Positions 1 through 64,000 of a stretch of DNA of 64,000 bases are shown one piece after another. The stretch is taken from contig NZ_CP016474.1 of NCBI RefSeq assembly GCF_001693255.1, forward strand, positions 1,692,661-1,756,660, in the 5' to 3' direction. Every line of letters begins with the position of its first letter. Position 1 is the first letter of the stretch. Source of the stretch: Picosynechococcus sp. PCC 7003. Its GTDB lineage: Bacteria > Cyanobacteriota > Cyanobacteriia > Cyanobacteriales > MRBY01. Below the pieces are notes generated by a model. The model did no database searches and was not told the origin of the DNA. It saw nothing but the letters and a program-made list of their open reading frames with translations. Position numbers and translations under genes: made by a program.

Positions 1-298
1 TGCCACGACCCCGGAGGGGCGCTTGGTCAAGTACTGTCTGAATTTCTGCAATCAGTTGACGGACAGGTTCCCACGCTTCATCGGGATTGGTGTCGCATTG
101 GGCTTGATAATTTGCCAAGATGTCCTCGAGTTGGTGCAGGGTTTGCCCCGTGAGAACAGCCTGCCCGCGATCTAAATGCTTTCCCAAGGTTAATAGCTCC
201 TCTTCAATCGCTGCGGGGACGCGAATCGTTTTTGTTGCGCCACTCTGCCATGCACTCTTACGACCTGCACCGGGACGCATTCCACCTCTACCTCTCAT
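1..298 (-). CDS. Small cyanobacterial GRKS/TKTIRVP-type protein, 3' end outside window
   Basis: An open frame of 99 codons begins at an ATG at 298 behind a strong ribosome site (GGAGG, 7-11 bases upstream) and runs off the left edge without a stop. The N-terminus is Gly/Arg-rich (MRGRGGMRPGAGRK), followed by a segment with SGATKTIRVPAAIEEELL. This start is typical of a common cyanobacterial group of small proteins thought to contain a ribbon-helix-helix-like DNA-binding segment; that link is from memory of the family. The visible remainder is helical and Gln/Leu-rich. Function is unknown; a DNA-binding regulator is a guess. Confidence 0.7.
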   Translation of the reverse strand, partial: MRGRGGMRPGAGRKSAWQSGATKTIRVPAAIEEELLTLGKHLDRGQAVLTGQTLHQLEDILANYQAQCDTNPDEAWEPVRQLIAEIQTVLDQAPLRGRG

Positions 299-556
299 TG
301 TCTTTCCTCCTGAAAAATGTGGGGAATTTATTCCTTTTCTATCCTCAGGATAGCCCTCTTTTGATTTTGTGTCAATATCTAAAAGCTTTCATGGCATAAA
401 TTCATAGATTTCGTCACGGAAATAAAAGCCGCTACTGTCACCATCCCTAGCCTAGGGCATCAAATTTCTCCATAAAAGACGCTTCAATTGCAAGGATTAT
501 GCAATAATAAACCCAGGTTTACCTTGCAAAACTTTCAATGAGGTTCAAGTTTAGCC

Positions 557-835
557 ATGTCTTTGATTCACTGGAATAAGTCCGTCCTCAGTTTGCATCT
601 CAGGGAAATTTTTGAGGATTATCATCGGGGTGATTCAAAGGCGCTCACTAGCCTCGGTACGGTGATGTTGGGGGCGATCGCCTTATCTACCACCTTCAAA
701 TTAGGGAAACCCCTACTAAAACAAGCCATCAAGACAACTCTGACTCTCTCTACCAATCCCCCTTCTTCCCCCGTCTCACTCCGGGCCAATCTCGAATCAT
801 CCCAGCGTCACCTCCCGAATACCCGTTCTGAATAG
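557..835 (+). CDS. Hypothetical 92-residue protein
   Basis: The frame starts at ATG 557 with a weak GAGG about 13 bases upstream. Residues ~32-50 (around LGTVMLGAIALSTTF) are hydrophobic enough for one membrane segment or an amphipathic helix. The C-terminal third is rich in Pro, Ser and Thr. It contains a GGCGATCGCC site in frame, as most native genes here do. I do not recognise a family. It lies alone between the divergent small protein and the 2Fe-2S protein, in the same direction as the latter. Confidence 0.45.
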   Translation: MSLIHWNKSVLSLHLREIFEDYHRGDSKALTSLGTVMLGAIALSTTFKLGKPLLKQAIKTTLTLSTNPPSSPVSLRANLESSQRHLPNTRSE

Positions 836-945
836 AGCGAGAATTTCCCCAAAGACGTTGTCAAAAAGCCTGCTTATTTTCAAATCATCTCCAAAAACAA
901 TGGTTGCATCTCGTCCGTTTGTTTAAGAAAGATTTTTATTTATCC

Positions 946-1611
946 ATGATTACACTAGCCGTTCACCACCGATCCTTTGCCTTTGTCGGTACAGCCAGCA
1001 ACTTTAAACTGGGTAAACATCAGCGGATTCGACATTTCGACCTCCAGACTGACCATGGCTCCTACCGATTTAAGATTCCGAGCAAGCTCCACAAACGGCT
1101 CCATTTTCAGCTCGGACCCCACAGCAAGCTAGAGGTGCGGGGCATCATTTGGCGTCATCCCAAAAAATCCAAAGAGAAGTTAGAAATCCAACACATTGCT
1201 CTCTTATCAGAGCCTCAAGGTAAAACGCCTAGAAATTCCCCTGGCGATCGCCCTACAGGAGCTGCCGATTCGACAGGCAACAAAACCCCCAACATTGAAG
1301 AAAATCCCAGCCCAGCCGTTAATGGTTCCCAGAAAATTGTTTTGTGCAAAAAATCCACCTGCTGGAAACGGGGCGGCCAACTCATTTACGAACGCCTCCA
1401 AGAAGCTATCCGAGACCAAGGCATCGCTGACCAAGTCAGGATCGAAACCACTGGTTGCATGGGCCGCTGTAAAAAAGCACCGAACCTTGTGGTGATGCCC
1501 GACAAACAAAAGTACAGTAATTTTCCTCCCAATGCTGCCGCTGAACTCATTCACCAACACTTTCAAAAACATCTTGATCCCCAATTGATTGCTTCGGATC
1601 AAATTCTCTAA
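946..1611 (+). CDS. (2Fe-2S) ferredoxin domain-containing protein (thioredoxin-like fold)
   Basis: The C-terminal half has the cysteine pattern of thioredoxin-like [2Fe-2S] proteins: CKKSTC followed about 35 residues later by GCMGRC, with KAPNLVVMPD after it. This fold resembles the NuoE/HoxE ferredoxin family; it usually transfers electrons or senses redox state. The N-terminal ~90 residues form a separate beta-rich domain without a recognised motif, joined by a Pro/Asn-rich linker. I chose ATG 946 (221 residues); the frame is open to a TTG at 904, but 946 is the first ATG and precedes the conserved-looking text ITLAVHHRSFAF. It converges with the DsbD-like gene, stops 2 bases apart. Confidence 0.8.
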   Translation: MITLAVHHRSFAFVGTASNFKLGKHQRIRHFDLQTDHGSYRFKIPSKLHKRLHFQLGPHSKLEVRGIIWRHPKKSKEKLEIQHIALLSEPQGKTPRNSPGDRPTGAADSTGNKTPNIEENPSPAVNGSQKIVLCKKSTCWKRGGQLIYERLQEAIRDQGIADQVRIETTGCMGRCKKAPNLVVMPDKQKYSNFPPNAAAELIHQHFQKHLDPQLIASDQIL

Positions 1612-1613
1612 GC

Positions 1614-2993
1614 TTAGCCGAACAATAAAAGTTGTGGTCTCACAACCATAATGATCCCAAAGAAAATCATTAAAGTACCACTTACGAGCTTTAATACTTT
1701 TCCCTGGTCTTCCGTCAAGCGAGCCGATTTAAAGGAATAGATAAAGTTTCCTAAAATTGCTAGAAGCGGCACAATGTAGACTAGTGAATATAATCCAGTC
1801 CAAGCAGAAAAACAAAACCAACTGTTATTTGCTGGGCAATATTGGACCAAGCTCGTCAGATAAACGACCGGCAAAATCGCCGTACAACCTAATTCAATTA
1901 CATTTACAAAAATTGCTAGCACCATTGTGCCGCCCAGGGCTGCCAAAAAAACTTTGGGATTACGTTGGTGGAGTTGGAGCGTTCGGGATATTTTGCCTGC
2001 CTTTTGGCTAATTAAAACCTTTTCTTTTCGGGAAAGACTCAGGGAGATCAATTGGTTAGACAGCAGATAATCTTTGAGATTGATAACACCAGCAATGGTA
2101 ATCAAAACCCCTAGAATGAGTAGCGTCATTTTCCCATAAGTTTCTAGAAAAACTGATCCCACTGCAATCATTAACATAATAAACACAAAATACATCACAG
2201 CAGACGTAAACACGAAAGTCAGACCAATGATGGCCATATCACGCCGGCTTTTAGTATAGGTAAGGAGAGATAATAAAATCAGTAAGACCGTAAACGCACA
2301 GGGATTAAATCCATCCGCCAAAGACAGGATAGAAACAAAGAGTGGAAAAGGTAAACCTTGGGCCATATTTTTGATCATCACTTCAGGAATCATGGCTAAA
2401 AATATAAAGAGACTCACTAAAATTAGTGCAATCCCACCGCCAATCCAGTATCGTTTTTGCTGGTCGGTTTTAAGTCTTCGTTTAAAAATAGGATGGCAGC
2501 AAAAATAAAAGGCCGGTACACCTAAGATCCACCAAGGAATAGTCTGGCTGACATGCCTGCCGGGAATATTAATCCGTTGTCCTAATTGGGCTTCAATGGC
2601 TTGGATAATCTGATTACGGTAGCCGACATAGCCTTGGTAGATAGGATTGTATTCTAGATTTCCGTCGGTATTGCTGTAGCCAATGAATGAGCGATCGCCA
2701 ATTTGAGTACGGGGAACAGCGGTGGTAGTTAGTTTTTGTTGAACGATGAAATCCCGCCAAATATAAGGATTCTGATTCACTTCATAGGCTTTTAAGACGA
2801 CTGTTTCATTCTGTTGATCAATATATTCCATTAATGGCTTCTGTTCGGCACAATGGGGGCAGGTATCACTATAAAAAAAATAAATTTCTACGCTATTCTC
2901 ATTGGCGATCGCTGGAGCAACATGAAGGAAAAATCCTAAAATAAAAACAAGGAAAAAATAAATGGTTTTTTGGTAAATGTTTAAAAGTTTCAT
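1614..2993 (-). CDS. Thioredoxin domain fused to DsbD/CcdA-like membrane domain
   Basis: A 459-residue protein. Residues 1-30 form a signal peptide or anchor (FFLVFILGFFLHVAPAIA). A thioredoxin-like domain follows with CPHC at 45-48, so it should face the periplasm or lumen. After ~150 come several membrane spans. Two of them hold single cysteines in DsbD/CcdA-like contexts, Cys232 in DGFNPCAF and Cys370 in ELGCTAILP. The family passes reducing equivalents across a membrane from cytoplasmic thioredoxin. Here donor and acceptor sit on one chain, so it may reduce extracytoplasmic disulfides, for example during cytochrome c maturation; the target is inference. An extra CC pair occurs at 165-166. 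The gene is more AT-rich than its neighbours. Confidence 0.82.
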   Translation of the reverse strand: MKLLNIYQKTIYFFLVFILGFFLHVAPAIANENSVEIYFFYSDTCPHCAEQKPLMEYIDQQNETVVLKAYEVNQNPYIWRDFIVQQKLTTTAVPRTQIGDRSFIGYSNTDGNLEYNPIYQGYVGYRNQIIQAIEAQLGQRINIPGRHVSQTIPWWILGVPAFYFCCHPIFKRRLKTDQQKRYWIGGGIALILVSLFIFLAMIPEVMIKNMAQGLPFPLFVSILSLADGFNPCAFTVLLILLSLLTYTKSRRDMAIIGLTFVFTSAVMYFVFIMLMIAVGSVFLETYGKMTLLILGVLITIAGVINLKDYLLSNQLISLSLSRKEKVLISQKAGKISRTLQLHQRNPKVFLAALGGTMVLAIFVNVIELGCTAILPVVYLTSLVQYCPANNSWFCFSAWTGLYSLVYIVPLLAILGNFIYSFKSARLTEDQGKVLKLVSGTLMIFFGIIMVVRPQLLLFG

Positions 2994-3395
2994 TTTGACT
3001 TCATTAGACCCATCAACAAAAATGATTTTCTCAAAGCTTTAAGGAAAGTGATCTTTTTATTTTTAATAGCCAAAAATTTGTTTTGTCTTTATATTTCAAA
3101 AGCTCAAATACTAAACTAATATCTATCCTTATCCTACCCCTGCTTTTTTCGTTCTTAACAGAGTCTTAAGGTTTAAACACAAAAAGGGGACACGGGAAAA
3201 CCAGCATAAAAAAATTGGGTTCCAAGGAGGACTGGAACAACAGGACAAAATAGCCCTAAGCGATAGGCTTGCCTTGGAAATTAGTTTCGCAAAAAAACTT
3301 GAAATCATTAGGGACAATTTCTTGTATACCTGTGGAAGCAACCAAAAAAATTGACTTATAGTAGAGACCAGACACCACTCTACAGCGGGTATTCC
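2994..3395. other. Gene-free interval between divergent genes
   Basis: This is 402 bases of AT-rich sequence between the DsbD-like gene and the UbiB-like gene, which point away from each other, so both promoters should be here. One exact inverted repeat, GTTCCA-8 nt-TGGAAC, lies at 3219-3238 and could be an operator or a small hairpin. A TTGACT at 3351 resembles a -35 box but has no convincing -10 partner. A 70-codon open frame on the minus strand has no family features and I do not count it. Confidence 0.5.
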
Positions 3396-5024
3396 ATGGT
3401 TTTTTCTCTGACCCAGAGCAGTTCACGCCAACGGGAAATTATTGAAATTGTCTTCAGTAATGGTTGGGACTTCATGAAGAGTCTCCTGACCGGTGGCAAG
3501 GCCGATAAACCACAGATTCCCCCCCCTGAAGTTTTTCGCAATATTCTGGTGGAGCTTGGGCCTTTTTATGTCAAGCTCGGACAGCTTTTGAGCACTAGAC
3601 CCGATCTTTTGCCACCTAAATACATTGAGGCCCTCACGGCCCTCCAGGCAAAAGTCCCCACGGTGCCTTGGTTTGAAATCGAGCAAACCATTCGCCAGCA
3701 ACTCTCCAGCCCCCTCGAAGATGTTTTTCAAGAAATCAATCCAAATCCCATTGCAGCGGGTTCCATTGCCCAAATCCATCGGGCGGTTTTGCGGAGTGGT
3801 CAAGCTGTCGCCCTAAAGGTGCAGCGGCCAGGCATTGATCAAATCGTCGCCCAGGACATTGCCCTGATCAAAGGGATTGCGGAACTCGCGGCTTTAACAG
3901 AATTTGGTCAAGATTATGATGTGATTGCCCTTGCGAAAGAATTTACCAAGGCTGTCCAGGCGGAACTCGATTTTCGTACCGAAGCAGGTTACACCGATCA
4001 GCTCCGGCGCAATTTGGCAAAAAGCAGTTGGTTTGATCAACAAAAACTGACAATCCCAGAAATTTATTGGGAGCTGACCACCGAAAAGCTGCTGGTCATG
4101 GAGTGGCTCGACGGCAAACCTTTGCTTGAAGCGGAGGTCACTTCAGAAAAACAACGTCAAGCAATCACCACAATTTTGTTTCGGGCCTTTTTCCAGCAAA
4201 TTTTTGTGGATGGTTTTTTCCACGCCGATCCACACCCCGGTAATATTTTCTACCTCGATAGTCAGACGGTAGCGTTAATTGATTGTGGAATGATTGGCCG
4301 CCTTGATCCGCGCACCCAGAAACTGCTGACAGAGATGCTGCTGGCCATTGTGGATATGGATGCCCAAAGCTGTGCTCAGTTGACCCTTGAACTCTCTGAA
4401 GGTGCTCATACGACGAACATCGCCCGCCTAGAAGCCAACTACGATCGCCTGCTGCGTAAATATTACGACCGGAGCTTAACGCAACTGAATTTTAGTGAAG
4501 TGTTTTACGAAATTTTGCAGGTGGCCCGCAATAATAAGGTCAAACTCCCAGGAAATTTGGGTTTGTATGCCAAAAGTCTTGCCAATTTAGAGGGGGTCGC
4601 CCGTAGTTTTAACCCAGAAGTTAATTTACTCGATGAGATTAAGCCCCTGATCACTGATATTTTCCGGCGGCAATTGGTGGGAGATACCCCGTTTCAAACC
4701 ATGTTCCGCACGGTACTCGATCTCAAAACGATCTCTTTGCGATCGCCGCGACAAATTGACGTGATTCTCGACCGCCTCAGCTCAGAAACCCTCCAGTGGA
4801 ATTTAAACCTGCGGGAGCTCGATGGCCTGCGCCGCAGCATTGACGACTCTGCCAATCGCCTTTCCTTTAGCATTGTGGTGGGATCTTTAATCATGGGGGC
4901 CGCGATCATCACCATTTCGCCGAACCGTCAGTTAATGATTGTGAATGAAATTTTGTTTGCAGCGGCCAGTCTTTTAGGATTGTGGCTAATCATTAGTATT
5001 TTGCGGTCAGGACGCCTAAAGTAA
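3396..5024 (+). CDS. ABC1/AarF/UbiB-family atypical protein kinase
   Basis: A 542-residue member of the UbiB/ADCK family, atypical kinases or ATPases needed for isoprenoid quinone metabolism. Hallmarks seen: the KxGQ motif in YVKLGQLLSTRPDLLP, the Ala-rich nucleotide loop in AAGSIAQIHRA, the invariant Lys in VALKVQRPG, the catalytic-loop equivalent in FFHADPHPGN and a metal-binding DCG. Two hydrophobic segments close the protein, as is typical. In cyanobacteria several paralogues affect plastoquinone, tocopherol or stress responses; which one this is cannot be told. ATG 3396 is preferred over an in-frame TTG at 3351. Confidence 0.92.
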   Translation: MVFSLTQSSSRQREIIEIVFSNGWDFMKSLLTGGKADKPQIPPPEVFRNILVELGPFYVKLGQLLSTRPDLLPPKYIEALTALQAKVPTVPWFEIEQTIRQQLSSPLEDVFQEINPNPIAAGSIAQIHRAVLRSGQAVALKVQRPGIDQIVAQDIALIKGIAELAALTEFGQDYDVIALAKEFTKAVQAELDFRTEAGYTDQLRRNLAKSSWFDQQKLTIPEIYWELTTEKLLVMEWLDGKPLLEAEVTSEKQRQAITTILFRAFFQQIFVDGFFHADPHPGNIFYLDSQTVALIDCGMIGRLDPRTQKLLTEMLLAIVDMDAQSCAQLTLELSEGAHTTNIARLEANYDRLLRKYYDRSLTQLNFSEVFYEILQVARNNKVKLPGNLGLYAKSLANLEGVARSFNPEVNLLDEIKPLITDIFRRQLVGDTPFQTMFRTVLDLKTISLRSPRQIDVILDRLSSETLQWNLNLRELDGLRRSIDDSANRLSFSIVVGSLIMGAAIITISPNRQLMIVNEILFAAASLLGLWLIISILRSGRLK

Positions 5025-5137
5025 ATATCCCCTGGGTGATGAAATCTAGAAAATTGCCCCAGGCAGAACAACCAAGGGATACTATAGAAAATGGCCTTGA
5101 CCTTTGGCATGAATTATCGCTCTGATTAGAATTCATT

Positions 5138-5884
5138 ATGCTCTCCACCCTCCTCGCCGACTTCCGCATTATTTTTGAACGGGATCCCGCTGCGCGTAAC
5201 TGGCTTGAAGTTTTATTTTGCTATCCGGGCCTCCAAGCACTGCTGTTCCATCGCGTGTCCCATGCCCTCTATCGCTCTGGTCTGCCGTTTATCCCCCGAT
5301 TTCTCTCTCATATCGCTCGCTTCTTAACAGGAATTGAAATTCATCCAGGTGCCCGCATTGGCCACGGAGTTTTTATTGACCATGGCATGGGCGTTGTGAT
5401 CGGTGAAACGGCCATTGTCGGCGACTATTGTTTGATCTACCAAGGTGTTACCCTTGGCGGCACGGGGAAAGAGAGTGGCAAACGTCACCCGACCCTCGGT
5501 GAAAATGTGGTAGTTGGTGGGGGGGCTAAGGTACTCGGCAATATTGAAATTGGGAATAACGTGCGCATTGGGGCCGGGTCAGTGGTCTTACGCAATGTGC
5601 CTTCGGATTGCACGGTGGTCGGCATTCCGGGGCGGATCGTCTATCGTTCTGGGGTCAAGGTCAATCCTTTGGAACACGGCAGCTTACCTGATTCGGAAGC
5701 AACGGTAATTCGTACTCTCTTAGACCGCATTGAGGCCCTAGAAGAGCAAGTCCAAACTCTCCAAGGTCAACAGCAGCCAGATCTCGTCACAGCCCACCAT
5801 CGTCAACATACACAACATACAAAAGATAGCTGTCGCTTGTCTGACCGGGAAATTCAACAATATTTGGATGGTGCAGGGATTTAA
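5138..5884 (+). CDS. cysE: Serine O-acetyltransferase CysE
   Basis: Transfers acetyl from acetyl-CoA to L-serine, the first step of cysteine synthesis, in the cytoplasm. The N-terminal helical domain (RDPAARNWLEVLFCYPGLQALLFHR) is followed by left-handed beta-helix hexapeptide repeats. Active-site segments IHPGARIG, IDHGMGVVIGETA and GGTGKESGKRHP are intact. The 248-residue length is ordinary except for a ~45-residue Gln/His-rich tail ending in LSDREIQQYLDGAGI, often seen in cyanobacterial CysE. The C-terminal Ile that inserts into CysK in other bacteria is present. It is monocistronic in appearance. Confidence 0.95.
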   Translation: MLSTLLADFRIIFERDPAARNWLEVLFCYPGLQALLFHRVSHALYRSGLPFIPRFLSHIARFLTGIEIHPGARIGHGVFIDHGMGVVIGETAIVGDYCLIYQGVTLGGTGKESGKRHPTLGENVVVGGGAKVLGNIEIGNNVRIGAGSVVLRNVPSDCTVVGIPGRIVYRSGVKVNPLEHGSLPDSEATVIRTLLDRIEALEEQVQTLQGQQQPDLVTAHHRQHTQHTKDSCRLSDREIQQYLDGAGI

Positions 5885-5959
5885 GATTCAGGTGCAGACC
5901 AATTCATTTGATCAATAAAAATTTTGATCTGAATTCCTTAAAGCAAAAGGCTTTCGAGC

Positions 5960-6220
5960 ATGGAGTTTGAGTTTTCTCACCACGCCCTAGAAGAAAGTAA
6001 AAAGCGTGGGATTCCTCTCGAATTAGTTGAGGCAGTTCTTGCCAATCCCCAGCAAGTTTTTAAACAGAATGAAGCAATAACGGTTTATCAATCCCAGGTT
6101 ACTTTCGACAATGGCAAAAAGTATTTAATCCGTATTTTTATGAATACGATGGTTGATCCCAAAAAGATTGTCACCCTCTACCGCACGAGTCAAATTAAAA
6201 GATATTGGAGAGTCGAATGA
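5960..6220 (+). CDS. DUF4258-type protein, possible toxin of a two-gene module
   Basis: An 86-residue protein starting FSHHALEESKKRGIPLELVEAVL and ending with ITLYRTS-like text (VTLYRTSQIKRYW). This matches the small DUF4258 family, which has a RelE/BrnT-like look. Its stop codon overlaps the start of the next gene (ATGA at 6217-6220), so the two are translationally coupled. Pairs of DUF4258 and DUF2283 genes are common in cyanobacteria and are suspected, not proven, toxin-antitoxin modules. Confidence 0.8.
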   Translation: MEFEFSHHALEESKKRGIPLELVEAVLANPQQVFKQNEAITVYQSQVTFDNGKKYLIRIFMNTMVDPKKIVTLYRTSQIKRYWRVE

Positions 6221-6447
6221 AAATTAAATATGATCCTGAAGTTGATGTGTTATGCATCACCTTAAAAGATGTAGATATTGAGGAAAGTGGTGAAGAAAAT
6301 CCTGGCATTATCCTCGATTATGATCGAAAAGGGCAGGTGATTGGTATCGAGATTTTACAAGCCTCAAAACGTATTGACAACCCCCAGGCCATTGAATATC
6401 AAATCCTACCAACATCGATGGAAACGATGATAGAACCAGTGACTTAG
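6217..6447 (+). CDS. DUF2283-type protein, possible antitoxin partner
   Basis: A 76-residue acidic protein with the DUF2283 signature: KIKYDPEVDVLCITL at the start and GIILDYDRKGQVIGIEILQAS in the middle. The ATG at 6217 overlaps the TGA of the DUF4258 gene. An in-frame start at 6205 exists but the overlapping ATG is the usual arrangement and fits the family's N-terminus. Acidic composition suits a protein that neutralises a basic partner; this is inference. Confidence 0.82.
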   Translation: MKIKYDPEVDVLCITLKDVDIEESGEENPGIILDYDRKGQVIGIEILQASKRIDNPQAIEYQILPTSMETMIEPVT

Positions 6448-6487
6448 TGCCTCGTAATATTATTAGTAAAAGCCAGACCAAACTTCC

Positions 6488-6958
6488 CTAAAGACTATTT
6501 AAGAAGTCGTCATCTAGTTCGTAACCTAATAGCTGGGCGATCGCCTTTACCCGTAACTGGGGTTGAATGCCGAATTTCGGTAAAGTCTCACTGAGGCAAA
6601 ACACTTTGTTCATCACAAAAATTTCGAGGGCTTCGGGGTTATATTGAATCCCTTCGGTGCGATGAAATTGATGGGGAACGAGCATCGCCGTATAACGGCC
6701 TAATTCCCCTGCTTTCCAGTCGAGGAGAAAGGGAAACCAGGGAAAGATCGCATCGAGGCGCACAAACCAGAGACGAATTTCTGGGATTTCTGAGAGTTCG
6801 CGTGGGTCGTTTGCTTCCTGGGGAAAATCAATCTTTAACTGAAACTTTTGCTCATGGTCTGCGAGGGCCTCATCGAGCAAGATCGATTGTACCAGGGTTT
6901 TCAGGGGGGCCAAATTAAGACTAAGGATGTCGCGTTGGGGAATTTTGATCTCTGCCAT
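6488..6958 (-). CDS. crr6: CRR6-type NdhI maturation factor (DUF1817)
   Basis: A 156-residue protein with the strongly conserved block ELSEIPEIRLWFVRLDA, then WFPFLLDWKAGELGRY, AMLVPHQF and TEGIQYNPEALEIF, which I recognise as the Chlororespiratory Reduction 6 family. Plant CRR6 and its cyanobacterial homologue assist maturation of NdhI, an Fe-S subunit of the photosynthetic NDH-1 complex. ATG 6958 was chosen because MAEIKIPQRD begins the family-like sequence; the frame is open further upstream but overlaps the ABC gene. It lies 11 bases after the ABC ATPase gene and is probably cotranscribed with it. Confidence 0.87.
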   Translation of the reverse strand: MAEIKIPQRDILSLNLAPLKTLVQSILLDEALADHEQKFQLKIDFPQEANDPRELSEIPEIRLWFVRLDAIFPWFPFLLDWKAGELGRYTAMLVPHQFHRTEGIQYNPEALEIFVMNKVFCLSETLPKFGIQPQLRVKAIAQLLGYELDDDFLNSL

Positions 6959-6969
6959 GGTTGCTTTGG

Positions 6970-7989
6970 TCAACAGTCTTCCCATTGTAAAGCTTGGAGA
7001 TGGGTGCTGAGCGCCCCAAGGCTCGTGAATTGCATTTGGCGATCGCCCTGGGACAAAATCCAGCAGGTGGGCTGCTCCTGGAGATCGAGGCGCAATGGAC
7101 AAGGCGTTTGTACCGCTTCAAAGCCCAGACGGGTTAAGGCGCGTTCTGTCCAGGTGGCCGCCAAGCCTTGGCCGGTGAATTGGATGGGTGATCGCCGCTG
7201 GTACTGTAGCTGAAACTGACCACTCATTTGATCAAAGTAAAAGCGATCGCTACTAAAGGTTGATCCCAAATATCCCTCTAGGGCCAATTCCTCCGGTGTC
7301 CCGACCACTAACCTTTGGCTGGGAGTAATGAGCCAGAGCTGATCTGCACTCCGCAGGGCTAAATCGAGGTCATGGGTAGACATCAAAACGGTGCGTCCTT
7401 GTTGGTGCGCCAAAAACCGCAACAATTGCATCACCTCTACCCGACGGGGCACATCGAGATAGGCCGTCGGTTCGTCCAGCAACATTAAATCCGTCGCCTG
7501 GGCCAAAGCCCGCGCAATCATTGCTTTCTGTCTTTCACCGTCGCTAATGTTGTTCAGGGGTTGGGCCTGGAGATTTGTTAAACCAACGGCGGCGATCGCC
7601 TCCCGGACAATCTGTTGATCCGTTGGCCCCAAACGCCCTTGCCAATCGGTATAGGGATAACGCCCCAGGGCAACCAGTTCCGTCACTGACATCCAAGGGA
7701 GATCAACCCGTTCTGTTAAAACCAAGCTCAGGCGTTGGGCGCGCTGGGCCGCATTGAGGGCCGTCAAGGGTGTCCCATTCAGCCAAACCTGACCCGCTTG
7801 GGGAGACTCTAGACCCGCCAATGTCCGAATCAGGGTTGATTTTCCCGATCCGTTTGCGCCCACTAAACAGACAAACTGCCCCTGGGCGATCGCCAGATTC
7901 AAATCCTGAAGTAAGGCACGCCGCTGGTAGCCCACCGTTAAATTTTCTGTCACCAATAAAGGCGCTTGGGGTTGCAATGTTACCGTCAA
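6970..7989 (-). CDS. ABC transporter ATP-binding protein, FepC/BtuD-like
   Basis: A 339-residue ATPase: Walker A GANGSGKST, signature ISDGERQK (a variant of LSGGQ), Walker B LMLLDEPTA and switch His in STHDLDLA. The order and spacing resemble ATPases of iron-siderophore, haem or cobalamin importers. About 90 residues follow the ATPase core, unusually long and without a recognised domain. No ATG is available; the TTG at 7989 gives MTVTLQPQAPLL. No permease or binding-protein gene is adjacent, so its partners must be elsewhere. Its position between a Fur regulator and CRR6, an Fe-S assembly factor, suggests metal supply (inference). Confidence 0.88.
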   Translation of the reverse strand: MTVTLQPQAPLLVTENLTVGYQRRALLQDLNLAIAQGQFVCLVGANGSGKSTLIRTLAGLESPQAGQVWLNGTPLTALNAAQRAQRLSLVLTERVDLPWMSVTELVALGRYPYTDWQGRLGPTDQQIVREAIAAVGLTNLQAQPLNNISDGERQKAMIARALAQATDLMLLDEPTAYLDVPRRVEVMQLLRFLAHQQGRTVLMSTHDLDLALRSADQLWLITPSQRLVVGTPEELALEGYLGSTFSSDRFYFDQMSGQFQLQYQRRSPIQFTGQGLAATWTERALTRLGFEAVQTPCPLRLDLQEQPTCWILSQGDRQMQFTSLGALSTHLQALQWEDC

Positions 7990-8004
7990 AGGCGATCGCC
8001 TCGA

Positions 8005-8517
8005 TTAATGGAGGTGGGTTTGGGCTTTTTCCCGCGAACAGACCCAATCATGGGGGAGTGCCGAGGGCCAACCCATCAAGCGAGCCTCCGGGCAAATGGT
8101 GGTGATCGTTAACTGGCAATCGAGTAACTCGAACCCCTGCTGTTGACATTGGGCAATGCTGTGTTTGTTGATCGCGACATCCTCAAACTCAATGGTTTTA
8201 TTGCACTGGACACAGACCAAATGGTGGTGGTGGGCTTGGGATTGGTTCAGCTCATAATGTTTATGGCCCTCTGCTAGCTCTAGCTCCCGTAAAATACCCA
8301 TGCGGGTCATGAGTTTTACGCTACGGTATACCGTCGAGAGGCTAATCTTTTCCCCTTGCTCCAATAACTCATTGTGTAAATCTTCAGCGCTGAGGTGTTC
8401 GCCCTTCGGCAAATTTAGAAAGGTGCCGAGAATTTTTTCCCGCTGGGGCGTTAACCGCCACCCCTTAGCATTGAGTTCGGTCTTAAGGGCGCTTACGTCG
8501 TAGGAAGGTACCAGCAT
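8005..8517 (-). CDS. fur: Fur-family metal-responsive repressor
   Basis: A 170-residue Fur-family protein. The winged helix includes KGWRLTPQREKIL and ISLSTVYRSVKLMTRMG; the metal-binding hinge has HKHYELN and HHHHLVCVQCN. Only the first CxxC pair (CVQC) is complete; the usual second pair is reduced to a single Cys in TICPEARLMGW, with another Cys near the end (DWVC). This pattern fits some cyanobacterial Fur proteins better than Zur or PerR, but the exact metal cannot be fixed by eye. It lies 15 bases upstream of the ABC ATPase gene, so a shared iron-related operon is likely. Confidence 0.85.
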   Translation of the reverse strand: MLVPSYDVSALKTELNAKGWRLTPQREKILGTFLNLPKGEHLSAEDLHNELLEQGEKISLSTVYRSVKLMTRMGILRELELAEGHKHYELNQSQAHHHHLVCVQCNKTIEFEDVAINKHSIAQCQQQGFELLDCQLTITTICPEARLMGWPSALPHDWVCSREKAQTHLH

Positions 8518-8693
8518 ATTTTTTCAACAAGTTCAGCTTATTGACAAGCATAAACGTCCTTTTCTACTTTTGCAACAATCTGGCTTTATTGCGAATAAAT
8601 ACCAACATTCAAGCCAGGATCCCCAAAAAAAGGCAATCGCCTGCTCTAGACGATTCCGTGAAAACATGGCCCCTGTTTTTTGACTCAGGACGA

Positions 8694-10181
8694 TCAAGGG
8701 GCCTCATCTAGTAAGGTCATCGGATCAATATATTGCTCGATGTGATTTGCGAGGGTTTCGAGGATTGCTTCTTGGCGTTCATTAAAATTGGCAATGCCTG
8801 TCGGTAGAGAAGAAAGTCCCCGTTTTTGGCGGAGGGCATTAAGCCAAAAGCGACACCAGGAACCATTATTAAACAATCCTTGTAAGTAGACGACCCAGAT
8901 ATTTTGACTTGGGTTAACGAGGCCCAGATTTGGGGTTTCAAAGAGTTGGGTATAACCGCTACTGGGAGCATAGTTCAGGATGCCACAGGGTAGGGTCATG
9001 CCACTGAGGGGAAGATTTGGAAAAGGCAGACGTGAAAATGTTTCGACAGGGAAAAGGGCGGCCTTGGTGTGGGACTGGCTAGCAAAAGGCATTAAACCGA
9101 GGGCCGGCTGAAAATCCCCACTGGGGAGGACAATTTTTTTACTGAGTAGATTGGCACCATTACCAATTCCCAACACCGTACCGCCAGCATTGACGAATTG
9201 CTGCAACTGTTGGGGATAACCATATTTATGGAGGTAGTCGAGATCGGCGATCGCCTGGTCTGTGTGGGGCACAATCACCGCATCGGGATAACAGAGGGGT
9301 TCGGTGTGATCAAGGAACTCCAAGTTCACGGAAGACTCGCCCATCAAGGGATCAAAGTCTGCATAGGATGAGAGATTGGGGAGCTGGAGCACCTGCAAGC
9401 GCAGTTTATTTTGGGGTAATTTCGTGGGATTAGGGGCGGGGAGAGTACAGAGGCTTTCGGGGTCAAAGGTGAGATTTTGAAGGGGCCGAATATAACCGAG
9501 GACGGGTCGTTTGAGATGCGTTTTCACCCATTGGCTGGTTTGGGTTTCTTGGGGGCGATCGCCTTGCCACTGATTGAAGATGACCCCCCGAATCAGTTGA
9601 CGATTTTCTGGGGAAAGCCGTTGCCAGAGGCCCCATAACTGATTAATCCCCCCTTCATGGGTGCAGTCGATCAAAATAATGCCAGCGACGGGCACCTCTA
9701 AACCCTTGAGGAGCTCAAAATTTTGGTCGGTATCGCTGGCGAGGGGATGGCAAAGACTGTCGCGATAACTATCGAATAGCAGCACGTCACAATTGGACTG
9801 CAATTCCATCAAACATTCTCGAATCAACGGTCGCGCAATATCGTAATAATTATCGTAGTAGGCCGTTCGTTTGACGGTACCAATGCCCCGCCCTTGAATC
9901 AGCAGTTGAAACTTGGGCCATGGCTCACCAGGAGGACTACAGGCTTTCAATAAAACTGGGTTGAGATGGGTTGCTGGTTGAATTTTTGCGGCCCACGCTT
10001 GCCAAGCTGACGACTGGCTGACCTCTGCGGCGGCATCTACCCGATAGCCGTCTGTGATTTCTGTTTGGCTTTGGAAAGGAACAACCCGCAACCCTTGCCG
10101 AGTTAAGGAGCGGGCCAGCGCCGTAATCAACCATGATTTTCCAGACCGACGACTAGGGCTAAAAATGGCGATCGCCCGCAT
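8694..10181 (-). CDS. CobQ-like protein with inactivated glutamine amidotransferase domain
   Basis: A 495-residue protein with the layout and length of cobyric acid synthase: an N-terminal dethiobiotin-synthetase-like P-loop domain (SRRSGKSWLITAL, then VVPFQSQ and HLNPVLLKA matching the CobQ blocks) and a C-terminal triad amidotransferase domain. The catalytic Cys expected in GICGG is Gly340 (LGIGNGANLL) and the catalytic His expected in YLHGLF is Gln434 (VYLQGLF). The PGSK-like turn is also changed (PHTDQA). The enzyme should therefore be unable to use glutamine. The frame is intact, so it is not an obvious pseudogene. It may use ammonia, have another substrate, or be a relic in a B12-auxotrophic lineage. 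Confidence 0.78.
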   Translation of the reverse strand: MRAIAIFSPSRRSGKSWLITALARSLTRQGLRVVPFQSQTEITDGYRVDAAAEVSQSSAWQAWAAKIQPATHLNPVLLKACSPPGEPWPKFQLLIQGRGIGTVKRTAYYDNYYDIARPLIRECLMELQSNCDVLLFDSYRDSLCHPLASDTDQNFELLKGLEVPVAGIILIDCTHEGGINQLWGLWQRLSPENRQLIRGVIFNQWQGDRPQETQTSQWVKTHLKRPVLGYIRPLQNLTFDPESLCTLPAPNPTKLPQNKLRLQVLQLPNLSSYADFDPLMGESSVNLEFLDHTEPLCYPDAVIVPHTDQAIADLDYLHKYGYPQQLQQFVNAGGTVLGIGNGANLLSKKIVLPSGDFQPALGLMPFASQSHTKAALFPVETFSRLPFPNLPLSGMTLPCGILNYAPSSGYTQLFETPNLGLVNPSQNIWVVYLQGLFNNGSWCRFWLNALRQKRGLSSLPTGIANFNERQEAILETLANHIEQYIDPMTLLDEAP

Positions 10182-10235
10182 GAAGCTTCCTCACATTAAA
10201 CCTAAAGATAGATGCATAGATTTAGATTGTACAGT

Positions 10236-10640
10236 CTAGATCGAAAACCGACTCAACCAACGTTGTAAACTATTTTGGAGCCGAGACAGCCATGACACCC
10301 GTAGAGCCTGGGGTTCCGCTTGCCATTGGGCTAATACCTGACGCCCCAGAGGTGTTAAACGAAAACTATCTGTCAACCCCTGACCATCGACCTCCCGCCG
10401 GAGCAAGCCCACTTGGATGAGCCACATCATCAACTCCTCCACGACTCCTTCCGTGAGCGATCGCCCGCTATAACCCGTCTGGAGTCCTGCTTCCCCAGCA
10501 ATATCCGGTAGCGCCACACTCTGATCTTTCATCGCCGCCAGCAGTTGCCATCGGAGCGGTGTACAGGCAAAGGCCACCAGTGCCCGCTGAATCGTTTCGG
10601 GAGGATATTGAATGGGCTTTGGCGTAAAAACTTGGGTCAT
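10236..10640 (-). CDS. Npun_F0494-type conserved cyanobacterial protein
   Basis: A 134-residue protein beginning MTQVFTPKPIQYPPETIQRA and containing WLIQVGLLRREVDGQGLTDSFRLTPLG, which I recall from a conserved cyanobacterial family named Npun_F0494. The middle reads like a winged-helix domain (a helix-turn-helix-like stretch followed by LTDSFRLTPLGRQVL), similar to many transcription regulators. Function is unknown. A TTG at 10667 would add nine residues; ATG 10640 is preferred. Confidence 0.7.
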   Translation of the reverse strand: MTQVFTPKPIQYPPETIQRALVAFACTPLRWQLLAAMKDQSVALPDIAGEAGLQTGYSGRSLTEGVVEELMMWLIQVGLLRREVDGQGLTDSFRLTPLGRQVLAQWQAEPQALRVSWLSRLQNSLQRWLSRFSI

Positions 10641-10939
10641 GGCAGGAACAGAAACGATTGCAATCAAACGGAATTAGTTAAATTGCATTGTATATCTTTC
10701 CCCAAAGTTCTTGATGGGGAATCCTCATCGAGCCAGCTCCTGAAATTCGTTAAAAGAAACAGACGGCGACACTTTTTGGTAGCGATATCCCTTGAAATGG
10801 TGCCATTTTCTTTGCGAGATACATCGTTTTATTGACTTTTGTTTTCTTCTCCGAGAACCCGAAAATCATTTGCGAAAATGACACTGACTGAGATCACTTT
10901 TTGATCACAAACCAGTTTTTTTTGGGAGTAAAAATACTT

Positions 10940-12466
10940 ATGAAACTTGCCTATTGGATGTATGCAGGCCCAGCCCACATCGGCACGTTACGCATTGCCA
11001 GTTCTTTTAAAAATGTCCATGCGATTATGCACGCTCCTTTAGGTGATGATTACTTTAATGTGATGCGTTCGATGTTAGAACGGGAACGCAACTTCACCCC
11101 CGTCACCGCCAGCATTGTGGATCGGAATGTTCTGGCGCGGGGCTCCCAGGAAAAAGTTGTCGATAATATTGTCCGTAAAGATCAAGAGGAACAACCGGAT
11201 TTAATTGTCCTGACCCCCACTTGCACCTCGAGCATCCTCCAGGAAGACCTCGAAAATTTTGTTGCCCGCGCCCAGTTGGATGCCAAGGGTGATGTTATCT
11301 TGGCCGACGTGAACCACTACCGGGTCAATGAACTCCAGGCCGGCGATCGCACTCTCCAGCAAATTGTCCAGTTTTATATCAATAAAGCCCGAAAACAAGA
11401 AAACCTAGCCACCGAGAAAACCCCACAACCCTCGGTAAATATTATTGGGGTCTCGACCCTCGGTTTCCACAATAACCACGACATTCGTGAACTGAAAACC
11501 CTCATGGCTGAGTTGGGGATTAGCGTGAATTTGGTCATTCCCGACAAAGCCTCCGTCCATGATTTGAAAAAGTTGCCCCAAGCCTGGTTTAACCTCGTGC
11601 CCTACCGGGAATTGGGCTTGAGCACTGCGAAATATCTAGAACAGGAATTCGATCAACCCTATGTGGACATTACCCCCATGGGCGTTGTGGAAACAGCTCG
11701 GTGCATCCGCGCGATCCAAGGGGTGATTAATGACCAAGGGGCCACAGCCGATTACGAAGCTTTCATCGAAGAACAAACCCTCCATGTGTCCCAGGCGGCT
11801 TGGTTTAGTCGTTCCATTGACTGTCAAAATTTAACCGGCAAAAAGGCGATCGTCTTTGGGGATAATACCCACGCTGCGGCCATGACAAAAATTTTGGCGC
11901 GGGAAATGGGCATCCATGTGGTGTTGGCGGGAACCTACTGTAAATATGATGCCGACTGGTTCCGTCAGGAAGTCAGTGAATACTGTGATGAGATTTTAAT
12001 CAGTGAAGATCACGGTGAAATTGCCGATGCGATCGCCTGCCTAGAACCCGCCGCAATTTTTGGTACCCAGATGGAACGCCACGTGGGCAAACGGTTAAAT
12101 ATTCCCTGTGGGGTGATTGCCGCGCCGATCCATATCCAAAACTTCCCCATTGGTTATCGACCTTTCGTGGGCTACGAGGGCACCAATCAACTTGCGGATC
12201 TGGTGTACAACTCCTTCACCCTGGGCATGGAAGACCACCTGCTCGAAATTTTCGGCGGCCACGATACCAAGGAAGTGATCACCACCACCATGTCGGCCAG
12301 TTCTGACCTGAATTGGACCACAGAGGCCCAGGGGCAACTGAACAAAGTCCCCGGATTTGTGCGGGGCAAGGTGAAGCGCAACACCGAAAAGTATGCCCGT
12401 GCCCAAGGACTGAGTGAAATTTCCCTGGAAGTGCTCTACGCCGCTAAGGAGTCTGTCGGCGCTTAA
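10940..12466 (+). CDS. chlB: Light-independent protochlorophyllide reductase subunit B
   Basis: A 508-residue subunit of the nitrogenase-like dark-operative protochlorophyllide reductase, which reduces ring D of protochlorophyllide with ChlL and ChlN. The start [23 protein letters not shown] and the blocks [15 protein letters not shown] and [13 protein letters not shown] are characteristic. The C-terminal helical domain ([26 protein letters not shown]) is complete. ATG 10940 has GGGAG nine bases upstream. chlL and chlN are not in this window, so the three genes are dispersed. About 300 bases of leader precede it, with a possible -35 TTGACT near 10834. Confidence 0.97.
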
Positions 12467-12527
12467 GCTCTGGGGAGATCTGCGCTAAAGTGAGAGGCTG
12501 ATCGCACGCTTGGTTGCTCTTTTTCCC

Positions 12528-13514
12528 ATGCTTAAAGTTGTCTTTTTCGGCACACCCCAATTTGCGGTGCCTTACCTAGAAGCCCTATTGCATTATCCAG
12601 ACATTGAAGTGCTGGGGGTGGTCACCCAACCGGATAAGCGGCGGGGCCGGGGTAGTCAGCTGATTCCGTCGGCGGTGAAAAAAGTGGTGATCGCCCATGA
12701 TCTCCCCGTCTGGCAACCGAAGCGCATCAAAAAAGACCCGGAAACCTTAGCGATTCTCGAAAACCTCCAGGCCGATGTGTTTGCGGTGGTCGCCTACGGG
12801 CAGTTGCTCTCGCCGCAAATTCTCCAGATGCCCCGGTTGGGCTGTGTTAACGGCCATGGTTCTCTGCTGCCGAAATATCGGGGGGCCGCGCCGATCCAGT
12901 GGAGCTTAGTCGAGGGAGAAACGGTGACGGGCATGACCACCATGCTCATGGATGAGGGGATGGATACCGGGGCAATGCTCCTCAAGGCCGAAACGCCCAT
13001 TGATCTTTGGGACAATGCCCATGACTTGGCAGTGAAATTAGCGACCTCTGGGGCGGCTTTATTGACGGAAACGCTTATTCAACTTGCTCAAGGGAAAATC
13101 ACTCCTGTCCCCCAGGATCCAGACCACGCCACCTATGCGCCGCTGATTCAGAAGGAAGATTTTCAGTTAGATTGGCAAAAAGGGGCGATCGCCTTACATA
13201 ACCAAGTGCGCGGTTTCTATCCCAACTGCGTCACCATCTGCCGCGATAAACCTTTAAAAGTCCTAGAAACGATTCCCATCGTGCCGGAATGTTTTGCGCA
13301 GTACCCCGCAGCATACGAACCCCTCAAAGAATTGGTTGGGAGCACAGGAAACGTCGGAGAAATTGTGGCGATCGCCAAAAAATTTGGGCCAATTATTCAA
13401 ACTGGGGACGGACTTTTATTGCTCAAACAGGTGCAACCCAGCGGTAAAAAACCCCAGTCCGGTTGGGATATGGTCAACGGGATGCGCTTAACCGTGGGTG
13501 AGTGCTTGACCTAA
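12528..13514 (+). CDS. fmt: Methionyl-tRNA formyltransferase
   Basis: Formylates the amino group of Met-tRNA(fMet) using 10-formyl-tetrahydrofolate, for translation initiation. The N-terminal formyltransferase fold has [15 protein letters not shown], the basic loop in [16 protein letters not shown], and the active-site region [18 protein letters not shown] with DEGMDTG. The C-terminal tRNA-binding domain has [13 protein letters not shown]. Length 328 residues is normal. ATG 12528 was chosen over an upstream in-frame start at 12510 because the family begins at LKVVFFGTP. It lies 61 bases after chlB in the same direction. Confidence 0.96.
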
Positions 13515-13530
13515 GCCCGTTGCGAGCCAC

Positions 13531-13567
13531 AAAAAAAGCCCCAGGCCTATGCACCTGGAAGCTTTTG
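13531..13567. terminator. Bidirectional hairpin terminator between fmt and the Deg protease
   Basis: An inverted repeat pairs AAAAGC-CCAGG with CCTGG-GCTTTT around a loop CCTATGCA. It has an A-run on its left and T-rich bases on its right, so it can end transcripts from both converging genes. Confidence 0.75.
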
Positions 13568-13596
13568 GAGAAGAAACAATGAACAATCAGAAAAGT

Positions 13597-14796
13597 TTAA
13601 GAAACGCCTTCCATTTGCGCCGTTCTGACAGTGATCTCTGAGGTGCGATCGCCCCGACGGATTTCGAGCTTCAGGTTGGCATTGATACCGCTCTTTTCAA
13701 CGGTTTCCTGGAGTTGTTGGGCATCGGCGATCGCCTTACCATTGATTTTCGTGATTACATCGCCCCGACGCAGGCCAGCTGTTTCTGCTGGACTACCCGG
13801 CACCACACCCAGCACTAGCGCGCCGTTCACTTCCGGTAATAGCACGATGGAATTGGGGTCAGCGTTATTTTCCTTGGCCATATCCGGTGTGAGGCTTACC
13901 ATCCGAATCCCAATGAAGGGGTGGGGGACTTCTTTCCCAGCAGCGAGGGTGGGTTCAAGATCCTTGGCTTTGTTGATCGGGATTGCAAACCCAATGCCCA
14001 TCGCATCCCGACGGATCGCGGTGTTAATCCCAATCACTTCACCGTCGGAGTTAAGGAGGGGGCCACCGGAATTACCAGGGTTAATGGCGGCATCGGTCTG
14101 GAGGAAATCGACGCGCTTATCGGGAATCCCCGCCTGGGCCGAAGACCGCTCCAGGGTACTGATGATCCCTAGGGTAACGGTATTGTTCAGACCAACCGGA
14201 TTACCGACGGCGATCGCCCAGTCACCCACCTGCACAGCCCCAGAATCACCCAGGGGAGCCACGGGAATAGACTCACTTTTAGGGTCAATTTTCACGACCG
14301 CGAGATCGGTTACTTCGTCGGTGCCTTTTACTTCCCCTTCGAAGCTACGACCATCTTTTAGCGTGACAGTTACTTTATCGGCACCACTGACGACGTGGGC
14401 ATTGGTCAGAATCACCCCCGAGCGGTCGGTAATAAACCCAGATCCCTGGCCAGTGACCACCTGACGCTGTTCATCGGGCATCTGTAGACCAAAGCGATCG
14501 CCAAAAAATTCCCTGAAAAACGGATCATTCATAAACGGGTCTTGGAAGCGGCGCACAACGGTTTTTTCCGTATCGATCCGGACCACTGCTTGACCGGTTC
14601 TGGCCACCGCATCGGCTACAAAACTACGACCTGCCTGCACCGGCACCGCCGCCACTTCCTGGGGAGGCTTAGTATCGGCCAGGGGTTGGTCAAGGGTTTG
14701 GCTAGAGCCTTGCAACGCCCCGAAGGTAATGGCACAGCCCACACAGAGGGCAACAATGTGGGTTGTAAATCGTTGGACAAATTTTGATCGTCTCAT
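13597..14796 (-). CDS. HtrA/Deg-family serine protease with one PDZ domain
   Basis: A 399-residue trypsin-like protease. A signal or anchor segment (HIVALCVGCAITFGALQG, ~13-30) directs it out of the cytoplasm. The triad is His134 (TNAHVVSG), Asp164 (TDLAVVKID) and Ser243 (INPGNSGGPL). One PDZ domain covers ~285-390 (VPGSPAETAGLRRGDVITKINGK). This is the size and layout of cyanobacterial HhoA, HhoB and HtrA, which handle misfolded proteins under heat and light stress; which one cannot be decided by eye. ATG 14796 gives a good signal peptide. Confidence 0.93.
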   Translation of the reverse strand: MRRSKFVQRFTTHIVALCVGCAITFGALQGSSQTLDQPLADTKPPQEVAAVPVQAGRSFVADAVARTGQAVVRIDTEKTVVRRFQDPFMNDPFFREFFGDRFGLQMPDEQRQVVTGQGSGFITDRSGVILTNAHVVSGADKVTVTLKDGRSFEGEVKGTDEVTDLAVVKIDPKSESIPVAPLGDSGAVQVGDWAIAVGNPVGLNNTVTLGIISTLERSSAQAGIPDKRVDFLQTDAAINPGNSGGPLLNSDGEVIGINTAIRRDAMGIGFAIPINKAKDLEPTLAAGKEVPHPFIGIRMVSLTPDMAKENNADPNSIVLLPEVNGALVLGVVPGSPAETAGLRRGDVITKINGKAIADAQQLQETVEKSGINANLKLEIRRGDRTSEITVRTAQMEGVS

Positions 14797-15049
14797 AGAA
14801 GTTTTTCTATCCAGTCTGTATAAAGTTTTAGGATGATGGCCACATCGAACCGGGTGCTGGGGAGACACCACAGGGGGTTTTATCGTTCAATCTTAGCAAT
14901 TGAATTCACCCGGTTTAGGTGAGGTTTTCTCGCCATTACTAAACCCTGGGTCATAATTTTTGACGTAAATTTGCGGTTTTTGGTTCACAAAAATGGGGAT
15001 CAAACAACTTAACCCCCACCATCAAGCAATTTAAAAATTTGCTGCAAAA

Positions 15050-16855
15050 CTAACTTGTTGCTTCGCTGACCCAATTTTGTAAGGTGGCAACCACATCATC
15101 GAGGTCAAGATCTTGGCGATCGCCTTCTTTGCGGCGCACCACTTCCACCTTGCCATCCTTAAGGGATTTGCCCGTCACAACTCGGAAGGGAATACCAATC
15201 AGTTCTGCATCCTTGAATTTCACCCCGGCCCGTTCGTTGCGGTCATCGAGGATCGTCTCGACCCCAGCGGCATTGAGATCAGCATAGAGTTTTTCTGCGG
15301 CTGCCATCTGTTCTTCACTCTTAACATTGGGCACCACTACCACGGCATGGTAAGGGGCGATCGCCACGGGCCAGATAATGCCATTCTCGTCGTAGGATTG
15401 CTCCACGGCGGCTTGGGCCAGCCGGGAAACCCCAACCCCATAGCAGCCCATCACCAAGGGTTGTTCCTTACCATTTTCGTCGGTAAAGGTCGCTCCCATG
15501 GCCTCGGAATATTTCGTCCCCAATTGAAAAATGTGACCCGCTTCGATGCCCCGCGCCGTTTGCAGAATTTGGGTCGGATCGTGAACGGCGCGATCGCCGG
15601 TCTTCGCTAACCGCACATCCACTTGCAATGCAGGTAGTTTAAACTCTGTACCCCAGTTTGCACCGAGGACATGGTGATTCGTTTCATCGGCACCCGTCAC
15701 GAAATTTTCTAAGGTCGCTGCCGTATGATCAACTAAGCGCAGAAATTCCCCTGAAACCTCTTTATTTTGAGCAATGAAATCATCTGCTAAGGCCGGAGAA
15801 ATGTAGCCTAGAGGCAATGATTTTGCGGCCCATTTTTGTTGGGCGTCGGCATCGGGTACTGTTAAGGCAATGACTGTTTTTGCATCGTAATTAGGCGCTA
15901 ATTTTGTCAATTCATTTTGCAATTTGACTTCATTGACATCTTGATCACCCCGAATAGAAATCAAGACTAAAACTGTTTTGCCATTATTATAAACTACCTG
16001 ATAAAGAACATTTTTAACGACACAAGTGGGGGAACAATCTAGGAACTTACACAGGGATTCGATGGTAGCTGTGTTCGGGGTTTCGCGCTTTTCAAAACTG
16101 TTGAAAGGAGATTCAGTCGCATCAACGGGCAGAGATACTGCTTTCTCGGTATTCGCCGCGTATTTTTCGTCTTCGGTGTAGAGAATTTCATCTTCCCCGG
16201 CATCGGCGAGGATCATAAATTCCTGGGAACCAGAACCGCCAATCGCCCCGGAGTCGGCCTCTACAGCCCGGAATTGCAATCCACAGCGACGCAACATATT
16301 GCGGTACGCCTGATCCATGTCTGCATAGGTTTTTTTGAGACAGTCCTCGGAAGCATGGAATGAATAGCCGTCTTTCATGATGAATTCCCGCCCGCGCATC
16401 AAGCCAAACCGGGGTCGAATTTCATCGCGGAATTTCGTCTGAATCTGGTACAAATGCTGGGGCAACTGCCGATAGGAGCGGATCATGTCCTTGGCGATGG
16501 TGGTAATCACTTCCTCGTGGGTCGGCCCCAAACCCAACTCTCCGTCCAGGCGATCGCGCAGGGAAAACATAATCCCTTCTGCCTGGGTATAGGTATCCCA
16601 ACGGCCTGACTCTTGCCAAATCTCTGCGGGTTGCAACTGGGGTAAAAGGGTTTCCTGGGCACCGGTGGCATTCATCTCTTCCCGGACGATCTGGGATACC
16701 TTCTGGAGCACGCGCCACATCAACGGTAGGTAAGCATAAATCCCCCGCCCAATCCGCCGGATATAGCCGGCTCGCAGCAGGAGCTTGTGGCTAGGGATCT
16801 CCGCATCGGCGGGATCTTCTCGGAGGGTAACGAACAGACTTTGGGAAAGGCGCAT
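15050..16855 (-). CDS. proS: Prolyl-tRNA synthetase (bacterial type, with editing domain)
   Basis: A 601-residue class II synthetase that charges tRNA(Pro). Motif 1 is around [19 protein letters not shown], motif 2 around [26 protein letters not shown] and motif 3 around [13 protein letters not shown]. The insertion between motifs 2 and 3 (~230-390) is the INS editing domain that removes alanine. The C-terminal anticodon domain contains [12 protein letters not shown] and [24 protein letters not shown] 16855 gives the usual start [13 protein letters not shown]. Confidence 0.96.
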
Positions 16856-17311
16856 GGTTATTTTGAGTTTTTCGTGACAGCTAATGAAATGATTCATCGC
16901 CCATTATGGATTACTTGCTGCCATTTTAGAATCGGGGGCGTGGTCAAAACGTCGTTGTCAGTCAATTTTCTTCTGGCATGAGTTAGAGAAGTGAGTCAAT
17001 TAATTGGCAATAAAAAAATAAAATAAAATCTCTCTTTTTTGTTTCAAAAATTAGTTTCAAAAAAAATTAAGCAAGATTTATTTTTAAGGAATACATAGTT
17101 TAGGCAGTCTTAAAAAATTGTCAAGACCTAGATCCTTTACGAGGCGAACATGGGCGTGGTACAGAACAAGACTACTTTTACTTTGATTTTGCCCCAGGAC
17201 ATTTCAAGTATGAAAAACAAAAAGCTTAACAATTTAACGACACGATTTTATAAAACTAAATTGCTAGAATTTGGAGGATCAAATTTACAGGTTGATTTTC
17301 AAGCTTAAGTT
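16856..17311. other. Gene-free AT-rich interval, divergent promoters
   Basis: This is 456 bases between proS (minus) and the P-type ATPase (plus). It is very AT-rich, with poly-A/T runs around 17010-17080 and an imperfect TTTCAAAAA direct repeat at about 17041-17064. A GGAGG-like site occurs near 17273 but no reading frame of useful length follows it; the ATPase ATG is 35 bases further on. I see no RNA gene. Confidence 0.45.
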
Positions 17312-20026
17312 ATGCCAGTGTCATCGTCACTTCCCCCTTGCCATGCCCAACCTGAGGCAGCCTTGATTCAGACTCTCCAGAGCGATGCAGAACGGGGGTT
17401 GTCGCCAGAGGCAGTGGCCCAGCGTTATGAGCAGTATGGTTGGAATGAGTTGCAATTTCGGGCCGGAAAACCAGCTTGGTTGCGTTTTTTGTTGCAGTTT
17501 CATCAGCCTCTTCTATACATCTTAATCATCGCTGGGAGTATTAAAGCGGCCTTGGGTTCCTGGACGAATGCCTGGGTCATCTGGGGGGTTACGCTTATCA
17601 ATGCGGTGATTGGCTATATCCAAGAAGCTAAGGCTGAAGGGGCGATCGCCTCCCTGGCCAAAGCAGTTACCACCGAAGCAATGGTTCTGCGGGAAGGCAA
17701 CACCCTCCGGATCCCGTCGCGGGATTTAGTGCCTGGCGATATTGTGCTTTTGGCTTCCGGGGACAAAGTGCCAGCCGATCTACGGTTACTCAAGGTGCGG
17801 AACCTCCAAATTGACGAGTCGGCCCTAACCGGTGAAGCAGTACCCGTCGAGAAAAAATTAGGTTCTTTGCCCTTGGAGACGCCCCTCGGCGATCGCCGCA
17901 ATATGGCCTATGCGGGTAGCTTTGTCACCTTTGGTCAGGGCACAGGAATTGTCGTGGCGATCGCCAATCAGACGGAAATGGGGCAGATTTCCCAATCCAT
18001 GGAAAAGCAAGTCAGTTTAACCACACCGCTGACCCGCAAATTCACCAAATTTAGTCATTCCCTTTTATATGTGATCTTGACCCTGGCGACCCTCACCTTC
18101 GCCATTGGTTGGGGCCGGGGGGGCGACCTCGCCGCGATGTTTGAAGCCGCCGTGGCCCTGGCTGTGAGTGCCATCCCCGAAGGATTACCCGCCGTAGTGA
18201 CGATTACCCTGGCGATTGGGGTCAGCCGCATGGCCCGCCGCCACGCCATCATCCGTAAATTACCAGCGGTGGAAGCCCTCGGTAGTGCTACGGTGGTTTG
18301 TTCCGATAAAACGGGCACCCTCACCGAAAATCAGATGACCGTCCAGGCGATCTATGCCGGGGATGTCCATTACAAAGTGAGTGGCAGTGGCTACAGTCCG
18401 AAAGGGGAAGTTTACCTGGCTGCAACCGGTGATGATGGGGAGGCCAGCTTTGAAACCTTACCGCCGCTCCTGGCAGAATGTCTTACCGCCGGGTTGCTCT
18501 GCAACGATTCTCAACTGAAACAAGCGGGCGATGATTGGTCAGTGGTGGGCGATCCAACGGAGGGAGCATTGATTACCGCTGCGGCGAAGGCAGGCCTCAG
18601 CCAGGTAGGCTTAGACGCCCAGCAGCCCCGACTCGATTCGATTCCCTTTGAGTCGGAATATCAATACATGGCGACCCTTCATGATGGTACGGGGCGGACG
18701 ATCTATGTGAAAGGGTCAGTGGAATCCTTGTTACGTCGCTGTGAAACGATGCTCTTGGACGATGGCCAGGCGATCGCCCTCAATCCAGCAACCATCGAAG
18801 CAGTGGTAGAGACCATGGCCACTAAGGGATTACGGGTTTTAGCCTTTGCGAAAAAAGAGGTGAGCAGTCACCAACACAGCGTTGACCATGAGGATCTCGC
18901 CACAGGGCTTGAGTTTTTAGGACTCCAGGGAATGATTGATCCCCCCCGACCGGAGGCGATCGCCGCTGTCCATGCCTGCCAAACGGCGGGAATTAACGTC
19001 AAGATGATCACCGGCGATCACATTGCCACCGCCAAGGCGATCGCCCAACGCATGGGGATTCGCACCGGAGAAACGGTAATCGCCTTTGAGGGCCAAGACC
19101 TCGAAAAAATGGATCCCCAAAGCCTGGCCGAAGCCGCCGAAACAGGATCGGTCTTTGCCCGGGTTGCCCCAGCCCAAAAACTGGCCCTCGTCGAAGCGCT
19201 CCAGAAAAAAGGCGATATTGTGGCCATGACTGGCGATGGCGTTAACGATGCCCCAGCCCTTAAACAAGCCGATATTGGCATCGCCATGGGCAAGGGTGGC
19301 ACAGAGGTCGCCAGGGAATCTGCCGCGATGTTGCTCACCGACGATAATTTTGCCTCCATCGAAGCGGCCGTAGAGGAAGGACGCACCGTTTACCAAAATC
19401 TCCGTAAGGCGATCGCCTTCCTCTTGCCCGTCAATGGCGGTGAATCCATGACAATTTTGATCAGTGTTTTGCTAGCGCGGGATTTGCCGATTCTTTCTTT
19501 GCAGGTGCTCTGGCTCAATATGATCAACTCGATCACCATGACTGTGCCCCTCGCCTTTGAAGCCAAGCCCGCCGGGATTATGCAATCTCCCCCCCGCAAT
19601 CCCAACGAACCCCTGATTACCCCCAAGCTGCTCCGACGGATCGGGATTATTTCTATCTTTAACTGGATTCTGATCTTTGGCATTTTTGAATGGATCAAAA
19701 CCAGCACCGGCGATTTAGCCTTGGCCCGCACCATGGCGATCCAAGCCCTCGTTGCTGCCCGGATCATTTATTTACTGAGTATCAGTCAACTGGGTCGTAG
19801 CCTAATCCGTTACATTAGCGGCCAAACAAAAGCGATCATTCAAGCCCCACTCCTGTTGGTCGGCATCGCCGTCGCGGTGGCGTTGCAGATTGCCTTTAGT
19901 CAATGGGGTCTTATGAATCAACTCTTCCAAACGGCCCCTCTCACCTGGCAACAGGGATTAATCTGTTTACTGCCGATGTTACCGATGATCCCCACGGCGA
20001 TCGCCGCCAATTATTTGGATACCTGA
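17312..20026 (+). CDS. P-type cation-transporting ATPase (type II, Pma1/PacL-like)
   Basis: A 904-residue ion pump. The phosphorylated Asp is Asp332 in CSDKTGTLT. TGEAVPVEK (actuator domain), PEGLPAVVTITLAIG (M4), VGDPTEGALI (nucleotide domain), MTGDGVNDAPALK (hinge) and six C-terminal membrane segments are present. The general layout is that of Ca2+-type pumps. However, M6 reads WLNMINSITMTVPLAFE, so the Asp of the WxNxxxDG-like motif of true Ca2+ pumps is replaced. This resembles, from memory, Synechocystis Pma1 more than PacL. The transported ion is uncertain. It has about 330 bases of leader. Confidence 0.9.
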   Translation: MPVSSSLPPCHAQPEAALIQTLQSDAERGLSPEAVAQRYEQYGWNELQFRAGKPAWLRFLLQFHQPLLYILIIAGSIKAALGSWTNAWVIWGVTLINAVIGYIQEAKAEGAIASLAKAVTTEAMVLREGNTLRIPSRDLVPGDIVLLASGDKVPADLRLLKVRNLQIDESALTGEAVPVEKKLGSLPLETPLGDRRNMAYAGSFVTFGQGTGIVVAIANQTEMGQISQSMEKQVSLTTPLTRKFTKFSHSLLYVILTLATLTFAIGWGRGGDLAAMFEAAVALAVSAIPEGLPAVVTITLAIGVSRMARRHAIIRKLPAVEALGSATVVCSDKTGTLTENQMTVQAIYAGDVHYKVSGSGYSPKGEVYLAATGDDGEASFETLPPLLAECLTAGLLCNDSQLKQAGDDWSVVGDPTEGALITAAAKAGLSQVGLDAQQPRLDSIPFESEYQYMATLHDGTGRTIYVKGSVESLLRRCETMLLDDGQAIALNPATIEAVVETMATKGLRVLAFAKKEVSSHQHSVDHEDLATGLEFLGLQGMIDPPRPEAIAAVHACQTAGINVKMITGDHIATAKAIAQRMGIRTGETVIAFEGQDLEKMDPQSLAEAAETGSVFARVAPAQKLALVEALQKKGDIVAMTGDGVNDAPALKQADIGIAMGKGGTEVARESAAMLLTDDNFASIEAAVEEGRTVYQNLRKAIAFLLPVNGGESMTILISVLLARDLPILSLQVLWLNMINSITMTVPLAFEAKPAGIMQSPPRNPNEPLITPKLLRRIGIISIFNWILIFGIFEWIKTSTGDLALARTMAIQALVAARIIYLLSISQLGRSLIRYISGQTKAIIQAPLLLVGIAVAVALQIAFSQWGLMNQLFQTAPLTWQQGLICLLPMLPMIPTAIAANYLDT

Positions 20027-20228
20027 ACCTGAAGGAAAATCACGAAAATCAGGGGAAGATTGTTCAGCTTCCCCTCCGTCCGCCAAAAGCTCCCACCCAT
20101 AAACCCCACAGCAGATCCCGTCGAGATTCCCAAAATCTCCCAGAACTCCCCTGCCACGTATAGAAAGAAACGTCAACTTTTGGGATAATATGAGGCTTGT
20201 TTTCCCAACTGACCCGAGAAAATTCACT

Positions 20229-22025
20229 ATGCCCTCTAGAGAAATGCCCCGCCGCACCAAGATCGTTGCCACCATTGGCCCTGCGACTAGCAAACCAGAC
20301 GTTCTCCGGGAAATCATCGAAGCAGGGGCGACCACTCTACGGCTGAATTTCTCCCATGGTACCCACGATGACCACCAGCGCAACATTCGCCTCATTCGCC
20401 AAACCGCCTTTGAACTAAACCAACCCGTTGGCATCCTCCAAGATCTCCAGGGGCCAAAAATTCGTCTCGGTCGCTACGAAAGTGGTTTTATCACCCTCAA
20501 AAATGGCGATCCCTACATCATCACGAGTCGCGAAGTCCCCTGTACCCAAGAAGTGGGTTATGTCAGCTATGACAAGCTGGCCGAGGAAGTCCCCGAAGGC
20601 TCCACCATTCTCCTCGACGATGGCAAGGTAGAAATGAAAGTTGAGCGGGTCGATATTGCCGCCAAAAATCTCCACTGTCGTGTAGTGGTTGGGGGTAAGC
20701 TCTCCAATAACAAAGGGGTCAACTTTCCTGGGGTTTATCTCTCCGTCAAAGCCCTCACCGATAAAGACCGCGCAGATCTGATGTTTGGCCTCGACCAAGG
20801 CGTTGATTGGGTCGCCCTCAGTTTTGTGCGCAATCCCCAGGATGTCTTAGAGATCAAAGAACTCATCGCCAATGCCGGAAAAAATGTCCCCGTGATTGTC
20901 AAGATCGAAAAGCACGAGGCGATCGAACAGATGGAGGCCATTCTGTCCCTTTCCGATGGGGTCATGGTCGCCCGGGGGGACCTTGGGGTCGAACTGCCCG
21001 CAGAGGATGTGCCCATCCTCCAGAAAAAACTCATTGCCACCGCCAACCGCTTTGGGATTCCTGTAATTACCGCCACCCAGATGCTCGATAGCATGGTGAG
21101 TAATCCTCGCCCCACCCGCGCTGAAGTTTCTGACGTGGCCAATGCGATTTTAGACGGTACTGATGCGGTGATGCTCTCGAATGAAACCGCCGTGGGTGAA
21201 TTCCCCGTAGAAGCTGTGGCGACCATGGCAACCATCGCCAAACGTATCGAAAAAGAACCCGACGGCATTCAAAAACAACCTTCTGATAAAAAATCCATTC
21301 CCAACGCCATTTCCGCCGCCGTCAGTCACATTGCCGGACAGTTGGATGCAACGGCGATCATGACCCTCACCAAGTCCGGGGCAACGGCCCGAAACGTCTC
21401 CAAATTTCGCCCAGCAACGCCGATTCTTGCCGTGACTCCCCATGTGGATGTAGCCCGTCGTCTCCAGTTGGTCTGGGGAGCCAAACCCCTCCTTGTCATG
21501 GACTCGCCATCGACGACCCAAACCTTTAAAGCGGCAATTAATGTCGCCCAGGAGAGCGGCTTTCTCCATGAAGGGGACTTGGTGATCATGACAGCCGGGA
21601 CGCTCCAAGGGGTGTCTGGCTCCACAGATCTCATTAAAGTTGAAATGGTGCAGGCGGTACTCGGAGAAGGCATTGGCATTGGTCAAGGGGCGGCCAGTGG
21701 TCGTGCCCGGGTCGTGAATCAAAGTGAAGATATTAATGATTTTGGGCCAGGGGAAATCCTCGTTGCTCGCTCTACGGATGCAGCCTATGTGGAGATGATC
21801 CGTAAGGCCAGTGGCATTGTGATCGAGGAACCGAATCAAAATTGTCATGCGGCAACTTTGGGGATGCGCCTAGGCATTCCGGTGATTGTCGGTTTTAAGG
21901 AGGCAACCCAGCTAATTCGGGATGGGTCGATTATCTCTATCGATGCCCGTCGGGGTACTGTCTATTCTGGGGTAAATGTCAGCCTTGGGGATGCTGTGGG
22001 TGGCACCAAAATGTCCCTGGCTTAA
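20229..22025 (+). CDS. pyk: Pyruvate kinase with C-terminal PEP-utiliser-like domain
   Basis: Converts phosphoenolpyruvate and ADP to pyruvate and ATP. The 598-residue protein starts MPRRTKIVATIGPATSKPD-like text; LRLNFSHG, the active-site VIVKIEKHEAIEQMEAI, VMVARGDLGVELP and ITATQMLDSM are intact. The extra ~110 residues after the allosteric domain contain NQNCHAATLGMRLGIPVIVG, resembling the phosphohistidine domain of PEP-utilising enzymes, as in many cyanobacterial and Bacillus pyruvate kinases. ATG 20229 was chosen; an upstream in-frame start at 20190 adds text unlike the family. Confidence 0.96.
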   Translation: MPSREMPRRTKIVATIGPATSKPDVLREIIEAGATTLRLNFSHGTHDDHQRNIRLIRQTAFELNQPVGILQDLQGPKIRLGRYESGFITLKNGDPYIITSREVPCTQEVGYVSYDKLAEEVPEGSTILLDDGKVEMKVERVDIAAKNLHCRVVVGGKLSNNKGVNFPGVYLSVKALTDKDRADLMFGLDQGVDWVALSFVRNPQDVLEIKELIANAGKNVPVIVKIEKHEAIEQMEAILSLSDGVMVARGDLGVELPAEDVPILQKKLIATANRFGIPVITATQMLDSMVSNPRPTRAEVSDVANAILDGTDAVMLSNETAVGEFPVEAVATMATIAKRIEKEPDGIQKQPSDKKSIPNAISAAVSHIAGQLDATAIMTLTKSGATARNVSKFRPATPILAVTPHVDVARRLQLVWGAKPLLVMDSPSTTQTFKAAINVAQESGFLHEGDLVIMTAGTLQGVSGSTDLIKVEMVQAVLGEGIGIGQGAASGRARVVNQSEDINDFGPGEILVARSTDAAYVEMIRKASGIVIEEPNQNCHAATLGMRLGIPVIVGFKEATQLIRDGSIISIDARRGTVYSGVNVSLGDAVGGTKMSLA

Positions 22026-22063
22026 GGCTGAACCAAGGTAATTCTCATTTCCATCGTCCAGCA

Positions 22064-22092
22064 GCCCCAACAATGTTTGGGGCAATTTTTTT
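22064..22092 (+). terminator. Rho-independent terminator of pyk
   Basis: The stem GCCCCAA / TTGGGGC with a 6-base loop is followed by AATTTTTTT, 38 bases after the pyk stop. Confidence 0.85.
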
Positions 22093-22176
22093 GGGTCGGA
22101 ACAATTGCGATATCCTAGGGGATGTGTTGGCGATCGCCATCGAGATCCGCCACGCGATGCATCCTGTGGAGAGATC

Positions 22177-22629
22177 ATGCGGCAACTGAATTTTTTATTG
22201 TTTTTTGCCCTGTGCTTAGCCCTAGCGCTATTTAGTATCGAAAATACGCAACCCGTCGGGATTAATATTATTCCGGGATTCCAAGCCGAAGCGCCCCTCT
22301 CCATTGAACTCCTACTGGCAGTGGGCACAGGGGCGATTTTGGCCTGGATGTTTAGCCTATGGGATCAGCTACAGCGGCAAATTGAATCGTGGAAAGCCCA
22401 GCGGGAACTCAAGCTCCAAAGTCAAAAAATTGAAGAATTAGAAAAAGCTTTGGCTGAACTTCAGGCTGCCCAACAAAACGCCGCAGAATCATCGACAGAT
22501 TCCCCCATCGCGACAACATCCACCGCAGACGAAACTGCGCCTGAACCTGAAACTTCTACCGCTACCGTGGAAACCCAGGAAACCGCCGACACATCCCAAG
22601 ATGATTCTCAATCTGAGCAAACGGCCTAA
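22177..22629 (+). CDS. LapA-like (DUF1049) membrane protein
   Basis: A 150-residue protein with two membrane segments at the N-terminus (LNFLLFFALCLALALFSIEN, then LLLAVGTGAILAWMFSLW) typical of the LapA/DUF1049 family. A coiled coil (~75-105, SQKIEELEKALAELQ) and an acidic Thr/Glu/Ser-rich tail that looks disordered follow. The start at ATG 22177 follows GGAGAG. The role of the family in cyanobacteria is unknown; in E. coli LapA/B influences LPS synthesis. It lies 23 bases before scpA and may be cotranscribed. Confidence 0.82.
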   Translation: MRQLNFLLFFALCLALALFSIENTQPVGINIIPGFQAEAPLSIELLLAVGTGAILAWMFSLWDQLQRQIESWKAQRELKLQSQKIEELEKALAELQAAQQNAAESSTDSPIATTSTADETAPEPETSTATVETQETADTSQDDSQSEQTA

Positions 22630-22652
22630 TTTTTGACCCTTGAATTTCAGCC

Positions 22653-23462
22653 ATGGCCACCCAACCCCAAGCGGCGATCGCCACCCTCATTGAACTAGCC
22701 CAACAGGGAGAAATTGATCCCTGGGACGTGCAGGTCATTGATGTCATTGATCAGTTCCTGAACGAACTAGGCCTCGCCGGAGACACAGACCCAATTCTGA
22801 GGGAAGCAGACCTACCCCAGTCGGGCCAGACCTTTTTGTGGGCCTCTAAACTGGTTCTTCTCAAGGCCGACACCCTCGAAAGTTTAACAGCCATTGAAGC
22901 AGAGGTTCAGGACGAAGAATTTTACGAAGATTGGGAAGCCGGTGATGTTGAACGACTTCCCCTCAAGCTCGAAAAAAGACTCCGGCGACGGGCCGTAGCA
23001 CCTCCCCCAAAACGGCGGCGGGTCACTCTCCAGGAATTTATTGAGCAAATCCAACAAATCGCCAACGAGATCGAGGATCACACCCCCAAAAAACGCCTCA
23101 AAACGCCCCGTAAACTATCCAACAAAGCGGCCATTAAACAGATTACCCAGTTGGCCCATGATGAAAATCTCACGGAATTGGCTGCCCAGCTAGAACAGTT
23201 TTTTCAGACCCAAATGCCCCCGGATCCAGAAACCCCCATGGTGTTTGAATTAGACGATTTAATCCGTCAGTGGATCGCCTACAAAGAAGCCAACGAATTT
23301 TTCCCCCAGGACATCACTGCCAAGCAACACCGTCACGAAAAGGTGGGGATCTTTTGGGCCTTACTTTTATTGTCAGCCCAGTCCAAGGTGGTGCTGTCCC
23401 AGGATGATTTTTATGCGCCGGTGTTGGTGCGTCCGCTTTATCCAGGGCACCGGGAGATTTAA
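22653..23462 (+). CDS. scpA: Segregation and condensation protein A
   Basis: A 269-residue kleisin that bridges SMC heads with ScpB in chromosome condensation. The family start is present (IATLIELAQQGEIDPWDVQVIDVIDQFL) with ASKLVLLKADTL a little later. The central part is charged and linker-like (KRLRRRAVAPPPKRRR), and the C-terminal winged helix (VGIFWALLLLSAQSKVVLSQDDFYAPV) binds the SMC head. smc and scpB are not in the window. Confidence 0.93.
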   Translation: MATQPQAAIATLIELAQQGEIDPWDVQVIDVIDQFLNELGLAGDTDPILREADLPQSGQTFLWASKLVLLKADTLESLTAIEAEVQDEEFYEDWEAGDVERLPLKLEKRLRRRAVAPPPKRRRVTLQEFIEQIQQIANEIEDHTPKKRLKTPRKLSNKAAIKQITQLAHDENLTELAAQLEQFFQTQMPPDPETPMVFELDDLIRQWIAYKEANEFFPQDITAKQHRHEKVGIFWALLLLSAQSKVVLSQDDFYAPVLVRPLYPGHREI

Positions 23463-23465
23463 GCT

Positions 23466-23798
23466 CTAAACCGTAAAAGATTTGAGAATCCAGCCCAGCA
23501 CAATGCCCACTCCTGTGAAGCGGACAATTTGCCAAAAGGGTTCCTGCCATTTGAGTAACTGACTTTCGAGTTGCAGTTCTAACTTGGCAATTTCGGCGGC
23601 AATGAGGTTGAGTTCTGTTTTAAGGGAAGCTTGTTTTTGGATCGTTTCTGGCTCTGCCTGGAGATTGTCTTGTTCTGCTTTTAGTTCTGTGATGCGGGCT
23701 TCGGCAGCTTTAACCTGGGCATGACGAGCTTTCAGGGCGGCAAGGTCAGTTTCCACTTGGGCGATCGCCTGCTCAAATTCAGTGTGGGAAAGTGCCAT
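23466..23798 (-). CDS. Small coiled-coil protein with C-terminal membrane anchor
   Basis: About 110 residues. Residues ~5-85 are a continuous heptad-like coiled coil rich in Ala, Glu, Gln and Leu; residues ~92-108 (IVRFTGVGIVLGWILKS) form one membrane segment. It is therefore a tail-anchored coiled-coil protein. No known family is recognised. It converges with scpA, stops 3 bases apart. ATG 23798 has GGAG just upstream; a GTG at 23801 is also possible. Confidence 0.65.
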   Translation of the reverse strand: MALSHTEFEQAIAQVETDLAALKARHAQVKAAEARITELKAEQDNLQAEPETIQKQASLKTELNLIAAEIAKLELQLESQLLKWQEPFWQIVRFTGVGIVLGWILKSFTV

Positions 23799-23830
23799 CA
23801 CTCCAAACCCCAGGAATTTTCTGTTATGGA

Positions 23831-23911
23831 TGCGGACGGAGAGACTCGAACTCTCACGTCTAGGACACTAGAACCTAAATCTAGCGCGTCTACCAATTCC
23901 GCCACGTCCGC
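23831..23911 (-). tRNA. tRNA-Leu (anticodon TAG)
   Basis: Read on the minus strand, the acceptor GCGGACG pairs with CGTCCGC followed by discriminator A. The D arm has GGAATTGGTAGACGCGC, the anticodon stem CTAGA/TCTAG encloses TAG, a long class II variable arm follows, and the T loop reads GTTCGAGTC. CCA is not encoded. Length is 81 bases. Confidence 0.93.
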
Positions 23912-24043
23912 AAAATTAATTAGCTCAGTAAATATATCACATCCATTTTCCGGCCGACAAGGGGAACCCAAAGTCCGCTTATCCCGTCAGCAAAACCCAT
24001 AGGATCCCGCTAGGATTTACTGTGACGCACGAGAAATTTGAAG

Positions 24044-24817
24044 ATGAGTAAAGGTTTGCAGGCTCGAACTAGGTTAAAAATCGGCATTGTCGGGTTAGGA
24101 ATTTTTGGGTTTACCGCCAGTAGTGCGATCGCCCAGGTGCCGCCGGACATCGTCGTGGACACAGAACCCAATGCAGGGAATACGCCCGGTGATGTGATCG
24201 ACAATTCTGGCGATCGCCGTTTTGTGTGTCAGTATGACCAAGGACAATACACCGTGATGTATCAACCCGAAAGTCGTCCGGGGGAAGTGTATCCCTGGGC
24301 CATTCCCCGCACCATGGGGGGTGGTTGGAGTGCAGAGCGTCGCTGTGAAGAAATTGCCCGCCGTTTAGAAATGTACCGGGGTGATGGTCTCGTCGAGCTT
24401 ACTACTGGCCGCGAAAATGGTTATGACATCGTTTGTGTGACCACCGAACTGAATCCCAGCTGTCAAATTGTCTTTACGGTACCCCGGGGCCAAAATGCGA
24501 TCACCACCCGGGATCAAGTATTCGATAACCTCCTCAGTGCTGACAGTGGTTTCCAAACCCGTGGGGTCAACACCTTTATGGGCACCGGATCGACCAATAG
24601 CCTCCTGGGGCAACTCCAAAGTATTTTTGGGGGCCGTCGCTCCACCCCTAGCCCCATGGCCCAAAGTTATTCAAGCAGTGGCATTAGCCTCAAGCCCTTC
24701 CTCGATCCCGCCGATGGTGGTACCGGTGAATATTTAACCCAGGGTCGCGCCGCTGGTCAGTCGAATCCGAGCCCGACCAATAATGGCCTCAGATTGAACA
24801 CCGATCTCTTCCGTTAG
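24044..24817 (+). CDS. COP23-domain protein with signal peptide
   Basis: A 257-residue exported protein. The signal peptide (IGIVGLGIFGFTASSAIAQ) ends near residue 31. The middle region has the COP23 pattern: RFVCQYDQGQYTVMYQPES, YPWAIPRTMGGGWSAERRCEEIARRLE and GYDIVCVTTELNPSCQIVFTVP. COP23 was described as a circadian-oscillating membrane-associated protein of Synechococcus; its biochemical role is unknown. Four cysteines in the domain may form disulfides. A low-complexity Ser/Gly/Pro tail follows. An ATG at 24044 gives the best signal peptide. Confidence 0.87.
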   Translation: MSKGLQARTRLKIGIVGLGIFGFTASSAIAQVPPDIVVDTEPNAGNTPGDVIDNSGDRRFVCQYDQGQYTVMYQPESRPGEVYPWAIPRTMGGGWSAERRCEEIARRLEMYRGDGLVELTTGRENGYDIVCVTTELNPSCQIVFTVPRGQNAITTRDQVFDNLLSADSGFQTRGVNTFMGTGSTNSLLGQLQSIFGGRRSTPSPMAQSYSSSGISLKPFLDPADGGTGEYLTQGRAAGQSNPSPTNNGLRLNTDLFR

Positions 24818-24875
24818 AGCATCTGGGCCACACAGCATTTCGCTTTGCCCGTAAGCGTCCTCTACTGTGTAATTT

Positions 24876-24906
24876 TTCCCTAGGCGATCGCCTGGGGTTT
24901 TTTCTG
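24876..24906 (+). terminator. HIP1-centred terminator of the COP23 gene
   Basis: CCCTAGGC and GCCTGGGG pair (one G-T wobble) around a GATC tetraloop, so that the loop and inner stem are the HIP1 octamer. The stem is followed by TTTTTT. It lies about 60 bases after the COP23 stop. Confidence 0.7.
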
Positions 24907-25096
24907 GCCTGAATATCTCAATCGTTAACAATCTACCAAAGCGGGTCACTGGCTTTTTCGGAATGGGGCAGAACTCCTTACAATAGAAGGAGGTTTCGTC
25001 ACGAATCCCCACTGTGTGCGATCAAGGTTTTTGGTCAGCTAGAACAGGGTCAAATGACATTGATTCGTCTCGTAGTCCCAAGGAGCAAGATACATT

Positions 25097-25540
25097 GTGG
25101 CCCATAGTTTTTTGTTGGAAGCAGGTCGCTGGACGTTAAATGGTAGTTGGATTGAACGAAATCAACCCCCCATTCTCATTCGGGGCAAAACCATTGTTGC
25201 TTGGGGCCAAAATAATTGGTTTACGATGGTGACAAAGTTAACGTTTCAAGACGGCGATCGCCCCGAAATTTCTTATCAATACAAAGGGCGTTTAGATAGC
25301 GGTGAGCGACAATATACCTATGTACTGCAACAAAGCATTTTGGGACGGGTGGAAGGGGAAGGTTGGGTTGGCTCAGAATCAATCATTCAGCGATACTGGG
25401 TGCTTGGCGATCGCCAACGGCGTAGTGGCTTTGAAATGTTCTACCAGATTAACGACAATGAATATCGCTACTCCGGGGGGATCCTCGCAGGCCACTATCT
25501 CACCAGTACCATTGAAGGGACTCTCCTCCGTCAGCTTTAA
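25097..25540 (+). CDS. Hypothetical beta-rich protein, 147 residues
   Basis: Starts at a GTG (25097) giving MAHSFLLEAGRWTLNGSW. The protein alternates short beta strands with aromatic residues (WFTMVTKLTF, ISYQYKGRL, YTYVLQQSILG, GFEMFYQINDNEYRYSGG), resembling a calycin or lipocalin-like barrel. I believe homologues occur in other cyanobacteria, but I cannot name a family. It sits 69 bases upstream of the Ser/Thr kinase gene in the same direction. Confidence 0.65.
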   Translation: MAHSFLLEAGRWTLNGSWIERNQPPILIRGKTIVAWGQNNWFTMVTKLTFQDGDRPEISYQYKGRLDSGERQYTYVLQQSILGRVEGEGWVGSESIIQRYWVLGDRQRRSGFEMFYQINDNEYRYSGGILAGHYLTSTIEGTLLRQL

Positions 25541-25609
25541 TAGCTTTAGTGATCTCAGTTTTGTCTGGTCTCCTATTTTTTTGATTGTTTTGTTCGTCCA
25601 CCCCAAACT

Positions 25610-27232
25610 ATGACTACCGATCCCAATGTCAATCGCCTTCTCGCCGGCCGTTATCGCCTGGTAGACCTCGTAGGCCAGGGGGCTATGGGGCGTGTCTACC
25701 GGGGTGAAGATACAGTGCTAGGGGGAGTCACTGTCGCCGTAAAGTTTTTAGCCCAGACCTTGCTCAACGATAAAATGCGCCAACGTTTTGAGCGGGAAGC
25801 CACCATCTGTGCTCTTTTGAGTGAAAAAAGCATCCATATCGTGCGGGTAAAAGACTATGGCGTTGATGACCAGGATGTGCCCTTTTATGTCATGGAATTT
25901 TTAGAAGGGGAAAGTCTTAACGATATTATTGCCCACGCGACCCTCGGTTTACCGCGCTTTTTTCAAGTGGTACGGCAGGTGTGTTTGGGGATGGAAGCCG
26001 CCCACCAAGGGATTACCTTCAAGGGTGAACAATGTTTAATTATTCACCGGGATATTAAACCCAGCAATATTCTGATCATGCAGGATGCGTCCCTGGGAGA
26101 ACTGGTAAAAATTCTAGATTTTGGGATTGCTCGCCTGAGCCAAGCTGGTGCCGCCCAGACCCAATCGTTTATGGGCACCCTCGCTTACTGTTCCCCAGAG
26201 CAAATGGAAGGCAAGGAATTAGATCAACGCTCTGATATCTATAGCCTGGGGATTACGATGTACGAGATGCTCACCGGGGATATGCCCGTGATGCCCGAAA
26301 ATAATTCCTTTGGGGGTTGGTACCGGGCGCACCATGACACACCGCCGATTCCCTTTGATAAAAGTCTGCGAATTCCGGCTCCTTTGGCGGAAATTATCAT
26401 GTGCTGCATGGCGAAAAATCCGCGCGATCGCCCCCAAACTGTCAATGATATTTGGCAAGCCATGGCTCCCATCGCCAAATATTATGAACAACAAGCAGCC
26501 GAAACCAAGAAATCCTTTTTCACCACGTCCCAAAATCTGCAAAATTTCCAGGCGACATCTCCGGTGGCTGGCCCCAATGATCCGACCCGGATTAACAATG
26601 CCACCACTGCCCCCAGCTTTCGTAATTCGACGGTAAATCGCCAGGGAAGACCCACGGACAAACTGAATACAACCTTTACGGACACGGTTTGTGCAGCCCA
26701 GTCCTGGCCAGCGGATAAACCCCAAAGTAAGATTGTTTTCCCTCGGATTGTACCGGCTGAACCGACGGCGATCGCCAGTCTTTGGGCGATGTTAGAGGGT
26801 GAGGAGTTAGGTAAGCGCCGCTTTGATACCCGCTATAATCAGTTCCTCTTTATTGAGGCTCCCCATCCGATGTTGCTGTGGATCACAGTGCTGTATAACA
26901 GCAGTGAAGGAGCCCGCTGGTTGCCTTGCTATCTGGACTTGAAAACAAAGATTGGCCAACAGATGGCACGTCTTTTAGCTAGTCAAGGGAACTATCGAAT
27001 TTTGCTCTTTGCCCTGGGGCAACCCCAACGGTATTTTCATATTACCCAGGCAACAATTTCCCTCAAGCAACGGGAGCAGCTTACTCGCTGGGCGGATTTG
27101 AGCCAGAGACTACCTGCCAGTAATCCTGTGGTGAGTAAACAAACTTTGAAAAAAGAATATGAGAAAAGCAAGGGCAAAATCCTCATGAAGTTGGCCGCTT
27201 CCCGGACGAACAGCAACCTTGGGGGATTTTAA
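25610..27232 (+). CDS. Hanks-type serine/threonine protein kinase
   Basis: A 540-residue kinase. Glycine loop GQGAMG at 22-27, catalytic Lys45 in VAVKFL, HRDIKPSN near 146, DFGIARLS and the APE-equivalent SPEQMEG are present, so the kinase should be active. Residues ~290-380 are a low-complexity linker. The last ~160 residues (from ASLWAMLEGEELGKRRFDTRYNQFL) form a second folded domain that I do not recognise; it may sense a signal. No transmembrane segment is visible, so it is probably cytoplasmic. Confidence 0.92.
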   Translation: MTTDPNVNRLLAGRYRLVDLVGQGAMGRVYRGEDTVLGGVTVAVKFLAQTLLNDKMRQRFEREATICALLSEKSIHIVRVKDYGVDDQDVPFYVMEFLEGESLNDIIAHATLGLPRFFQVVRQVCLGMEAAHQGITFKGEQCLIIHRDIKPSNILIMQDASLGELVKILDFGIARLSQAGAAQTQSFMGTLAYCSPEQMEGKELDQRSDIYSLGITMYEMLTGDMPVMPENNSFGGWYRAHHDTPPIPFDKSLRIPAPLAEIIMCCMAKNPRDRPQTVNDIWQAMAPIAKYYEQQAAETKKSFFTTSQNLQNFQATSPVAGPNDPTRINNATTAPSFRNSTVNRQGRPTDKLNTTFTDTVCAAQSWPADKPQSKIVFPRIVPAEPTAIASLWAMLEGEELGKRRFDTRYNQFLFIEAPHPMLLWITVLYNSSEGARWLPCYLDLKTKIGQQMARLLASQGNYRILLFALGQPQRYFHITQATISLKQREQLTRWADLSQRLPASNPVVSKQTLKKEYEKSKGKILMKLAASRTNSNLGGF

Positions 27233-27355
27233 GCTATCTTGAGTCTTCGTCCAAAGGCGATCGCCCCCTTAAACTCCCAGCAATAATCATCCCGTCAATT
27301 CAAAGGTAGTAAATTGGCAATCGCTAAATCTTATGCCATAAAAGATGGCAAGATA

Positions 27356-28426
27356 CTACTTTTTCTGCCGAAGATTAGTCATGTCTTTATTGCTTTTCCC
27401 TAAATTGCACAAATTACATAAGGTTTGATAGTTTTCTAATGCATTTTTTCCTCCTTTTGAACGAGGGATAATGTGATCCACATGTAAAACAATATTATCT
27501 CCCGCTGTTCTGCCACAGGAAACACATTTCCAATTATCTCTCTGGAAAACTTGCCACCGAATAGCTGGCATCACTTTTAGCCTTTTTTCTGCATTTTTTA
27601 AAGCTTTAATATGATCAAGATTATGATGAATAGGAAGATCTTTTTCATCAGACTCATTTGAATTTAATTGATCATATTTCCATTTATGAAGCTTAGATAA
27701 AAGATCTTGAAAGCAAAGATCTTGACCCATCGAAATTCTCAAATAAGAGTCATATACTGGATAAAAAGAAACATAAGCATCAATAATATCAATCAAGTCT
27801 AATTCTGTAATAGGAAATTTATAAACTCTAGAAAAATAATGATTGTCAAAATATTTATTCGCAATCATATACTCATAATGATCTTTAAAAGACGAGATAT
27901 ATGAGAGTTGATCACCCCAATATAAAACAGGATATATATTACTCCGATAGCAAAGAGTATGAAGCAAATCTTCAAATTGCAAATGAAAATCGAAAAATTT
28001 CTTATAAGATTGATTTGTTAAGCCAGTAAGCCAATAATTTTCAAAGAAAATTTCAAGACCTGCTTCTGTTAACATTAATCCGTAGCGAAAGGGCAGTATC
28101 TGTACAGGTTTTTTATTCTTTTTTTCTATCCCATGCCACTTGTCTTTGATTCTTTTCCCTCCTAATCCCGCATAAGCAGTGTCATACAAAAAAGTTAATT
28201 CTTTTTCTCTTTTAGTTCTGAAATGTGGATAATAAGAGATAATAGAAGTATCGAAGACTTCTACCTCATAGACTCCTCTGACCTTTGCTATGCATTGATT
28301 GAGTAGCTCTTGTAAGCGGGGAACAACAGAATATTTTAGTGCATCAGCCCTTAGCCGAGGGTCATTGACTTGAAATAAATTTTGATCACTTTCATCAAAA
28401 GTAATCTCTTTAAGCTGTAATTTCAC
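27356..28426 (-). CDS. HNH-nuclease-domain protein with unknown N-terminal region
   Basis: A 356-residue protein from a GTG at 28426 (GGAG about 13 bases upstream). The last ~70 residues are a classic HNH domain: RDNWKCVSCG, VLHVDHIIPRSKGG, NYQTLCNLCNLGKSNKD, with two CxxC zinc pairs. The first ~285 residues have no recognised motif, are aromatic-rich (many Tyr/Phe) and may recognise a target or partner. The gene is much more AT-rich than its neighbours and has no HIP1 site, both signs of recent transfer. It could be a restriction or anti-phage nuclease; this is inference. Confidence 0.83.
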   Translation of the reverse strand: MKLQLKEITFDESDQNLFQVNDPRLRADALKYSVVPRLQELLNQCIAKVRGVYEVEVFDTSIISYYPHFRTKREKELTFLYDTAYAGLGGKRIKDKWHGIEKKNKKPVQILPFRYGLMLTEAGLEIFFENYWLTGLTNQSYKKFFDFHLQFEDLLHTLCYRSNIYPVLYWGDQLSYISSFKDHYEYMIANKYFDNHYFSRVYKFPITELDLIDIIDAYVSFYPVYDSYLRISMGQDLCFQDLLSKLHKWKYDQLNSNESDEKDLPIHHNLDHIKALKNAEKRLKVMPAIRWQVFQRDNWKCVSCGRTAGDNIVLHVDHIIPRSKGGKNALENYQTLCNLCNLGKSNKDMTNLRQKK

Positions 28427-28524
28427 GTTGAAATCATCTCCTATAAAGGGATAGATTTTGCATGGTAAGAATTATTTATCCAACTATTGCAATGAGTTTG
28501 GACAATTATAATCAACAGATCAAA

Positions 28525-28553
28525 CTAAGGATGTAAACGACGGGCGATCGCCA
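28525..28553 (-). repeat. purL 3'-end repeat, copy 3 (after the Uma2 gene)
   Basis: A 29-base segment matches 25 of 29 positions of the purL 3' end at 29784-29812. It begins right after the Uma2 stop codon in the gene direction. It carries GCGATCGCCCGTCG followed by TTTACATCC. Confidence 0.8.
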
Positions 28554-28554
28554 A

Positions 28555-29121
28555 TCAGGTTAAATCCAGGACAAGATCCTTGAGGAGATTAACACCCGAA
28601 ATCTTACGAGGTAGAGACAAGACTTGAGTTTTGCAATTGGGGGTGTAAATTTCAGCTTGTTTTTCTTTGCGATTAACTAATATTCCAAAACTACAGCCAT
28701 TATCCTGATATTCAGCCATTTTGTCTCTTGTTTTCTGGACAGCATCACTAGGCGAAACTAATTCAATGACAAAATCCGGACAAAGTGGAATGAATTTTTC
28801 CCGTTGATCAATACTTAAAGCTTCCCAACGGGATTTTTCGACCCAAGAAACATCAGGGGAACGGGTCGCACCATTGGGCAAAATAAAACCCGTTGAAGAA
28901 TCAAAAACTTCCCCTAATTGGTATTTCTGATTCCAAAGTTGCACCTGAAAAATCAAATTGGCATTTTGTCGTCCCGTTTCGCCACCAGTGGGAGGCATAA
29001 TTACGAGTTCTCCTTTAGCTGTGCGTTCCAGTTGAAGCTCCGGATTAACCAGACAAAGTTGCTGAAATTGTTCATTGCTTAACGTGAAAACGGGTTCTAG
29101 CGCCAGGGTCATTGTAGTCAT
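28555..29121 (-). CDS. Uma2-family (DUF820) putative endonuclease
   Basis: A 188-residue protein of the Uma2 family, abundant in cyanobacteria, with a PD-(D/E)XK nuclease fold. Seen: SNEQFQQLCLVNPELQLERTAKGELVIMPPTGG at the start, ATRSPDVSWV, and CPDFVIELVSPSD, where the acidic residues lie. The function of the family is unclear; mobile-element or defence roles have been proposed. It forms its own module between copies 2 and 3 of the purL-end repeat. Confidence 0.9.
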   Translation of the reverse strand: MTTMTLALEPVFTLSNEQFQQLCLVNPELQLERTAKGELVIMPPTGGETGRQNANLIFQVQLWNQKYQLGEVFDSSTGFILPNGATRSPDVSWVEKSRWEALSIDQREKFIPLCPDFVIELVSPSDAVQKTRDKMAEYQDNGCSFGILVNRKEKQAEIYTPNCKTQVLSLPRKISGVNLLKDLVLDLT

Positions 29122-29170
29122 TAGCCTTACCCACTTGATTTGTGCTTTCTATTGTATTCAACGATTCTGA

Positions 29171-29199
29171 TTAGGGGTGTAAGCGACGGGCGATCGCCT
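29171..29199 (-). repeat. purL 3'-end repeat, copy 2 (after the DUF4926 gene)
   Basis: Twenty-eight of 29 positions match copy 1 at the end of purL. It starts two bases after the TAG stop of the DUF4926 gene. It does not serve as coding sequence here. Confidence 0.85.
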
Positions 29200-29201
29200 G
29201 A

Positions 29202-29429
29202 CTAAACCGCGATAGACATCATTGGTTCAAAATGTAACACCATGATTTGTTCTGGTAATAGACCCACCGATTCAAAGGTTCTCCCTTGGCGATCACTAAA
29301 CTCTACTTCAAAAGCTTTACCATCCGCAAGAATTTCGACAACAGTACCAACCTGTCCTTTTAATAAATTAAACTCTGGTAAATCAACCGTTAAAGCAACA
29401 ACATCTAATAACTGAGTTGAATTTTTCAT
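29202..29429 (-). CDS. DUF4926-type protein
   Basis: A 75-residue protein with the family pattern LLDVVALTVDLPEFNLLKGQVGTVVEILADGKAFEVEF-like text and SVGLLPEQIMVL near the end, a small SH3-like beta barrel. It follows the DUF6883 gene by 18 bases. DUF6883 and DUF4926 genes are commonly adjacent, so they probably act together; a toxin and immunity or toxin and antitoxin role is speculation. Confidence 0.82.
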   Translation of the reverse strand: MKNSTQLLDVVALTVDLPEFNLLKGQVGTVVEILADGKAFEVEFSDRQGRTFESVGLLPEQIMVLHFEPMMSIAV

Positions 29430-29447
29430 TAGATTTGTTCTCCAAAC

Positions 29448-29780
29448 TTATAAGAGATAACAAGTTGTTAGTTTAGGAACATTTGAGCCATGCTCAATTA
29501 TCCAGCCACTACGCACTATTGCTCTTTTATTCTGCCATACCAATTCAAAATCGACAGTATAACGCTGACCAAATTGATCACGGCGACCCAGTTGAGCATC
29601 ATGGGTTTGCACAATGTCAAATAAGATCAACCGTAATCGATCAGCATCTTGAGCTTTCATTCCCAATTGAGAACGGAATAATCGCGCCTTATGTTTGCCA
29701 TCACTATGGTCTAGATTAAGGCAATAATCTCGCAATTTCCGAATATCAATAATCGCATTTTCTGCATTGGGAACTCTCAT
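29448..29780 (-). CDS. DUF6883-type protein
   Basis: A 110-residue protein beginning MRVPNAENAIIDIRKLRDYCLN and containing HDAQLGRRDQFGQRYTVDFEL and AIVRSGWII, which I associate with DUF6883. Its ATG lies only 3 bases after the purL stop, so it is probably translated by coupling to purL. The small, basic, conserved core (HDGKHKARLF-like, seen as SDGKHKARLFRSQLGM) resembles toxins of polymorphic systems in general size. Function is unproven. Confidence 0.8.
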   Translation of the reverse strand: MRVPNAENAIIDIRKLRDYCLNLDHSDGKHKARLFRSQLGMKAQDADRLRLILFDIVQTHDAQLGRRDQFGQRYTVDFELVWQNKRAIVRSGWIIEHGSNVPKLTTCYLL

Positions 29781-29783
29781 TTC

Positions 29784-29812
29784 TTAGGGATGTAAGCGAC
29801 GGGCGATCGCCT
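29784..29812 (-). repeat. purL 3'-end repeat, copy 1 (inside purL)
   Basis: These are the final codons of purL (A-I-A-R-R-L-H-P-stop) with the HIP1 octamer. The same 29 bases recur at 29171-29199 (28/29) and 28525-28553 (25/29), each time directly after an accessory gene in the same orientation. Confidence 0.88.
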
Positions 29813-32063
29813 CACTCCAGCTAGTGGTCATTTCGGCAACGGAAACATTGATCAAAGAGCCAATTTCCAGATGATTGGAATCATTAACCACACCGATCGC
29901 CTGCCAATTGTCCGCCAAAGATTGGGTTAAATGGGCTTCAAATTGGGCTTGTTTATCGGGGGCGACGGACACAATAATTTTGCCGCAGGTTTCACCAAAG
30001 AGCATTTCGTCTAAACGCCCTTCTGAATCGACAGAAATCGTTGCGCCGACCTTGCCGCCAATACAACATTCCGCCAGGGCAACGGCTAAACCCCCTTCCG
30101 CTAAGTCATGGGCAGAGGCTAACAGTCCAGCGGCGATCGCCTCCCGCACGGTTTTTTGGACAGCTTTTTCGAGGGTGAAATTCACTTGGGGGGGAATACC
30201 AGCCACGGTATTGTGAATCGTATTTAAATATTCCGAACCGCCAAGGGTTGTTGTTGCTTGAATGCCCAAAAGATAGACCTTATCCCCAGCATTTTGGAAC
30301 GCCAAACCACAGACCTGATTAATCTGTTCAACCCGTCCCACCATACCAATTACAGGCGTTGGATAAATGGGGGTCGGTTTGCCATCACTATCAAGGGTTT
30401 CGTTATAGAGAGAAACATTACCACCCGTGACAGGCGTATCCAATTCCCGACAAGCTTCCGCAATCCCTTTACAAGCATTTGCCAACTGCCAATAACCCAC
30501 AGGTTTTTCGGGACTACCAAAATTTAAATTGTTAGTAATTGCCAAGGGTTCCGCACCGACACAACTTAAATTTCTTGCCGCTTCAGCCACTGCCGCCTTT
30601 GCCCCTTCCAACGGATTCAAATAGACATAACGGGGATTGCAATCGGTACAAGCTGCCACGCCAATTGTTGACGCATCGGGCTTACCATTTACTGGACGAA
30701 CCCGCACCACCGCTGCATCAGCTCCACCGGGGAAAATCACCGTATTGTTTTGCACTTGATGATCGTACTGGCGATAAATCCACTTTTTAGAAGCAATGGT
30801 CGGCACATCTAACAGGGTTAATAAAATCTCATTCCAAGATTTTCCAGCGATGCCATTAACATCACAATTCGGCAAACTATCGGCAGACCAAGCCCAAGCT
30901 GTTTGCGCATATTCGGGGGCTTCCGCCATCAATTCCCGGTGATAAATTGGTGTATTATCTGATAGCGCAGTGGCTGGAACTTCCGCCGCAATTTCACCCT
31001 TAAACATGATTTTGACGATGGGTTCTTCAATCACTTCGCCCGCAACAACTGCCTGTAAACCCCAACGGTGGAAAATATCAATTAACTCTTGTTCACGACC
31101 TTTGTGGGCAACAAATAACATCCGTTCTTGGGATTCCGAAAGTAAATATTCGTAGGGAACCATGCCCGTTTCCCGCACCGGAATTTTATCGAGATCGAGC
31201 AGGACACCGACCCCACCTTTTGCCGCCATCTCCGCCGTAGAACAGGTTAAACCCGCTGCACCCATATCTTGTGCCGCTGCCACCGCTCCGGTTTTAAAGG
31301 CTTCTAAACAAGCTTCAATCAGGGATTTTTCGGTAAAGGGATCCCCCACTTGCACAGCAGGGCGATCGTCCATGGATTCATCGGTTAATTCCGCACTGGC
31401 GAAACTTGCACCCCCCATGCCATCGCGTCCCGTGGTGGAGCCAACATAGAGCACCGGATTACCAACGCCATAGGCTCCCGATTTGATGATTTCCTCGGTT
31501 TCCATCAAGCCCAACGCCATCGCATTGACGAGGGGATTACCGGAGTAAGCCTTATCAAAATAGACCTCACCGCCCACGGTCGGCACGCCCACGCAGTTGC
31601 CATAGTGTGAAATTCCTTCGACCACACCGTTAAAAATGCGGCGGGTTTGGGCATTGTCGAGGGTTCCAAAACGCAGGGAATTTAAAAGGGCGATCGGACG
31701 CGCACCCATCGTAAAAATATCGCGGAGAATACCGCCGACACCCGTTGCAGCCCCTTGGAAAGGCTCGATCGCCGACGGGTGGTTATGGGATTCAATCTTA
31801 AAGGCGAGGTGCAGACCATCCCCCATATCGACAACCCCCGCATTTTCACCAGGCCCCACGAGGACGCGCTTCCCTTCTGTGGGGAAACCAGACAGCAACG
31901 GGCGGGAATTTTTATAACAGCAGTGTTCCGACCACATCACGCCAAACATCCCCAGTTCCGCCTTGTTGGGGTGGCGACCTAAACGGCTGACAATTTCTTC
32001 GTACTCTTCGGGCTTGATACCTTCGGATGCGATTTCTTCAGGGGTGAAAGGGCAAGTGGTCAT
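29784..32063 (-). CDS. purL: Phosphoribosylformylglycinamidine synthase subunit PurL
   Basis: The 759-residue small-type PurL makes formylglycinamidine ribonucleotide in purine synthesis, with PurQ and PurS encoded elsewhere. Seen: [15 protein letters not shown] at the start, the ATP/substrate segments [27 protein letters not shown] and [15 protein letters not shown], and the duplicated second half with [17 protein letters not shown] and [16 protein letters not shown]. The coding 3' end is the parent of the 29-base repeats that bracket the accessory genes downstream. Confidence 0.97.
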
Positions 32064-32204
32064 GGATTTTGCATCAAAATTTCTGTAACAGCGCTATTGT
32101 AAGGCTTCAGGGGAAAGATAGTATATGCAAAGAGGCGATCGCCACTTTACTGGGGTTAATCGTTATGATCGCCAATGAGACAAGTTTTCAGGAGATTCAT
32201 CAAG

Positions 32205-32621
32205 ATGGAAAAAGCGCTCTATGATCGTGATTTTTTGGTGTGGATCGAGAAAACTGTCGAGGAACTTAAAGCTCAAAATTTTGCAGCCCTGGATTTAGAA
32301 CACTTAATTGATGAGGTGGAATCCTTGGGGAAACGGGAAAAACGTGAACTCAAAAGTCGCTTAATTACGCTATTTGAGCATCTCCTAAAGCGCCACTATG
32401 TCCCTATGCCTGAATGTTATCGGGGTTGGGATGTAACGATTCGGAGAACTCAATCTAAATTAAAAGATTTGTTAGCAGATTCTCCTAGTTTGAGTCATTT
32501 ACTCGAAGAAATTTACCTGGATTGTTATCAGGAAGCTATAGCCAATATGCAACTTGAATATGATGTGAAATTTCCCCAGGATTATCCTTTTCTTAGTCCC
32601 CCACAAAACCTATTGAATTAA
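32205..32621 (+). CDS. DUF29-family protein
   Basis: A 138-residue protein with the DUF29 pattern: LYDRDFLVWIEKTVEELKAQNFAALDLEHLIDEVESLGKREKRELKSRL-like opening and HLLKRHYVP. DUF29 genes are numerous in cyanobacteria and have no known function; they often behave as accessory genes. ATG 32205 follows CAGGAG with good spacing and is preferred over the in-frame ATG 32175. Confidence 0.9.
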   Translation: MEKALYDRDFLVWIEKTVEELKAQNFAALDLEHLIDEVESLGKREKRELKSRLITLFEHLLKRHYVPMPECYRGWDVTIRRTQSKLKDLLADSPSLSHLLEEIYLDCYQEAIANMQLEYDVKFPQDYPFLSPPQNLLN

Positions 32622-32660
32622 GTCTAACCATTGTTGAATTTGGTGAAGATTCTATTTTTT

Positions 32661-32680
32661 AAAGGCGATCGCCTTTTTTT
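32661..32680 (+). terminator. HIP1-centred terminator of the DUF29 gene
   Basis: AAAGGC and GCCTTT pair around a GATC tetraloop, again with HIP1 as the core, followed by further Ts. It is 40 bases after the DUF29 stop. Confidence 0.6.
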
Positions 32681-32869
32681 AAACGGTGACGTCAAAAGCG
32701 AGTAGCCCCAAGCGAACCGAACCCGAAACGACGGATTCCACTACTCAACCAGCAAGGTGAGAATTTTACATTTTGTTACAATGTAAGCAGTGAAAGCGGA
32801 CAAAAAGGTTTTCAATAGCGCTAAACGTAAGTCTTTTTGGGCCTCAACAACCATTCGGGAGGTTCATTT

Positions 32870-34000
32870 ATGAACGGCAATTTTCGGGTGGGGAATTTAT
32901 TTGGGATTCCCTTCTACATCAATATTTCTTGGTTTATTGTTCTGGTGCTCGTTACCCTAAACTTTGGCGGCGGCCTGGCGTCTCAGTTTCCGGCCCTCGG
33001 CATCAACGCCTTAATTTTAGGATTAGTAGCAGGTTTGCTCCTGTTTGCTTCTGTATTACTCCACGAGTTGGGCCACAGTTATGCGGCGATTCGCCAAGGA
33101 ATTGGTGTAAACTCCATCACCCTATTCCTGTTCGGGGGACTCGCCAACCTTGATGAGGAAGCGAAAACTCCCGGTGGTGCATTCTGGATTGCCGTAGCAG
33201 GGCCGCTTGTGAGTTTGGCTCTATTTATCGCGCTTTTCCTCTTAACGGGTAGCGGTGTCCTGAGTGGGCCGCCAGCGGCGATCGCCGGATTGTTGGCTTA
33301 CATCAACTTAATCTTGGCCACCTTTAATATGATCCCTGGTCTACCCCTTGATGGTGGTAACGTCCTCAAATCCATCGTCTGGAAACTGACGGGGAACCGC
33401 TTCACCGGCACGATCTGGGCCAGCCGTGTTGGTCAGTTCATCGGTTGGACAGCGATTATTCTCGGTGCATTATCTATCCTTGGTATTTCTAATGTGGGTA
33501 GCTTCTGGACACTGATTATTGGTTGGTTCTTACTCCAAAACGCGGGTCGTTCTGCTCAATCTGCCACCATTCAATCAGCCCTCTCTGGTTTAACGGCCGC
33601 TGATGCAGTGGTTAAAGACAGTCCGATTATCTCAGCAGAAACGACGCTACGGGATTTAGCAAACAGTGCTATTCGCTCTGGTAACCAGTGGAAACGCTTC
33701 CTAGTCCAGGACGAAACAGGTCAATTGCTCGGTGAGGTGCACCTTGATGTTCTCCGCGCAGTGCCTACCAATGACTGGCCCCACAATCAAGTGCGTGATT
33801 TCATCAAATCTGTCCCTGCGGAAAATCAAGTCCAGTCTGATTTGTCACTCTTAGATGTGGCCGCCAAACTCGAACAACAAGGTTTGCAAGCCCTCGCCGT
33901 CATCCAGACCAATGGAACTCTTGTGGGACTCCTAGAGAAGTCCGCGATCATTAAACTATTGCAAAGCAGTCAGCAGGAGGCAAAAGTCCAGTCTGCTTAA
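32870..34000 (+). CDS. Site-2 protease family (M50) membrane metalloprotease
   Basis: A 376-residue protein similar to SpoIVFB-type intramembrane proteases. Six or so hydrophobic segments are present. The zinc site is HELGH at ~65-69, completed by NMIPGLPLDGG around 152-163. The C-terminal ~130 residues (from AADAVVKDSPIISAETTLRDLA) look like a pair of CBS domains, which commonly bind adenine nucleotides. GGGAGG precedes ATG 32870. Cyanobacterial S2P homologues are implicated in stress and membrane-protein turnover; the substrate is unknown. Confidence 0.9.
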   Translation: MNGNFRVGNLFGIPFYINISWFIVLVLVTLNFGGGLASQFPALGINALILGLVAGLLLFASVLLHELGHSYAAIRQGIGVNSITLFLFGGLANLDEEAKTPGGAFWIAVAGPLVSLALFIALFLLTGSGVLSGPPAAIAGLLAYINLILATFNMIPGLPLDGGNVLKSIVWKLTGNRFTGTIWASRVGQFIGWTAIILGALSILGISNVGSFWTLIIGWFLLQNAGRSAQSATIQSALSGLTAADAVVKDSPIISAETTLRDLANSAIRSGNQWKRFLVQDETGQLLGEVHLDVLRAVPTNDWPHNQVRDFIKSVPAENQVQSDLSLLDVAAKLEQQGLQALAVIQTNGTLVGLLEKSAIIKLLQSSQQEAKVQSA

Positions 34001-34163
34001 TCGTTAACTCAAAAATTAATATCAACTTGGGCGATCGCCTTTTGGGAGCAAAAAAGTTTCCGGGGCGATCGCCTGATTTTGAGGTTTTCCCCAGGAATCC
34101 ACCGCAAAGAATGTCACAATACAGACAGTAAAGTTTGTAGCGCAAAAATTTTTCGTAACTCCT

Positions 34164-36797
34164 ATGTCTAGTGTGCCTCCTGTCCTGAGCGGAAGTGAAA
34201 TTCGGTCAAAATTTTTAGAGTTTTTCAACCAGCGGCAACACCCCATCCTCCCCAGTGCTTCCCTTGTGCCGGAGGATCCCACGGTACTTTTGACCATTGC
34301 GGGGATGTTACCGTTTAAGCCGATTTTCCTCGGACAGCAGGACGCCCCTAGCCCCCGCGCCACCACCTCCCAAAAATGTATCCGCACCAATGACATTGAG
34401 AACGTAGGCCGCACCGCCCGGCACCATACTTTCTTTGAGATGCTCGGAAATTTTAGTTTTGGGGACTATTTCAAAGAACAGGCGATCGCCTGGGCATGGG
34501 AACTGTCCACAGAAGTATTTCAGCTTGACCCGAAAAATATTGTCGTTAGCGTGTTCCGTGAAGACGATGAAGCCTTTGATATTTGGCGTGATCAAGTCGG
34601 TGTGCCCGAAAAACGAATTATCCGCATGGGTGAGGAAGACAATTTCTGGAAATCTGGCCCCACTGGCCCCTGTGGCCCCTGTTCCGAGTTGTACTATGAC
34701 TTCAAACCAGAGTTGGGAGATGATGACATTGATCTAGAGGATGATACCCGGTTTATCGAGTATTACAACCTCGTTTTCATGCAATATAATCGCGACGCTG
34801 AAGGCAATTTAACCCCCCTCCAAAATAAAAATATTGATACAGGGATGGGGTTGGAGCGGATGGCGCAAATTCTTCAGCGCGTCCCCAACAACTATGAAAC
34901 AGATCTGATTTTTCCGATTATTGAAACTGCCGCCAAAGCCGCCGGAATTCACTACGAAAAAGCGGACGAAAAAACAAAAGTTTCGTTAAAAGTCATTGGC
35001 GATCATGTGCGCTCTGTTGTCCATATGATTGCCGACGGGATTACTGCTTCTAATACCGATCGGGGTTACGTATTACGCCGTTTAATTCGGCGGGTGGTGC
35101 GTCATGGTCGGTTGATTGGCATTGAAGGCAATTTTATTAATCAAGTGGCAGAAACCGCGATTCAACTCTCTGAAACTGCCTACTCCAATACCCGTGAGCG
35201 GGAAAGTTTTATCAAGCAGGAATTAGAGCGGGAAGAAAACAATTTCCTGAAAACTTTAGAGCGGGGTGAAAAACTGCTTGCAGAAATTATTTCAAAAGAA
35301 AAAAAACAAATTTCTGGGGTTGATGCTTTTACCCTATTTGATACGTTTGGTTTTCCCTTTGAATTGACCCAAGAAATCGCTGAAGAAAACGGTTTAACGG
35401 TTGATGCTGAAGGCTACAAAGCGGAGATGAAAAAGCAGCAAGAACGTTCTAAAGCCGCCCATGAAACCATTGATTTAACTGTCCAAGGAAGCCTTGATGA
35501 ATTAGCTGAACATATTCATCCGACGGCATTTTTGGGCTATACCGATCTGCAATCCCAAGTGAAAATTGAAGCGGTTTTAGTGGATGGGCATCGGGTTGAA
35601 CAGGCGGAGGCTGGTGCGGAAATACAGCTCATTTGTGACCAAACACCTTTCTACGCGGAATCTGGGGGACAAATTGGCGATCGCGGTTATTTTTCGGGCG
35701 AGAATCTCGTGGTTCGCATTACCGATGTGCAGAAAGAATCGGGATTTTTTGTTCACTATGGCAAGGTGGAACGGGGTGTTTTAAACGTTGGTGAAACCCT
35801 TAATGCCACGATCGATCGGGCTTGTCGTCGGCGTGCCCAAGCGAATCACACCGCAACCCATTTGTTGCAAGCAGCCTTGAAAAATATTGTGGATGATTCC
35901 ATCTCCCAGGCGGGTTCTTTAGTGGACTTTGATCGCCTCCGGTTTGACTTTAATTGTCCTCGGGCTTTAACACCGGCTGAATTAACGCAAATTGAGGATC
36001 AAATTAATACTTGGATCGCTGAAGCCCATGATAGTCAAGTGACAGTGATGCCCATCGCTGAAGCGAAAGCAAAAGGGGCAGTGGCAATGTTCGGGGAAAA
36101 ATATGGGGAAGAAGTCCGAGTGGTCGATTTCCCCGATGTTTCGATGGAACTTTGTGGCGGTACCCATGTTAAAAATACCGCTGAAATTGGTCTGTTTAAG
36201 ATTATCTCTGAAACGGGTATTTCTTCTGGTATTCGCCGCATTGAAGCGGTTGCCGGAGCCGCTGTTTTAGAATATTTAAAAGTCCGCGATCAAGTGGTGA
36301 AAGAATTGGGTGATAAGTTTAAAGCCAAGCCCGAAGAAATCACTGAACGGGTGGAGAATATTCAAACTGAACTCCGCAATACCCAGAAAGAACTAGAGAA
36401 AGTGAAGGGAGAACTGGCGATCGCCAAATCGGAAGCCCTTGTCAGCCAAGCGGAAACCGTCGGTGACTTTAAGATCCTCGTGGAAAATATGGGGGATCTC
36501 GATGCCAAAGCCCTGCAAACTGCCGCCGAACGTTTACAACAAAAACTCGGTAATGCAGCGGTGGTCTTAGCCTCCACCCCAGAAGACGGCAAAGTTTCCT
36601 TGGTGGCAGCCTTTAGCGAAGGCATTTATAAAGACAAAAAGCTGCAAGCCGGTAAATTCATCGGCGGCATCGCTAAACTCTGCGGCGGTGGCGGCGGCGG
36701 TCGTCCGAATCTTGCTCAGGCCGGGGGACGGGATGCCAGTAAATTACCAGAAGCCCTCCAAACCGCAAAACAACAATTGCTTGATGCTCTGGGTTAA
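34164..36797 (+). CDS. alaS: Alanyl-tRNA synthetase
   Basis: An 877-residue enzyme of normal size. The N-terminal catalytic domain has [16 protein letters not shown] and [15 protein letters not shown]. The editing domain has the zinc motif HTATH ([12 protein letters not shown]) together with CGGTH ([12 protein letters not shown]). The C-terminal domain has the Gly-rich loop [18 protein letters not shown]. Residues ~710-755 form a coiled coil. It is transcribed alone after the site-2 protease gene; the intervening 160 bases hold two HIP1 sites. Confidence 0.97.
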
Positions 36798-36854
36798 ACA
36801 CTGCAGCAATTGAATGATCGGGATGGGTTCTTAATGCTCATCCTTTTTTATTGG

Positions 36855-37256
36855 CTATGGCTGTTTGAGATAGCGTTCAACCAATAAAATCGCCACGATA
36901 TCATCGATAGGTCGGGGGGGCAGGCGCATTCCTTGGGGGAGTAATCTCTGAAATAGATTGGGTGGATACATCTGCCAATAGCGATCACGGGCTTCGAGGG
37001 TGCTGTTGCGTTCATTCACAAAGGCGATCGCCAGCCCCTGGGGCAAAATAGCGCTTAGTTTTTGGTGCCATTCTTTGGCCGTTGTTTGATTGCCCATGAC
37101 CACCAGGGAAACGCCATACTGTTGGCACCATTCTTTCGCAATGTTGGGTGCTTGATCCGCAGCAATGACACCGTGGTTCAACAATTGCCCTTGGCCATCC
37201 AGCGCCGCAAGGCCACATTTGTCACGACCTGGGTCAAACCCAAGATAAATGCTCAT
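36855..37256 (-). CDS. RuvC-fold YqgF/RuvX-like nuclease
   Basis: A 133-residue protein with the RNase H-like start IYLGFDPGRDKCGLAALD, VVMGNQTTAKEW, VNERNSTLEARDRYW and a terminal PIDDIVAILLVERYL. This matches the RuvC/YqgF superfamily found in pre-16S rRNA processing and Holliday junction resolution. The acidic residues expected at the active site (Asp8, Glu near 101 and Asp near 122) are present, so it may be active. It is not the canonical YqgF, which is somewhat longer; it looks like a cyanobacterial paralogue. Confidence 0.8.
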   Translation of the reverse strand: MSIYLGFDPGRDKCGLAALDGQGQLLNHGVIAADQAPNIAKEWCQQYGVSLVVMGNQTTAKEWHQKLSAILPQGLAIAFVNERNSTLEARDRYWQMYPPNLFQRLLPQGMRLPPRPIDDIVAILLVERYLKQP

Positions 37257-37270
37257 GTATTCTTTTTGTC

Positions 37271-38641
37271 CTACTGTCTGATGACGATTCTACCGTTATT
37301 CAGCCCCACCAATTCTAAGCGGAGCGGCCCTGCCGTAAAGCCGTTTTCGATGGCGATCGCCCGAATTTCTGTGATGGGTTCTGGCGCGTTGTTGAGGGCT
37401 TCGACGAAATCAATGATGTGGCCCACATTGCCATCTTTTACCTGAATATCCCCCAGGACACCCGCTCGTCGTGCCCGGAATTGCGCTGCCCCCAACAAGA
37501 AATCCACTGGACGGCGGGCGGCGCTCGGATTTTGCACACTGAGCTCCTCTAAAGATAAAGTGGCAATCACTTCCCCCGCCCGAAAAACCTGCTCATTTAA
37601 AGTCACATCCGCAAATACTTGAACGGAACCTTCCCCCTGGAGATAGTTCCCCGCTGCCAGGAGACGCACCACATAGTCCCGACCATCGGCAATTTGCCCA
37701 AGAAGTTGTTGCACCTGGGCATTGGTAATTTGCACCACCCGCGCCTCAAAATCAGGATTAACGCCCCCGGTGGCAATGATTGCATTACGATTCGCTTCCC
37801 GGAGCAGCTGATCAACGGCCTGGGTCGCTGCTTTGGGATCGATAATCCGCACCACGCCAAAGGCTAAGACCTGCCCCGTGGTGAGGGCCACATTCCCGCT
37901 GCGGAAATTGATGTAGTTGGCTTCGAGGATATCAATTTGCTCTTCTAGGGAGCCAATTTGATTTTCTAGGCCCGTGAGCACTTGATCCTTTTGGGCGATC
38001 GCCTGGTCGAGTTCGGCAATGCGACCATCGCGCTGGTTGATCTCGGCTTGGAGTTCACTTTGTTGGGCTTCTAAGGCTTCAATCTGCTGGGAGCGCTCCT
38101 CAATAATGGTGTTTTGTTGATTCAGTTGGGCGCGGAGGGTTTCGCTTTGGGCCTGGAGGCGATCGCGCTGTTGTCGCAGGGTCGTTTGTTCTGTGGTGAG
38201 CGCATTAATATCGGCCTGGAGGACACTGGCCTGTTCCCGAAAGCCTTCTAGTTGGGTTTGGGCTGTTTCAAATTTTGCTTCAATCTCCTGTAAATCTTGT
38301 TCTGCCTCTAGGCGATCGTCCCTGGCAGCTTGCAATTCCTTTTCAATCTTTTCCTTTTCTGCCGTCACATCCATCAACTCTTGTCGCCGCTGGGCGAGGA
38401 TTTCATCCAACTGAAAAACCCCCTGGCGCAAAGACTTACTCAACCCGAACAATAAGCCCAAGGTGCTGGCGGCGATCACTGTCCCCGTCATGACCGTGAC
38501 GACCACCGCCGTTTGTTTTGGCCGTAGATTAAATAACGTCAGCCGCGCTTTGCCGACCTTACTACCCAGGCGATCGCCCAGTGCTGCCAGGATGCCCCCC
38601 AAGATTAAAACCGAAAAAATTAGTACAAAAGCACTGGTCAT
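37271..38641 (-). CDS. DUF3084 coiled-coil membrane protein
   Basis: A 456-residue protein with two N-terminal hydrophobic segments (SAFVLIFSVLILGGILAALGD and TAVVVTVMTGTVIAASTLGLLFGLS), separated by KARLTLFNLRPKQ, the DUF3084 signature. A ~160-residue coiled coil follows (~90-245) and then a folded C-terminal domain. The family is cyanobacterial; homologues have been linked in the literature to cell envelope or division, which I cannot confirm here. It lies 14 bases before the YqgF-like gene and is likely cotranscribed with it. Confidence 0.88.
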   Translation of the reverse strand: MTSAFVLIFSVLILGGILAALGDRLGSKVGKARLTLFNLRPKQTAVVVTVMTGTVIAASTLGLLFGLSKSLRQGVFQLDEILAQRRQELMDVTAEKEKIEKELQAARDDRLEAEQDLQEIEAKFETAQTQLEGFREQASVLQADINALTTEQTTLRQQRDRLQAQSETLRAQLNQQNTIIEERSQQIEALEAQQSELQAEINQRDGRIAELDQAIAQKDQVLTGLENQIGSLEEQIDILEANYINFRSGNVALTTGQVLAFGVVRIIDPKAATQAVDQLLREANRNAIIATGGVNPDFEARVVQITNAQVQQLLGQIADGRDYVVRLLAAGNYLQGEGSVQVFADVTLNEQVFRAGEVIATLSLEELSVQNPSAARRPVDFLLGAAQFRARRAGVLGDIQVKDGNVGHIIDFVEALNNAPEPITEIRAIAIENGFTAGPLRLELVGLNNGRIVIRQ

Positions 38642-38693
38642 TTAACAAAAAGGTGACATCCGAACACACAAGTATGACTTTTCTACTTTAGCG

Positions 38694-39425
38694 TTAAGCG
38701 AACTGTTGACTCAGGTTTACGGGGTCATGGACGGTAATTTTTTTCTTATAAATCGAAATCATGTCCTGTTCTCGAAGTTCCCCCAGGAGGCGCGTCACTG
38801 TCACCCGCGTTGAGCCAATTGCTTCGGCGATCGCCTGGTGGGATAGCTTGAGATCGATACGAATCCCTTCATCGGTCGGCACCCCGAAATCTCGACAGAG
38901 AATCAACAGGAAACTCACGAGGCGCGAGCCCATGTCCCGGTGAGCTAGAGTTTCGATCATCATCTCCGTTTGCAAAATGCGCGACGACAACCCCTTTAGC
39001 ATTAACATCGCCAGTTCTGGGTGTTCATTAAGAGCCTTTTGCACCTGCTCAATGGGAGCCGACAACAACTCCACTGGCGTAAAAGCCACCGCATGGTAAA
39101 AGCGATCCGATTTTTGTCCCGTGAGTAGCGATAAAACCCCAAAGACACTGTTCTCTCGGAGGAGGGCCACCGTAATTTCTTCCCCCGCTTCGTAGACCCG
39201 GGACAAACGGACAGCCCCTTTCAGGAGGAAATAAACCCGTTCCGCTGGATCCCCCGGAAAAAAGATCGTCTTGCCCCGGTCATAGTTCTCCACGACGGGT
39301 GGGAAGGGGCCACTGTGAAACTGACGAAACGCCGTCGCAAGGTCTGTAATTTGAGTCGCAGGTAATTCAGGCACTGGATTGGCAGAAGAAAAAGGAGGTT
39401 GGTTGAAGTCAGGGTTGTACATCAT
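38694..39425 (-). CDS. ntcA: Global nitrogen regulator NtcA (Crp/Fnr family)
   Basis: The cAMP-receptor-like effector domain ([35 protein letters not shown]) binds 2-oxoglutarate in NtcA. The helix-turn-helix [24 protein letters not shown] is essentially the NtcA recognition helix. The domain order and 243-residue length fit, with a longer N-terminal leader than most NtcA proteins. Two ATGs (39425, 39422) are adjacent; I used the first. It activates nitrogen assimilation genes under nitrogen limitation. The divergent fabI lies 280 bases away. Confidence 0.95.
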
Positions 39426-39524
39426 AGATTCTGTTGGGCAACAGTTCCCCACCGTGATGGGTGAAACATTAGCGCTCAGTGTGCAGAGACCATGAGCATT
39501 CCCCTTAAACTAAATCTTACTCTG

Positions 39525-39540
39525 GTATAGTATTTTGTAC
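39525..39540. promoter_or_regulatory. Possible NtcA-like palindrome in the ntcA-fabI interval
   Basis: GTATAG then TATTTTGTAC, reading GTA-N10-TAC, sits about 100 bases upstream of the ntcA ATG. NtcA sites are usually GTA-N8-TAC, and ntcA is known to autoregulate in other cyanobacteria, so this spacing is off by two. It is listed only as a weak candidate. Confidence 0.2.
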
Positions 39541-39705
39541 TTTTTGCTTCAAAATAATTATGGATTTCTGGGTTAGTTCCCAGGCATTTTGCAGAATTTC
39601 CCCTGATTTGCCCTAAAGTAGCCGTTTGCATCGAGGTCACCAGAGCGCGAAGATAATATACGCTGGCTTCTTGGCTTTAATTTTTTATACTTTTTGAGAA
39701 CCCAT

Positions 39706-40482
39706 ATGCTTGATTTAACTGGAAAAAATGCCCTAGTCACTGGGATTGCAAATAACAAATCCATTGCCTGGGGGATCGCCCAACAATTACATGCCGCCGG
39801 GGCGAATATTGGGGTCACTTATCTCCCCGATGACAAAGGACGGTTTGAGAAAAAAGTAGGTGAGCTTGTTGCGCCCCTCAACCCTTCTCTTTTCCTCCCC
39901 TGTAATGTGCAAGATGATGCCCAGGTGGATCAAGTGTTTGAGTCTGTCAAAAAAGAGTGGGGCAAGTTAGATATTTTGATCCACTGTCTTGCCTTTGCGA
40001 ATCGCGAAGATTTGACGGGTGATTTTAGTGATACTTCGCGGGATGGTTTTAATACGGCCCTCGACATTAGTGCCTATTCTTTAACGCGTCTCGCCCGGGG
40101 TGCCAAAACAGTGATGACAGAAGGGGGCGCGATTGTAACCCTAACTTACCTGGGTGGGGTGAAGGTTATCCCCAATTACAATGTGATGGGTGTGGCAAAG
40201 TCGGCTCTCGAAATGAGTGTGCGTTACTTGGCGGCGGACCTCGGCCCCAGTAATATTCGCGTGAATGCAATTTCGGCCGGCCCGATCCGGACTTTGGCGT
40301 CTTCAGCGGTGGGTGGCATCCTCGATATGATTCACCATGTGGAAGCAACGGCTCCTTTGCGCCGAACCGTAACCCAAAAGGAAGTGGGTAATGCGGCGGC
40401 GTTCCTCTGTAGTGATCTTTCGAGTGGGGTCACAGGTCAAGTGCTCTATGTGGATTCTGGCTACGAAATCATGGGGATGTAA
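39706..40482 (+). CDS. fabI: Enoyl-[acyl-carrier-protein] reductase (NADH) FabI
   Basis: Reduces the enoyl-ACP double bond in the last step of each fatty-acid elongation cycle. Diagnostic: the nucleotide site VTGIANNKSIAWGIAQQL, the CLAFANREDL segment, and the active-site YNVMGVAK (Tyr-x6-Lys) of FabI. The 258-residue length is normal. ATG 39706 is used; a TTG at 39694 would add four residues. Confidence 0.96.
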   Translation: MLDLTGKNALVTGIANNKSIAWGIAQQLHAAGANIGVTYLPDDKGRFEKKVGELVAPLNPSLFLPCNVQDDAQVDQVFESVKKEWGKLDILIHCLAFANREDLTGDFSDTSRDGFNTALDISAYSLTRLARGAKTVMTEGGAIVTLTYLGGVKVIPNYNVMGVAKSALEMSVRYLAADLGPSNIRVNAISAGPIRTLASSAVGGILDMIHHVEATAPLRRTVTQKEVGNAAAFLCSDLSSGVTGQVLYVDSGYEIMGM

Positions 40483-40514
40483 TGTCCTAGTTTAGGGTTT
40501 TGCGTTCTTGGGCT

Positions 40515-40546
40515 CCCCCTCAGTGATAGGGGGATTTTGTTTTTTA
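40515..40546 (+). terminator. Hairpin with T-run after fabI, in the rsmH leader
   Basis: CCCCCT and AGGGGG pair around a CAGTGAT loop, followed by ATTTTGTTTTTTA. It is 32 bases after the fabI stop and ends 13 bases before the rsmH ATG. It may end fabI transcription or attenuate rsmH. Confidence 0.7.
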
Positions 40547-40558
40547 TTGGATGGATTC

Positions 40559-41431
40559 ATGGCGGAAGCGTTTAAGCATATTTCGGTGTTGAGAGAAGAG
40601 TTGGTGGCGGGCTTGGGAGTAAAACCGGGGGGCCATTACCTGGATGTGACCCTGGGCGGCGGCGGCCATACAGCATTGATTTTGCAGCAGTATCCCGATG
40701 TGCGCGTTACGGGAGTGGATCGGGATGGTCAGGCGATCGCCGCTGCGTCAGAACGATTAAAAGAATTTGGCGATCGCTTTCGGGCGGTGCGGTCAAATTT
40801 TGGCGAATATAATCCCCAAGGAGAAAAATTTGATGGGATTATCGCGGATCTTGGGGTGAGTTCCGTACAGTTTGATCAAGGCGATCGCGGCTTTAGTTTT
40901 CGAATGGATGCGCCCCTCGATATGCGTATGGATCAACGGCAAAGCTTAACAGCGGCGGATATTGTCAACACCTATGAAGAAAAAGCGTTGGCGAATCTGT
41001 TCTATGAGTATGGTGATGAACGTTTGTCACGACAAATTGCCAAAAAAATAGCCATGAAACGCCCGATTCAGACAACTAAAGAATTAGAAGAAATCGTGTT
41101 TTATACCTATCATCCCAAGGCCAGAAAAGCGAAAATCCATCCGGCAACAAGGGTTTTTCAAGCATTACGTATTGCCGTAAATGGTGAACTCGATGCGCTG
41201 CAATATCTATTAGTCAATGCCCCCCAATGGCTCAAACCCCAAGGCAGATTAGGGATTATTAGTTTTCATAGCCTCGAAGATCGTCTGGTTAAAAATGCGT
41301 TTCGACAGCGGGAAATTTGGCGGGTACTCACCAAAAAGCCGATTGTTGCCAGTGATGAAGAAGTTGATCAGAATCCCCGGGCACGATCCGCAAAGTTGCG
41401 TTTTGCTGAGTTAAAAGAAGCCGCAGAATAG
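40559..41431 (+). CDS. rsmH: 16S rRNA (cytosine1402-N4)-methyltransferase RsmH
   Basis: A 290-residue SAM-dependent methyltransferase of the MraW family. Seen: ISVLREEL, YLDVTLGGGGHTALIL (SAM loop), FDGIIADLGVSSVQFDQGDRGFSFRMDAPLDMRMD and GIISFHSLEDRLVKNAF. ATG 40559 gives MAEAFKHISVLREEL. No RBS of usual strength is visible because the terminator T-run lies just upstream. Confidence 0.96.
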   Translation: MAEAFKHISVLREELVAGLGVKPGGHYLDVTLGGGGHTALILQQYPDVRVTGVDRDGQAIAAASERLKEFGDRFRAVRSNFGEYNPQGEKFDGIIADLGVSSVQFDQGDRGFSFRMDAPLDMRMDQRQSLTAADIVNTYEEKALANLFYEYGDERLSRQIAKKIAMKRPIQTTKELEEIVFYTYHPKARKAKIHPATRVFQALRIAVNGELDALQYLLVNAPQWLKPQGRLGIISFHSLEDRLVKNAFRQREIWRVLTKKPIVASDEEVDQNPRARSAKLRFAELKEAAE

Positions 41432-41545
41432 GGCGACTATCGCTCGAAGTACAGGAATTTTAACATCAAAATATGAATAATTGTATCGAGAAGAAATTGT
41501 TATTATCCTTTGGCGACACAATGGCTATAGATTGAAGTTAAAATC

Positions 41546-41937
41546 ATGGCCAATACATACGAAGCAGTTATTGAACGCTGGAAGCAACTCCCTTCCGATT
41601 ATTCAGAAGTTAAACTAGAAAAGCATTTTATCGATGAATGTATTTGGCCATCGTTGGGATTAAACTTCACTCAAATAGAATCACAGATTAAGATTGGTTC
41701 AGGATTAAAGCCAGATTATTTAATCTTTTCCGATGACGATAAAAGAAAACCACTAATCACTGTTGAGGTCAAAAAGCGAGATCAAATTCTTGCAGAGTCT
41801 GCGGATGAATTCTTCATCGATAAATGCAAAGAAAATAAATATTATCAAGAATCAGTAGGCTATAAAACTGACGGAAATGGGATTCAACAATACCTCAACA
41901 AAGAGAGTGTAGATGGAGATAAGCTACCTCCCTATGG
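41546..41937 (+). pseudogene. 5' part of a nuclease-ParA fusion gene, split by an ISAs1 element
   Basis: Encodes ~131 native residues from ATG 41546 (MANTYEAVIERWKQL). It resembles the N-terminal nuclease domain of type I restriction R subunits (HSDR_N): LGLNFTQIESQIKIGSGLKPDYLIF followed by LITVEVKKRD, giving the D...ExK set of PD-(D/E)XK enzymes. The frame runs into the IS and stops there at 42016. Joining 41937 to 43178 with one copy of the 10-bp duplication continues the frame straight into a ParA domain (DKLPPYG then LVMNGDFFQIWKR). The ancestral gene would be 463 codons plus stop. Confidence 0.85.
41928..41937. repeat. Left 10-bp target site duplication
   Basis: CTCCCTATGG lies directly left of the element and is repeated exactly at 43168-43177. 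Confidence 0.95.
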
Positions 41938-43167
41938 CAGGGGCTACGCATCTAAAATAAAACCAGAGTCAGCAAGGATTTTAAGTAAAAAACCATTGTC
42001 CATGGCAGCCTTGTAACGCTTCATGGTGAGGCTGGTTTGAGAAGTCTCCTGACGAAGCAGATTCAACGTGAACCGCCTCATTAGGCTCATATTACGAGCC
42101 GAATGACCTTGGCGAATTCGAGAATTATCTTCTCCAAAGACCACGTCAAGACACCAATGAAGCTGATTTTCAATTCCCCAGTGATTGCGAATATGACTGG
42201 CAAACTCCTGATTTGTCGCTTCTATAGAACTGATAAAGAAGCGGATTTCGTGAGTAGTCTTATGCCAAAGTTGACGAGTTCCTTCCACAATGACGATGGT
42301 ACGGAGTTGCTGCCAAGGCTCCCGTAACTCTTGAGGCAAAACATGAGATGCTGGAATTTGCCAGATTGTTCTGGTTTCTAGACGCTGATGTCCCTTCTCC
42401 GTCTGATGCCATCCCGTTTCTCGCCATTCTTTGGCAGATTCTCTTTGCTTTTCAAACCAGGTTTTTACTGCTTTAAACAATCTACCCTGGTTGCCCTTGA
42501 GAGCCAGAATATAGTCTGCTTTAGCTTGACAAATCTGTTGGGCGATTTTCTTTTGAGTGCCCATGGCATCGATGGTCACAATACATCCTTTGAGCTCTAG
42601 TTGTGCGAGTAGTTGAGGAATGGCTGTAATTTCATTGGATTTTGTTTCCACAGCCTCTTGTCCTAACACTAGACGAGATGACGTTGCCCAAGCACTGACC
42701 AGTTGTAGGTCTTTAATGCCTTTTTCCCTATCGTAGGAGCCTCGTGAAGCTTTTCCATCTATGGCAATGACCTGAGCTGAGAGCTTTCCTGCTATTGTCC
42801 CTACCCAGTTGCGAAATTCTGCTTCTAATTGTTCTGAGTCTAATCTGGCAAATACCCTGGCAAAAGTATCATGGGAGGGGATGCCGTTGGGCAACTCGAG
42901 AAATTGCCTGAGCCATTCTTCTTTGGAATTTCCATAGGTTTCGATTCCTACCCAACTATCGGCTCCTGATATAGTGGCAAAAAGAGCGATAACGATGATA
43001 TCGACTAAGTAGTGTGCCCGTGTACGTTCTACTCTTGGGTCTTCTATTTCTCCAAAGTGCTTGTCAATACTGGCTTTGAGAACTTCGTTGTTAAATAGGG
43101 ATGCCATTCTTTTCACATTTTTCCTCTTTCCTCCTTTCTACACCTTTTTTTAGATGCGTAGCCCCTG
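41938..43167. mobile_element. ISAs1-family insertion sequence, complete
   Basis: The 1230-base element has perfect 20-bp terminal inverted repeats (CAGGGGCTACGCATCTAAAA) and identical 10-bp flanking duplications. This is the length range of duplications reported for ISAs1-family elements. It carries one intact transposase, oriented opposite to the split gene. Intact ends, exact duplication and an intact transposase suggest a recent insertion. Confidence 0.93.
41944..43116 (-). CDS. ISAs1-family transposase
   Basis: A 390-residue DDE transposase related to the H-repeat/YhhI proteins. Seen: HFGEIEDPRVERTRAHYLVDIIVIALFATISGADSW, IAIDGKASRGSYDREKG with the first Asp, and FRNWVGTIAG upstream. The catalytic-region sequence IRNHWGIENQLHWCLDVVFGEDNSRIRQG is near the end. 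GTG 43116 has a fair ribosome site (AGAGGAAAAAT); ATG 43107 is an alternative. The stop TAG lies in the left inverted repeat. It is not interrupted and may be active. Confidence 0.93.
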   Translation of the reverse strand: MKRMASLFNNEVLKASIDKHFGEIEDPRVERTRAHYLVDIIVIALFATISGADSWVGIETYGNSKEEWLRQFLELPNGIPSHDTFARVFARLDSEQLEAEFRNWVGTIAGKLSAQVIAIDGKASRGSYDREKGIKDLQLVSAWATSSRLVLGQEAVETKSNEITAIPQLLAQLELKGCIVTIDAMGTQKKIAQQICQAKADYILALKGNQGRLFKAVKTWFEKQRESAKEWRETGWHQTEKGHQRLETRTIWQIPASHVLPQELREPWQQLRTIVIVEGTRQLWHKTTHEIRFFISSIEATNQEFASHIRNHWGIENQLHWCLDVVFGEDNSRIRQGHSARNMSLMRRFTLNLLRQETSQTSLTMKRYKAAMDNGFLLKILADSGFILDA

Positions 43168-43177
43168 CTCCCTATGG
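43168..43177. repeat. Right 10-bp target site duplication
   Basis: CTCCCTATGG repeats the left flank exactly and belongs to the interrupted gene. Confidence 0.95.
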
Positions 43178-44177
43178 TCTAGTGATGAATGGTGATTTCT
43201 TTCAGATCTGGAAGCGCATTGACGGTTTAGTTATGCCGATGACAGATATTCAACGAATGACCGAAAAGACTATTCCGGCTCTGATGAAGCAGCTAAATTA
43301 TTGTCTTAATAATCCCTATAGAGCTTTGGTGACAGCTGTCTGGAATCAAAAAGGAGGCGTCGCCAAAACAACGAATACTATCAACATCGGTGCTGAGTTG
43401 GCGTTGGCGGGTAAACGTGTTTTACTAATTGATTTAGATTCACAAAACGATCTAACACGAGGGCTTGGTCTTATTCCAGATAAATATAATAGCTGGCTGC
43501 TCGAATGTGTTAAATCCATTTCCCAGAGAAAAATCAAAAACGCAAGAGAAATTCTCAATTCAGTTATTCAGCATCGAATTTTTCCCACCTCAGAAAAGGA
43601 GAAGCTAGAAATTGATGTTCTGCCCATTGGGAAATATGCATTAGATGAATTCCGTGAATCTAAAGGGCAATATCAAGGATTTTCGGCAGCTAAAGTTTTC
43701 CCAAGAATTATTGACTTATTGACACCTAGTTTTGATTATATTTTTATCGATACATCTCCTGCTGCAGATCAACTAACTCGTAGCTTGATGTACAGCATAG
43801 ACTCTCTACTAATACCGATCGACCATGGAAAAAAGTCGATTTATCATGGTGTACGTATCCATAAAAAAATCAAAGAAGTACGGGAATCACGCAAAAAGGT
43901 AAAGACTCTTCACTTAGGCCCGTGGAACCTTGGCTTAGTTTACAGTAACTGTCCGGCAGACGCAGGTAAAAGACTAGATCAAATGATTGACCAAGAACTA
44001 GATAAACATTGTTTCTCTGGCAAAAGATACAATGAAGTTATTCGCACATTTGCCCAGACTAAAGTTGCAGAATTCAAACAGATGCCTGTTGTCTGTTGGC
44101 GTCAATCTCAGATCACGAAATGCTACCAAGAGCTAGTTAAAGAAGTATTTATCAATCCAAATTTTATCAATGAATAA
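43178..44177 (+). pseudogene. 3' part of the nuclease-ParA fusion gene: ParA ATPase domain
   Basis: After the duplication the frame continues as LVMNGDFFQIWKRIDGLVMP and then a ParA-type ATPase. The deviant Walker A is NQKGGVAKTT (two Lys), the A' motif VLLIDLDSQNDLTRGLG and Walker B DYIFIDTSPAAD. Such ATPases drive plasmid partition or protein positioning; fusion to a nuclease domain is unusual. The ParA part alone is intact, and could be translated from ATG 43185 or from a start within the IS at 43101, so it may still be expressed as a 330-residue protein. Confidence 0.85.
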
Positions 44178-44180
44178 GCT

Positions 44181-44414
44181 ATGTCTATCTTAGAAGATTT
44201 ACCATTAAATGAATTAGAAGTTGGTGAATTAGTTCAAGTTCCTTGTGATTTTATCAAATCTAAAAATAAAGAAAAGTTTAACAAGATTATTTTGGAAAAT
44301 TTGGTTGAGCAACTCAAGCATTCCCAAAGAAATATTTTGCCAGTTATGATCAAACAGCTAGAGGAAGACCAATATGAAGCTATGCATAATACTTTTATCT
44401 TAGAGGATGTCTGA
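44181..44414 (+). pseudogene. Truncated partner gene, possibly ParB-like, cut by an IS5-family element
   Basis: Starts 3 bases after the ParA stop, so it was probably in the same operon. It encodes MSILEDLPLNELEVGELVQVP and then RNILPVMIKQLEEDQYEAMHNTFIL. The last three codons and the stop come from the IS. The segment LPVMIKQLEEDQYEAMHNTFIL resembles ParB/sulfiredoxin-fold N-termini of cyanobacterial proteins, where one expects further conserved residues that are missing here. The flank after the IS adds only LIKKINQLFGKN before a stop, so more may have been deleted. The ParB reading is moderately uncertain. Confidence 0.55.
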
Positions 44415-45306
44415 GAAGGGTATGGCGGATAAAAAAATAGAGATTTAGCCTGTAGAAGTACATAAATCTCTAATCTCAAAAATCATGTCTACATCCTATC
44501 CGACAGACCTCACCGATGACCAATGGTCTCTCCTTAAACCCCTACTTCCCTCAGCTAAATCGGGTGGTCGTCCCCGCTCCACTGACCTGCGTCAAGTCGT
44601 TAATGCTCTCCTCTATATCCTCATGGGTGGTATCGCCTGGCGCTTACTGCCCCATGATTTCCCCAAATGGCAAACCGTCTATCACTACTTCCGCCAATGG
44701 CGTGACGATGGCACCCTCGAACGTATTAACCAAACTCTCCATCAGTGGGAACGCACCACAGGTCATGACCACCCTCCTCACCGAGCTATGGGGTGGTGGA
44801 TTCTCAATCGGTGGATACAGCAACAATGATTCATCAGGATGTTGGAGTTGATGGAAATAAGAAAGTTAAAGGTCGCAAACGACACATCATGGTGGATAGC
44901 TTGGGCATTTTGATGGCCGTAGTGGTAACTGCCGCCAACACCGCGGAAGGTCAAGGATTAAAGCTATTGTTGGCACGAATCCAAAGGATGGGACTGAATC
45001 TAGAGTGTTTTTACCTGTTGTATGTGGATGGGGGGTATCACGGAGAAAGTCTTGTGCGCTGGGTAATGGACAAGTTTGGCTGGATATTGGAGAAAGTATT
45101 ACGTCCGGAGGAGTGCAAAGGATTCACAGCATTACCAAGGCGATGGGTAGTGGAGAGAACCTTTGGCTGGTTTTACTGGTGCCGCCGTTTGAGTCGAGAC
45201 TATGAATGTAATACGAGGAGTGCGGAAGCGTGGATATATCTAGCATCCATTCGCATCCTTCTGAGGCGCTTGGCGTAATCTTTACAATATTTTCTCAGAC
45301 ATCCTC
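44403..45306. mobile_element. IS5-family (IS427-like) insertion sequence
   Basis: This 904-base element has 15-bp inverted ends (GAGGATGTCTGAGAA) and a short TTA repeat on both sides (44400-44402, 45307-45309), consistent with a 3-bp duplication, though so short a repeat can arise by chance. It carries a transposase in two frames. It ends the possible ParB-like gene and abuts the minor-pilin operon. Confidence 0.87.
44485..45278 (+). pseudogene. IS5-family transposase, split into two frames
   Basis: The first frame (44485-44829) holds [38 protein letters not shown] and [21 protein letters not shown]. The second frame, -1 relative to the first and clear from 44793, holds [32 protein letters not shown] and RRWVVERTFGWFYWCRRLSRDYE. 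Some IS5 elements use programmed frameshifting, but no A-rich slippery run is present near 44770-44793, so a mutation is more likely. Probably inactive. Confidence 0.82.
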
Positions 45307-45319
45307 TTAATCAAGAAAA

Positions 45320-45850
45320 TCAACCAGTTGTTTGGCAAGAACTAGCAGAGACATTGCCCGAGATATCGCCGACATAAACCCCTTTACGAATGACGCCAAT
45401 GCCATTGGAAATGATTAAACAACGTTGGTATTGTGACTGGGTATCTGCCAGGACGATAGTGCGCAGCGGGCTGGTGTTACCTCGGTAATTAAAATTAATC
45501 GCTTTGCTATTGGCATTGTTGTATTTGATCACAACATTTTCAAGCACCACATCCTCCGTTACCCGACAATCAGAGGACACTTTTGCATTCTCGCTATTGT
45601 TGGCGGGCAAAATGACCCGACAAGTGCGACTCTGGCGAATGGCTTCCTGTTGGGTACGTTGCAACAAACCCTGTAAAGCCGTAAAGTCTTGTCTTGCGCC
45701 TGCCCGTGCCAAAAAGCCGAGGAGTGACGGGGTTGCAATTCCTGCCAAAATACCAACTAGCAGCAAAACCCCCAACACTTCAAACAGTGTGAAGCCTTGG
45801 GTTTTGAGGGGTCTAAAAGGTGCTTTGGCCCTAGAGAATAATAGTGACAT
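45320..45850 (-). CDS. GspH/FimT-type minor pilin
   Basis: A 176-residue type IV pilin-like protein. Prepilin cleavage would fall in QGFTLFEVLGVLLLVGILAGIATP after the Gly. The GspH-like segment LLQRTQQEAIRQSRTCRVIL follows, with cysteines that can form a disulfide. It is the last gene of the minor-pilin operon (51316 to 45320). Its 3' end overlaps the interrupted ParB-like gene's flank by 26 bases. Confidence 0.87.
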   Translation of the reverse strand: MSLLFSRAKAPFRPLKTQGFTLFEVLGVLLLVGILAGIATPSLLGFLARAGARQDFTALQGLLQRTQQEAIRQSRTCRVILPANNSENAKVSSDCRVTEDVVLENVVIKYNNANSKAINFNYRGNTSPLRTIVLADTQSQYQRCLIISNGIGVIRKGVYVGDISGNVSASSCQTTG

Positions 45851-45957
45851 GAAACACAGCCTAAGTAGATCTAACTACACCCCCCATGATATCGAGTATC
45901 AAAAGCTGTGAGCAATCAATCTTACGGTAGACAATATTGCTTTTTCGTTAGCTTCTA

Positions 45958-48762
45958 TTATTTTGCTCGACCACAAACTCTACTCATTGGACTAGATATG
46001 CCATTTGCTTCTGCAACAACTCCGTAGCAAATGTTTGTATTTTTATCGATTGGGCCATCCGTAGCTGTTGATGTTTTGATATTATCTAAAACTAAATCAT
46101 TAGGTGTACAGTCATTACTAGTTGAGCAGAAATATAGCTTGTAACTTGTTACATTCGTGTTTAAACTCCAACTAACCTTGGCATCGTAGCGCTTATCTGA
46201 CCGCTGAGTAAATTCAAGTTTTAGACCTTCCGGTGCAGTTAAACCTTGTATCGCACCACAAAGTTGCTCACTCGCAGGACTAATCACCGAACCCTTAGTT
46301 GCTTTAACGACGAAACACCATTCATTACCAACACTCGGATTATTATCTGGCGTAAAGGAAAGATTTGTTGTATTCGCTGTGTCCCCTGATAATGGATCAC
46401 AGATTCCCTGCCCTTGACAACTAAACACTCGATAACCCGTTGCTCCAGTAACGGCTGACCAGTTCACAGTTGGTTTCACCAAAGATGAGTTATTCAAAGT
46501 AATTACAGGCGCAGCCAAACTCGTTTCGAGGGTCGTACAGGTTTGGCCACTGGTGGTTTGGGTGCCAGAGGTAACCTCAATGGCGTAACAAATGTTAGTG
46601 CCTTCAGCAATACCAGAAACACTATTGGTAAAACTACCGCTACCTGTATTTTGTGTCGTTCTGGTGGATGCCACTGTGGTGGGTGTGCAGTTTTCTCCAG
46701 TACAACGTTTTAGAGCAAGACTGTAGGTTGGTGATGCTGTACTGCCCCCTGTAATCGAACTCCAGGCAATATTGGCTTCGGAAGCATCCGGGTCAATGGT
46801 GACAACAAGGCCGCTCAAAAGTAGAGGATCAATTTTTGTTTCACACACAGTTTCCGTCTGGTCTGTTGCTCCGTCTGCGTCACTGACTTGCACGGCATAG
46901 CAAACATTCTGACCTCTAGCAATGCTACTGACATTATCTGCATATCCGGATACACCTGAAGTTACATCAGAAGTCAGCAAGCTGGGGGTACAGCTTGTGT
47001 TGGTCGTATTACACCGATAAAGATTATAGGTATAGTCTGGGGTGCCCCCTGTCGCATCAGGCCAGGTAATATCCATCTCGGCGCTACTAACATCAAGGGT
47101 CACTGTCAAAGAATCCGGCGCAGCAAGGGGCGCATCTTTAATTAGACATTCTGTTTCCCCAATACTGGTAGCAGCACTGTTGTCTGTCACTTGCACAGCG
47201 TAGCAAATTTTATCGCCGCTATTGACTGCTGAAATATCATCTCCAGAGAAACTTTTATCTTCAGTCGCCAAGTTCAGAGATGTGGTTGGAGTGCAAGTTT
47301 GGTCTGGGGCGACGTCACAGCGCAATAGATCGTAAGTGTAGGGATAGTCACCACCAGAGGCACTCAACCAAGTGAGATCAACGGTATTATTAGCTTGTTC
47401 TGTAATCTTTTTAATCGGTGGTGCAGAGAGAGGTTGTCCCTTGATGATGCATTTCGGATCGCCCTGGGCTATTTCTCCTATTTGATCTTTGACAACAACG
47501 GCATAGCAAATTTTTTGACCATCGCTGATGCCCGTCACAATATCAGGGAAGTAGGAAGTACCAGCAATTTCTGGATCGCGCACCGATGTTGTGGGGTCAC
47601 AATCATCTGCATTTCCTGCGACATCACAACGCTTCAGACCATAGAGGTAGCCGGGATCACCACCGGAAGCGGCCCGCCACTCAAGGCCCACTTCTCCCTG
47701 GGATTCCCAAATGTCTTCAATTTGCGGCGGGATTAGTTCTTCTACTAATTCGACACAAACAGGATTACTGGTTCTGGTATCTCCTAAGTTATCAACAACC
47801 TTCACTTCATAGCAAACGGTATTGCCTCGGGACAGACCAGAGATATTATCACTGTAGGTTCTGGTTGTTAATTCGCTGGCGACCGTGTCAGAAGTAGCTT
47901 GATCGATTTCGCAGGTATCCGGCCCCTCACTGCAACGATAGAGGGTATAGGAATAGGGTTTTTCCCCGCCGAGAGCTTCACTCCAGTTAACCGTCGCAGT
48001 CGTCAAATCACTACTTAGGGCCACTGATTCGATAGAAGGGTTAATTAGGATATCTCCCTGGGGATTAATACTCCGCGCAAAGGCGGAACTACTAACACTT
48101 AAAACTTCAGATGTATTATTACTACCCTCAAAATCATTAACTTCACCGTGGAGCGCTAGATCGACTTTATAAATAGCATTACCTGTTGCGGAGGTCTCTT
48201 CTTCCAAACAAGCACGAAAGCCTGTATTCCCAATTGTCGTGCTTCCTTCCGGACAAGTAATGTTTGGAGGAACAGGAATATTTGTGTTCTCAGAAATGGC
48301 ATCAACGAGAACTGTCCAATTAACGGCATCTGGATCATCTCCTGTTCTATACTCTTTCCGTCGGAGCACCATCGGCCCTACCCAGGGGGAATTGTCATCT
48401 TTTTCTGCTATGGAATATTCAATGGTTCGTGAGTTGATGTTGTCTCCTATTTCTGGGAAATATTCTAAAACTAAGGTGTCATCGGTGGCATCGTTGGTTG
48501 CAACATCAAGAACACGCGATCGCCGGACATCTTCTGTGATGTAATCAATGGCCCGGTTGAGTTGAGAACGCCGCTGGGTACGGGCTTCGGTGCGATTGCT
48601 GGCATTGAGGGTGGCGACCATGGCTGTGCCAAGACCAGTAGCCACAATCCCGCTCAGGGTGATCGCCAGGAGCACTTCAATAACAGTAAAGCCTCGGTTT
48701 CCTTGTGAGGTCGATCGTCTATTGAGCAAATTAAAATAGTATTTTAGGAGCCAACGTCTCAT
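45958..48762 (-). CDS. Large minor pilin with seven Cys-rich fibronectin-III-like repeats
   Basis: A 934-residue protein. The first ~60 residues are a prepilin helix (NRGFTVIEVLLAITLSGIVATGLG), and up to ~240 a PilW/GspJ-like pilin domain. From about 240 to the end there are seven tandem ~95-residue beta-sandwich repeats. Most follow the plan W...GG...Y.Y.L.RC....C.P......CYAV.V.D......C. The four cysteines per repeat suggest intradomain disulfides. It is much longer than ordinary minor pilins and probably displays an adhesive arm at the pilus tip or in a pseudopilus; this is inference. The gene carries a HIP1 site only near its 5' end. Confidence 0.88.
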   Translation of the reverse strand: MRRWLLKYYFNLLNRRSTSQGNRGFTVIEVLLAITLSGIVATGLGTAMVATLNASNRTEARTQRRSQLNRAIDYITEDVRRSRVLDVATNDATDDTLVLEYFPEIGDNINSRTIEYSIAEKDDNSPWVGPMVLRRKEYRTGDDPDAVNWTVLVDAISENTNIPVPPNITCPEGSTTIGNTGFRACLEEETSATGNAIYKVDLALHGEVNDFEGSNNTSEVLSVSSSAFARSINPQGDILINPSIESVALSSDLTTATVNWSEALGGEKPYSYTLYRCSEGPDTCEIDQATSDTVASELTTRTYSDNISGLSRGNTVCYEVKVVDNLGDTRTSNPVCVELVEELIPPQIEDIWESQGEVGLEWRAASGGDPGYLYGLKRCDVAGNADDCDPTTSVRDPEIAGTSYFPDIVTGISDGQKICYAVVVKDQIGEIAQGDPKCIIKGQPLSAPPIKKITEQANNTVDLTWLSASGGDYPYTYDLLRCDVAPDQTCTPTTSLNLATEDKSFSGDDISAVNSGDKICYAVQVTDNSAATSIGETECLIKDAPLAAPDSLTVTLDVSSAEMDITWPDATGGTPDYTYNLYRCNTTNTSCTPSLLTSDVTSGVSGYADNVSSIARGQNVCYAVQVSDADGATDQTETVCETKIDPLLLSGLVVTIDPDASEANIAWSSITGGSTASPTYSLALKRCTGENCTPTTVASTRTTQNTGSGSFTNSVSGIAEGTNICYAIEVTSGTQTTSGQTCTTLETSLAAPVITLNNSSLVKPTVNWSAVTGATGYRVFSCQGQGICDPLSGDTANTTNLSFTPDNNPSVGNEWCFVVKATKGSVISPASEQLCGAIQGLTAPEGLKLEFTQRSDKRYDAKVSWSLNTNVTSYKLYFCSTSNDCTPNDLVLDNIKTSTATDGPIDKNTNICYGVVAEANGISSPMSRVCGRAK

Positions 48763-48828
48763 CGTTTTGCGGGCCTCGAACCGGTAGCAATGTAAAATGC
48801 CATATCACTTTAATGATACCCAAAAAAG

Positions 48829-49371
48829 CTATTGCAATGAACACTTAGCTGGGTCTGTTGAACTATCGCCGGGTGGGTAATTGCCATTACGGACTAAGCC
48901 CAAACCACGGGAAACAATGACACATTTTTGGTTCCCCAAATTTCCATTTTTTGTGAGAATCAGTACCAAATCATTTGTAAGGAAGTTTCTGCTTGGATCA
49001 CTGGTTCTACCTCGGAAATCAAACAAAAAATCGGTCGGTTTAACAGTGGCACCATTATGACGCATGGTGATCCCCTCTAAACTGCGATCGCCTGTGACAA
49101 AACAATCACTGTTAAGGGTTGGATTGGTGGCAGGACTCGACGGCAAAATAAATCGACAACTAATACTACGGCGGATCGCTTGGCGTTGGACTTCCTCTAA
49201 AGCCCCAAAAAGCTCACTCCTGGCACTGGTTAACTTACTGCGATTGATAAAACCAAACATCACAGGCGTGGATATGGTTGCCAAAATGCCTGCCATAAAA
49301 ATTGCGACCATCAACTCAATGAGTGTAAATCCGGCCGAGTTACGTCTAATTCCGACAGGCAAAGAAGGCAT
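48829..49371 (-). CDS. GspH/FimT-type minor pilin
   Basis: About 180 residues from ATG 49371. The prepilin motif is NSAGFTLIELMVAIFMAGILATISTP. The GspH-like segment ALEEVQRQAIRRSISCRFIL and the later KCVIVSRGLGLVRNG mirror the 45320-45850 protein, so the two are paralogues within one operon. Its first 26 bases overlap the end of the preceding gene. An in-frame start further upstream (49449) lies well inside that gene and is less likely. Confidence 0.85.
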   Translation of the reverse strand: MPSLPVGIRRNSAGFTLIELMVAIFMAGILATISTPVMFGFINRSKLTSARSELFGALEEVQRQAIRRSISCRFILPSSPATNPTLNSDCFVTGDRSLEGITMRHNGATVKPTDFLFDFRGRTSDPSRNFLTNDLVLILTKNGNLGNQKCVIVSRGLGLVRNGNYPPGDSSTDPAKCSLQ

Positions 49372-49849
49372 CAGGGATAATCTCCGAATAATATTCTGCG
49401 ACGATTCGCCCGCTATCTGGATCTTCAACTCGATAACTGACTTCCACAATGTTGTAAGGAGGCTGATCCGGAATACTTAAATTTCGGTTCATATTGTATT
49501 CTTTGTTCACCAGAGTAGGAGGGTCAGGAGCCTTAATCTGATTGATTAATGCTTGGGCATAACCCTTTTCTGGGGTAGTTGCGTCGCAGTCAGGCGAGGC
49601 ATTTGAGAAAGACAAAGCAGCCTCATATTTAATTTCGTCAAAGTCTGACTGGATTGCATTCATCGCTTCAGATGCACGCTGGGCCTGTACTCGCAAAACA
49701 ACACTAACAAATGTGGCCTCGGCTGTCACAAGCACAAAGATTGTCGAAACAATAATCCCTGCCAAGACTTCAATAAAGGTAAAGCCTTGCTGACCTTGTT
49801 TAGGGACAGAGCTAGAGTTGTTTTTTGTCGTCCATCGAGGTTGCATCAT
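49346..49849 (-). CDS. PilV/GspI-like minor pilin
   Basis: A 167-residue protein with QQGFTFIEVLAGIIVSTIFVLVTAEATF as prepilin helix and no GspH signature. The C-terminal region includes YNIVEVSYRVEDPDSGRIVAEYY, a PilV/GspI-like pattern. It overlaps the next pilin by 26 bases and follows the PilX-like gene by six, so the operon is tight. Confidence 0.83.
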   Translation of the reverse strand: MMQPRWTTKNNSSSVPKQGQQGFTFIEVLAGIIVSTIFVLVTAEATFVSVVLRVQAQRASEAMNAIQSDFDEIKYEAALSFSNASPDCDATTPEKGYAQALINQIKAPDPPTLVNKEYNMNRNLSIPDQPPYNIVEVSYRVEDPDSGRIVAEYYSEIIPDAFFACRN

Positions 49850-49855
49850 GGCTAG

Positions 49856-51316
49856 TTAGTTTGTTGCTTCTCTTCTCTCCCACGTAACCACGCCTGTGTT
49901 GACAACTTGTGCTGGCCGTTTGAGAGAAATGCTTTCAAAGGTTGTACCAAAGGCATTGCCCAAAGCTTCAGGAGCACCCGGGGGAATATTAACAACTGCG
50001 CCACTGGCATTGGAATTAGAAGCGTCCCAAATTTTTCCCCAGATAACGCCGTTCATGCCGTCGCCGTTGCCGCCACCATTGATTCCCACCTGGGCATCAG
50101 GAGCATAGACAAAGAATGTCGAACTGGCTGTCCCGTTAATGCGGATATTTTGAGAGACTGTGCCTGTACCACTATCTGGCTTACCAAAAATTGCAAAGTC
50201 ACCAAAATCACCTTCATGGATAATTTGGCGGTTCCCAGAAATTGTTAAATCACCAGAGAGGAAGACAATCACAGGCGCGTTTGTTGTGTTAATCGTCCAG
50301 GTTTTAACGCCACCACCAATATCAATGTCTTCTGCTTTGTAAACATAGGCTTGATAGGCCTGGGCTGGGCCTGCACCATCAGGATCAAAGGAAACTGTTT
50401 GATCACCCCCGCTAGGTAGATCTCGAACATTACTGCCTAAATCTGCGGTAATTGTTTGTGGGGGAACCGGCAAGGGCGGCAGATTGGGCTCACCTAACCG
50501 AGGAATGACGTTAGTGAGTTTAGAGTTATTCTGAGCCCCCATTGCATCTCGATGGATTAAGTTTGCATAGTCTGCTGGGGAAATATCGGCGGCACAAGCG
50601 TCTTCTAAGTTAGAAAATTGACATCTTGTGCAAATAATATTGCTTTTTTCATTCGGATCAGCACTGACGTTAGGAATTAAAGAGACATCGTTGTTGCCGA
50701 GTTCAATAAAGTTTTCCATGTACATACCAGGGAATGTCGATTCCCCTTCGTTGGAAAATTCACCGACATACACAGATGCTTCAAGGATAGCTGTACCTCG
50801 ATCACCGGATAAACTTCCCTCTACAGTAAAGGTGCCTGTGCCCGTTCGAGAATCATAATCATAGGCAAGGAGTTGAAATTCACCTTTGTTGTCAACTGAT
50901 ATACTGCTGTCACGAATCTGAGCCACCGCTAAAGGAATATCTTCAGAAGCATTCTCTTCACCATCACTTTCTTGGTTATTGTATTCGCTACAGCCACCGT
51001 CAAAAACTTCTGCAGTTGGCTTCAGGCTATCGTACTTCTCTTTTGTCCATTCGTTCTTGTCAAGCTTTAGAAAGATACTATTTTCCTCAGAGCGAAGTAC
51101 CCCAAGCACTCGGTTTAGACCTGCTTCGGCGATCGCCATATTTTCTTGGCTATGTTTCTGTAGCGTCGAGGCGACTTGATCATCATTGGAACGGAGGAGC
51201 ATTGTTGCACCGGTGACCACCAAGAAAAGACCTAGCCCCAAAGCAACCACGAGACTAAAACCGCTTTCCTTAGTCTGTTTTGTTTTTAGGAGGAACTGGA
51301 GTAAGAATGTATACAT
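49856..51316 (-). CDS. PilX-like protein, first gene of the minor-pilin operon
   Basis: A 486-residue protein starting MYTFLLQFLLKTKQTKESGFSLVVALGLG, a PilX-type N-terminus (helix with SGFSLVV before the membrane span, then AEAGLNRVLGVLRSEE). The rest is extracellular and Asn/Gly/Asp-rich. The C-terminal half (VFLSGDLTISGNRQII, FVYAPDAQVGINGGG, GVIWGKIWDASN) reads like a right-handed beta-helix. Proteins of this layout occur with type IV pili and exopolysaccharide secretion in cyanobacteria. ATG 51316 is preferred over an in-frame start 66 bases upstream. Confidence 0.8.
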   Translation of the reverse strand: MYTFLLQFLLKTKQTKESGFSLVVALGLGLFLVVTGATMLLRSNDDQVASTLQKHSQENMAIAEAGLNRVLGVLRSEENSIFLKLDKNEWTKEKYDSLKPTAEVFDGGCSEYNNQESDGEENASEDIPLAVAQIRDSSISVDNKGEFQLLAYDYDSRTGTGTFTVEGSLSGDRGTAILEASVYVGEFSNEGESTFPGMYMENFIELGNNDVSLIPNVSADPNEKSNIICTRCQFSNLEDACAADISPADYANLIHRDAMGAQNNSKLTNVIPRLGEPNLPPLPVPPQTITADLGSNVRDLPSGGDQTVSFDPDGAGPAQAYQAYVYKAEDIDIGGGVKTWTINTTNAPVIVFLSGDLTISGNRQIIHEGDFGDFAIFGKPDSGTGTVSQNIRINGTASSTFFVYAPDAQVGINGGGNGDGMNGVIWGKIWDASNSNASGAVVNIPPGAPEALGNAFGTTFESISLKRPAQVVNTGVVTWERREATN

Positions 51317-51597
51317 GGTGGTTTTAACCTCGCAGTGTTTATTGAAATTCCGCAATATTCTAAGCAACGACCTGGGCAGCACTGCTTCTACCTCTAATTC
51401 TTAGGATGCCCACAACTTGAGGTGTTTGTCGCATTTTACAGATTAAACTTTATATATCAGCTTTTTCAGCCGAGACAATCAACCAAAAGTTGCTTGAGGA
51501 CAACACATTCAAAGATAAGCTGCCTTAAGTTAAATTTAAGTCTAAAGGTAGATATTATCAGTGATTTTAATCACGTATGACACTTACGTAACTTTCT

Positions 51598-52473
51598 TCA
51601 GATGCGCTGGGCGGATACGTAGCGATCGCCCCCAGCAAAATCATCAATGATCTGAATTTGGGTGTAGCGGCCATTGTCTGCGAGTAATTGCGCCACCGCT
51701 TCCCCCTGACCACGCATCATTTCCACGAGCCAAATGCCACCAGAAACCAAATAATCCGGCGCTTCATTCACCAAAATTCGCAGGTCGGCTAACCCGTCTG
51801 TGCCCCCATCAAGAGCACTATGGGGTTCATGACGATAAACTTCTGGCTGTAAATCCGGCAGTAGGGCAGCGGGAATATAGGGGGGATTGGAAACCATTCC
51901 CGCCACCTGTCCCCGCAAATGTTGTAGCGGCTCCCACCAACTGCCTTGGTAAAACTGAATTCGATTTTGAAAGCCGTAGGCGATCGCATTTTTTCGGGCG
52001 ACTCCAAGGGCGGCGGCACTCTGGTCAACGGCATGGATCGTCGCTGCCACAAAACTCTCTGCCAAACCCAAGGCGATCGCCCCACTGCCCGTCCCCAGAT
52101 CGACCCAGTGGCCTGCGTGTAAATTTGTTGGGCTAGTCCGCGCCAAATCGATTAAATACTCTGTTTCGGGCCGAGGGATTAACACCGCCGGGGACACGAA
52201 CAACTCAAAATTTCGCCAGGGCGCTTTCCCGACGAGATATTGCACCGGAACTTTTTCCTGGCAGCGCCGTTCCCAGAGCTGTGAAAGTTCAGCCAAAGAC
52301 ACCTGACTCTGTACAGCTTCCCGGATTCCTAGCCGCAAACTGAGCCGATCCACGCTGGTCAGCCCCTGGAGAAACCAGTCCACTTCCTCAACAGAAATAT
52401 CGGTGGCGATCGCCTGGGTCTGGGCCCACTGTCGCCACCGTCCTAAATCCTGAGCCGCAATGATCTCAGTCAA
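51598..52473 (-). CDS. prmC: Peptide chain release factor N5-glutamine methyltransferase
   Basis: Methylates the GGQ glutamine of RF1 and RF2. The 291-residue protein has the PrmC/HemK N-terminal helical region, IPRPETEYLIDLA, the SAM motif WVDLGTGSGAIALGLA, and the active-site MVSNPPYIP (NPPY). The start MTEIIAAQDLGRW is at 52473. Confidence 0.95.
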   Translation of the reverse strand: MTEIIAAQDLGRWRQWAQTQAIATDISVEEVDWFLQGLTSVDRLSLRLGIREAVQSQVSLAELSQLWERRCQEKVPVQYLVGKAPWRNFELFVSPAVLIPRPETEYLIDLARTSPTNLHAGHWVDLGTGSGAIALGLAESFVAATIHAVDQSAAALGVARKNAIAYGFQNRIQFYQGSWWEPLQHLRGQVAGMVSNPPYIPAALLPDLQPEVYRHEPHSALDGGTDGLADLRILVNEAPDYLVSGGIWLVEMMRGQGEAVAQLLADNGRYTQIQIIDDFAGGDRYVSAQRI

Positions 52474-52497
52474 GAATCAACCGTTCCCAACACCCTA

Positions 52498-53340
52498 TTA
52501 TCGTTGTTGCTGTTGCTGCTCAATCACAGCTTGGATCAATTGGGCCGATTCCGCTGAGGGAATGAGGGTCATCGACTCCAAAAATTCCTGTTCCTCTGTG
52601 GGCAGATCCTCATCGAGTAATTTGGCAATAAATACCTCAAGGGGCATCACATTAATACTTAGCTCTTCATCTTCTGGGAACGCATCCAATTGCTCAAGAA
52701 TCGGCTGTACCTCAAAGAAAACGGGGATTTCGCCGTTACCATTGTTGTCATCCCCTGCCAGGGTTGGGAAAGAAACAATATCCTGTCCATTGGCATCCTT
52801 TTCCTGAATCGAGAGGAAAAATAAAGGGACACCAGGGAAGTTTTCCTGTTGCGTCACTTGGGCCGCTGCATTTAACTGGGCCATGGTCGGCAAAAACTTA
52901 AAGGTTAAATCTTCTGCTTCGTCACTTTGAGCAAACTGGTAGATCTTATCCAAGCCGATGGGCAGAATGTTGGCCTCTTGCCACAGGGCCGCTTGGGCTT
53001 CTAGTTCAGCGACAATTTGGGGATCGGCATTGGGTTTTGCCCGTTCTGCATCGAGGAGTTTTTTCGATTCTGTCTGGCGGGCCGCCACGAGATTTTCTGC
53101 ATCCGCAAGACTGACAAAAACCCCCGTAACTCCCGACTCACCGCCATTTTGGTCAGTGACCGTCGCGAAAATTGGCTGCCCTTCGTCGTTGATCAGCATA
53201 TACATCGGAATTGGCCGGAGCTTTTCGACAACCGTTGCCTCAGGAAGCGCCAACACACTGCTATTAACGCCCAAGATTGTTCCGGCAATTACCGTACCCA
53301 TCAATAAGGCTTTTTGACCCAAACGAACCAGACTTTTCAT
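52498..53340 (-). CDS. Tic22-family protein
   Basis: A 280-residue exported protein homologous to plastid Tic22. The signal peptide (ALLMGTVIAGTILGVNSSVLALP) ends near residue 35. Family blocks: RPIPMYMLINDEGQPIFATV, VTGVFVSLADAENLVAA, LPTMAQLNAAAQV and GVPLFFLSIQEK. Cyanobacterial Tic22 is a periplasmic chaperone-like factor for outer-membrane protein biogenesis. The gene ends in a glutamine tract (QQQQQR). It is 24 bases upstream of prmC. Confidence 0.9.
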   Translation of the reverse strand: MKSLVRLGQKALLMGTVIAGTILGVNSSVLALPEATVVEKLRPIPMYMLINDEGQPIFATVTDQNGGESGVTGVFVSLADAENLVAARQTESKKLLDAERAKPNADPQIVAELEAQAALWQEANILPIGLDKIYQFAQSDEAEDLTFKFLPTMAQLNAAAQVTQQENFPGVPLFFLSIQEKDANGQDIVSFPTLAGDDNNGNGEIPVFFEVQPILEQLDAFPEDEELSINVMPLEVFIAKLLDEDLPTEEQEFLESMTLIPSAESAQLIQAVIEQQQQQR

Positions 53341-53748
53341 AAATAAAACCTCGAACAAAATAACTGCAAGATTAGAAAAATTAATCCTAAAGAAATAAGC
53401 CGTCAAAATGCTTTGTATTACGTCTTAGAAATCCCCACTAAAAAAGCGGCAATCTATTCCATGATCTCGATAAACTGGGGCTTTCCATGGGTGACGGATA
53501 TTGCAGTTTACCAACGTATTCTAGAGACGTGACTCCGTAAATTGGAGTTCCATTTCGTAAATGTTTATACTCAAGTCCCATTGCAAATAGAAAAGTATCG
53601 GCATAGACTTGCCAATGATTTCGACTCTAACACAAAAAATTCAATTATTCTGGGGCGATCTAGGCTTTTTTATGACGTGCCTAGGCTGGCCTGGAGTGGT
53701 CAAATTAACGGGGGCGATCGCCACCAGAGAGTCTTAAAAATCAAAAAA
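53341..53748. other. Gene-free interval with no supported feature
   Basis: This is 408 bases between the Tic22 gene and tRNA-Pro. It contains a 71-codon plus-strand open frame (53542-53757) whose residues look random and which runs into the tRNA; I do not count it. A small ACTCC/GGAGT inverted repeat lies near 53532. Two HIP1-like sites (53656, 53714) are the only other notable points. Confidence 0.45.
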
Positions 53749-53822
53749 TCGGGATGACAGGATTCGAACCTGCGGCATCCTACTCCCAAAGCAGGCGCGC
53801 TACCAAGCTGCGCTACATCCCG
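53749..53822 (-). tRNA. tRNA-Pro (anticodon TGG)
   Basis: On the minus strand the acceptor CGGGATG pairs with CATCCCG plus discriminator A. The D arm has GCGCAGCTTGGTAGCGC, the anticodon loop is CTTTGGGAG with TGG, and the T arm has GGTTCGAATCC. Length is 74 bases; CCA is not encoded. Confidence 0.94.
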
Positions 53823-53875
53823 TTAAAATACCTCAGCTAGTATAACTTAGCCTTAGACTATTTGTGAAATCATTT

Positions 53876-54388
53876 TCAGCTTGGGTACCAAAACATCCCT
53901 TTAATCCCTTCTGGATCAAGGATAAAACCCAACCGCCGGTAAAACTCTACTACTTGGGGATCAGCAAAAAGCGTAATGTTGCTGATATCTGACTCCCGCA
54001 GTTTTTTGATCATGAACTGCATGAGGCCCTTACCTAAGCCTTGGCTCTGGAACTGGGGATGGATCACCACATCCCACACCGTCGCGTTAAAAGCACAGTC
54101 AGAGGTGGCCCGGGCAAACCCGATGAGACGCCGCCGTTTGCTATTGCGCACTTCCCAGACCGTGACCACCAGAAAGCTATGTTGGATTGCTTTGCGGACT
54201 TTACGAATGGGACGTCTGGCCCAACCCACTTGATCACAAAGTTCTTCTAGCTCGTAGAGATCAAGGTCGCGATCTAGGCTAAAGAAAATACGCGGTTGGC
54301 CAGCAGACTCCAGTTGTGAATTACTGATCTGGGCATTTGGAACATCAACGGTGGGATTAAATAGTCGTTTTAGGAAACCCATGCTCAT
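53876..54388 (-). CDS. GNAT acetyltransferase, Ycf52 type
   Basis: A 170-residue GNAT protein of the Ycf52/NSI group. The acetyl-CoA motif is [17 protein letters not shown], with [13 protein letters not shown] before it and VEFYRRLGF after it. Chloroplast relatives acetylate plastid proteins and melatonin precursors; the cyanobacterial substrate is unknown. ATG 54388 and ATG 54382 are both possible starts. Confidence 0.88.
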
Positions 54389-54614
54389 TTTATGGGGGCG
54401 ATCGCCTCGGATGAAGTCGCAAGACACGACAAATAAATATTCTTGATAATCTTACAAGATCTTTTGCGAAGGCTGACTGGGGGCTGCTAGGGCACCAGAG
54501 TCAAGAAAGCGCAAAATTCCTGGAGTAAACTATAGGAAATAAGGGTTATTCGGAGATCAGCATACGCATTTTTATTTTCTGAAGTCTTTTTTAGCCACAC
54601 CGCCCCCATTACCT

Positions 54615-55337
54615 ATGGCCGCCACCCTCAAATCCTCTAATTTAGATCTACTGAAACGTTTTAATCGTTCATTTCCCGAATTTTACGAACAATTCGTCAG
54701 TAGTGAAGCACAATTTCAAAATCTCCAGTTAGCCTATCAGCTTTACCGGGCCAAGCGGCCGATCGTTGAAATTAGTCCCGATGGCAACCGGAGCATTTTC
54801 CAGTTTGCCTACCGAAATCAATCCTTTCTCTTGAGTGATATTTTCGGGATTCTCCTCGCCTACGGTCTGAAGATCCATAGCCTCAGCCTGTATGGGCAGA
54901 TCCAAGCGCCAATGCTCGTTTTCATCAAGCTCAGAATTGATCGTAATGACCAGGCCCTCACCCCCAATACCGCCGGGAATGTCTGTCGAGCAGTGCGGGA
55001 AGCCCTGGCGGGCCGCTTTGCCGTGGAAGAGATGTTGGCCGTCGAGTTTGATTTTGCGGCGGGGCTCGCTGAGGTGCATACGGAATTTTACATTGACCCT
55101 GTGTTCCATCTGCCGACCCTGATCATCGAGGCGAAGGAACAAGAAGGTCTGTTGTACCGAGCAATGTATGCGATTTGGCAGGAAGATCTGTTAGTAATTA
55201 ATGCCAATCTGGTGTCTTGGCGCGGCAACACCAGGCTAATTTTGTACCTTTTTGGCCCCAATGAAAGTGCAATTCCTGAGTATTTAGGCCAGCGGATTGC
55301 GAATAATGTGCGCGATCGCCTGCTGCATATTTCATAA
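54615..55337 (+). CDS. Hypothetical protein with ACT-like segments
   Basis: A 240-residue soluble protein. Residues ~60-120 (SFLLSDIFGILLAYGLKIHSLSLYG) and ~175-235 (GLLYRAMYAIWQEDLLVINANLVSWRG) each have a helix-strand plan like ACT domains, as in GlnD or other amino-acid-sensing proteins. The resemblance is by eye. I believe related genes are common in cyanobacteria but no name comes to mind. It is alone, in the same direction as the next gene. Confidence 0.65.
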   Translation: MAATLKSSNLDLLKRFNRSFPEFYEQFVSSEAQFQNLQLAYQLYRAKRPIVEISPDGNRSIFQFAYRNQSFLLSDIFGILLAYGLKIHSLSLYGQIQAPMLVFIKLRIDRNDQALTPNTAGNVCRAVREALAGRFAVEEMLAVEFDFAAGLAEVHTEFYIDPVFHLPTLIIEAKEQEGLLYRAMYAIWQEDLLVINANLVSWRGNTRLILYLFGPNESAIPEYLGQRIANNVRDRLLHIS

Positions 55338-55429
55338 ATGTAAATGTCCCTAGGCCGAGAAAGCTGGGCGATCGCTCTTGGGTAAAATAAAGAGTGATCG
55401 AAATGTGAGCCCATTGGTAAAAAGACTTT

Positions 55430-56317
55430 ATGGCAACAACGGTAATTCGCGATGTGCTCCATGCCTATGACTTTACCCCCAGCGATCGCCCCTCAGATCC
55501 TGCCGGAGAAGATCCCGAATCTCCGGTGCTTGTATTTATCCATGGTTGGCTCCTGAGTCGCGCCTATTGGCAACCCCTCATTGATCTTTTAAAGCAAGAT
55601 TATGCTTGTCTGGCCTACGATCTTCGGGGTTTCGGAGAATCTGCCGCCAAAACCCAAGGCGATCGCTACCCAGACCAAGGCTACACCCTTCAAGACTACG
55701 GCACCGATCTACAGCATTTACTCGAAACCCTCAACCTCAAACATGTTTGGCTTGTGGGTCACTCCCTCGGCGGGAGCATCGCCCTGTGGGGGGCCGCCAT
55801 TTGTCCCAAACGGGTGCGGGGCATTATCTGCATCAATGCTGGGGGGGGCATTTATCTTAAAGAAGACTTTGAAAAGTTTCGCAATGCCGGCCAAAACCTC
55901 GTCAAAAATCGCTGGCCTTTCCTGAAACATATACCTTTATTGGACTTATTTTTTGCCCGGTTGATGGTGCATCGTCCCCTCTCAAGACAGTGGGGAAAAC
56001 AGAGAATTCATGACTTTCTCCAGGCTGATGCCACTGCCGCCCTCGGTGCCCTCCTCGAAACGACCACCGAACAGGAAGTGCACTATCTACCGCAGTTGGT
56101 GGCCCAATTAGTCCAACCGGTTTATTTTTTGGCCGGACAGCAAGATCCGGTGATGGAACTGAAGTATGTGCGCCATTTAGCCAGCTTTCACCCTAGTTTT
56201 GGTTGTATGGGCAATAATGTCCGAGAAATTGATCACTGCGGTCATTTAGCAATGGTTGAACAAACCATCGCAGTAGCAGAAAATATTCGCGAAATTTTAA
56301 ATCAAGATCACCCCTAA
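55430..56317 (+). CDS. Alpha/beta-fold hydrolase
   Basis: A 295-residue hydrolase. Seen: LVFIHGWLLSRAYW (oxyanion region), YDLRGFGES, nucleophile elbow GHSLGGS, catalytic Asp in AGQQDPVMELKYV and His near DHCGHLAMVEQ. A complete triad is therefore likely. The substrate is unknown. Confidence 0.9.
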   Translation: MATTVIRDVLHAYDFTPSDRPSDPAGEDPESPVLVFIHGWLLSRAYWQPLIDLLKQDYACLAYDLRGFGESAAKTQGDRYPDQGYTLQDYGTDLQHLLETLNLKHVWLVGHSLGGSIALWGAAICPKRVRGIICINAGGGIYLKEDFEKFRNAGQNLVKNRWPFLKHIPLLDLFFARLMVHRPLSRQWGKQRIHDFLQADATAALGALLETTTEQEVHYLPQLVAQLVQPVYFLAGQQDPVMELKYVRHLASFHPSFGCMGNNVREIDHCGHLAMVEQTIAVAENIREILNQDHP

Positions 56318-56401
56318 AAGGACTGTAAAAGTGCAGGGAGATTGTCTACAATGCTTAGTAGAGAAATGTTATTGTGCTCTGCCCAAACTTTGGAGAAGCT
56401 T

Positions 56402-56716
56402 ATGCTACACCGCAAGATTAACCAAATCTGCAACGATGAAAAAGAAGTTTGTATATTCTTGCGGGATCAACAGCGCTGGATTGAAAATGCGACTATTACG
56501 GCGTTTGAAGGAGAAATTCTCACAATCCGTTATGAAACGGAAGAAGAGGACGAAATTTCCTCTTGGGAAGAATTGGTGCGCCTAGAAAGCGTTGGCGCGA
56601 TCACCCAAAAACTCGCCTCGGTGCCGAAGATGGATGTGGAACTTTCCATTGCCGAAGATTGCCCAGAAGCGGAGCAAATTTTCCCCCATTTCCCCGATTC
56701 AAAAAATCAAGACTAA
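56402..56716 (+). CDS. DUF6679-type conserved cyanobacterial protein
   Basis: A 104-residue protein starting MLHRKINQICNDEKEVCIFLRDQQRWIENA and containing YETEEEDEISSWEELVRLESVGAITQKLASVP, which I associate with DUF6679. It is a small, acidic, beta-rich protein. ATG 56402 fits the family start better than ATG 56351 or the in-frame start at 56342. Its TAA overlaps the TAG of the facing gene (CTAA at 56713-56716). Confidence 0.82.
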   Translation: MLHRKINQICNDEKEVCIFLRDQQRWIENATITAFEGEILTIRYETEEEDEISSWEELVRLESVGAITQKLASVPKMDVELSIAEDCPEAEQIFPHFPDSKNQD

Positions 56717-58365
56717 ATCTCTTCTGATGGATCTGGAGCCTGGGCGATCGCCTGAAACTCTGGACAATACCCCTCTGGTGTCACCTTAAAGCGATACAGG
56801 GGAGATTTTGGTTGTTGGCACCGCAATCCTTTTTGAAAGCGGCAGTTGAGGCAGCAATCTAAGTTGTTAAATCGTTGGGCATCGACATTATGGCGTAGCA
56901 GTTCCCGCTCGTTAATGCCGCGCAGCACAAGTTCTTCCCCCTGCCAGCGCGCTTCCACCAGACCCGTATCCGCAAAGGTTTGCCAACGGGGATCATCGTT
57001 GAGGCTATTGGGCAGGCTGATGGTAATCCAAGCCCCCACTTCATTAATTTCCCCTTCGTATTCCGTGCTGTGGGGGCCTTCTGGTTGGATAAACGTGGCC
57101 CCAATGGGAAGCTCGACTAACTTTCCGGCGGCGGGACAATGGAGTTGATAGCGGCTTTGGAGTTCTTCGAGGGCGGTGAGATCTTCCAAGTCTTGGCTAG
57201 AACCATGGAAAAAGACAACGTGTTGGGGCCGCAAGTTGTGGATTAACTGGGTGGTATTGCGACCGTCGCTGTGTTCGGCGAGGAGATAGGTTTCGATTTG
57301 GACGTGTTTTTTAGGGGCGATCGCCGCCAGGGGAGGCGCTTCAATATCTAACCAAACCCCTGGATGTTCTGGTAAGAGGAGTAAACAAGGGCATTGCTCT
57401 GCTTCGCAATACTTGGCGAAGTCATTGGTGTAATCGGTGATGATCACATGGTTGCCCTGGTGCAGGTCTGGATATTCACCTGGGGCGAGGCGATGCATCC
57501 GGGGGTAGACCCGGTCATCCCAAAAGAGGGCCTGGTGACGGGCAAAATTTTGCACTGGATTTGGCAATTCTGGCAAGATCTCCAAATACAAATCGCACCC
57601 ACGGGCCACTTGGCCTTCTACCCAAATATCAACTTTTTTGCCGGTAAATTGGTGGTGCGATCGCAATAATTTTAAGATTTCCTGGCCGAGGCCGAGGCGC
57701 GGTACGGGCAAAATCACCGACTGACCAGAATCTAAGGCGTCGAGAATCCGTTGGGTGAGGTATTTTTCCTGTTGACGGCGGTGGGGATGCCGCATCGTAC
57801 CATAGCTACCCTCGATGATCAGCACATCGGGCTGGAAACCCCGCAAAGCCTCAATGGATAAGCCATTCACCAACTGAAAATGGGAAACGGAAAAATCTCC
57901 CGTGTAAAATACCGTGTAATCTCGCTCTGGGGTATGGAACGTAAACAAAGCCGCCGCCGCCCCCGGCAAATGTCCGGCGGGGAAAAGTTGGAGGGTTAAA
58001 TTGTCGGCAATTTCGACGGGCGATCGCCAGGGCACCACTTGACCTAAATCAGACGGAACCTTTGCCCCAGGCCAGTTGAGGGGCAACAATGTTTGAGTCG
58101 CAGCACTCAGATAAATGGGGACTTCCGGAAAATGGCGATGTAAAGCGAGGATGCCTTCGGCGTGATCCCGATGGGCATGGCTACAAAAAACGGCATCGGG
58201 CATTTTGTCCTGGGCGAGGAGCCGCGCAAAATCCGTGACACCACAGTCGAGTAGCAGTTGATAAGGCCCCAATTTAAGAAGAAGACAAACACCTTCTGCT
58301 TGTTGACCAGTGGCGTAGGGCAGGCAGGATAATTGAGGCAAATCGGGGGCGACGGCAGGGGGCAT
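56713..58365 (-). CDS. Metallo-beta-lactamase/beta-CASP-like hydrolase with C-terminal Cys cluster
   Basis: A 550-residue enzyme. The metal site is SHAHRDHAEG (HxHxDH), with a later GHLPGAA, TGDF and a C-terminal AEHSDGRNT His. These fit RNase J or CPSF-like beta-CASP nucleases, but a nuclease role is inference. The last ~55 residues hold DCCLNCRFQKGLRCQ and EGYCPEF, four or five cysteines that could hold a zinc or Fe-S cluster. The gene's stop overlaps the stop of the DUF6679 gene. Confidence 0.85.
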   Translation of the reverse strand: MPPAVAPDLPQLSCLPYATGQQAEGVCLLLKLGPYQLLLDCGVTDFARLLAQDKMPDAVFCSHAHRDHAEGILALHRHFPEVPIYLSAATQTLLPLNWPGAKVPSDLGQVVPWRSPVEIADNLTLQLFPAGHLPGAAAALFTFHTPERDYTVFYTGDFSVSHFQLVNGLSIEALRGFQPDVLIIEGSYGTMRHPHRRQQEKYLTQRILDALDSGQSVILPVPRLGLGQEILKLLRSHHQFTGKKVDIWVEGQVARGCDLYLEILPELPNPVQNFARHQALFWDDRVYPRMHRLAPGEYPDLHQGNHVIITDYTNDFAKYCEAEQCPCLLLLPEHPGVWLDIEAPPLAAIAPKKHVQIETYLLAEHSDGRNTTQLIHNLRPQHVVFFHGSSQDLEDLTALEELQSRYQLHCPAAGKLVELPIGATFIQPEGPHSTEYEGEINEVGAWITISLPNSLNDDPRWQTFADTGLVEARWQGEELVLRGINERELLRHNVDAQRFNNLDCCLNCRFQKGLRCQQPKSPLYRFKVTPEGYCPEFQAIAQAPDPSEEI

Positions 58366-58495
58366 TGGGCACAAAAAATCCTAGAATCCCAAGGAGGCGA
58401 TCGCCGCAGGAGATCCTAGAGTATCTCAACGAACAATAAAAGATCTGGTTAAGGGAACTTGTGGCGAAACCACCCAAAAATGATGGGCAGGCACA

Positions 58496-58618
58496 TTAGT
58501 GGGCGGAACCATTGCCGTGGTAATCATCGGAATCATAAAAACCATTTTGGGTGCCGAAAAAGAGACAAGCCACAGTAAAGACACCTGTCAAAGCCAATAA
58601 AAGTAATTTGATATCCAT
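58496..58618 (-). CDS. Small 40-residue single-pass membrane protein
   Basis: A 40-codon frame starting at ATG 58618 reads MDIKLLLLALTGVFTVACLF and then FGTQNGFYDSDDYHGNGSAH. One membrane helix (~3-22) and a polar, Asp/Gly/His-rich tail are plain. Codon use fits a real gene and the size and layout match photosystem or NDH-1 small subunits of cyanobacteria; it is not PsbY, PsbN, PsaM, PsaI or Ycf12 by sequence. No RBS of usual strength is seen. A second gene-like feature is absent on the other strand. Confidence 0.65.
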   Translation of the reverse strand: MDIKLLLLALTGVFTVACLFFGTQNGFYDSDDYHGNGSAH

Positions 58619-58772
58619 AGAGTTAGGGTAACTGTACATTCAGTTTCATCATAGCGATTTTTCCAGAGAGCGGAAATTAACTTTTATGGCAGCAAAATTT
58701 GCTATTTCATTGGAAATTCTTGGATTTTATGGAATTTTGACCCATTGAAATAAGATCTGTCCTGCGGGAAAT

Positions 58773-59351
58773 TTAAGGGTGGGTTTCGAGGCGATCGCCA
58801 TAGGCCGAGATTTCGGGGGCACCATGGGCCCAAACTTGGTAGTCACGCACTAATTGATCAAGGAGTTGTCCTTTGATGCGTTGCAAGATTTCCTGCAGGA
58901 GGCGATCGCCCGTCTTTTTCACTAAGGCCTTGGGGGTAAACCAGAGGGGGGGCGGCAGCTCGAGTTTGACCTGGAGATCTGCTTCACCCTGGAGTAACCA
59001 TTGCGCCTGCTTATCGGCGACAGGTTGTAATCGGCCAGTCACATCGAGTTTAAAACCTTTCATGAAGGGTTCGAGGCCCCGCAGTTGATAATCCAAACTT
59101 TTGATATGGACTTGGCAGTGGCGATCACACCAAATTTTCAGGGTCACAATGGGCTGGAATTTGTATAGATCTAAGAAACCAATGGGCCGCATTTTGAGTC
59201 GGTATTGATCCGGGGCAATTTTTTCGGTGCGCTCAGGATCGGCGATCGCCCCCACCAGACAATCAATTTCCCGGAGATACTCCTGAATAGGACGGGGCGC
59301 CTCCGGCACGGAGAGGGCAACAACTTCGAGGGCTTGGAAGCGAATGGCCAT
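58773..59351 (-). CDS. DUF1997-family protein
   Basis: A 192-residue protein with the DUF1997 pattern: PEAPRPIQEYLREIDCLVGAI, YRLKMRPIGFLDLYKFQPIVTLKIW and GEADLQVKLELPPPLWFTPKALVKKTGDRLLQEIL. The family occurs in cyanobacteria and chloroplast-bearing plants. It looks like a lipid-binding SRPBCC-type beta barrel. Function is unknown. It diverges from psaC across 254 bases. Confidence 0.87.
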   Translation of the reverse strand: MAIRFQALEVVALSVPEAPRPIQEYLREIDCLVGAIADPERTEKIAPDQYRLKMRPIGFLDLYKFQPIVTLKIWCDRHCQVHIKSLDYQLRGLEPFMKGFKLDVTGRLQPVADKQAQWLLQGEADLQVKLELPPPLWFTPKALVKKTGDRLLQEILQRIKGQLLDQLVRDYQVWAHGAPEISAYGDRLETHP

Positions 59352-59599
59352 AGTAAAGTTCTATTCCTAAATTTTGTATCAACACCGAATCAATAAAAAC
59401 ATTGGTCTCTGCCTCCGAAAAAGCAACCCAGAAAATTTCAAAAAATGCCCAAAATTGCCCAGAGACGCAGGATTTTTAGGGATATGTAACACAACGTAAA
59501 CTTATATCACCTTTTCGCCAAGGGACTTCTAGCCCTGCGGTAAACTAACCCATAATCCAGAATGCTGACATAATCAAACCACATTCTTGTAGGAGTTAA

Positions 59600-59851
<252 letters not shown>

Positions 59852-59938
59852 ACTCGCCCATTTAACACAAGCCTTTTTGTATTGGGTTATATTAAAACAC
59901 TATCCCATTAACGTTTTCAACCATTCTGGTCATCTCTG

Positions 59939-59967
59939 GAGAGGCATTTTAAGTCCTCTCTTTTTTT
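59939..59967 (+). terminator. Rho-independent terminator downstream of psaC
   Basis: GAGAGG and CCTCTC pair around a ten-base loop, followed by TTTTTTT. It is about 88 bases after the psaC stop. Confidence 0.8.
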
Positions 59968-60081
59968 ATTGTCCGTTATATTGTATTTGTTTTGCCACGA
60001 GCATGCGGCGATCGCTTTCCAGGAGAATCGCCATAGGTCAAACGTTTTCGCAATTAAGAAGTTCTATTTTTCAGGAACAAA

Positions 60082-60642
60082 CTAACCAATCCAGTTAATT
60101 TCTGTGGGCTCAGCACCAGTGCTCTTGGCCGCGTTCAGGGTGTCTTTGGGTAGCGCGGATTGAGTGGCTTTCGCGTTAGGTTTTTCGATGAGAGATGTTT
60201 TGGGGTGGTGGGTAGTCTGCCAAAATTGGCGATCGCCAACATTTTTATTTAGGATATTGCGCAAGAAAAAATTCAAAGTTTTTTGAGGAATATAGCCTTT
60301 TAAGACCGCTAAACTGCCAAATAGCAGATGGTTAAGCTTTTGCTCCTCGAGAATGAGAGCGAGCTGCTCGGTGGTGAGCAAATCCGCCTCAAGCAAATAA
60401 TCACCAAGCCGTTTGCCATCAATCAATATCAGTTCTTGTTTCGCATATTTCGCGAAAAAATCAGCCGTTGGTTGGTGAATCCAGCCCCGCAGAGTCAAGA
60501 TTTCACCAAATTTTAAATCGTTGTAAATTTGCTGATCAAAAAGGGCCGTTTGTAATTGGGCCTCGGAGATCAAGCCTGCATCTTCAAGGACTTCACCAAT
60601 TAACTGAAGTTTAGGACGATTATTGGTAGATGCTGCATTCAT
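60082..60642 (-). CDS. Stand-alone protein with two T2SSE_N-like lobes
   Basis: A 186-residue protein. Residues ~13-53 (LIGEVLEDAGLISEAQLQTALFDQQ, FGEILTLRGWI) and ~76-120 (LGDYLLEADLLTTEQLALILEEQ, FGSLAVLKGYI) are two copies of a helical unit seen at the N-terminus of type II secretion and PilB ATPases (T2SSE_N/MshEN-like, which can bind c-di-GMP). No ATPase domain follows; the last ~50 residues are low-complexity. It may regulate pili or bind c-di-GMP alone; this is inference. Confidence 0.7.
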   Translation of the reverse strand: MNAASTNNRPKLQLIGEVLEDAGLISEAQLQTALFDQQIYNDLKFGEILTLRGWIHQPTADFFAKYAKQELILIDGKRLGDYLLEADLLTTEQLALILEEQKLNHLLFGSLAVLKGYIPQKTLNFFLRNILNKNVGDRQFWQTTHHPKTSLIEKPNAKATQSALPKDTLNAAKSTGAEPTEINWIG

Positions 60643-61101
60643 AAGCGCTATTTCAACCTACTGTAGACGACGCAAAATCAATGCTTTATACACCCAGTAA
60701 AACGCATTACTACTAAAAGATCACTTGCTTATTTTTTATTTTCCTATAGAAATATAACTGGGCATTTATTGATTGAATGGGGGTACTGTAACTATTTTAA
60801 TGCAATCTTAAATGATTACTGTTAATTTTAACTCTCACTTCCGCCATAGATGAGCAAATAAAATCTTTAGCCGAGCAAGTTGTTGCAATTCTGGTCTATT
60901 TTTGTTGATTCTCCTTCAAATAGAGGCAGGCCCTCTTGAATGAATATAAATACTTATGATTTTTAAGATCTTTCCTAATTAAAGATCAAAATTTTTGTAT
61001 TGCCATGGGAGAAAAGGCTGAACAGAAAAAGGCGATCGCCATCGTCCCATGGAACAAATAGAAGTAATCTCAAGCTGGGTATTGAACTGACAGCGCAACC
61101 C
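60643..61101. other. Gene-free interval with two inverted repeats
   Basis: This is 459 bases of AT-rich DNA between the T2SSE_N-like gene's start and the universal stress gene's end. GATCTTT-7 nt-AAAGATC lies at 60967-60987. CCATGGGA and TCCCATGG at 61003-61010 and 61045-61052 flank 34 bases that include GGCGATCGCC. No reading frame or tRNA-like fold was found. Confidence 0.45.
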
Positions 61102-61506
61102 CTAGGGGATGATTAAGACCGGGCAAGGAGAAAGATTCGTGACTTTACTGGTGACACTTTCGGCGGCCCCTTCCTGGGTTAAGCCCATACCCCGACAGCC
61201 CATCACGATTAAATCAGCCTCAATTTCATCGGCCACATCGCAAATGGTGAAAGATGGCATCCCTTCCCGTTCAATGATGTCGGCTTCGATTCCGGCCTGG
61301 GCAAAGAGATCATGGGCCCCCTGGAGGAGCTTGGCCACCGCTTCTTCGGAATTCATCACCCCCTGGCGCTCCTCTGGCTCTGTTGGTTCGACCACGGAGA
61401 GCAGGACTAAACGACTTTGGAAGGATTTCACAAGGCTGATTACGGTTTCTGCCGCTTCACGGGCTTCACGACTTTTATCAACGGGAAAAAGAATGGTTTT
61501 AAACAT
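61102..61506 (-). CDS. Universal stress protein (UspA family)
   Basis: A 134-residue UspA-fold protein: FKTILFPVDKSREAREAAETV at the start and LIVMGCRGMGLTQEGAAESVTSKV near the end. The ATP loop is G-x2-G-x9-E/S rather than the usual G-S/T, so nucleotide binding is uncertain. It diverges from pgk; the two starts are 160 bases apart. Confidence 0.9.
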   Translation of the reverse strand: MFKTILFPVDKSREAREAAETVISLVKSFQSRLVLLSVVEPTEPEERQGVMNSEEAVAKLLQGAHDLFAQAGIEADIIEREGMPSFTICDVADEIEADLIVMGCRGMGLTQEGAAESVTSKVTNLSPCPVLIIP

Positions 61507-61664
61507 AGTAGCTCTACCTCCTAGACACAGGCTCCGGTAAAATCTGCATGGAGATATTTTTCTGGATTTGGAACTCTAGTTCAATTTTCTCGGAAAAATG
61601 GTCTTCTTCTGATGACAAGATGACAGAACTTTATAAAAAGCAAGCATTTGGAGGATCTTATATT

Positions 61665-62861
61665 GTGGCTAAGAAATCAGTTGCAAATTTAACAGAGGCA
61701 GATTTAAGCGGTAAGCGCGTATTTGTCCGGGTTGATTTTAATGTACCCCTCAATGAAAGCGGTGCAATCACTGACGATACCCGGATTCGGGCCGCACTCC
61801 CCACCATCAAATATTTGACTGAGAAAGGTGCCAAGGTGATTCTCGGAAGCCACATGGGTCGTCCGAAGGGTCAGGTGGTTGATTCGATGCGCTTAACGCC
61901 TGTGGCCGCCCGCTTGTCTGAATTGTTGGGCCAATCTGTCACTAAGTGTGATGATTGCATTGGGGATGCGGTAAACCAGGCGATCGCCAACCTCAGTAAT
62001 GGTCAAGTGGCATTATTAGAAAACCTCCGCTTTAACCCTGGCGAAGAAAAGAATGATCCTGAATTTGCCAAGCAACTCGCGGCCAATGCAGACATTTATG
62101 TCAACGATGCGTTCGGGACCGCTCACCGTGCCCATGGTTCCACCGAAGGCGTCACCCACCACGTTGGTACTTCCGTTGCTGGTCTTTTAATCGAAAAAGA
62201 ACTCCAGTTCCTCAAGGGGGCCATCGAAGCTCCCAAGCGTCCCCTCGTGGCGATTGTGGGCGGTTCTAAGGTGTCCAGCAAAATTGGTGTCATCGAAACC
62301 CTCCTGGAAAAGTGCGACAAGCTCCTGATCGGCGGTGGGATGATCTTCACGTTCTACAAGGCCCAAGGGAAATCCGTCGGTGGTTCCCTCGTGGAAGATG
62401 ACAAGATCGATTTGGCGAAGAGCTTAATGGAAAAAGCCCAAGGGAAAATTTTGCTCCCCACTGACGTGGTTGTGGCAGACAAGTTTGCGCCTGACGCTGA
62501 AGCGAAAACGGTTAGTGTTGATGCCATTCCCGATGGTTGGATGGGTCTCGACATTGGTGCTGATTCTGTGAAGGTCTTCCAAGAGGCTCTCGATGGTTGT
62601 GGCACAGCGATCTGGAATGGCCCGATGGGGGTATTCGAGTTCGATAAATTTGCTGTAGGTACCGAGGCGATCGCCAAGACCCTTGCGGGGGCGACTGAAA
62701 CCGGTACTGTCACGATTATTGGGGGTGGTGACTCCGTTGCTGCTGTCGAAAAAGTCGGCGTTGCAGACAAAATGAGTCACATTTCTACTGGTGGTGGTGC
62801 CAGTCTCGAACTGCTGGAAGGGAAAGAGCTGCCCGGTATCGTTGCCCTCGATGATGCCTAA
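61665..62861 (+). CDS. pgk: Phosphoglycerate kinase
   Basis: A 398-residue Calvin-cycle and glycolysis enzyme interconverting 3-phosphoglycerate and 1,3-bisphosphoglycerate. Seen: [51 protein letters not shown] and [13 protein letters not shown]. The start is the GTG at 61665 ([14 protein letters not shown]), placed by a strong GGAGGA at 61650-61655; the open frame extends upstream but reads unlike the family. A strong terminator follows. Confidence 0.96.
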
Positions 62862-62892
62862 ACTTTTAACTGTTCTTTTGATCTAACAAATA

Positions 62893-62923
62893 CCCCCCTA
62901 GCTGATTTAGGGGGGCTTTTTTT
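62893..62923 (+). terminator. Rho-independent terminator of pgk
   Basis: CCCCCCTA and TTAGGGGGG-type arms pair around a short loop, then CTTTTTTT. It lies about 32 bases after the pgk stop. Confidence 0.88.
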
Positions 62924-62943
62924 CGGGGAATTTGTCGAGACGA

Positions 62944-64000
62944 TTAAGCTTGTGGGGCGTCTTCTAGGGCAAATTGCACCAGGCGATCCACCAATTGAGG
63001 GAAGGGAATGCCGCTTTGTTGCCATAACTGAGGGTACATACTCAGGGCCGTAAAACCAGGCAGGGTATTAATTTCGTTAATCAACACCGTCTGGGTCGCT
63101 TCCACATAGAAAAAATCTACCCGGGCAATGCCACGGCAGTCGAGGGCTTGGAAAGCTTTGATCGCGAGTTCTTGAATCTGTTGGGCGATCGCCGCTGGGA
63201 TCTCGGCGGGAATGTGCATACTGGATTTCCCATCGGTATATTTCGTTTCGTAGTCGTAGAAATCACTGTCAAAGCGAATTTCCCCCACCACCGAGGCTTT
63301 CGGCTGATCATTGCCCAGAACGGCGCATTCTACTTCCCGGGCTGTTACCCCAGCTTCAACGATGATTCGACGGTCATATTCAGCGGCAAGATCCAACGCT
63401 TTTTCGAGTTCGTCACGGCTGCGCACTTTACTAATCCCCACAGAAGACCCCAGATTTGCTGGTTTGACGAACATTGGGTAGTTAAGCTGGGCTTCAATGT
63501 TGTCGCAGACTTTTGGGAAAACGCAAGGGCCAGACCACACTTCCGAACGCAGCACGCCCACATAATCCACCTGGGCCAGACCCGCTTGGGCAAAGACCAT
63601 TTTCATCGCCAGTTTATCCATACCGGCGGCCGAACCGAGCACTTTACTCCCCACAAAGGGCTTTTCCATCAGGGTCAGCAGACCTTGGAGGGTACCATCT
63701 TCGCCATTGGGACCATGGACAATGGGAAACCACACATCAACGCTAGGAGCCGCTGGGGGAAATTGCCAACGACTGGCCGGATCAACGGTTTCTGCGGGGA
63801 GAGCTTTTCCGGCAGTGAGCACCTGTTGGGAAATCTCTGGGCCGTGCCAAATGCCATTGCGGTCGATGTAAAACGGGAGGAGTTCGTATTTTTCGGAGTT
63901 ATCATCCTGGGCAAAGGCTTTGGCGATCGCTGCCGCTGAGACGATAGAAACATCATGTTCCCCAGATTTTCCCCCAAACAATAAACCAACCCGTTGCCGT
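62944..64000 (-). CDS. ddl: D-alanine--D-alanine ligase, 5' end outside window
   Basis: The frame enters from the right edge ([22 protein letters not shown]) so the start lies beyond 64000; the first Met-like codon in the window (a TTG at 63981) is internal. Ligates two D-alanines for peptidoglycan. ATP-grasp blocks are intact: [47 protein letters not shown] and [16 protein letters not shown]. The 3' end converges on the pgk terminator. Confidence 0.95.

Follow-up and report, generated by a model that had tools for sequence, protein, structure and literature searches.

The CobQ-like protein and its closest described relatives

Cobyric acid synthase (CobQ/CbiP; NF001989 and TIGR00313) is the described system to which the gene studied here stands closest. 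No solved two-domain CobQ structure was recovered by profile search, at which the matches were GatD, PdxT, dethiobiotin synthetase (BioD) and other GATases, and the profile of the N-terminal domain alone gave just one weak, ParA/MinD-like match among solved structures. Enzyme-derived pseudoenzymes that are retained as regulators or scaffolds form a known general class. In the literature searched, which did not cover Perez et al. 2016 on PCC 7002, we found no pseudoenzyme-type case for CobQ, and no mention of missing CobQ residues or of a second CobQ role.

The window analysed here, a stretch of 64,000 nucleotides from Picosynechococcus sp. PCC 7003 (genome G000), carries a CobQ-like gene at 8694–10181 on the minus strand. 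Based on its reading frame, domain matches and predicted structure, we refer to its product (495 aa) as a degenerate type-1 CobQ-like protein. The frame has 495 codons with no internal stop, and both domains of the CobQ fold, the P-loop synthetase and the GATase, are recognized by Pfam (GATase_3, 51.5 bits with a cut-off of 27; CbiA, 30.5 bits with a cut-off of 25.4) and visible in the predicted structure (mean pLDDT 87.4). Synteny with a gene of the Npun_F0494 family and a tree position within type 1 identify it as an ortholog of the active cyanobacterial cobQ. It resembles CobQ/CbiP in its full-length match, its two domains and its syntenic position. On the other hand, the full-length alignments to the two NCBIfam equivalogs scored below both cut-offs (229.6 vs. 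273 bits and 222.1 vs. 309.9 bits), the protein lacks the Cys, the His, the first Gly of the P-loop, K37, N40, EGAGSP and N146, and no pathway surrounds the gene.

In the predicted structure, the P-loop domain aligns with BioD (1dbs; Z 18.0, rmsd 3.6, 217 aligned), a resemblance of fold only; the Lys that we take to correspond to the catalytic Lys of BioD is lost in the window protein. The modelled C-terminal domain aligns with the class I GATases PdxT and GatD (4wxy, Z 19.4, rmsd 2.6, 185 aligned; 6fqb, Z 19.2, rmsd 3.0, 209 aligned) and, unlike them, lacks the nucleophile Cys and the His. The protein is similar to known pseudoenzymes in that the fold and the nucleotide-site residues are kept and the catalytic residues lost under purifying selection.

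We examined the catalytic positions against 99 aligned canonical type-1 CobQs, all of which have Cys and His in columns 340 and 434. In the window gene, codon 340 is GGT (9162–9164), encoding Gly within LGIGNGA, and codon 434 is CAA (8880–8882), encoding Gln within YLQGLFN. The initial annotation of this gene had described a complete 495-codon frame with two recognizable domains and without the catalytic Cys and His, all of which holds; however, it understated the damage, as the synthetase domain is hit as well. The P-loop reads SPSRRSGKS (residues 8–16; 10134–10160), at which GKS is retained and the first Gly is replaced by Ser. Residues 37–40 (10062–10073) are QSQT rather than the KGQN of active CobQs, and in the segment that reads EGAGSPAEIN in active CobQs (residues 137–146; 9744–9773) an Asp stands as the acidic residue with the remainder gone. 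In terms of columns invariant in 99/99 canonical proteins, K37 is changed to Gln, N40 to Thr, E137-G-A-G-S-P to D-S-Y-R-D-S, and N146 to Pro. G14, K15, S16, E53, D172 and N203 are retained in the same alignment. Residues 442–463 (8793–8858) form a conserved C-terminal motif, WxRxWLNxLRxxRGLxxLxTGI (all these positions are on the minus strand). With K15, S16 and N203 kept but the first P-loop Gly lost, the protein may or may not still bind a nucleotide; N203 is presumably the base-recognition Asn of the nucleotide site.

A sequencing error at Cys340, which had been considered at the outset, is ruled out, as two other genomes, G001 and G002 (Picosynechococcus sp. PCC 7117), likewise have Gly and Gln. 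As also stated initially, no cobalamin genes flank the gene: none were found among the ORFs at about 5000–14500 by ORF reading, with a profile search for the nearest four genes. No riboswitch was detected near it, and Rfam finds just two tRNAs across the whole window. Elsewhere in this region, a FecE-like ABC ATPase (6970–7989, minus strand), downstream of a Fur-family gene, extends about 90 residues past its matched ATPase domain.

We are inclined, with moderate confidence, to read the window gene as a vertically inherited cyanobacterial type-1 cobQ that would no longer make cobyric acid and that would be kept for a second, non-amidation role.

CobQ types and probable repeated loss of catalytic residues

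A survey of 291 genomes of the phylum (≥95% complete) revealed CobQ in 143, 142 of them of the same class or nearer, and CbiB in 138. In a tally of presence only, 385 of 389 genomes had a CobQ match; a strong one was seen even in G462 and G468, members of family f8 with very small genomes (1.4–1.5 Mb). We read 140 CobQ proteins from the fetched loci; of a first set of 60 relatives, 30 were covered at once and 12 of the other 30 later. These were 99 canonical type 1 and 10 divergent type 2 proteins, all with Cys and His; 15 from family f41 (15 genomes read), every one of which has the Cys, and 14 of which have the His, the exception being the broken frame of locus L146; 14 degenerate type 1 proteins; and two others, from genome G018 and a non-class outgroup. 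Duplicate loci (L038–L042, L044, L048 and L049) and a pseudogene (L057) were set aside, and L146 and the non-class outgroup L148 were left out of the invariant-residue counts. In L146 (G292, 759–2873) the CobQ match ends at model position 352, at which the frame breaks, and a second ORF covers positions 386–487, possibly due to a frameshift or a sequencing error. Among contigs of named genomes, 80 of 556 confirmed relatives were kept, and 78 of these had Cys and His; the two exceptions were PCC 7117 (Gly, Gln) and the Limnothrix sp. RL_2_0 MAG, G003 (Cys, Arg).

The degenerate proteins fall in four lineages: the genus of the window (g1), family f6, genus g10 of family f10, and family f36. Eight genomes with both CobQ types were examined, and in all eight type 2 is intact and type 1 is full length but without the Cys. 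The replacing residue is Asp in G010 (f6); Ala in G014, G042 and G320 and Ser in G232 (all g10); and Gly in G162, G085 and G092 (f36), the last three of which have lost the His as well. Further two-match genomes (G358, G381, G391, G401, G410 and G365) lie outside this count, and so do G392 and G402 from the genus of G018. The initial annotation had overlooked this recurrence in other families with a second CobQ. Its suggestion of a retained, perhaps re-purposed relic was right in direction, and the parallel cases strengthen it.

Type-1 cobQ was absent or broken in a few genomes. In G174 (2.8 Mb) it is a pseudogene with nine stops, cbiB is broken and the neighbouring Npun_F0494 gene is open (L057, G174:C1:133500-138500), and in G219 and G304 only type 2 was found, with no type 1. 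These three genomes indicate that type-1 cobQ can be lost and that some lineages can do without a putative second role. Those lineages that retain the degenerate gene under constraint presumably do so for a reason.

The catalytic residues may have been lost once or in each lineage separately. The degenerate copies cluster in the tree of CobQ proteins (support 0.955), which is the pattern that long branches tend to give. With the AU test on this tree, neither a degenerate clade (p 0.265) nor the pairing of g10 with L056, a member of its family (p 0.472), was rejected, and a basal position of f36 was rejected (p-AU 0.012). The sequence trees do not prove one loss or four. It is possible, although improbable in our view, that all the degenerate copies go back to one ancient paralogue, already degenerate, which was passed on by descent or transfer, as the clustering and the AU results would allow. 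However, the average distance of each degenerate lineage to canonical proteins is smaller than that to the remaining degenerate ones, with a tie in f36, and only 5 derived columns are common to these lineages. The degenerate copies also sit at the ancestral locus next to Npun_F0494, the tree of which rejects a clade of g1, f6 and f36 (p-AU 0.026). Moreover, G149, from the family of g10, has a single canonical type 1 with no second match, and the replacement residues differ (G, D, A and S). Taken together, these comparisons make separate losses in place the better reading with good confidence.

B12 pathway and constraint on the degenerate gene

We searched 30 genomes for the remaining cobalamin pathway. 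CbiD (PF01888), CbiB (PF03186) and CbiA (NF002204) were each found in 23 of the 30, which is 23 of the 24 outside the genus, and each was absent from all six genus genomes, that of the window included, and from G018. No second CobQ was detected in the window's genome at E values up to 10. These were the two checks proposed with the initial annotation, and together with the purifying selection described below they support its view of a retained but re-purposed relic. A CbiC-type gene, at G000:C1:564107-564670 in the window's genome, is retained as a single copy in 6/6 genus genomes, and at least two matches were obtained in 20 of the 24 relatives searched outside the genus. CobS was present in 30/30 genomes; in the window's genome it lies at G000:C1:2949810-2950517, and all six genus genomes and G018 retain it despite the loss of CbiA, CbiB and CbiD.

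As CbiA, CbiB and CbiD are missing, neither the substrate of CobQ nor a use for its product is expected in the genus, judging from what is known of the pathway. In line with this, PCC 7002 and PCC 11901 are reported to be cobalamin auxotrophs. CobA, CobQ and CobS are counted as the remaining "salvage" enzymes in PMC7205611, in passages that do not consider the active site. In G018, which lacks CbiA, CbiB, CbiC and CbiD, CobQ retains the Cys and the His but has KGENMASD instead of KGQNMALN; this gene (L031, 3036–4517) is possibly at an early stage of the same degeneration.

The window protein is most likely not a producer of cobyric acid now. Use of free ammonia, an alternative raised initially, is disfavoured for the protein as a CobQ, because K37, N40, E137-GAGSP and N146, all invariant in the synthetase domain of canonical proteins, are gone and the pathway enzymes before and after CobQ are absent. 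A protein that has given up amidation could still bind B12, or one of its precursors, and so serve to store, traffic or sense it in cells that use B12. The ancestry from a corrinoid-binding enzyme is in line with this idea, and so is the fact that every lineage concerned is a corrinoid user or maker, with CobS in 30/30 genomes. The absence from all four lineages of N40, M41 and N146, which do not vary among active CobQs, would speak against it, and we find corrinoid handling rather unlikely.

All six genus genomes have a full-length CobQ frame (51–100% identity), and K37, N40 and the EGAGSP loop are gone from each of the six proteins. At position 340 they have G, G, G, C, C and G, and at position 434 Q, Q, Q, R, H and H, respectively. 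Since all six share the synthetase losses while positions 340 and 434 vary among them, it appears that the synthetase half was altered first, or at least by the common ancestor of the genus, and that the glutaminase half is going piecemeal.

We estimated dN/dS by simple counting (Nei-Gojobori with Jukes-Cantor). Between the window's genome and PCC 7117 cobQ gave 0.154 (bootstrap 0.104–0.215), which indicates purifying selection; the estimate, which the initial annotation had proposed to make across strains, rests here on this one pair of species, the other genus pairs being at or near synonymous saturation. Eight neighbouring genes ranged from 0.022 to 0.199 in the same pair, the top value being that of the upstream neighbour Npun_F0494. 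The dN of cobQ exceeds that of seven of these eight genes, which fits relaxed constraint as well as changed constraint. For comparison, ten pairs of canonical CobQs gave 0.034–0.242. In close but not identical genome pairs of g10, degenerate type 1 gave 0.049, 0.046 and 0.075 vs. 0.075, 0.098 and 0.081 for type 2, and in f36 the values were 0.087 vs. 0.163, with overlapping bootstrap ranges. By these comparisons of coding sequence, the dead type-1 copies are under much the same constraint as the live enzymes.

The gene could also be a functionless relic of a lost B12 pathway, merely awaiting deletion. The disappearance of CbiA, CbiB and CbiD from the genus, the variation of active-site residues among its species, the raised dN of cobQ and the pseudogene in G174 would all be in line with such decay. 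We nevertheless consider it very unlikely, as the dN/dS between the two species is low up to its upper bootstrap bound, six full-length frames persist with a confidently predicted fold, and the dead copies of g10 and f36 are about as constrained as live type 2.

Active CobQs have 92 invariant residues. All four degenerate lineages retain 27 of them (permutation mean 13.8, with all residue types treated alike), including G14, K15, D172 and N203; Gly, Pro and other fold residues tend to persist in any protein, and this accounts for part of the shared set. Nine of the 92 (N40, M41, S91, A105, N146, I173, F179, F205 and C340) are lost in all four (permutation mean 1.3). T461-G462-I463, at the end of the C-terminal motif, occurs in 14/14 degenerate vs. 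30/99 canonical proteins, in counts that ignore kinship. A new enzyme, either an ammonia-dependent ligase or another ATP-dependent enzyme with a different substrate, could account for the retained P-loop Lys, acidic residue 137, D172 and N203, but it too is very improbable, as the window protein lacks the first Gly of the P-loop, K37 and the EGAGSP loop and the replacements vary between lineages, unlike a new conserved active site.

The neighbouring gene and a possible second role

The catalytic residues are lost in at least four cyanobacterial groups that do not need the enzyme for B12, and the gene stays intact and under selection, which suggests a second job. We searched for a possible partner in the gene context. 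At 10236–10667 on the minus strand, 54 bases upstream of the CobQ-like gene and on the same strand, lies a gene for a winged-helix-like protein of the Npun_F0494 family, a conserved neighbour of type-1 cobQ. Of 148 loci with a CobQ frame, 95 have it upstream in the same orientation; this count includes duplicates and type 2, and many of the loci cover only 1.0–1.5 kb upstream. It is beside the type-1 copies in g1, f6 and f36 and beside type 2 in 0/10 loci, and 123 of the 291 genomes of the phylum survey have it. Its predicted structure (pLDDT 93.6) has a winged-helix fold, and in structural comparison of the model the top matches were ArsR/SmtB/MarR/PadR-like (best Z 9.9, rmsd 3.0, 92 aligned); Foldseek gave nothing below an E value of 0.001, the best being 1.9e-3 to SmtB.

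Neither G005 nor G018 has Npun_F0494, and G174, G219 and G304 have it but no intact type-1 cobQ. A strict partnership is thus rejected by co-occurrence, as the two genes are not strictly co-inherited, and we consider Npun_F0494 a lead, not a proven partner. A peroxiredoxin-like ORF near type-1 cobQ in 54/96 loci and a 2Fe-2S-ferredoxin-like ORF in 13/96 (e.g. L034 and L068), both named by sequence reading, were considered as well; neither is a constant neighbour.

If the degenerate gene is indeed kept for a second role, type-1 CobQ would have had that role besides amidation, and it is this role that would persist. We tentatively propose, with low confidence, that the protein may act on a partner as a nucleotide-binding pseudoenzyme. 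The kept P-loop Lys, acidic residue 137, D172 and putative base-recognition N203 would allow nucleotide binding after the loss of the corrinoid and glutamine chemistry, and the conserved surface of the C-terminal GATase domain could act on the partner, possibly the adjacent winged-helix protein, so that the pseudoenzyme would serve as a nucleotide-dependent regulator or scaffold. Even more speculatively, CobQ may be a two-job protein, both a maker of cobyric acid and a nucleotide-binding partner of Npun_F0494 that ties B12 or nitrogen status to gene expression. Only the regulatory job would then have been kept, with the catalytic residues lost repeatedly once B12 synthesis was lost or passed to the other CobQ.

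In widely used B12-auxotrophic cyanobacteria, current annotation takes this gene to encode a step that remains of B12 synthesis or salvage, which is unlikely from its sequence. Repeated cases in which catalysis is lost and the gene stays would represent a natural experiment, one that tells apart two functions of a single protein. They point to a further role for a cobalamin gene present in all 142 surveyed genomes of the class, and to its uncharacterised neighbour.

Follow-up and report, generated by a model that had tools for sequence, protein, structure and literature searches.

A minor-pilin operon of Picosynechococcus sp. PCC 7003 that encodes a pilin with a long, cysteine-rich FN3-like arm and appears to be of foreign origin

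Results

The window, that is the whole stretch of DNA analysed here (64,000 nucleotides), carries on its minus strand an open reading frame of 934 amino acids that a preliminary description made from the sequence had already delimited, although without naming the strand; read on the plus strand the same span contains 34 stops. This gene, called J hereafter, belongs to an operon of five genes transcribed in the order K-like, I-like, H-like, J and H-like (K-I-H-J-H). The preliminary description placed J in a tight operon with four other pilins, and four pilin-like genes do accompany it, the K-like one lacking both Glu5 and a match to the N_methyl family (Table 1). Subunits of the H, I, J and K types thus occur together, as in the HIJK minor pilins of type IV pili (T4P) and type II secretion systems (T2SS), which form a tip-located priming complex capped by the subunit without Glu5 (PMC10191384). 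The gene order is common to the congeners and Prochloron, in which the K-like gene has the same position and likewise lacks Glu5. The match of the I-like subunit to HpsB reached 32 bits (cut-off 150), and the best NCBIfam match of the second H-like subunit was ComGD, below threshold. The pilus machinery of the genome includes three ATPases of the T2SSE family and one prepilin peptidase. A search for PilY1 gave no match in this genome but none in the controls either and is thus uninformative, and a search of Rfam around the operon gave no match.

A second H-I-J-K set (384, 151, 372 and 812 amino acids) was found on the plasmid-like contig C3 (253 kb), so that the strain has two minor-pilin sets, one of them plasmid-borne. 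The K-like protein of this plasmid set matched HpsA with 53 bits (cut-off 400). Just upstream of the set lies a gene for an 861-amino acid protein with near-identical tandem repeats (YPDANNPPWQKGIYGTGTREDPLRD...). Two smaller contigs of this genome match Picosynechococcus plasmids at 86-90%.

Table 1 Features of the operon, of its flanks and of related loci (lengths in amino acids; L numbers denote loci outside the window).
Feature	Position	Strand	Length	Remarks
K-like subunit	49856..51382 (likely start 51316)	-	508	GFSLVVAL, no Glu5; DUF7305 (PF23981) E 4e-6
I-like subunit (PilV/GspI/HpsB-like)	49346..49849	-	167	HpsB (E 9e-8) and PilV, both sub-threshold
H-like subunit 1 (FimT/GspH-like)	48829..49449 (likely start 49371)	-		N_methyl E 2e-8; GspH/GspG sub-threshold
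J	45958..48762	-	934	
J, pilin part (residues 1-238)	48049..48762	-		leader, long N-terminal helix, beta head, Cys170/Cys185
J, FN3-like repeat 1 (residues 239-338)	47749..48048	-		
J, FN3-like repeat 2 (residues 339-442)	47437..47748	-		
J, FN3-like repeat 3 (residues 443-540)	47143..47436	-		
J, FN3-like repeat 4 (residues 541-640)	46843..47142	-		domain modelled, pLDDT 93.6
J, FN3-like repeat 5 (residues 641-743)	46534..46842	-		
J, FN3-like repeat 6 (residues 744-838)	46249..46533	-		best match: penultimate repeat of Prochloron J
J, FN3-like repeat 7, terminal (residues 839-934)	45961..46248	-		best match: terminal repeat of Prochloron J
H-like subunit 2	45320..45850	-	176	GspH (PF12019) E 3e-6, above cut-off
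Conserved flank, prmC and Tic22-like gene	51598..53406	-		90% and 97% identical to PCC 7117
Other flank	41546..45278			rearrangement breakpoint relative to PCC 7117; HsdR-like (restriction-gene) remnant, two insertion sequences
DDE transposase (other flank)	41944-43116	-		
ParA-like ATPase (other flank)	43101-44177	+		
Split IS4/5-type transposase (other flank)	44485-45278	+		
Armless J orthologues			207 and 188	same operon place; 0 repeats
J of G069	L073:478-1710		410	one Cys-FN3 repeat, C-terminal, on a Pro/Thr/Ser linker
J of G003 (Limnothrix RL_2_0), G004 and G005				three to four repeats and another Cys-bearing insert
Extra two-Cys domain, Limnothrix-type J	J gene L033:1781-3952 (about residues 530-620 of the protein); also L032, L034			between or after FN3 repeats
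J of Prochloron SulCav_FS08			880	six repeats
J of PCC 7117 and G001	L035:5203-7671, L036:5793-8264			PASTA-like repeats with Cys and one terminal FN3-like domain
H-I-J-K set, contig C3	L094:7435-12802			
Tandem-repeat protein, contig C3	L094:3810-6395		861	

The N-terminus of J is that of a prepilin, as had been proposed. It carries a type III leader (class III signal peptide, GNRG/FTVIEVLLAI) with the cleavage site after G24, in which the G/FxxxE motif (RG/FTVIEVLLAI) is followed by a hydrophobic helix, and it passes the cut-offs of both Pfam N_methyl (23.1 bits against 21.2, E 5e-5) and TIGR02532 (20.5 bits against 16.3). The PilW/GspJ-like domain also claimed for J would correspond to its head of about 235 amino acids, which the arm follows; the predicted model places a helix at residues 3-57 and the strands of the head at 60-205 (mature numbering). 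The matches to known families are weak, with 19 bits for the gspJ model (cut-off 64.85) and 40.4 bits for HpsC (NF038304, cut-off 200, E 2.5e-10), which leaves J outside HpsC, and we call the protein a J subunit on the strength of its place in the operon and of these weak GspJ and HpsC matches. A phmmer search of the whole protein against the PDB returned nothing useful. The sole Pfam match of whole J besides N_methyl was to Kre9_KNH, an Ig-like model (E 4.5e-6); we regard this label as misleading since the profile and fold searches described below point to FN3.

The arm consists of seven repeats of 95-104 amino acids (about 100) with exactly four cysteines apiece, which accounts for 28 of the 30 cysteines of J, the other two being in the head. 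The plan initially proposed for most repeats, RC...C...CYAV...C, is thus present in all seven as regards the four cysteines but is looser in its letters, RC being found in five, CY in six and the literal CYAV in three. Spacing is 5-9 residues between the first and second cysteine (C1-C2), 27-33 for C2-C3 and 17-19 for C3-C4, and random placement of 28 cysteines would put four into every repeat with a p of about 2e-4. When a profile of six repeats was run against the seventh, each scored 23-79 bits; about 1000 shuffles of each gave top scores of 5-14 bits. The longest exact direct DNA repeat inside the gene is only 13 nt, which points to domains that are old and have diverged. Overall the arm is acidic (pI 4.2, 41 K+R against 85 D+E); repeat 7 is near neutral (pI 7.8) and the other six have a pI of 4.1-4.6. 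A set of 18 repeats taken from four genomes shows no variation at the core Trp, at C1 or at C2 and very little at C3. An earlier alignment of 20 repeats had taken complete repeats, so that its invariant cysteines were partly a result of selection, and the 18-repeat set is the fairer one.

We predicted the structure of repeat 4 with AlphaFold2 from 18 alignment rows and obtained a beta-sandwich with its strands in FN3 order (pLDDT 93.6), so that the absence of such a sandwich, which was to count against a tip adhesin in the preliminary description, was not observed. A profile of the 18 repeats run against the PDB had FN3 domains at the top, namely the Fn3-like protein 3mpc (7e-8) and titin (5e-6), followed by myomesin and fibronectin. 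Foldseek with the repeat 4 model likewise retrieved mostly FN3 domains (probability 1.0, TM about 0.55-0.75), with a best E of 2e-3 and none below 0.001. The Pfam fn3 model matched only 2 of the 18 repeats at all (best E 0.08) and its gathering score was not reached. By predicted structure the repeats of J are therefore of a divergent, Cys-rich FN3 type. The model of the whole mature protein shows a long helix, the head and seven sandwiches with a mean pLDDT of 74.8, and its pTM of 0.35 is too low to fix the orientation of the domains or to tell a straight arm from a bent one. The strand map of the predicted repeat puts C1 and C2 around the C-C' turn, C3 on strand F and C4 on strand G. We infer two disulfides per repeat, C1-C2 and C3-C4; in the only Prochloron repeat without C3, C4 is missing as well, which fits the second pairing. 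No recognised binding domain or ligand-site signature was found in the repeats, Pfam included.

Relatives of J were then sought in other genomes. A scan of contigs with the single protein found none and an alignment-based profile scan found ten. Of 390 genomes sampled from the class, 296 encode a J-type head (E <= 1e-8). In the list of best places from this draw the open frame was longest in the present genome (948 codons), then in PCC 7117 (823), with 596 and less thereafter. The Cys-FN3 repeat is rare, being matched only in this genome and in the distant cyanobacterium G069 within the same draw, from whose list G003-G005 and Prochloron, all of which carry it, were absent. Comparison of repeat number, which the preliminary description had proposed across strains and which we ran across species, gave 0, 1, 3-4, 6 and 7 repeats, with PASTA-like repeats in two congeners, PCC 7117 and G001 (PF03793, E 4e-10 and 1e-12). 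PASTA repeats are more familiar from cell-wall kinases and penicillin-binding proteins. The prepilin segment, whose absence from homologues was also to count against a tip adhesin, is present in every full-length homologue examined. In the head alignment the armless homologues stop at ...FAR(S/A), where the arm begins in other J proteins, which indicates that the arm was grafted onto a pilin. Orthologues in the same operon place thus differ in the type and number of arm domains, and on this sequence comparison the arm of J is exchangeable.

The preliminary description was right about the fold and the make-up of the operon, in so far as the predictions go, but the apparent replacement of the whole operon had gone unremarked. 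An unbroken alignment with PCC 7117, at 90.3% DNA identity, covers positions 51603 to 64000 of the window; its limit at 51603 coincides with the 3' end of prmC. Beyond it, all five operon proteins are only 31-41% identical between the two genomes, with flanks at 90-97%. PCC 7117 and G001 keep 75-85% identity in K, I, H1 and J even though their flanks are less related (72-78%), which makes the operon of the present genome the odd one. In a tree of the concatenated operon this genome is sister to Prochloron (support 100/99), whose operon is the nearest relative found, and a clade of this genome, G001 and PCC 7117 was rejected by the AU test (p 0.0002; 1e-5 for K alone). Taken singly, the genes for I and H1 and the head of J gave trees that did not reject that clade (p 0.08-0.11). 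The G+C content of the operon is 45.7 vs 48.8%. On its other side the genes rsmH/fabI are 93 kb away in PCC 7117 and their relative orientation has changed. Among the few near genomes compared, the sequence evidence suggests that the whole minor-pilin operon appears to have been replaced by a foreign allele from another lineage.

Discussion

According to its predicted structure, J is a modular pilin with an unusually long, Cys-rich arm. We think it probable, by analogy with better known pili, that the operon builds a minor-pilin tip on which the arm of J is displayed as an adhesin, and that operon and arm were exchanged together. After cleavage by the prepilin peptidase the minor pilins would assemble first and come to sit at the tip, with K, which lacks Glu5, on top; such a location fits the HIJK literature (PMC10191384). 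The head of J would join this tip complex and leave the arm displayed, at an estimated length of about 24 nm if extended (7 x ~3.5 nm). The arm may then bind a surface, a polysaccharide or another cell, whereupon retraction would pull on it or cells would flocculate, and two disulfides per repeat would keep the domains folded under load and may lend the arm the rigidity proposed at the outset. Our best guess is thus an arm that binds cells, exopolysaccharide or surfaces.

FN3 domains frequently serve just as spacers, and PASTA repeats can do so too. The arm might accordingly not be adhesive at all but lift the tip past the S-layer and capsule, or mask it from phages and grazers, with its turnover driven by phage or grazer pressure rather than by choice of ligand. 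This would agree with the lack of a recognised binding domain on the repeats and with a replacement of the whole operon that resembles surface-antigen exchange. The terminal repeats, however, are the positionally conserved ones, the last differs from the others in charge, and G069 displays a single such repeat on a linker. These three observations suggest that the FN3-like domain itself does something, and we consider a spacer or shield unlikely.

Another function suggested at the outset was the binding of DNA, and an arm that captures DNA for natural transformation would be in keeping with the need for minor pilins in the transformation of other cyanobacteria (PMC12288463), with the ComGD match of the second H-like subunit and with the pI of the last repeat. 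Binding of DNA is nevertheless unlikely for most of the arm, which is acidic, and Synechocystis uses PilA5 as its transformation pilin and PilA9-12 for motility and flocculation (PMC12288463); we therefore give this function little chance. Slighter still are the prospects of an Hps-like pseudopilus for polysaccharide export that would not be part of a pilus: HpsC and HpsB are the best NCBIfam matches of J and the I-like subunit, but both fall far short of their cut-offs, and the set with the HpsA match sits on the plasmid contig of the same genome. Least credible is that the operon was never exchanged and changed rapidly where it stands, as minor pilins can and as the three single-gene trees would allow, given the PCC 7117-G001 pair whose operon is as similar as its flanks, the concatenated and K trees, the sharp DNA boundary and the shift in G+C content.

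The nearest tested analogues of J, taken as an adhesin at the tip, are PilB and PilC of S. sanguinis, in which domains are likewise grafted onto the C-terminus of a pilin, vWA in PilB and Ig-like plus lectin in PilC, and adhesive domains are displayed in this way by modular pilins (PMC8179133, PMC9934059). In PilC an Ig-fold module stands between pilin and lectin and the protein has been modelled in a pilus-capping complex (PMC8179133, PMC9934059). J differs by its seven tandem four-Cys FN3 domains, by the lack of a recognised lectin or vWA domain and by its length, 934 amino acids compared with 860 (12 repeats) for the most extreme protein named in a 2021 census of more than 1,200 modular pilins in 264 architectures (PMC8179133). 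A census based on domain databases would miss repeats of the J type since they fall below the Pfam fn3 cut-off. Core HIJK operons of T4aP and T2SS combine the same subunit types, with K lacking Glu5 (PMC10191384), but here J has an arm of 700 amino acids and a second H-like subunit follows it.

In Synechocystis PCC 6803 the pilA9-pilA10-pilA11-slr2018-slr2019 operon is likewise a five-gene minor-pilin operon with roles in flocculation and motility (PMC6755745, PMC5924778). It is needed for flocculation (PMC6755745), and its minor pilins are needed for motility (PMC12288463). The likeness drawn here is one of make-up, and no FN3 or disulfide arm is part of that operon as described (PMC6755745, PMC5924778). 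The PilV shufflon of plasmids TP114 and R64 also alters pilus binding by exchanging the C-terminal part of a minor pilin (PMC9045228). We saw no invertible cassettes at J, where the longest exact direct repeat is the one of 13 nt and DDE transposases lie beside the operon; in place of a local recombinase, the whole operon would have been exchanged between lineages. In KilLMN/TadEFG tips one minor-pilin subunit likewise bears a variable C-terminal domain, but these are Tad-type with other pilin families, and the relevant passages of the source describe no FN3 repeats (PMC12075869). To our knowledge the long Cys-rich FN3 arm, its swap for PASTA at the same place and the operon-level replacement are apparently new; we found no paper on FN3- or PASTA-armed cyanobacterial minor pilins in the open-licence literature, which is weak evidence.

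How a single pilus machine acquires different functions from its sets of minor pilins is an open question in cyanobacteria (PMC12288463). Picosynechococcus, to which the transformable laboratory strain PCC 7002 belongs, offers a natural experiment on it: between flanks that are almost identical the minor-pilin operon occurs in two very different forms, and the arms are of two unrelated types. When modular pilins are counted by means of domain databases, a class of long arms is overlooked. Swapping operon and arm together between cyanobacteria would change what the pilus binds and leave the machinery untouched. More tentatively, cyanobacterial T4P could carry exchangeable tip cassettes: the HIJK operon of five genes beside prmC would be replaced as a unit between lineages, and each version would come with a Cys-braced arm of its own, of FN3 or PASTA type, or with none. 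If so, the surfaces, partners or phages for which a pilus is specific would be a matter of horizontal inheritance, much like a serotype.
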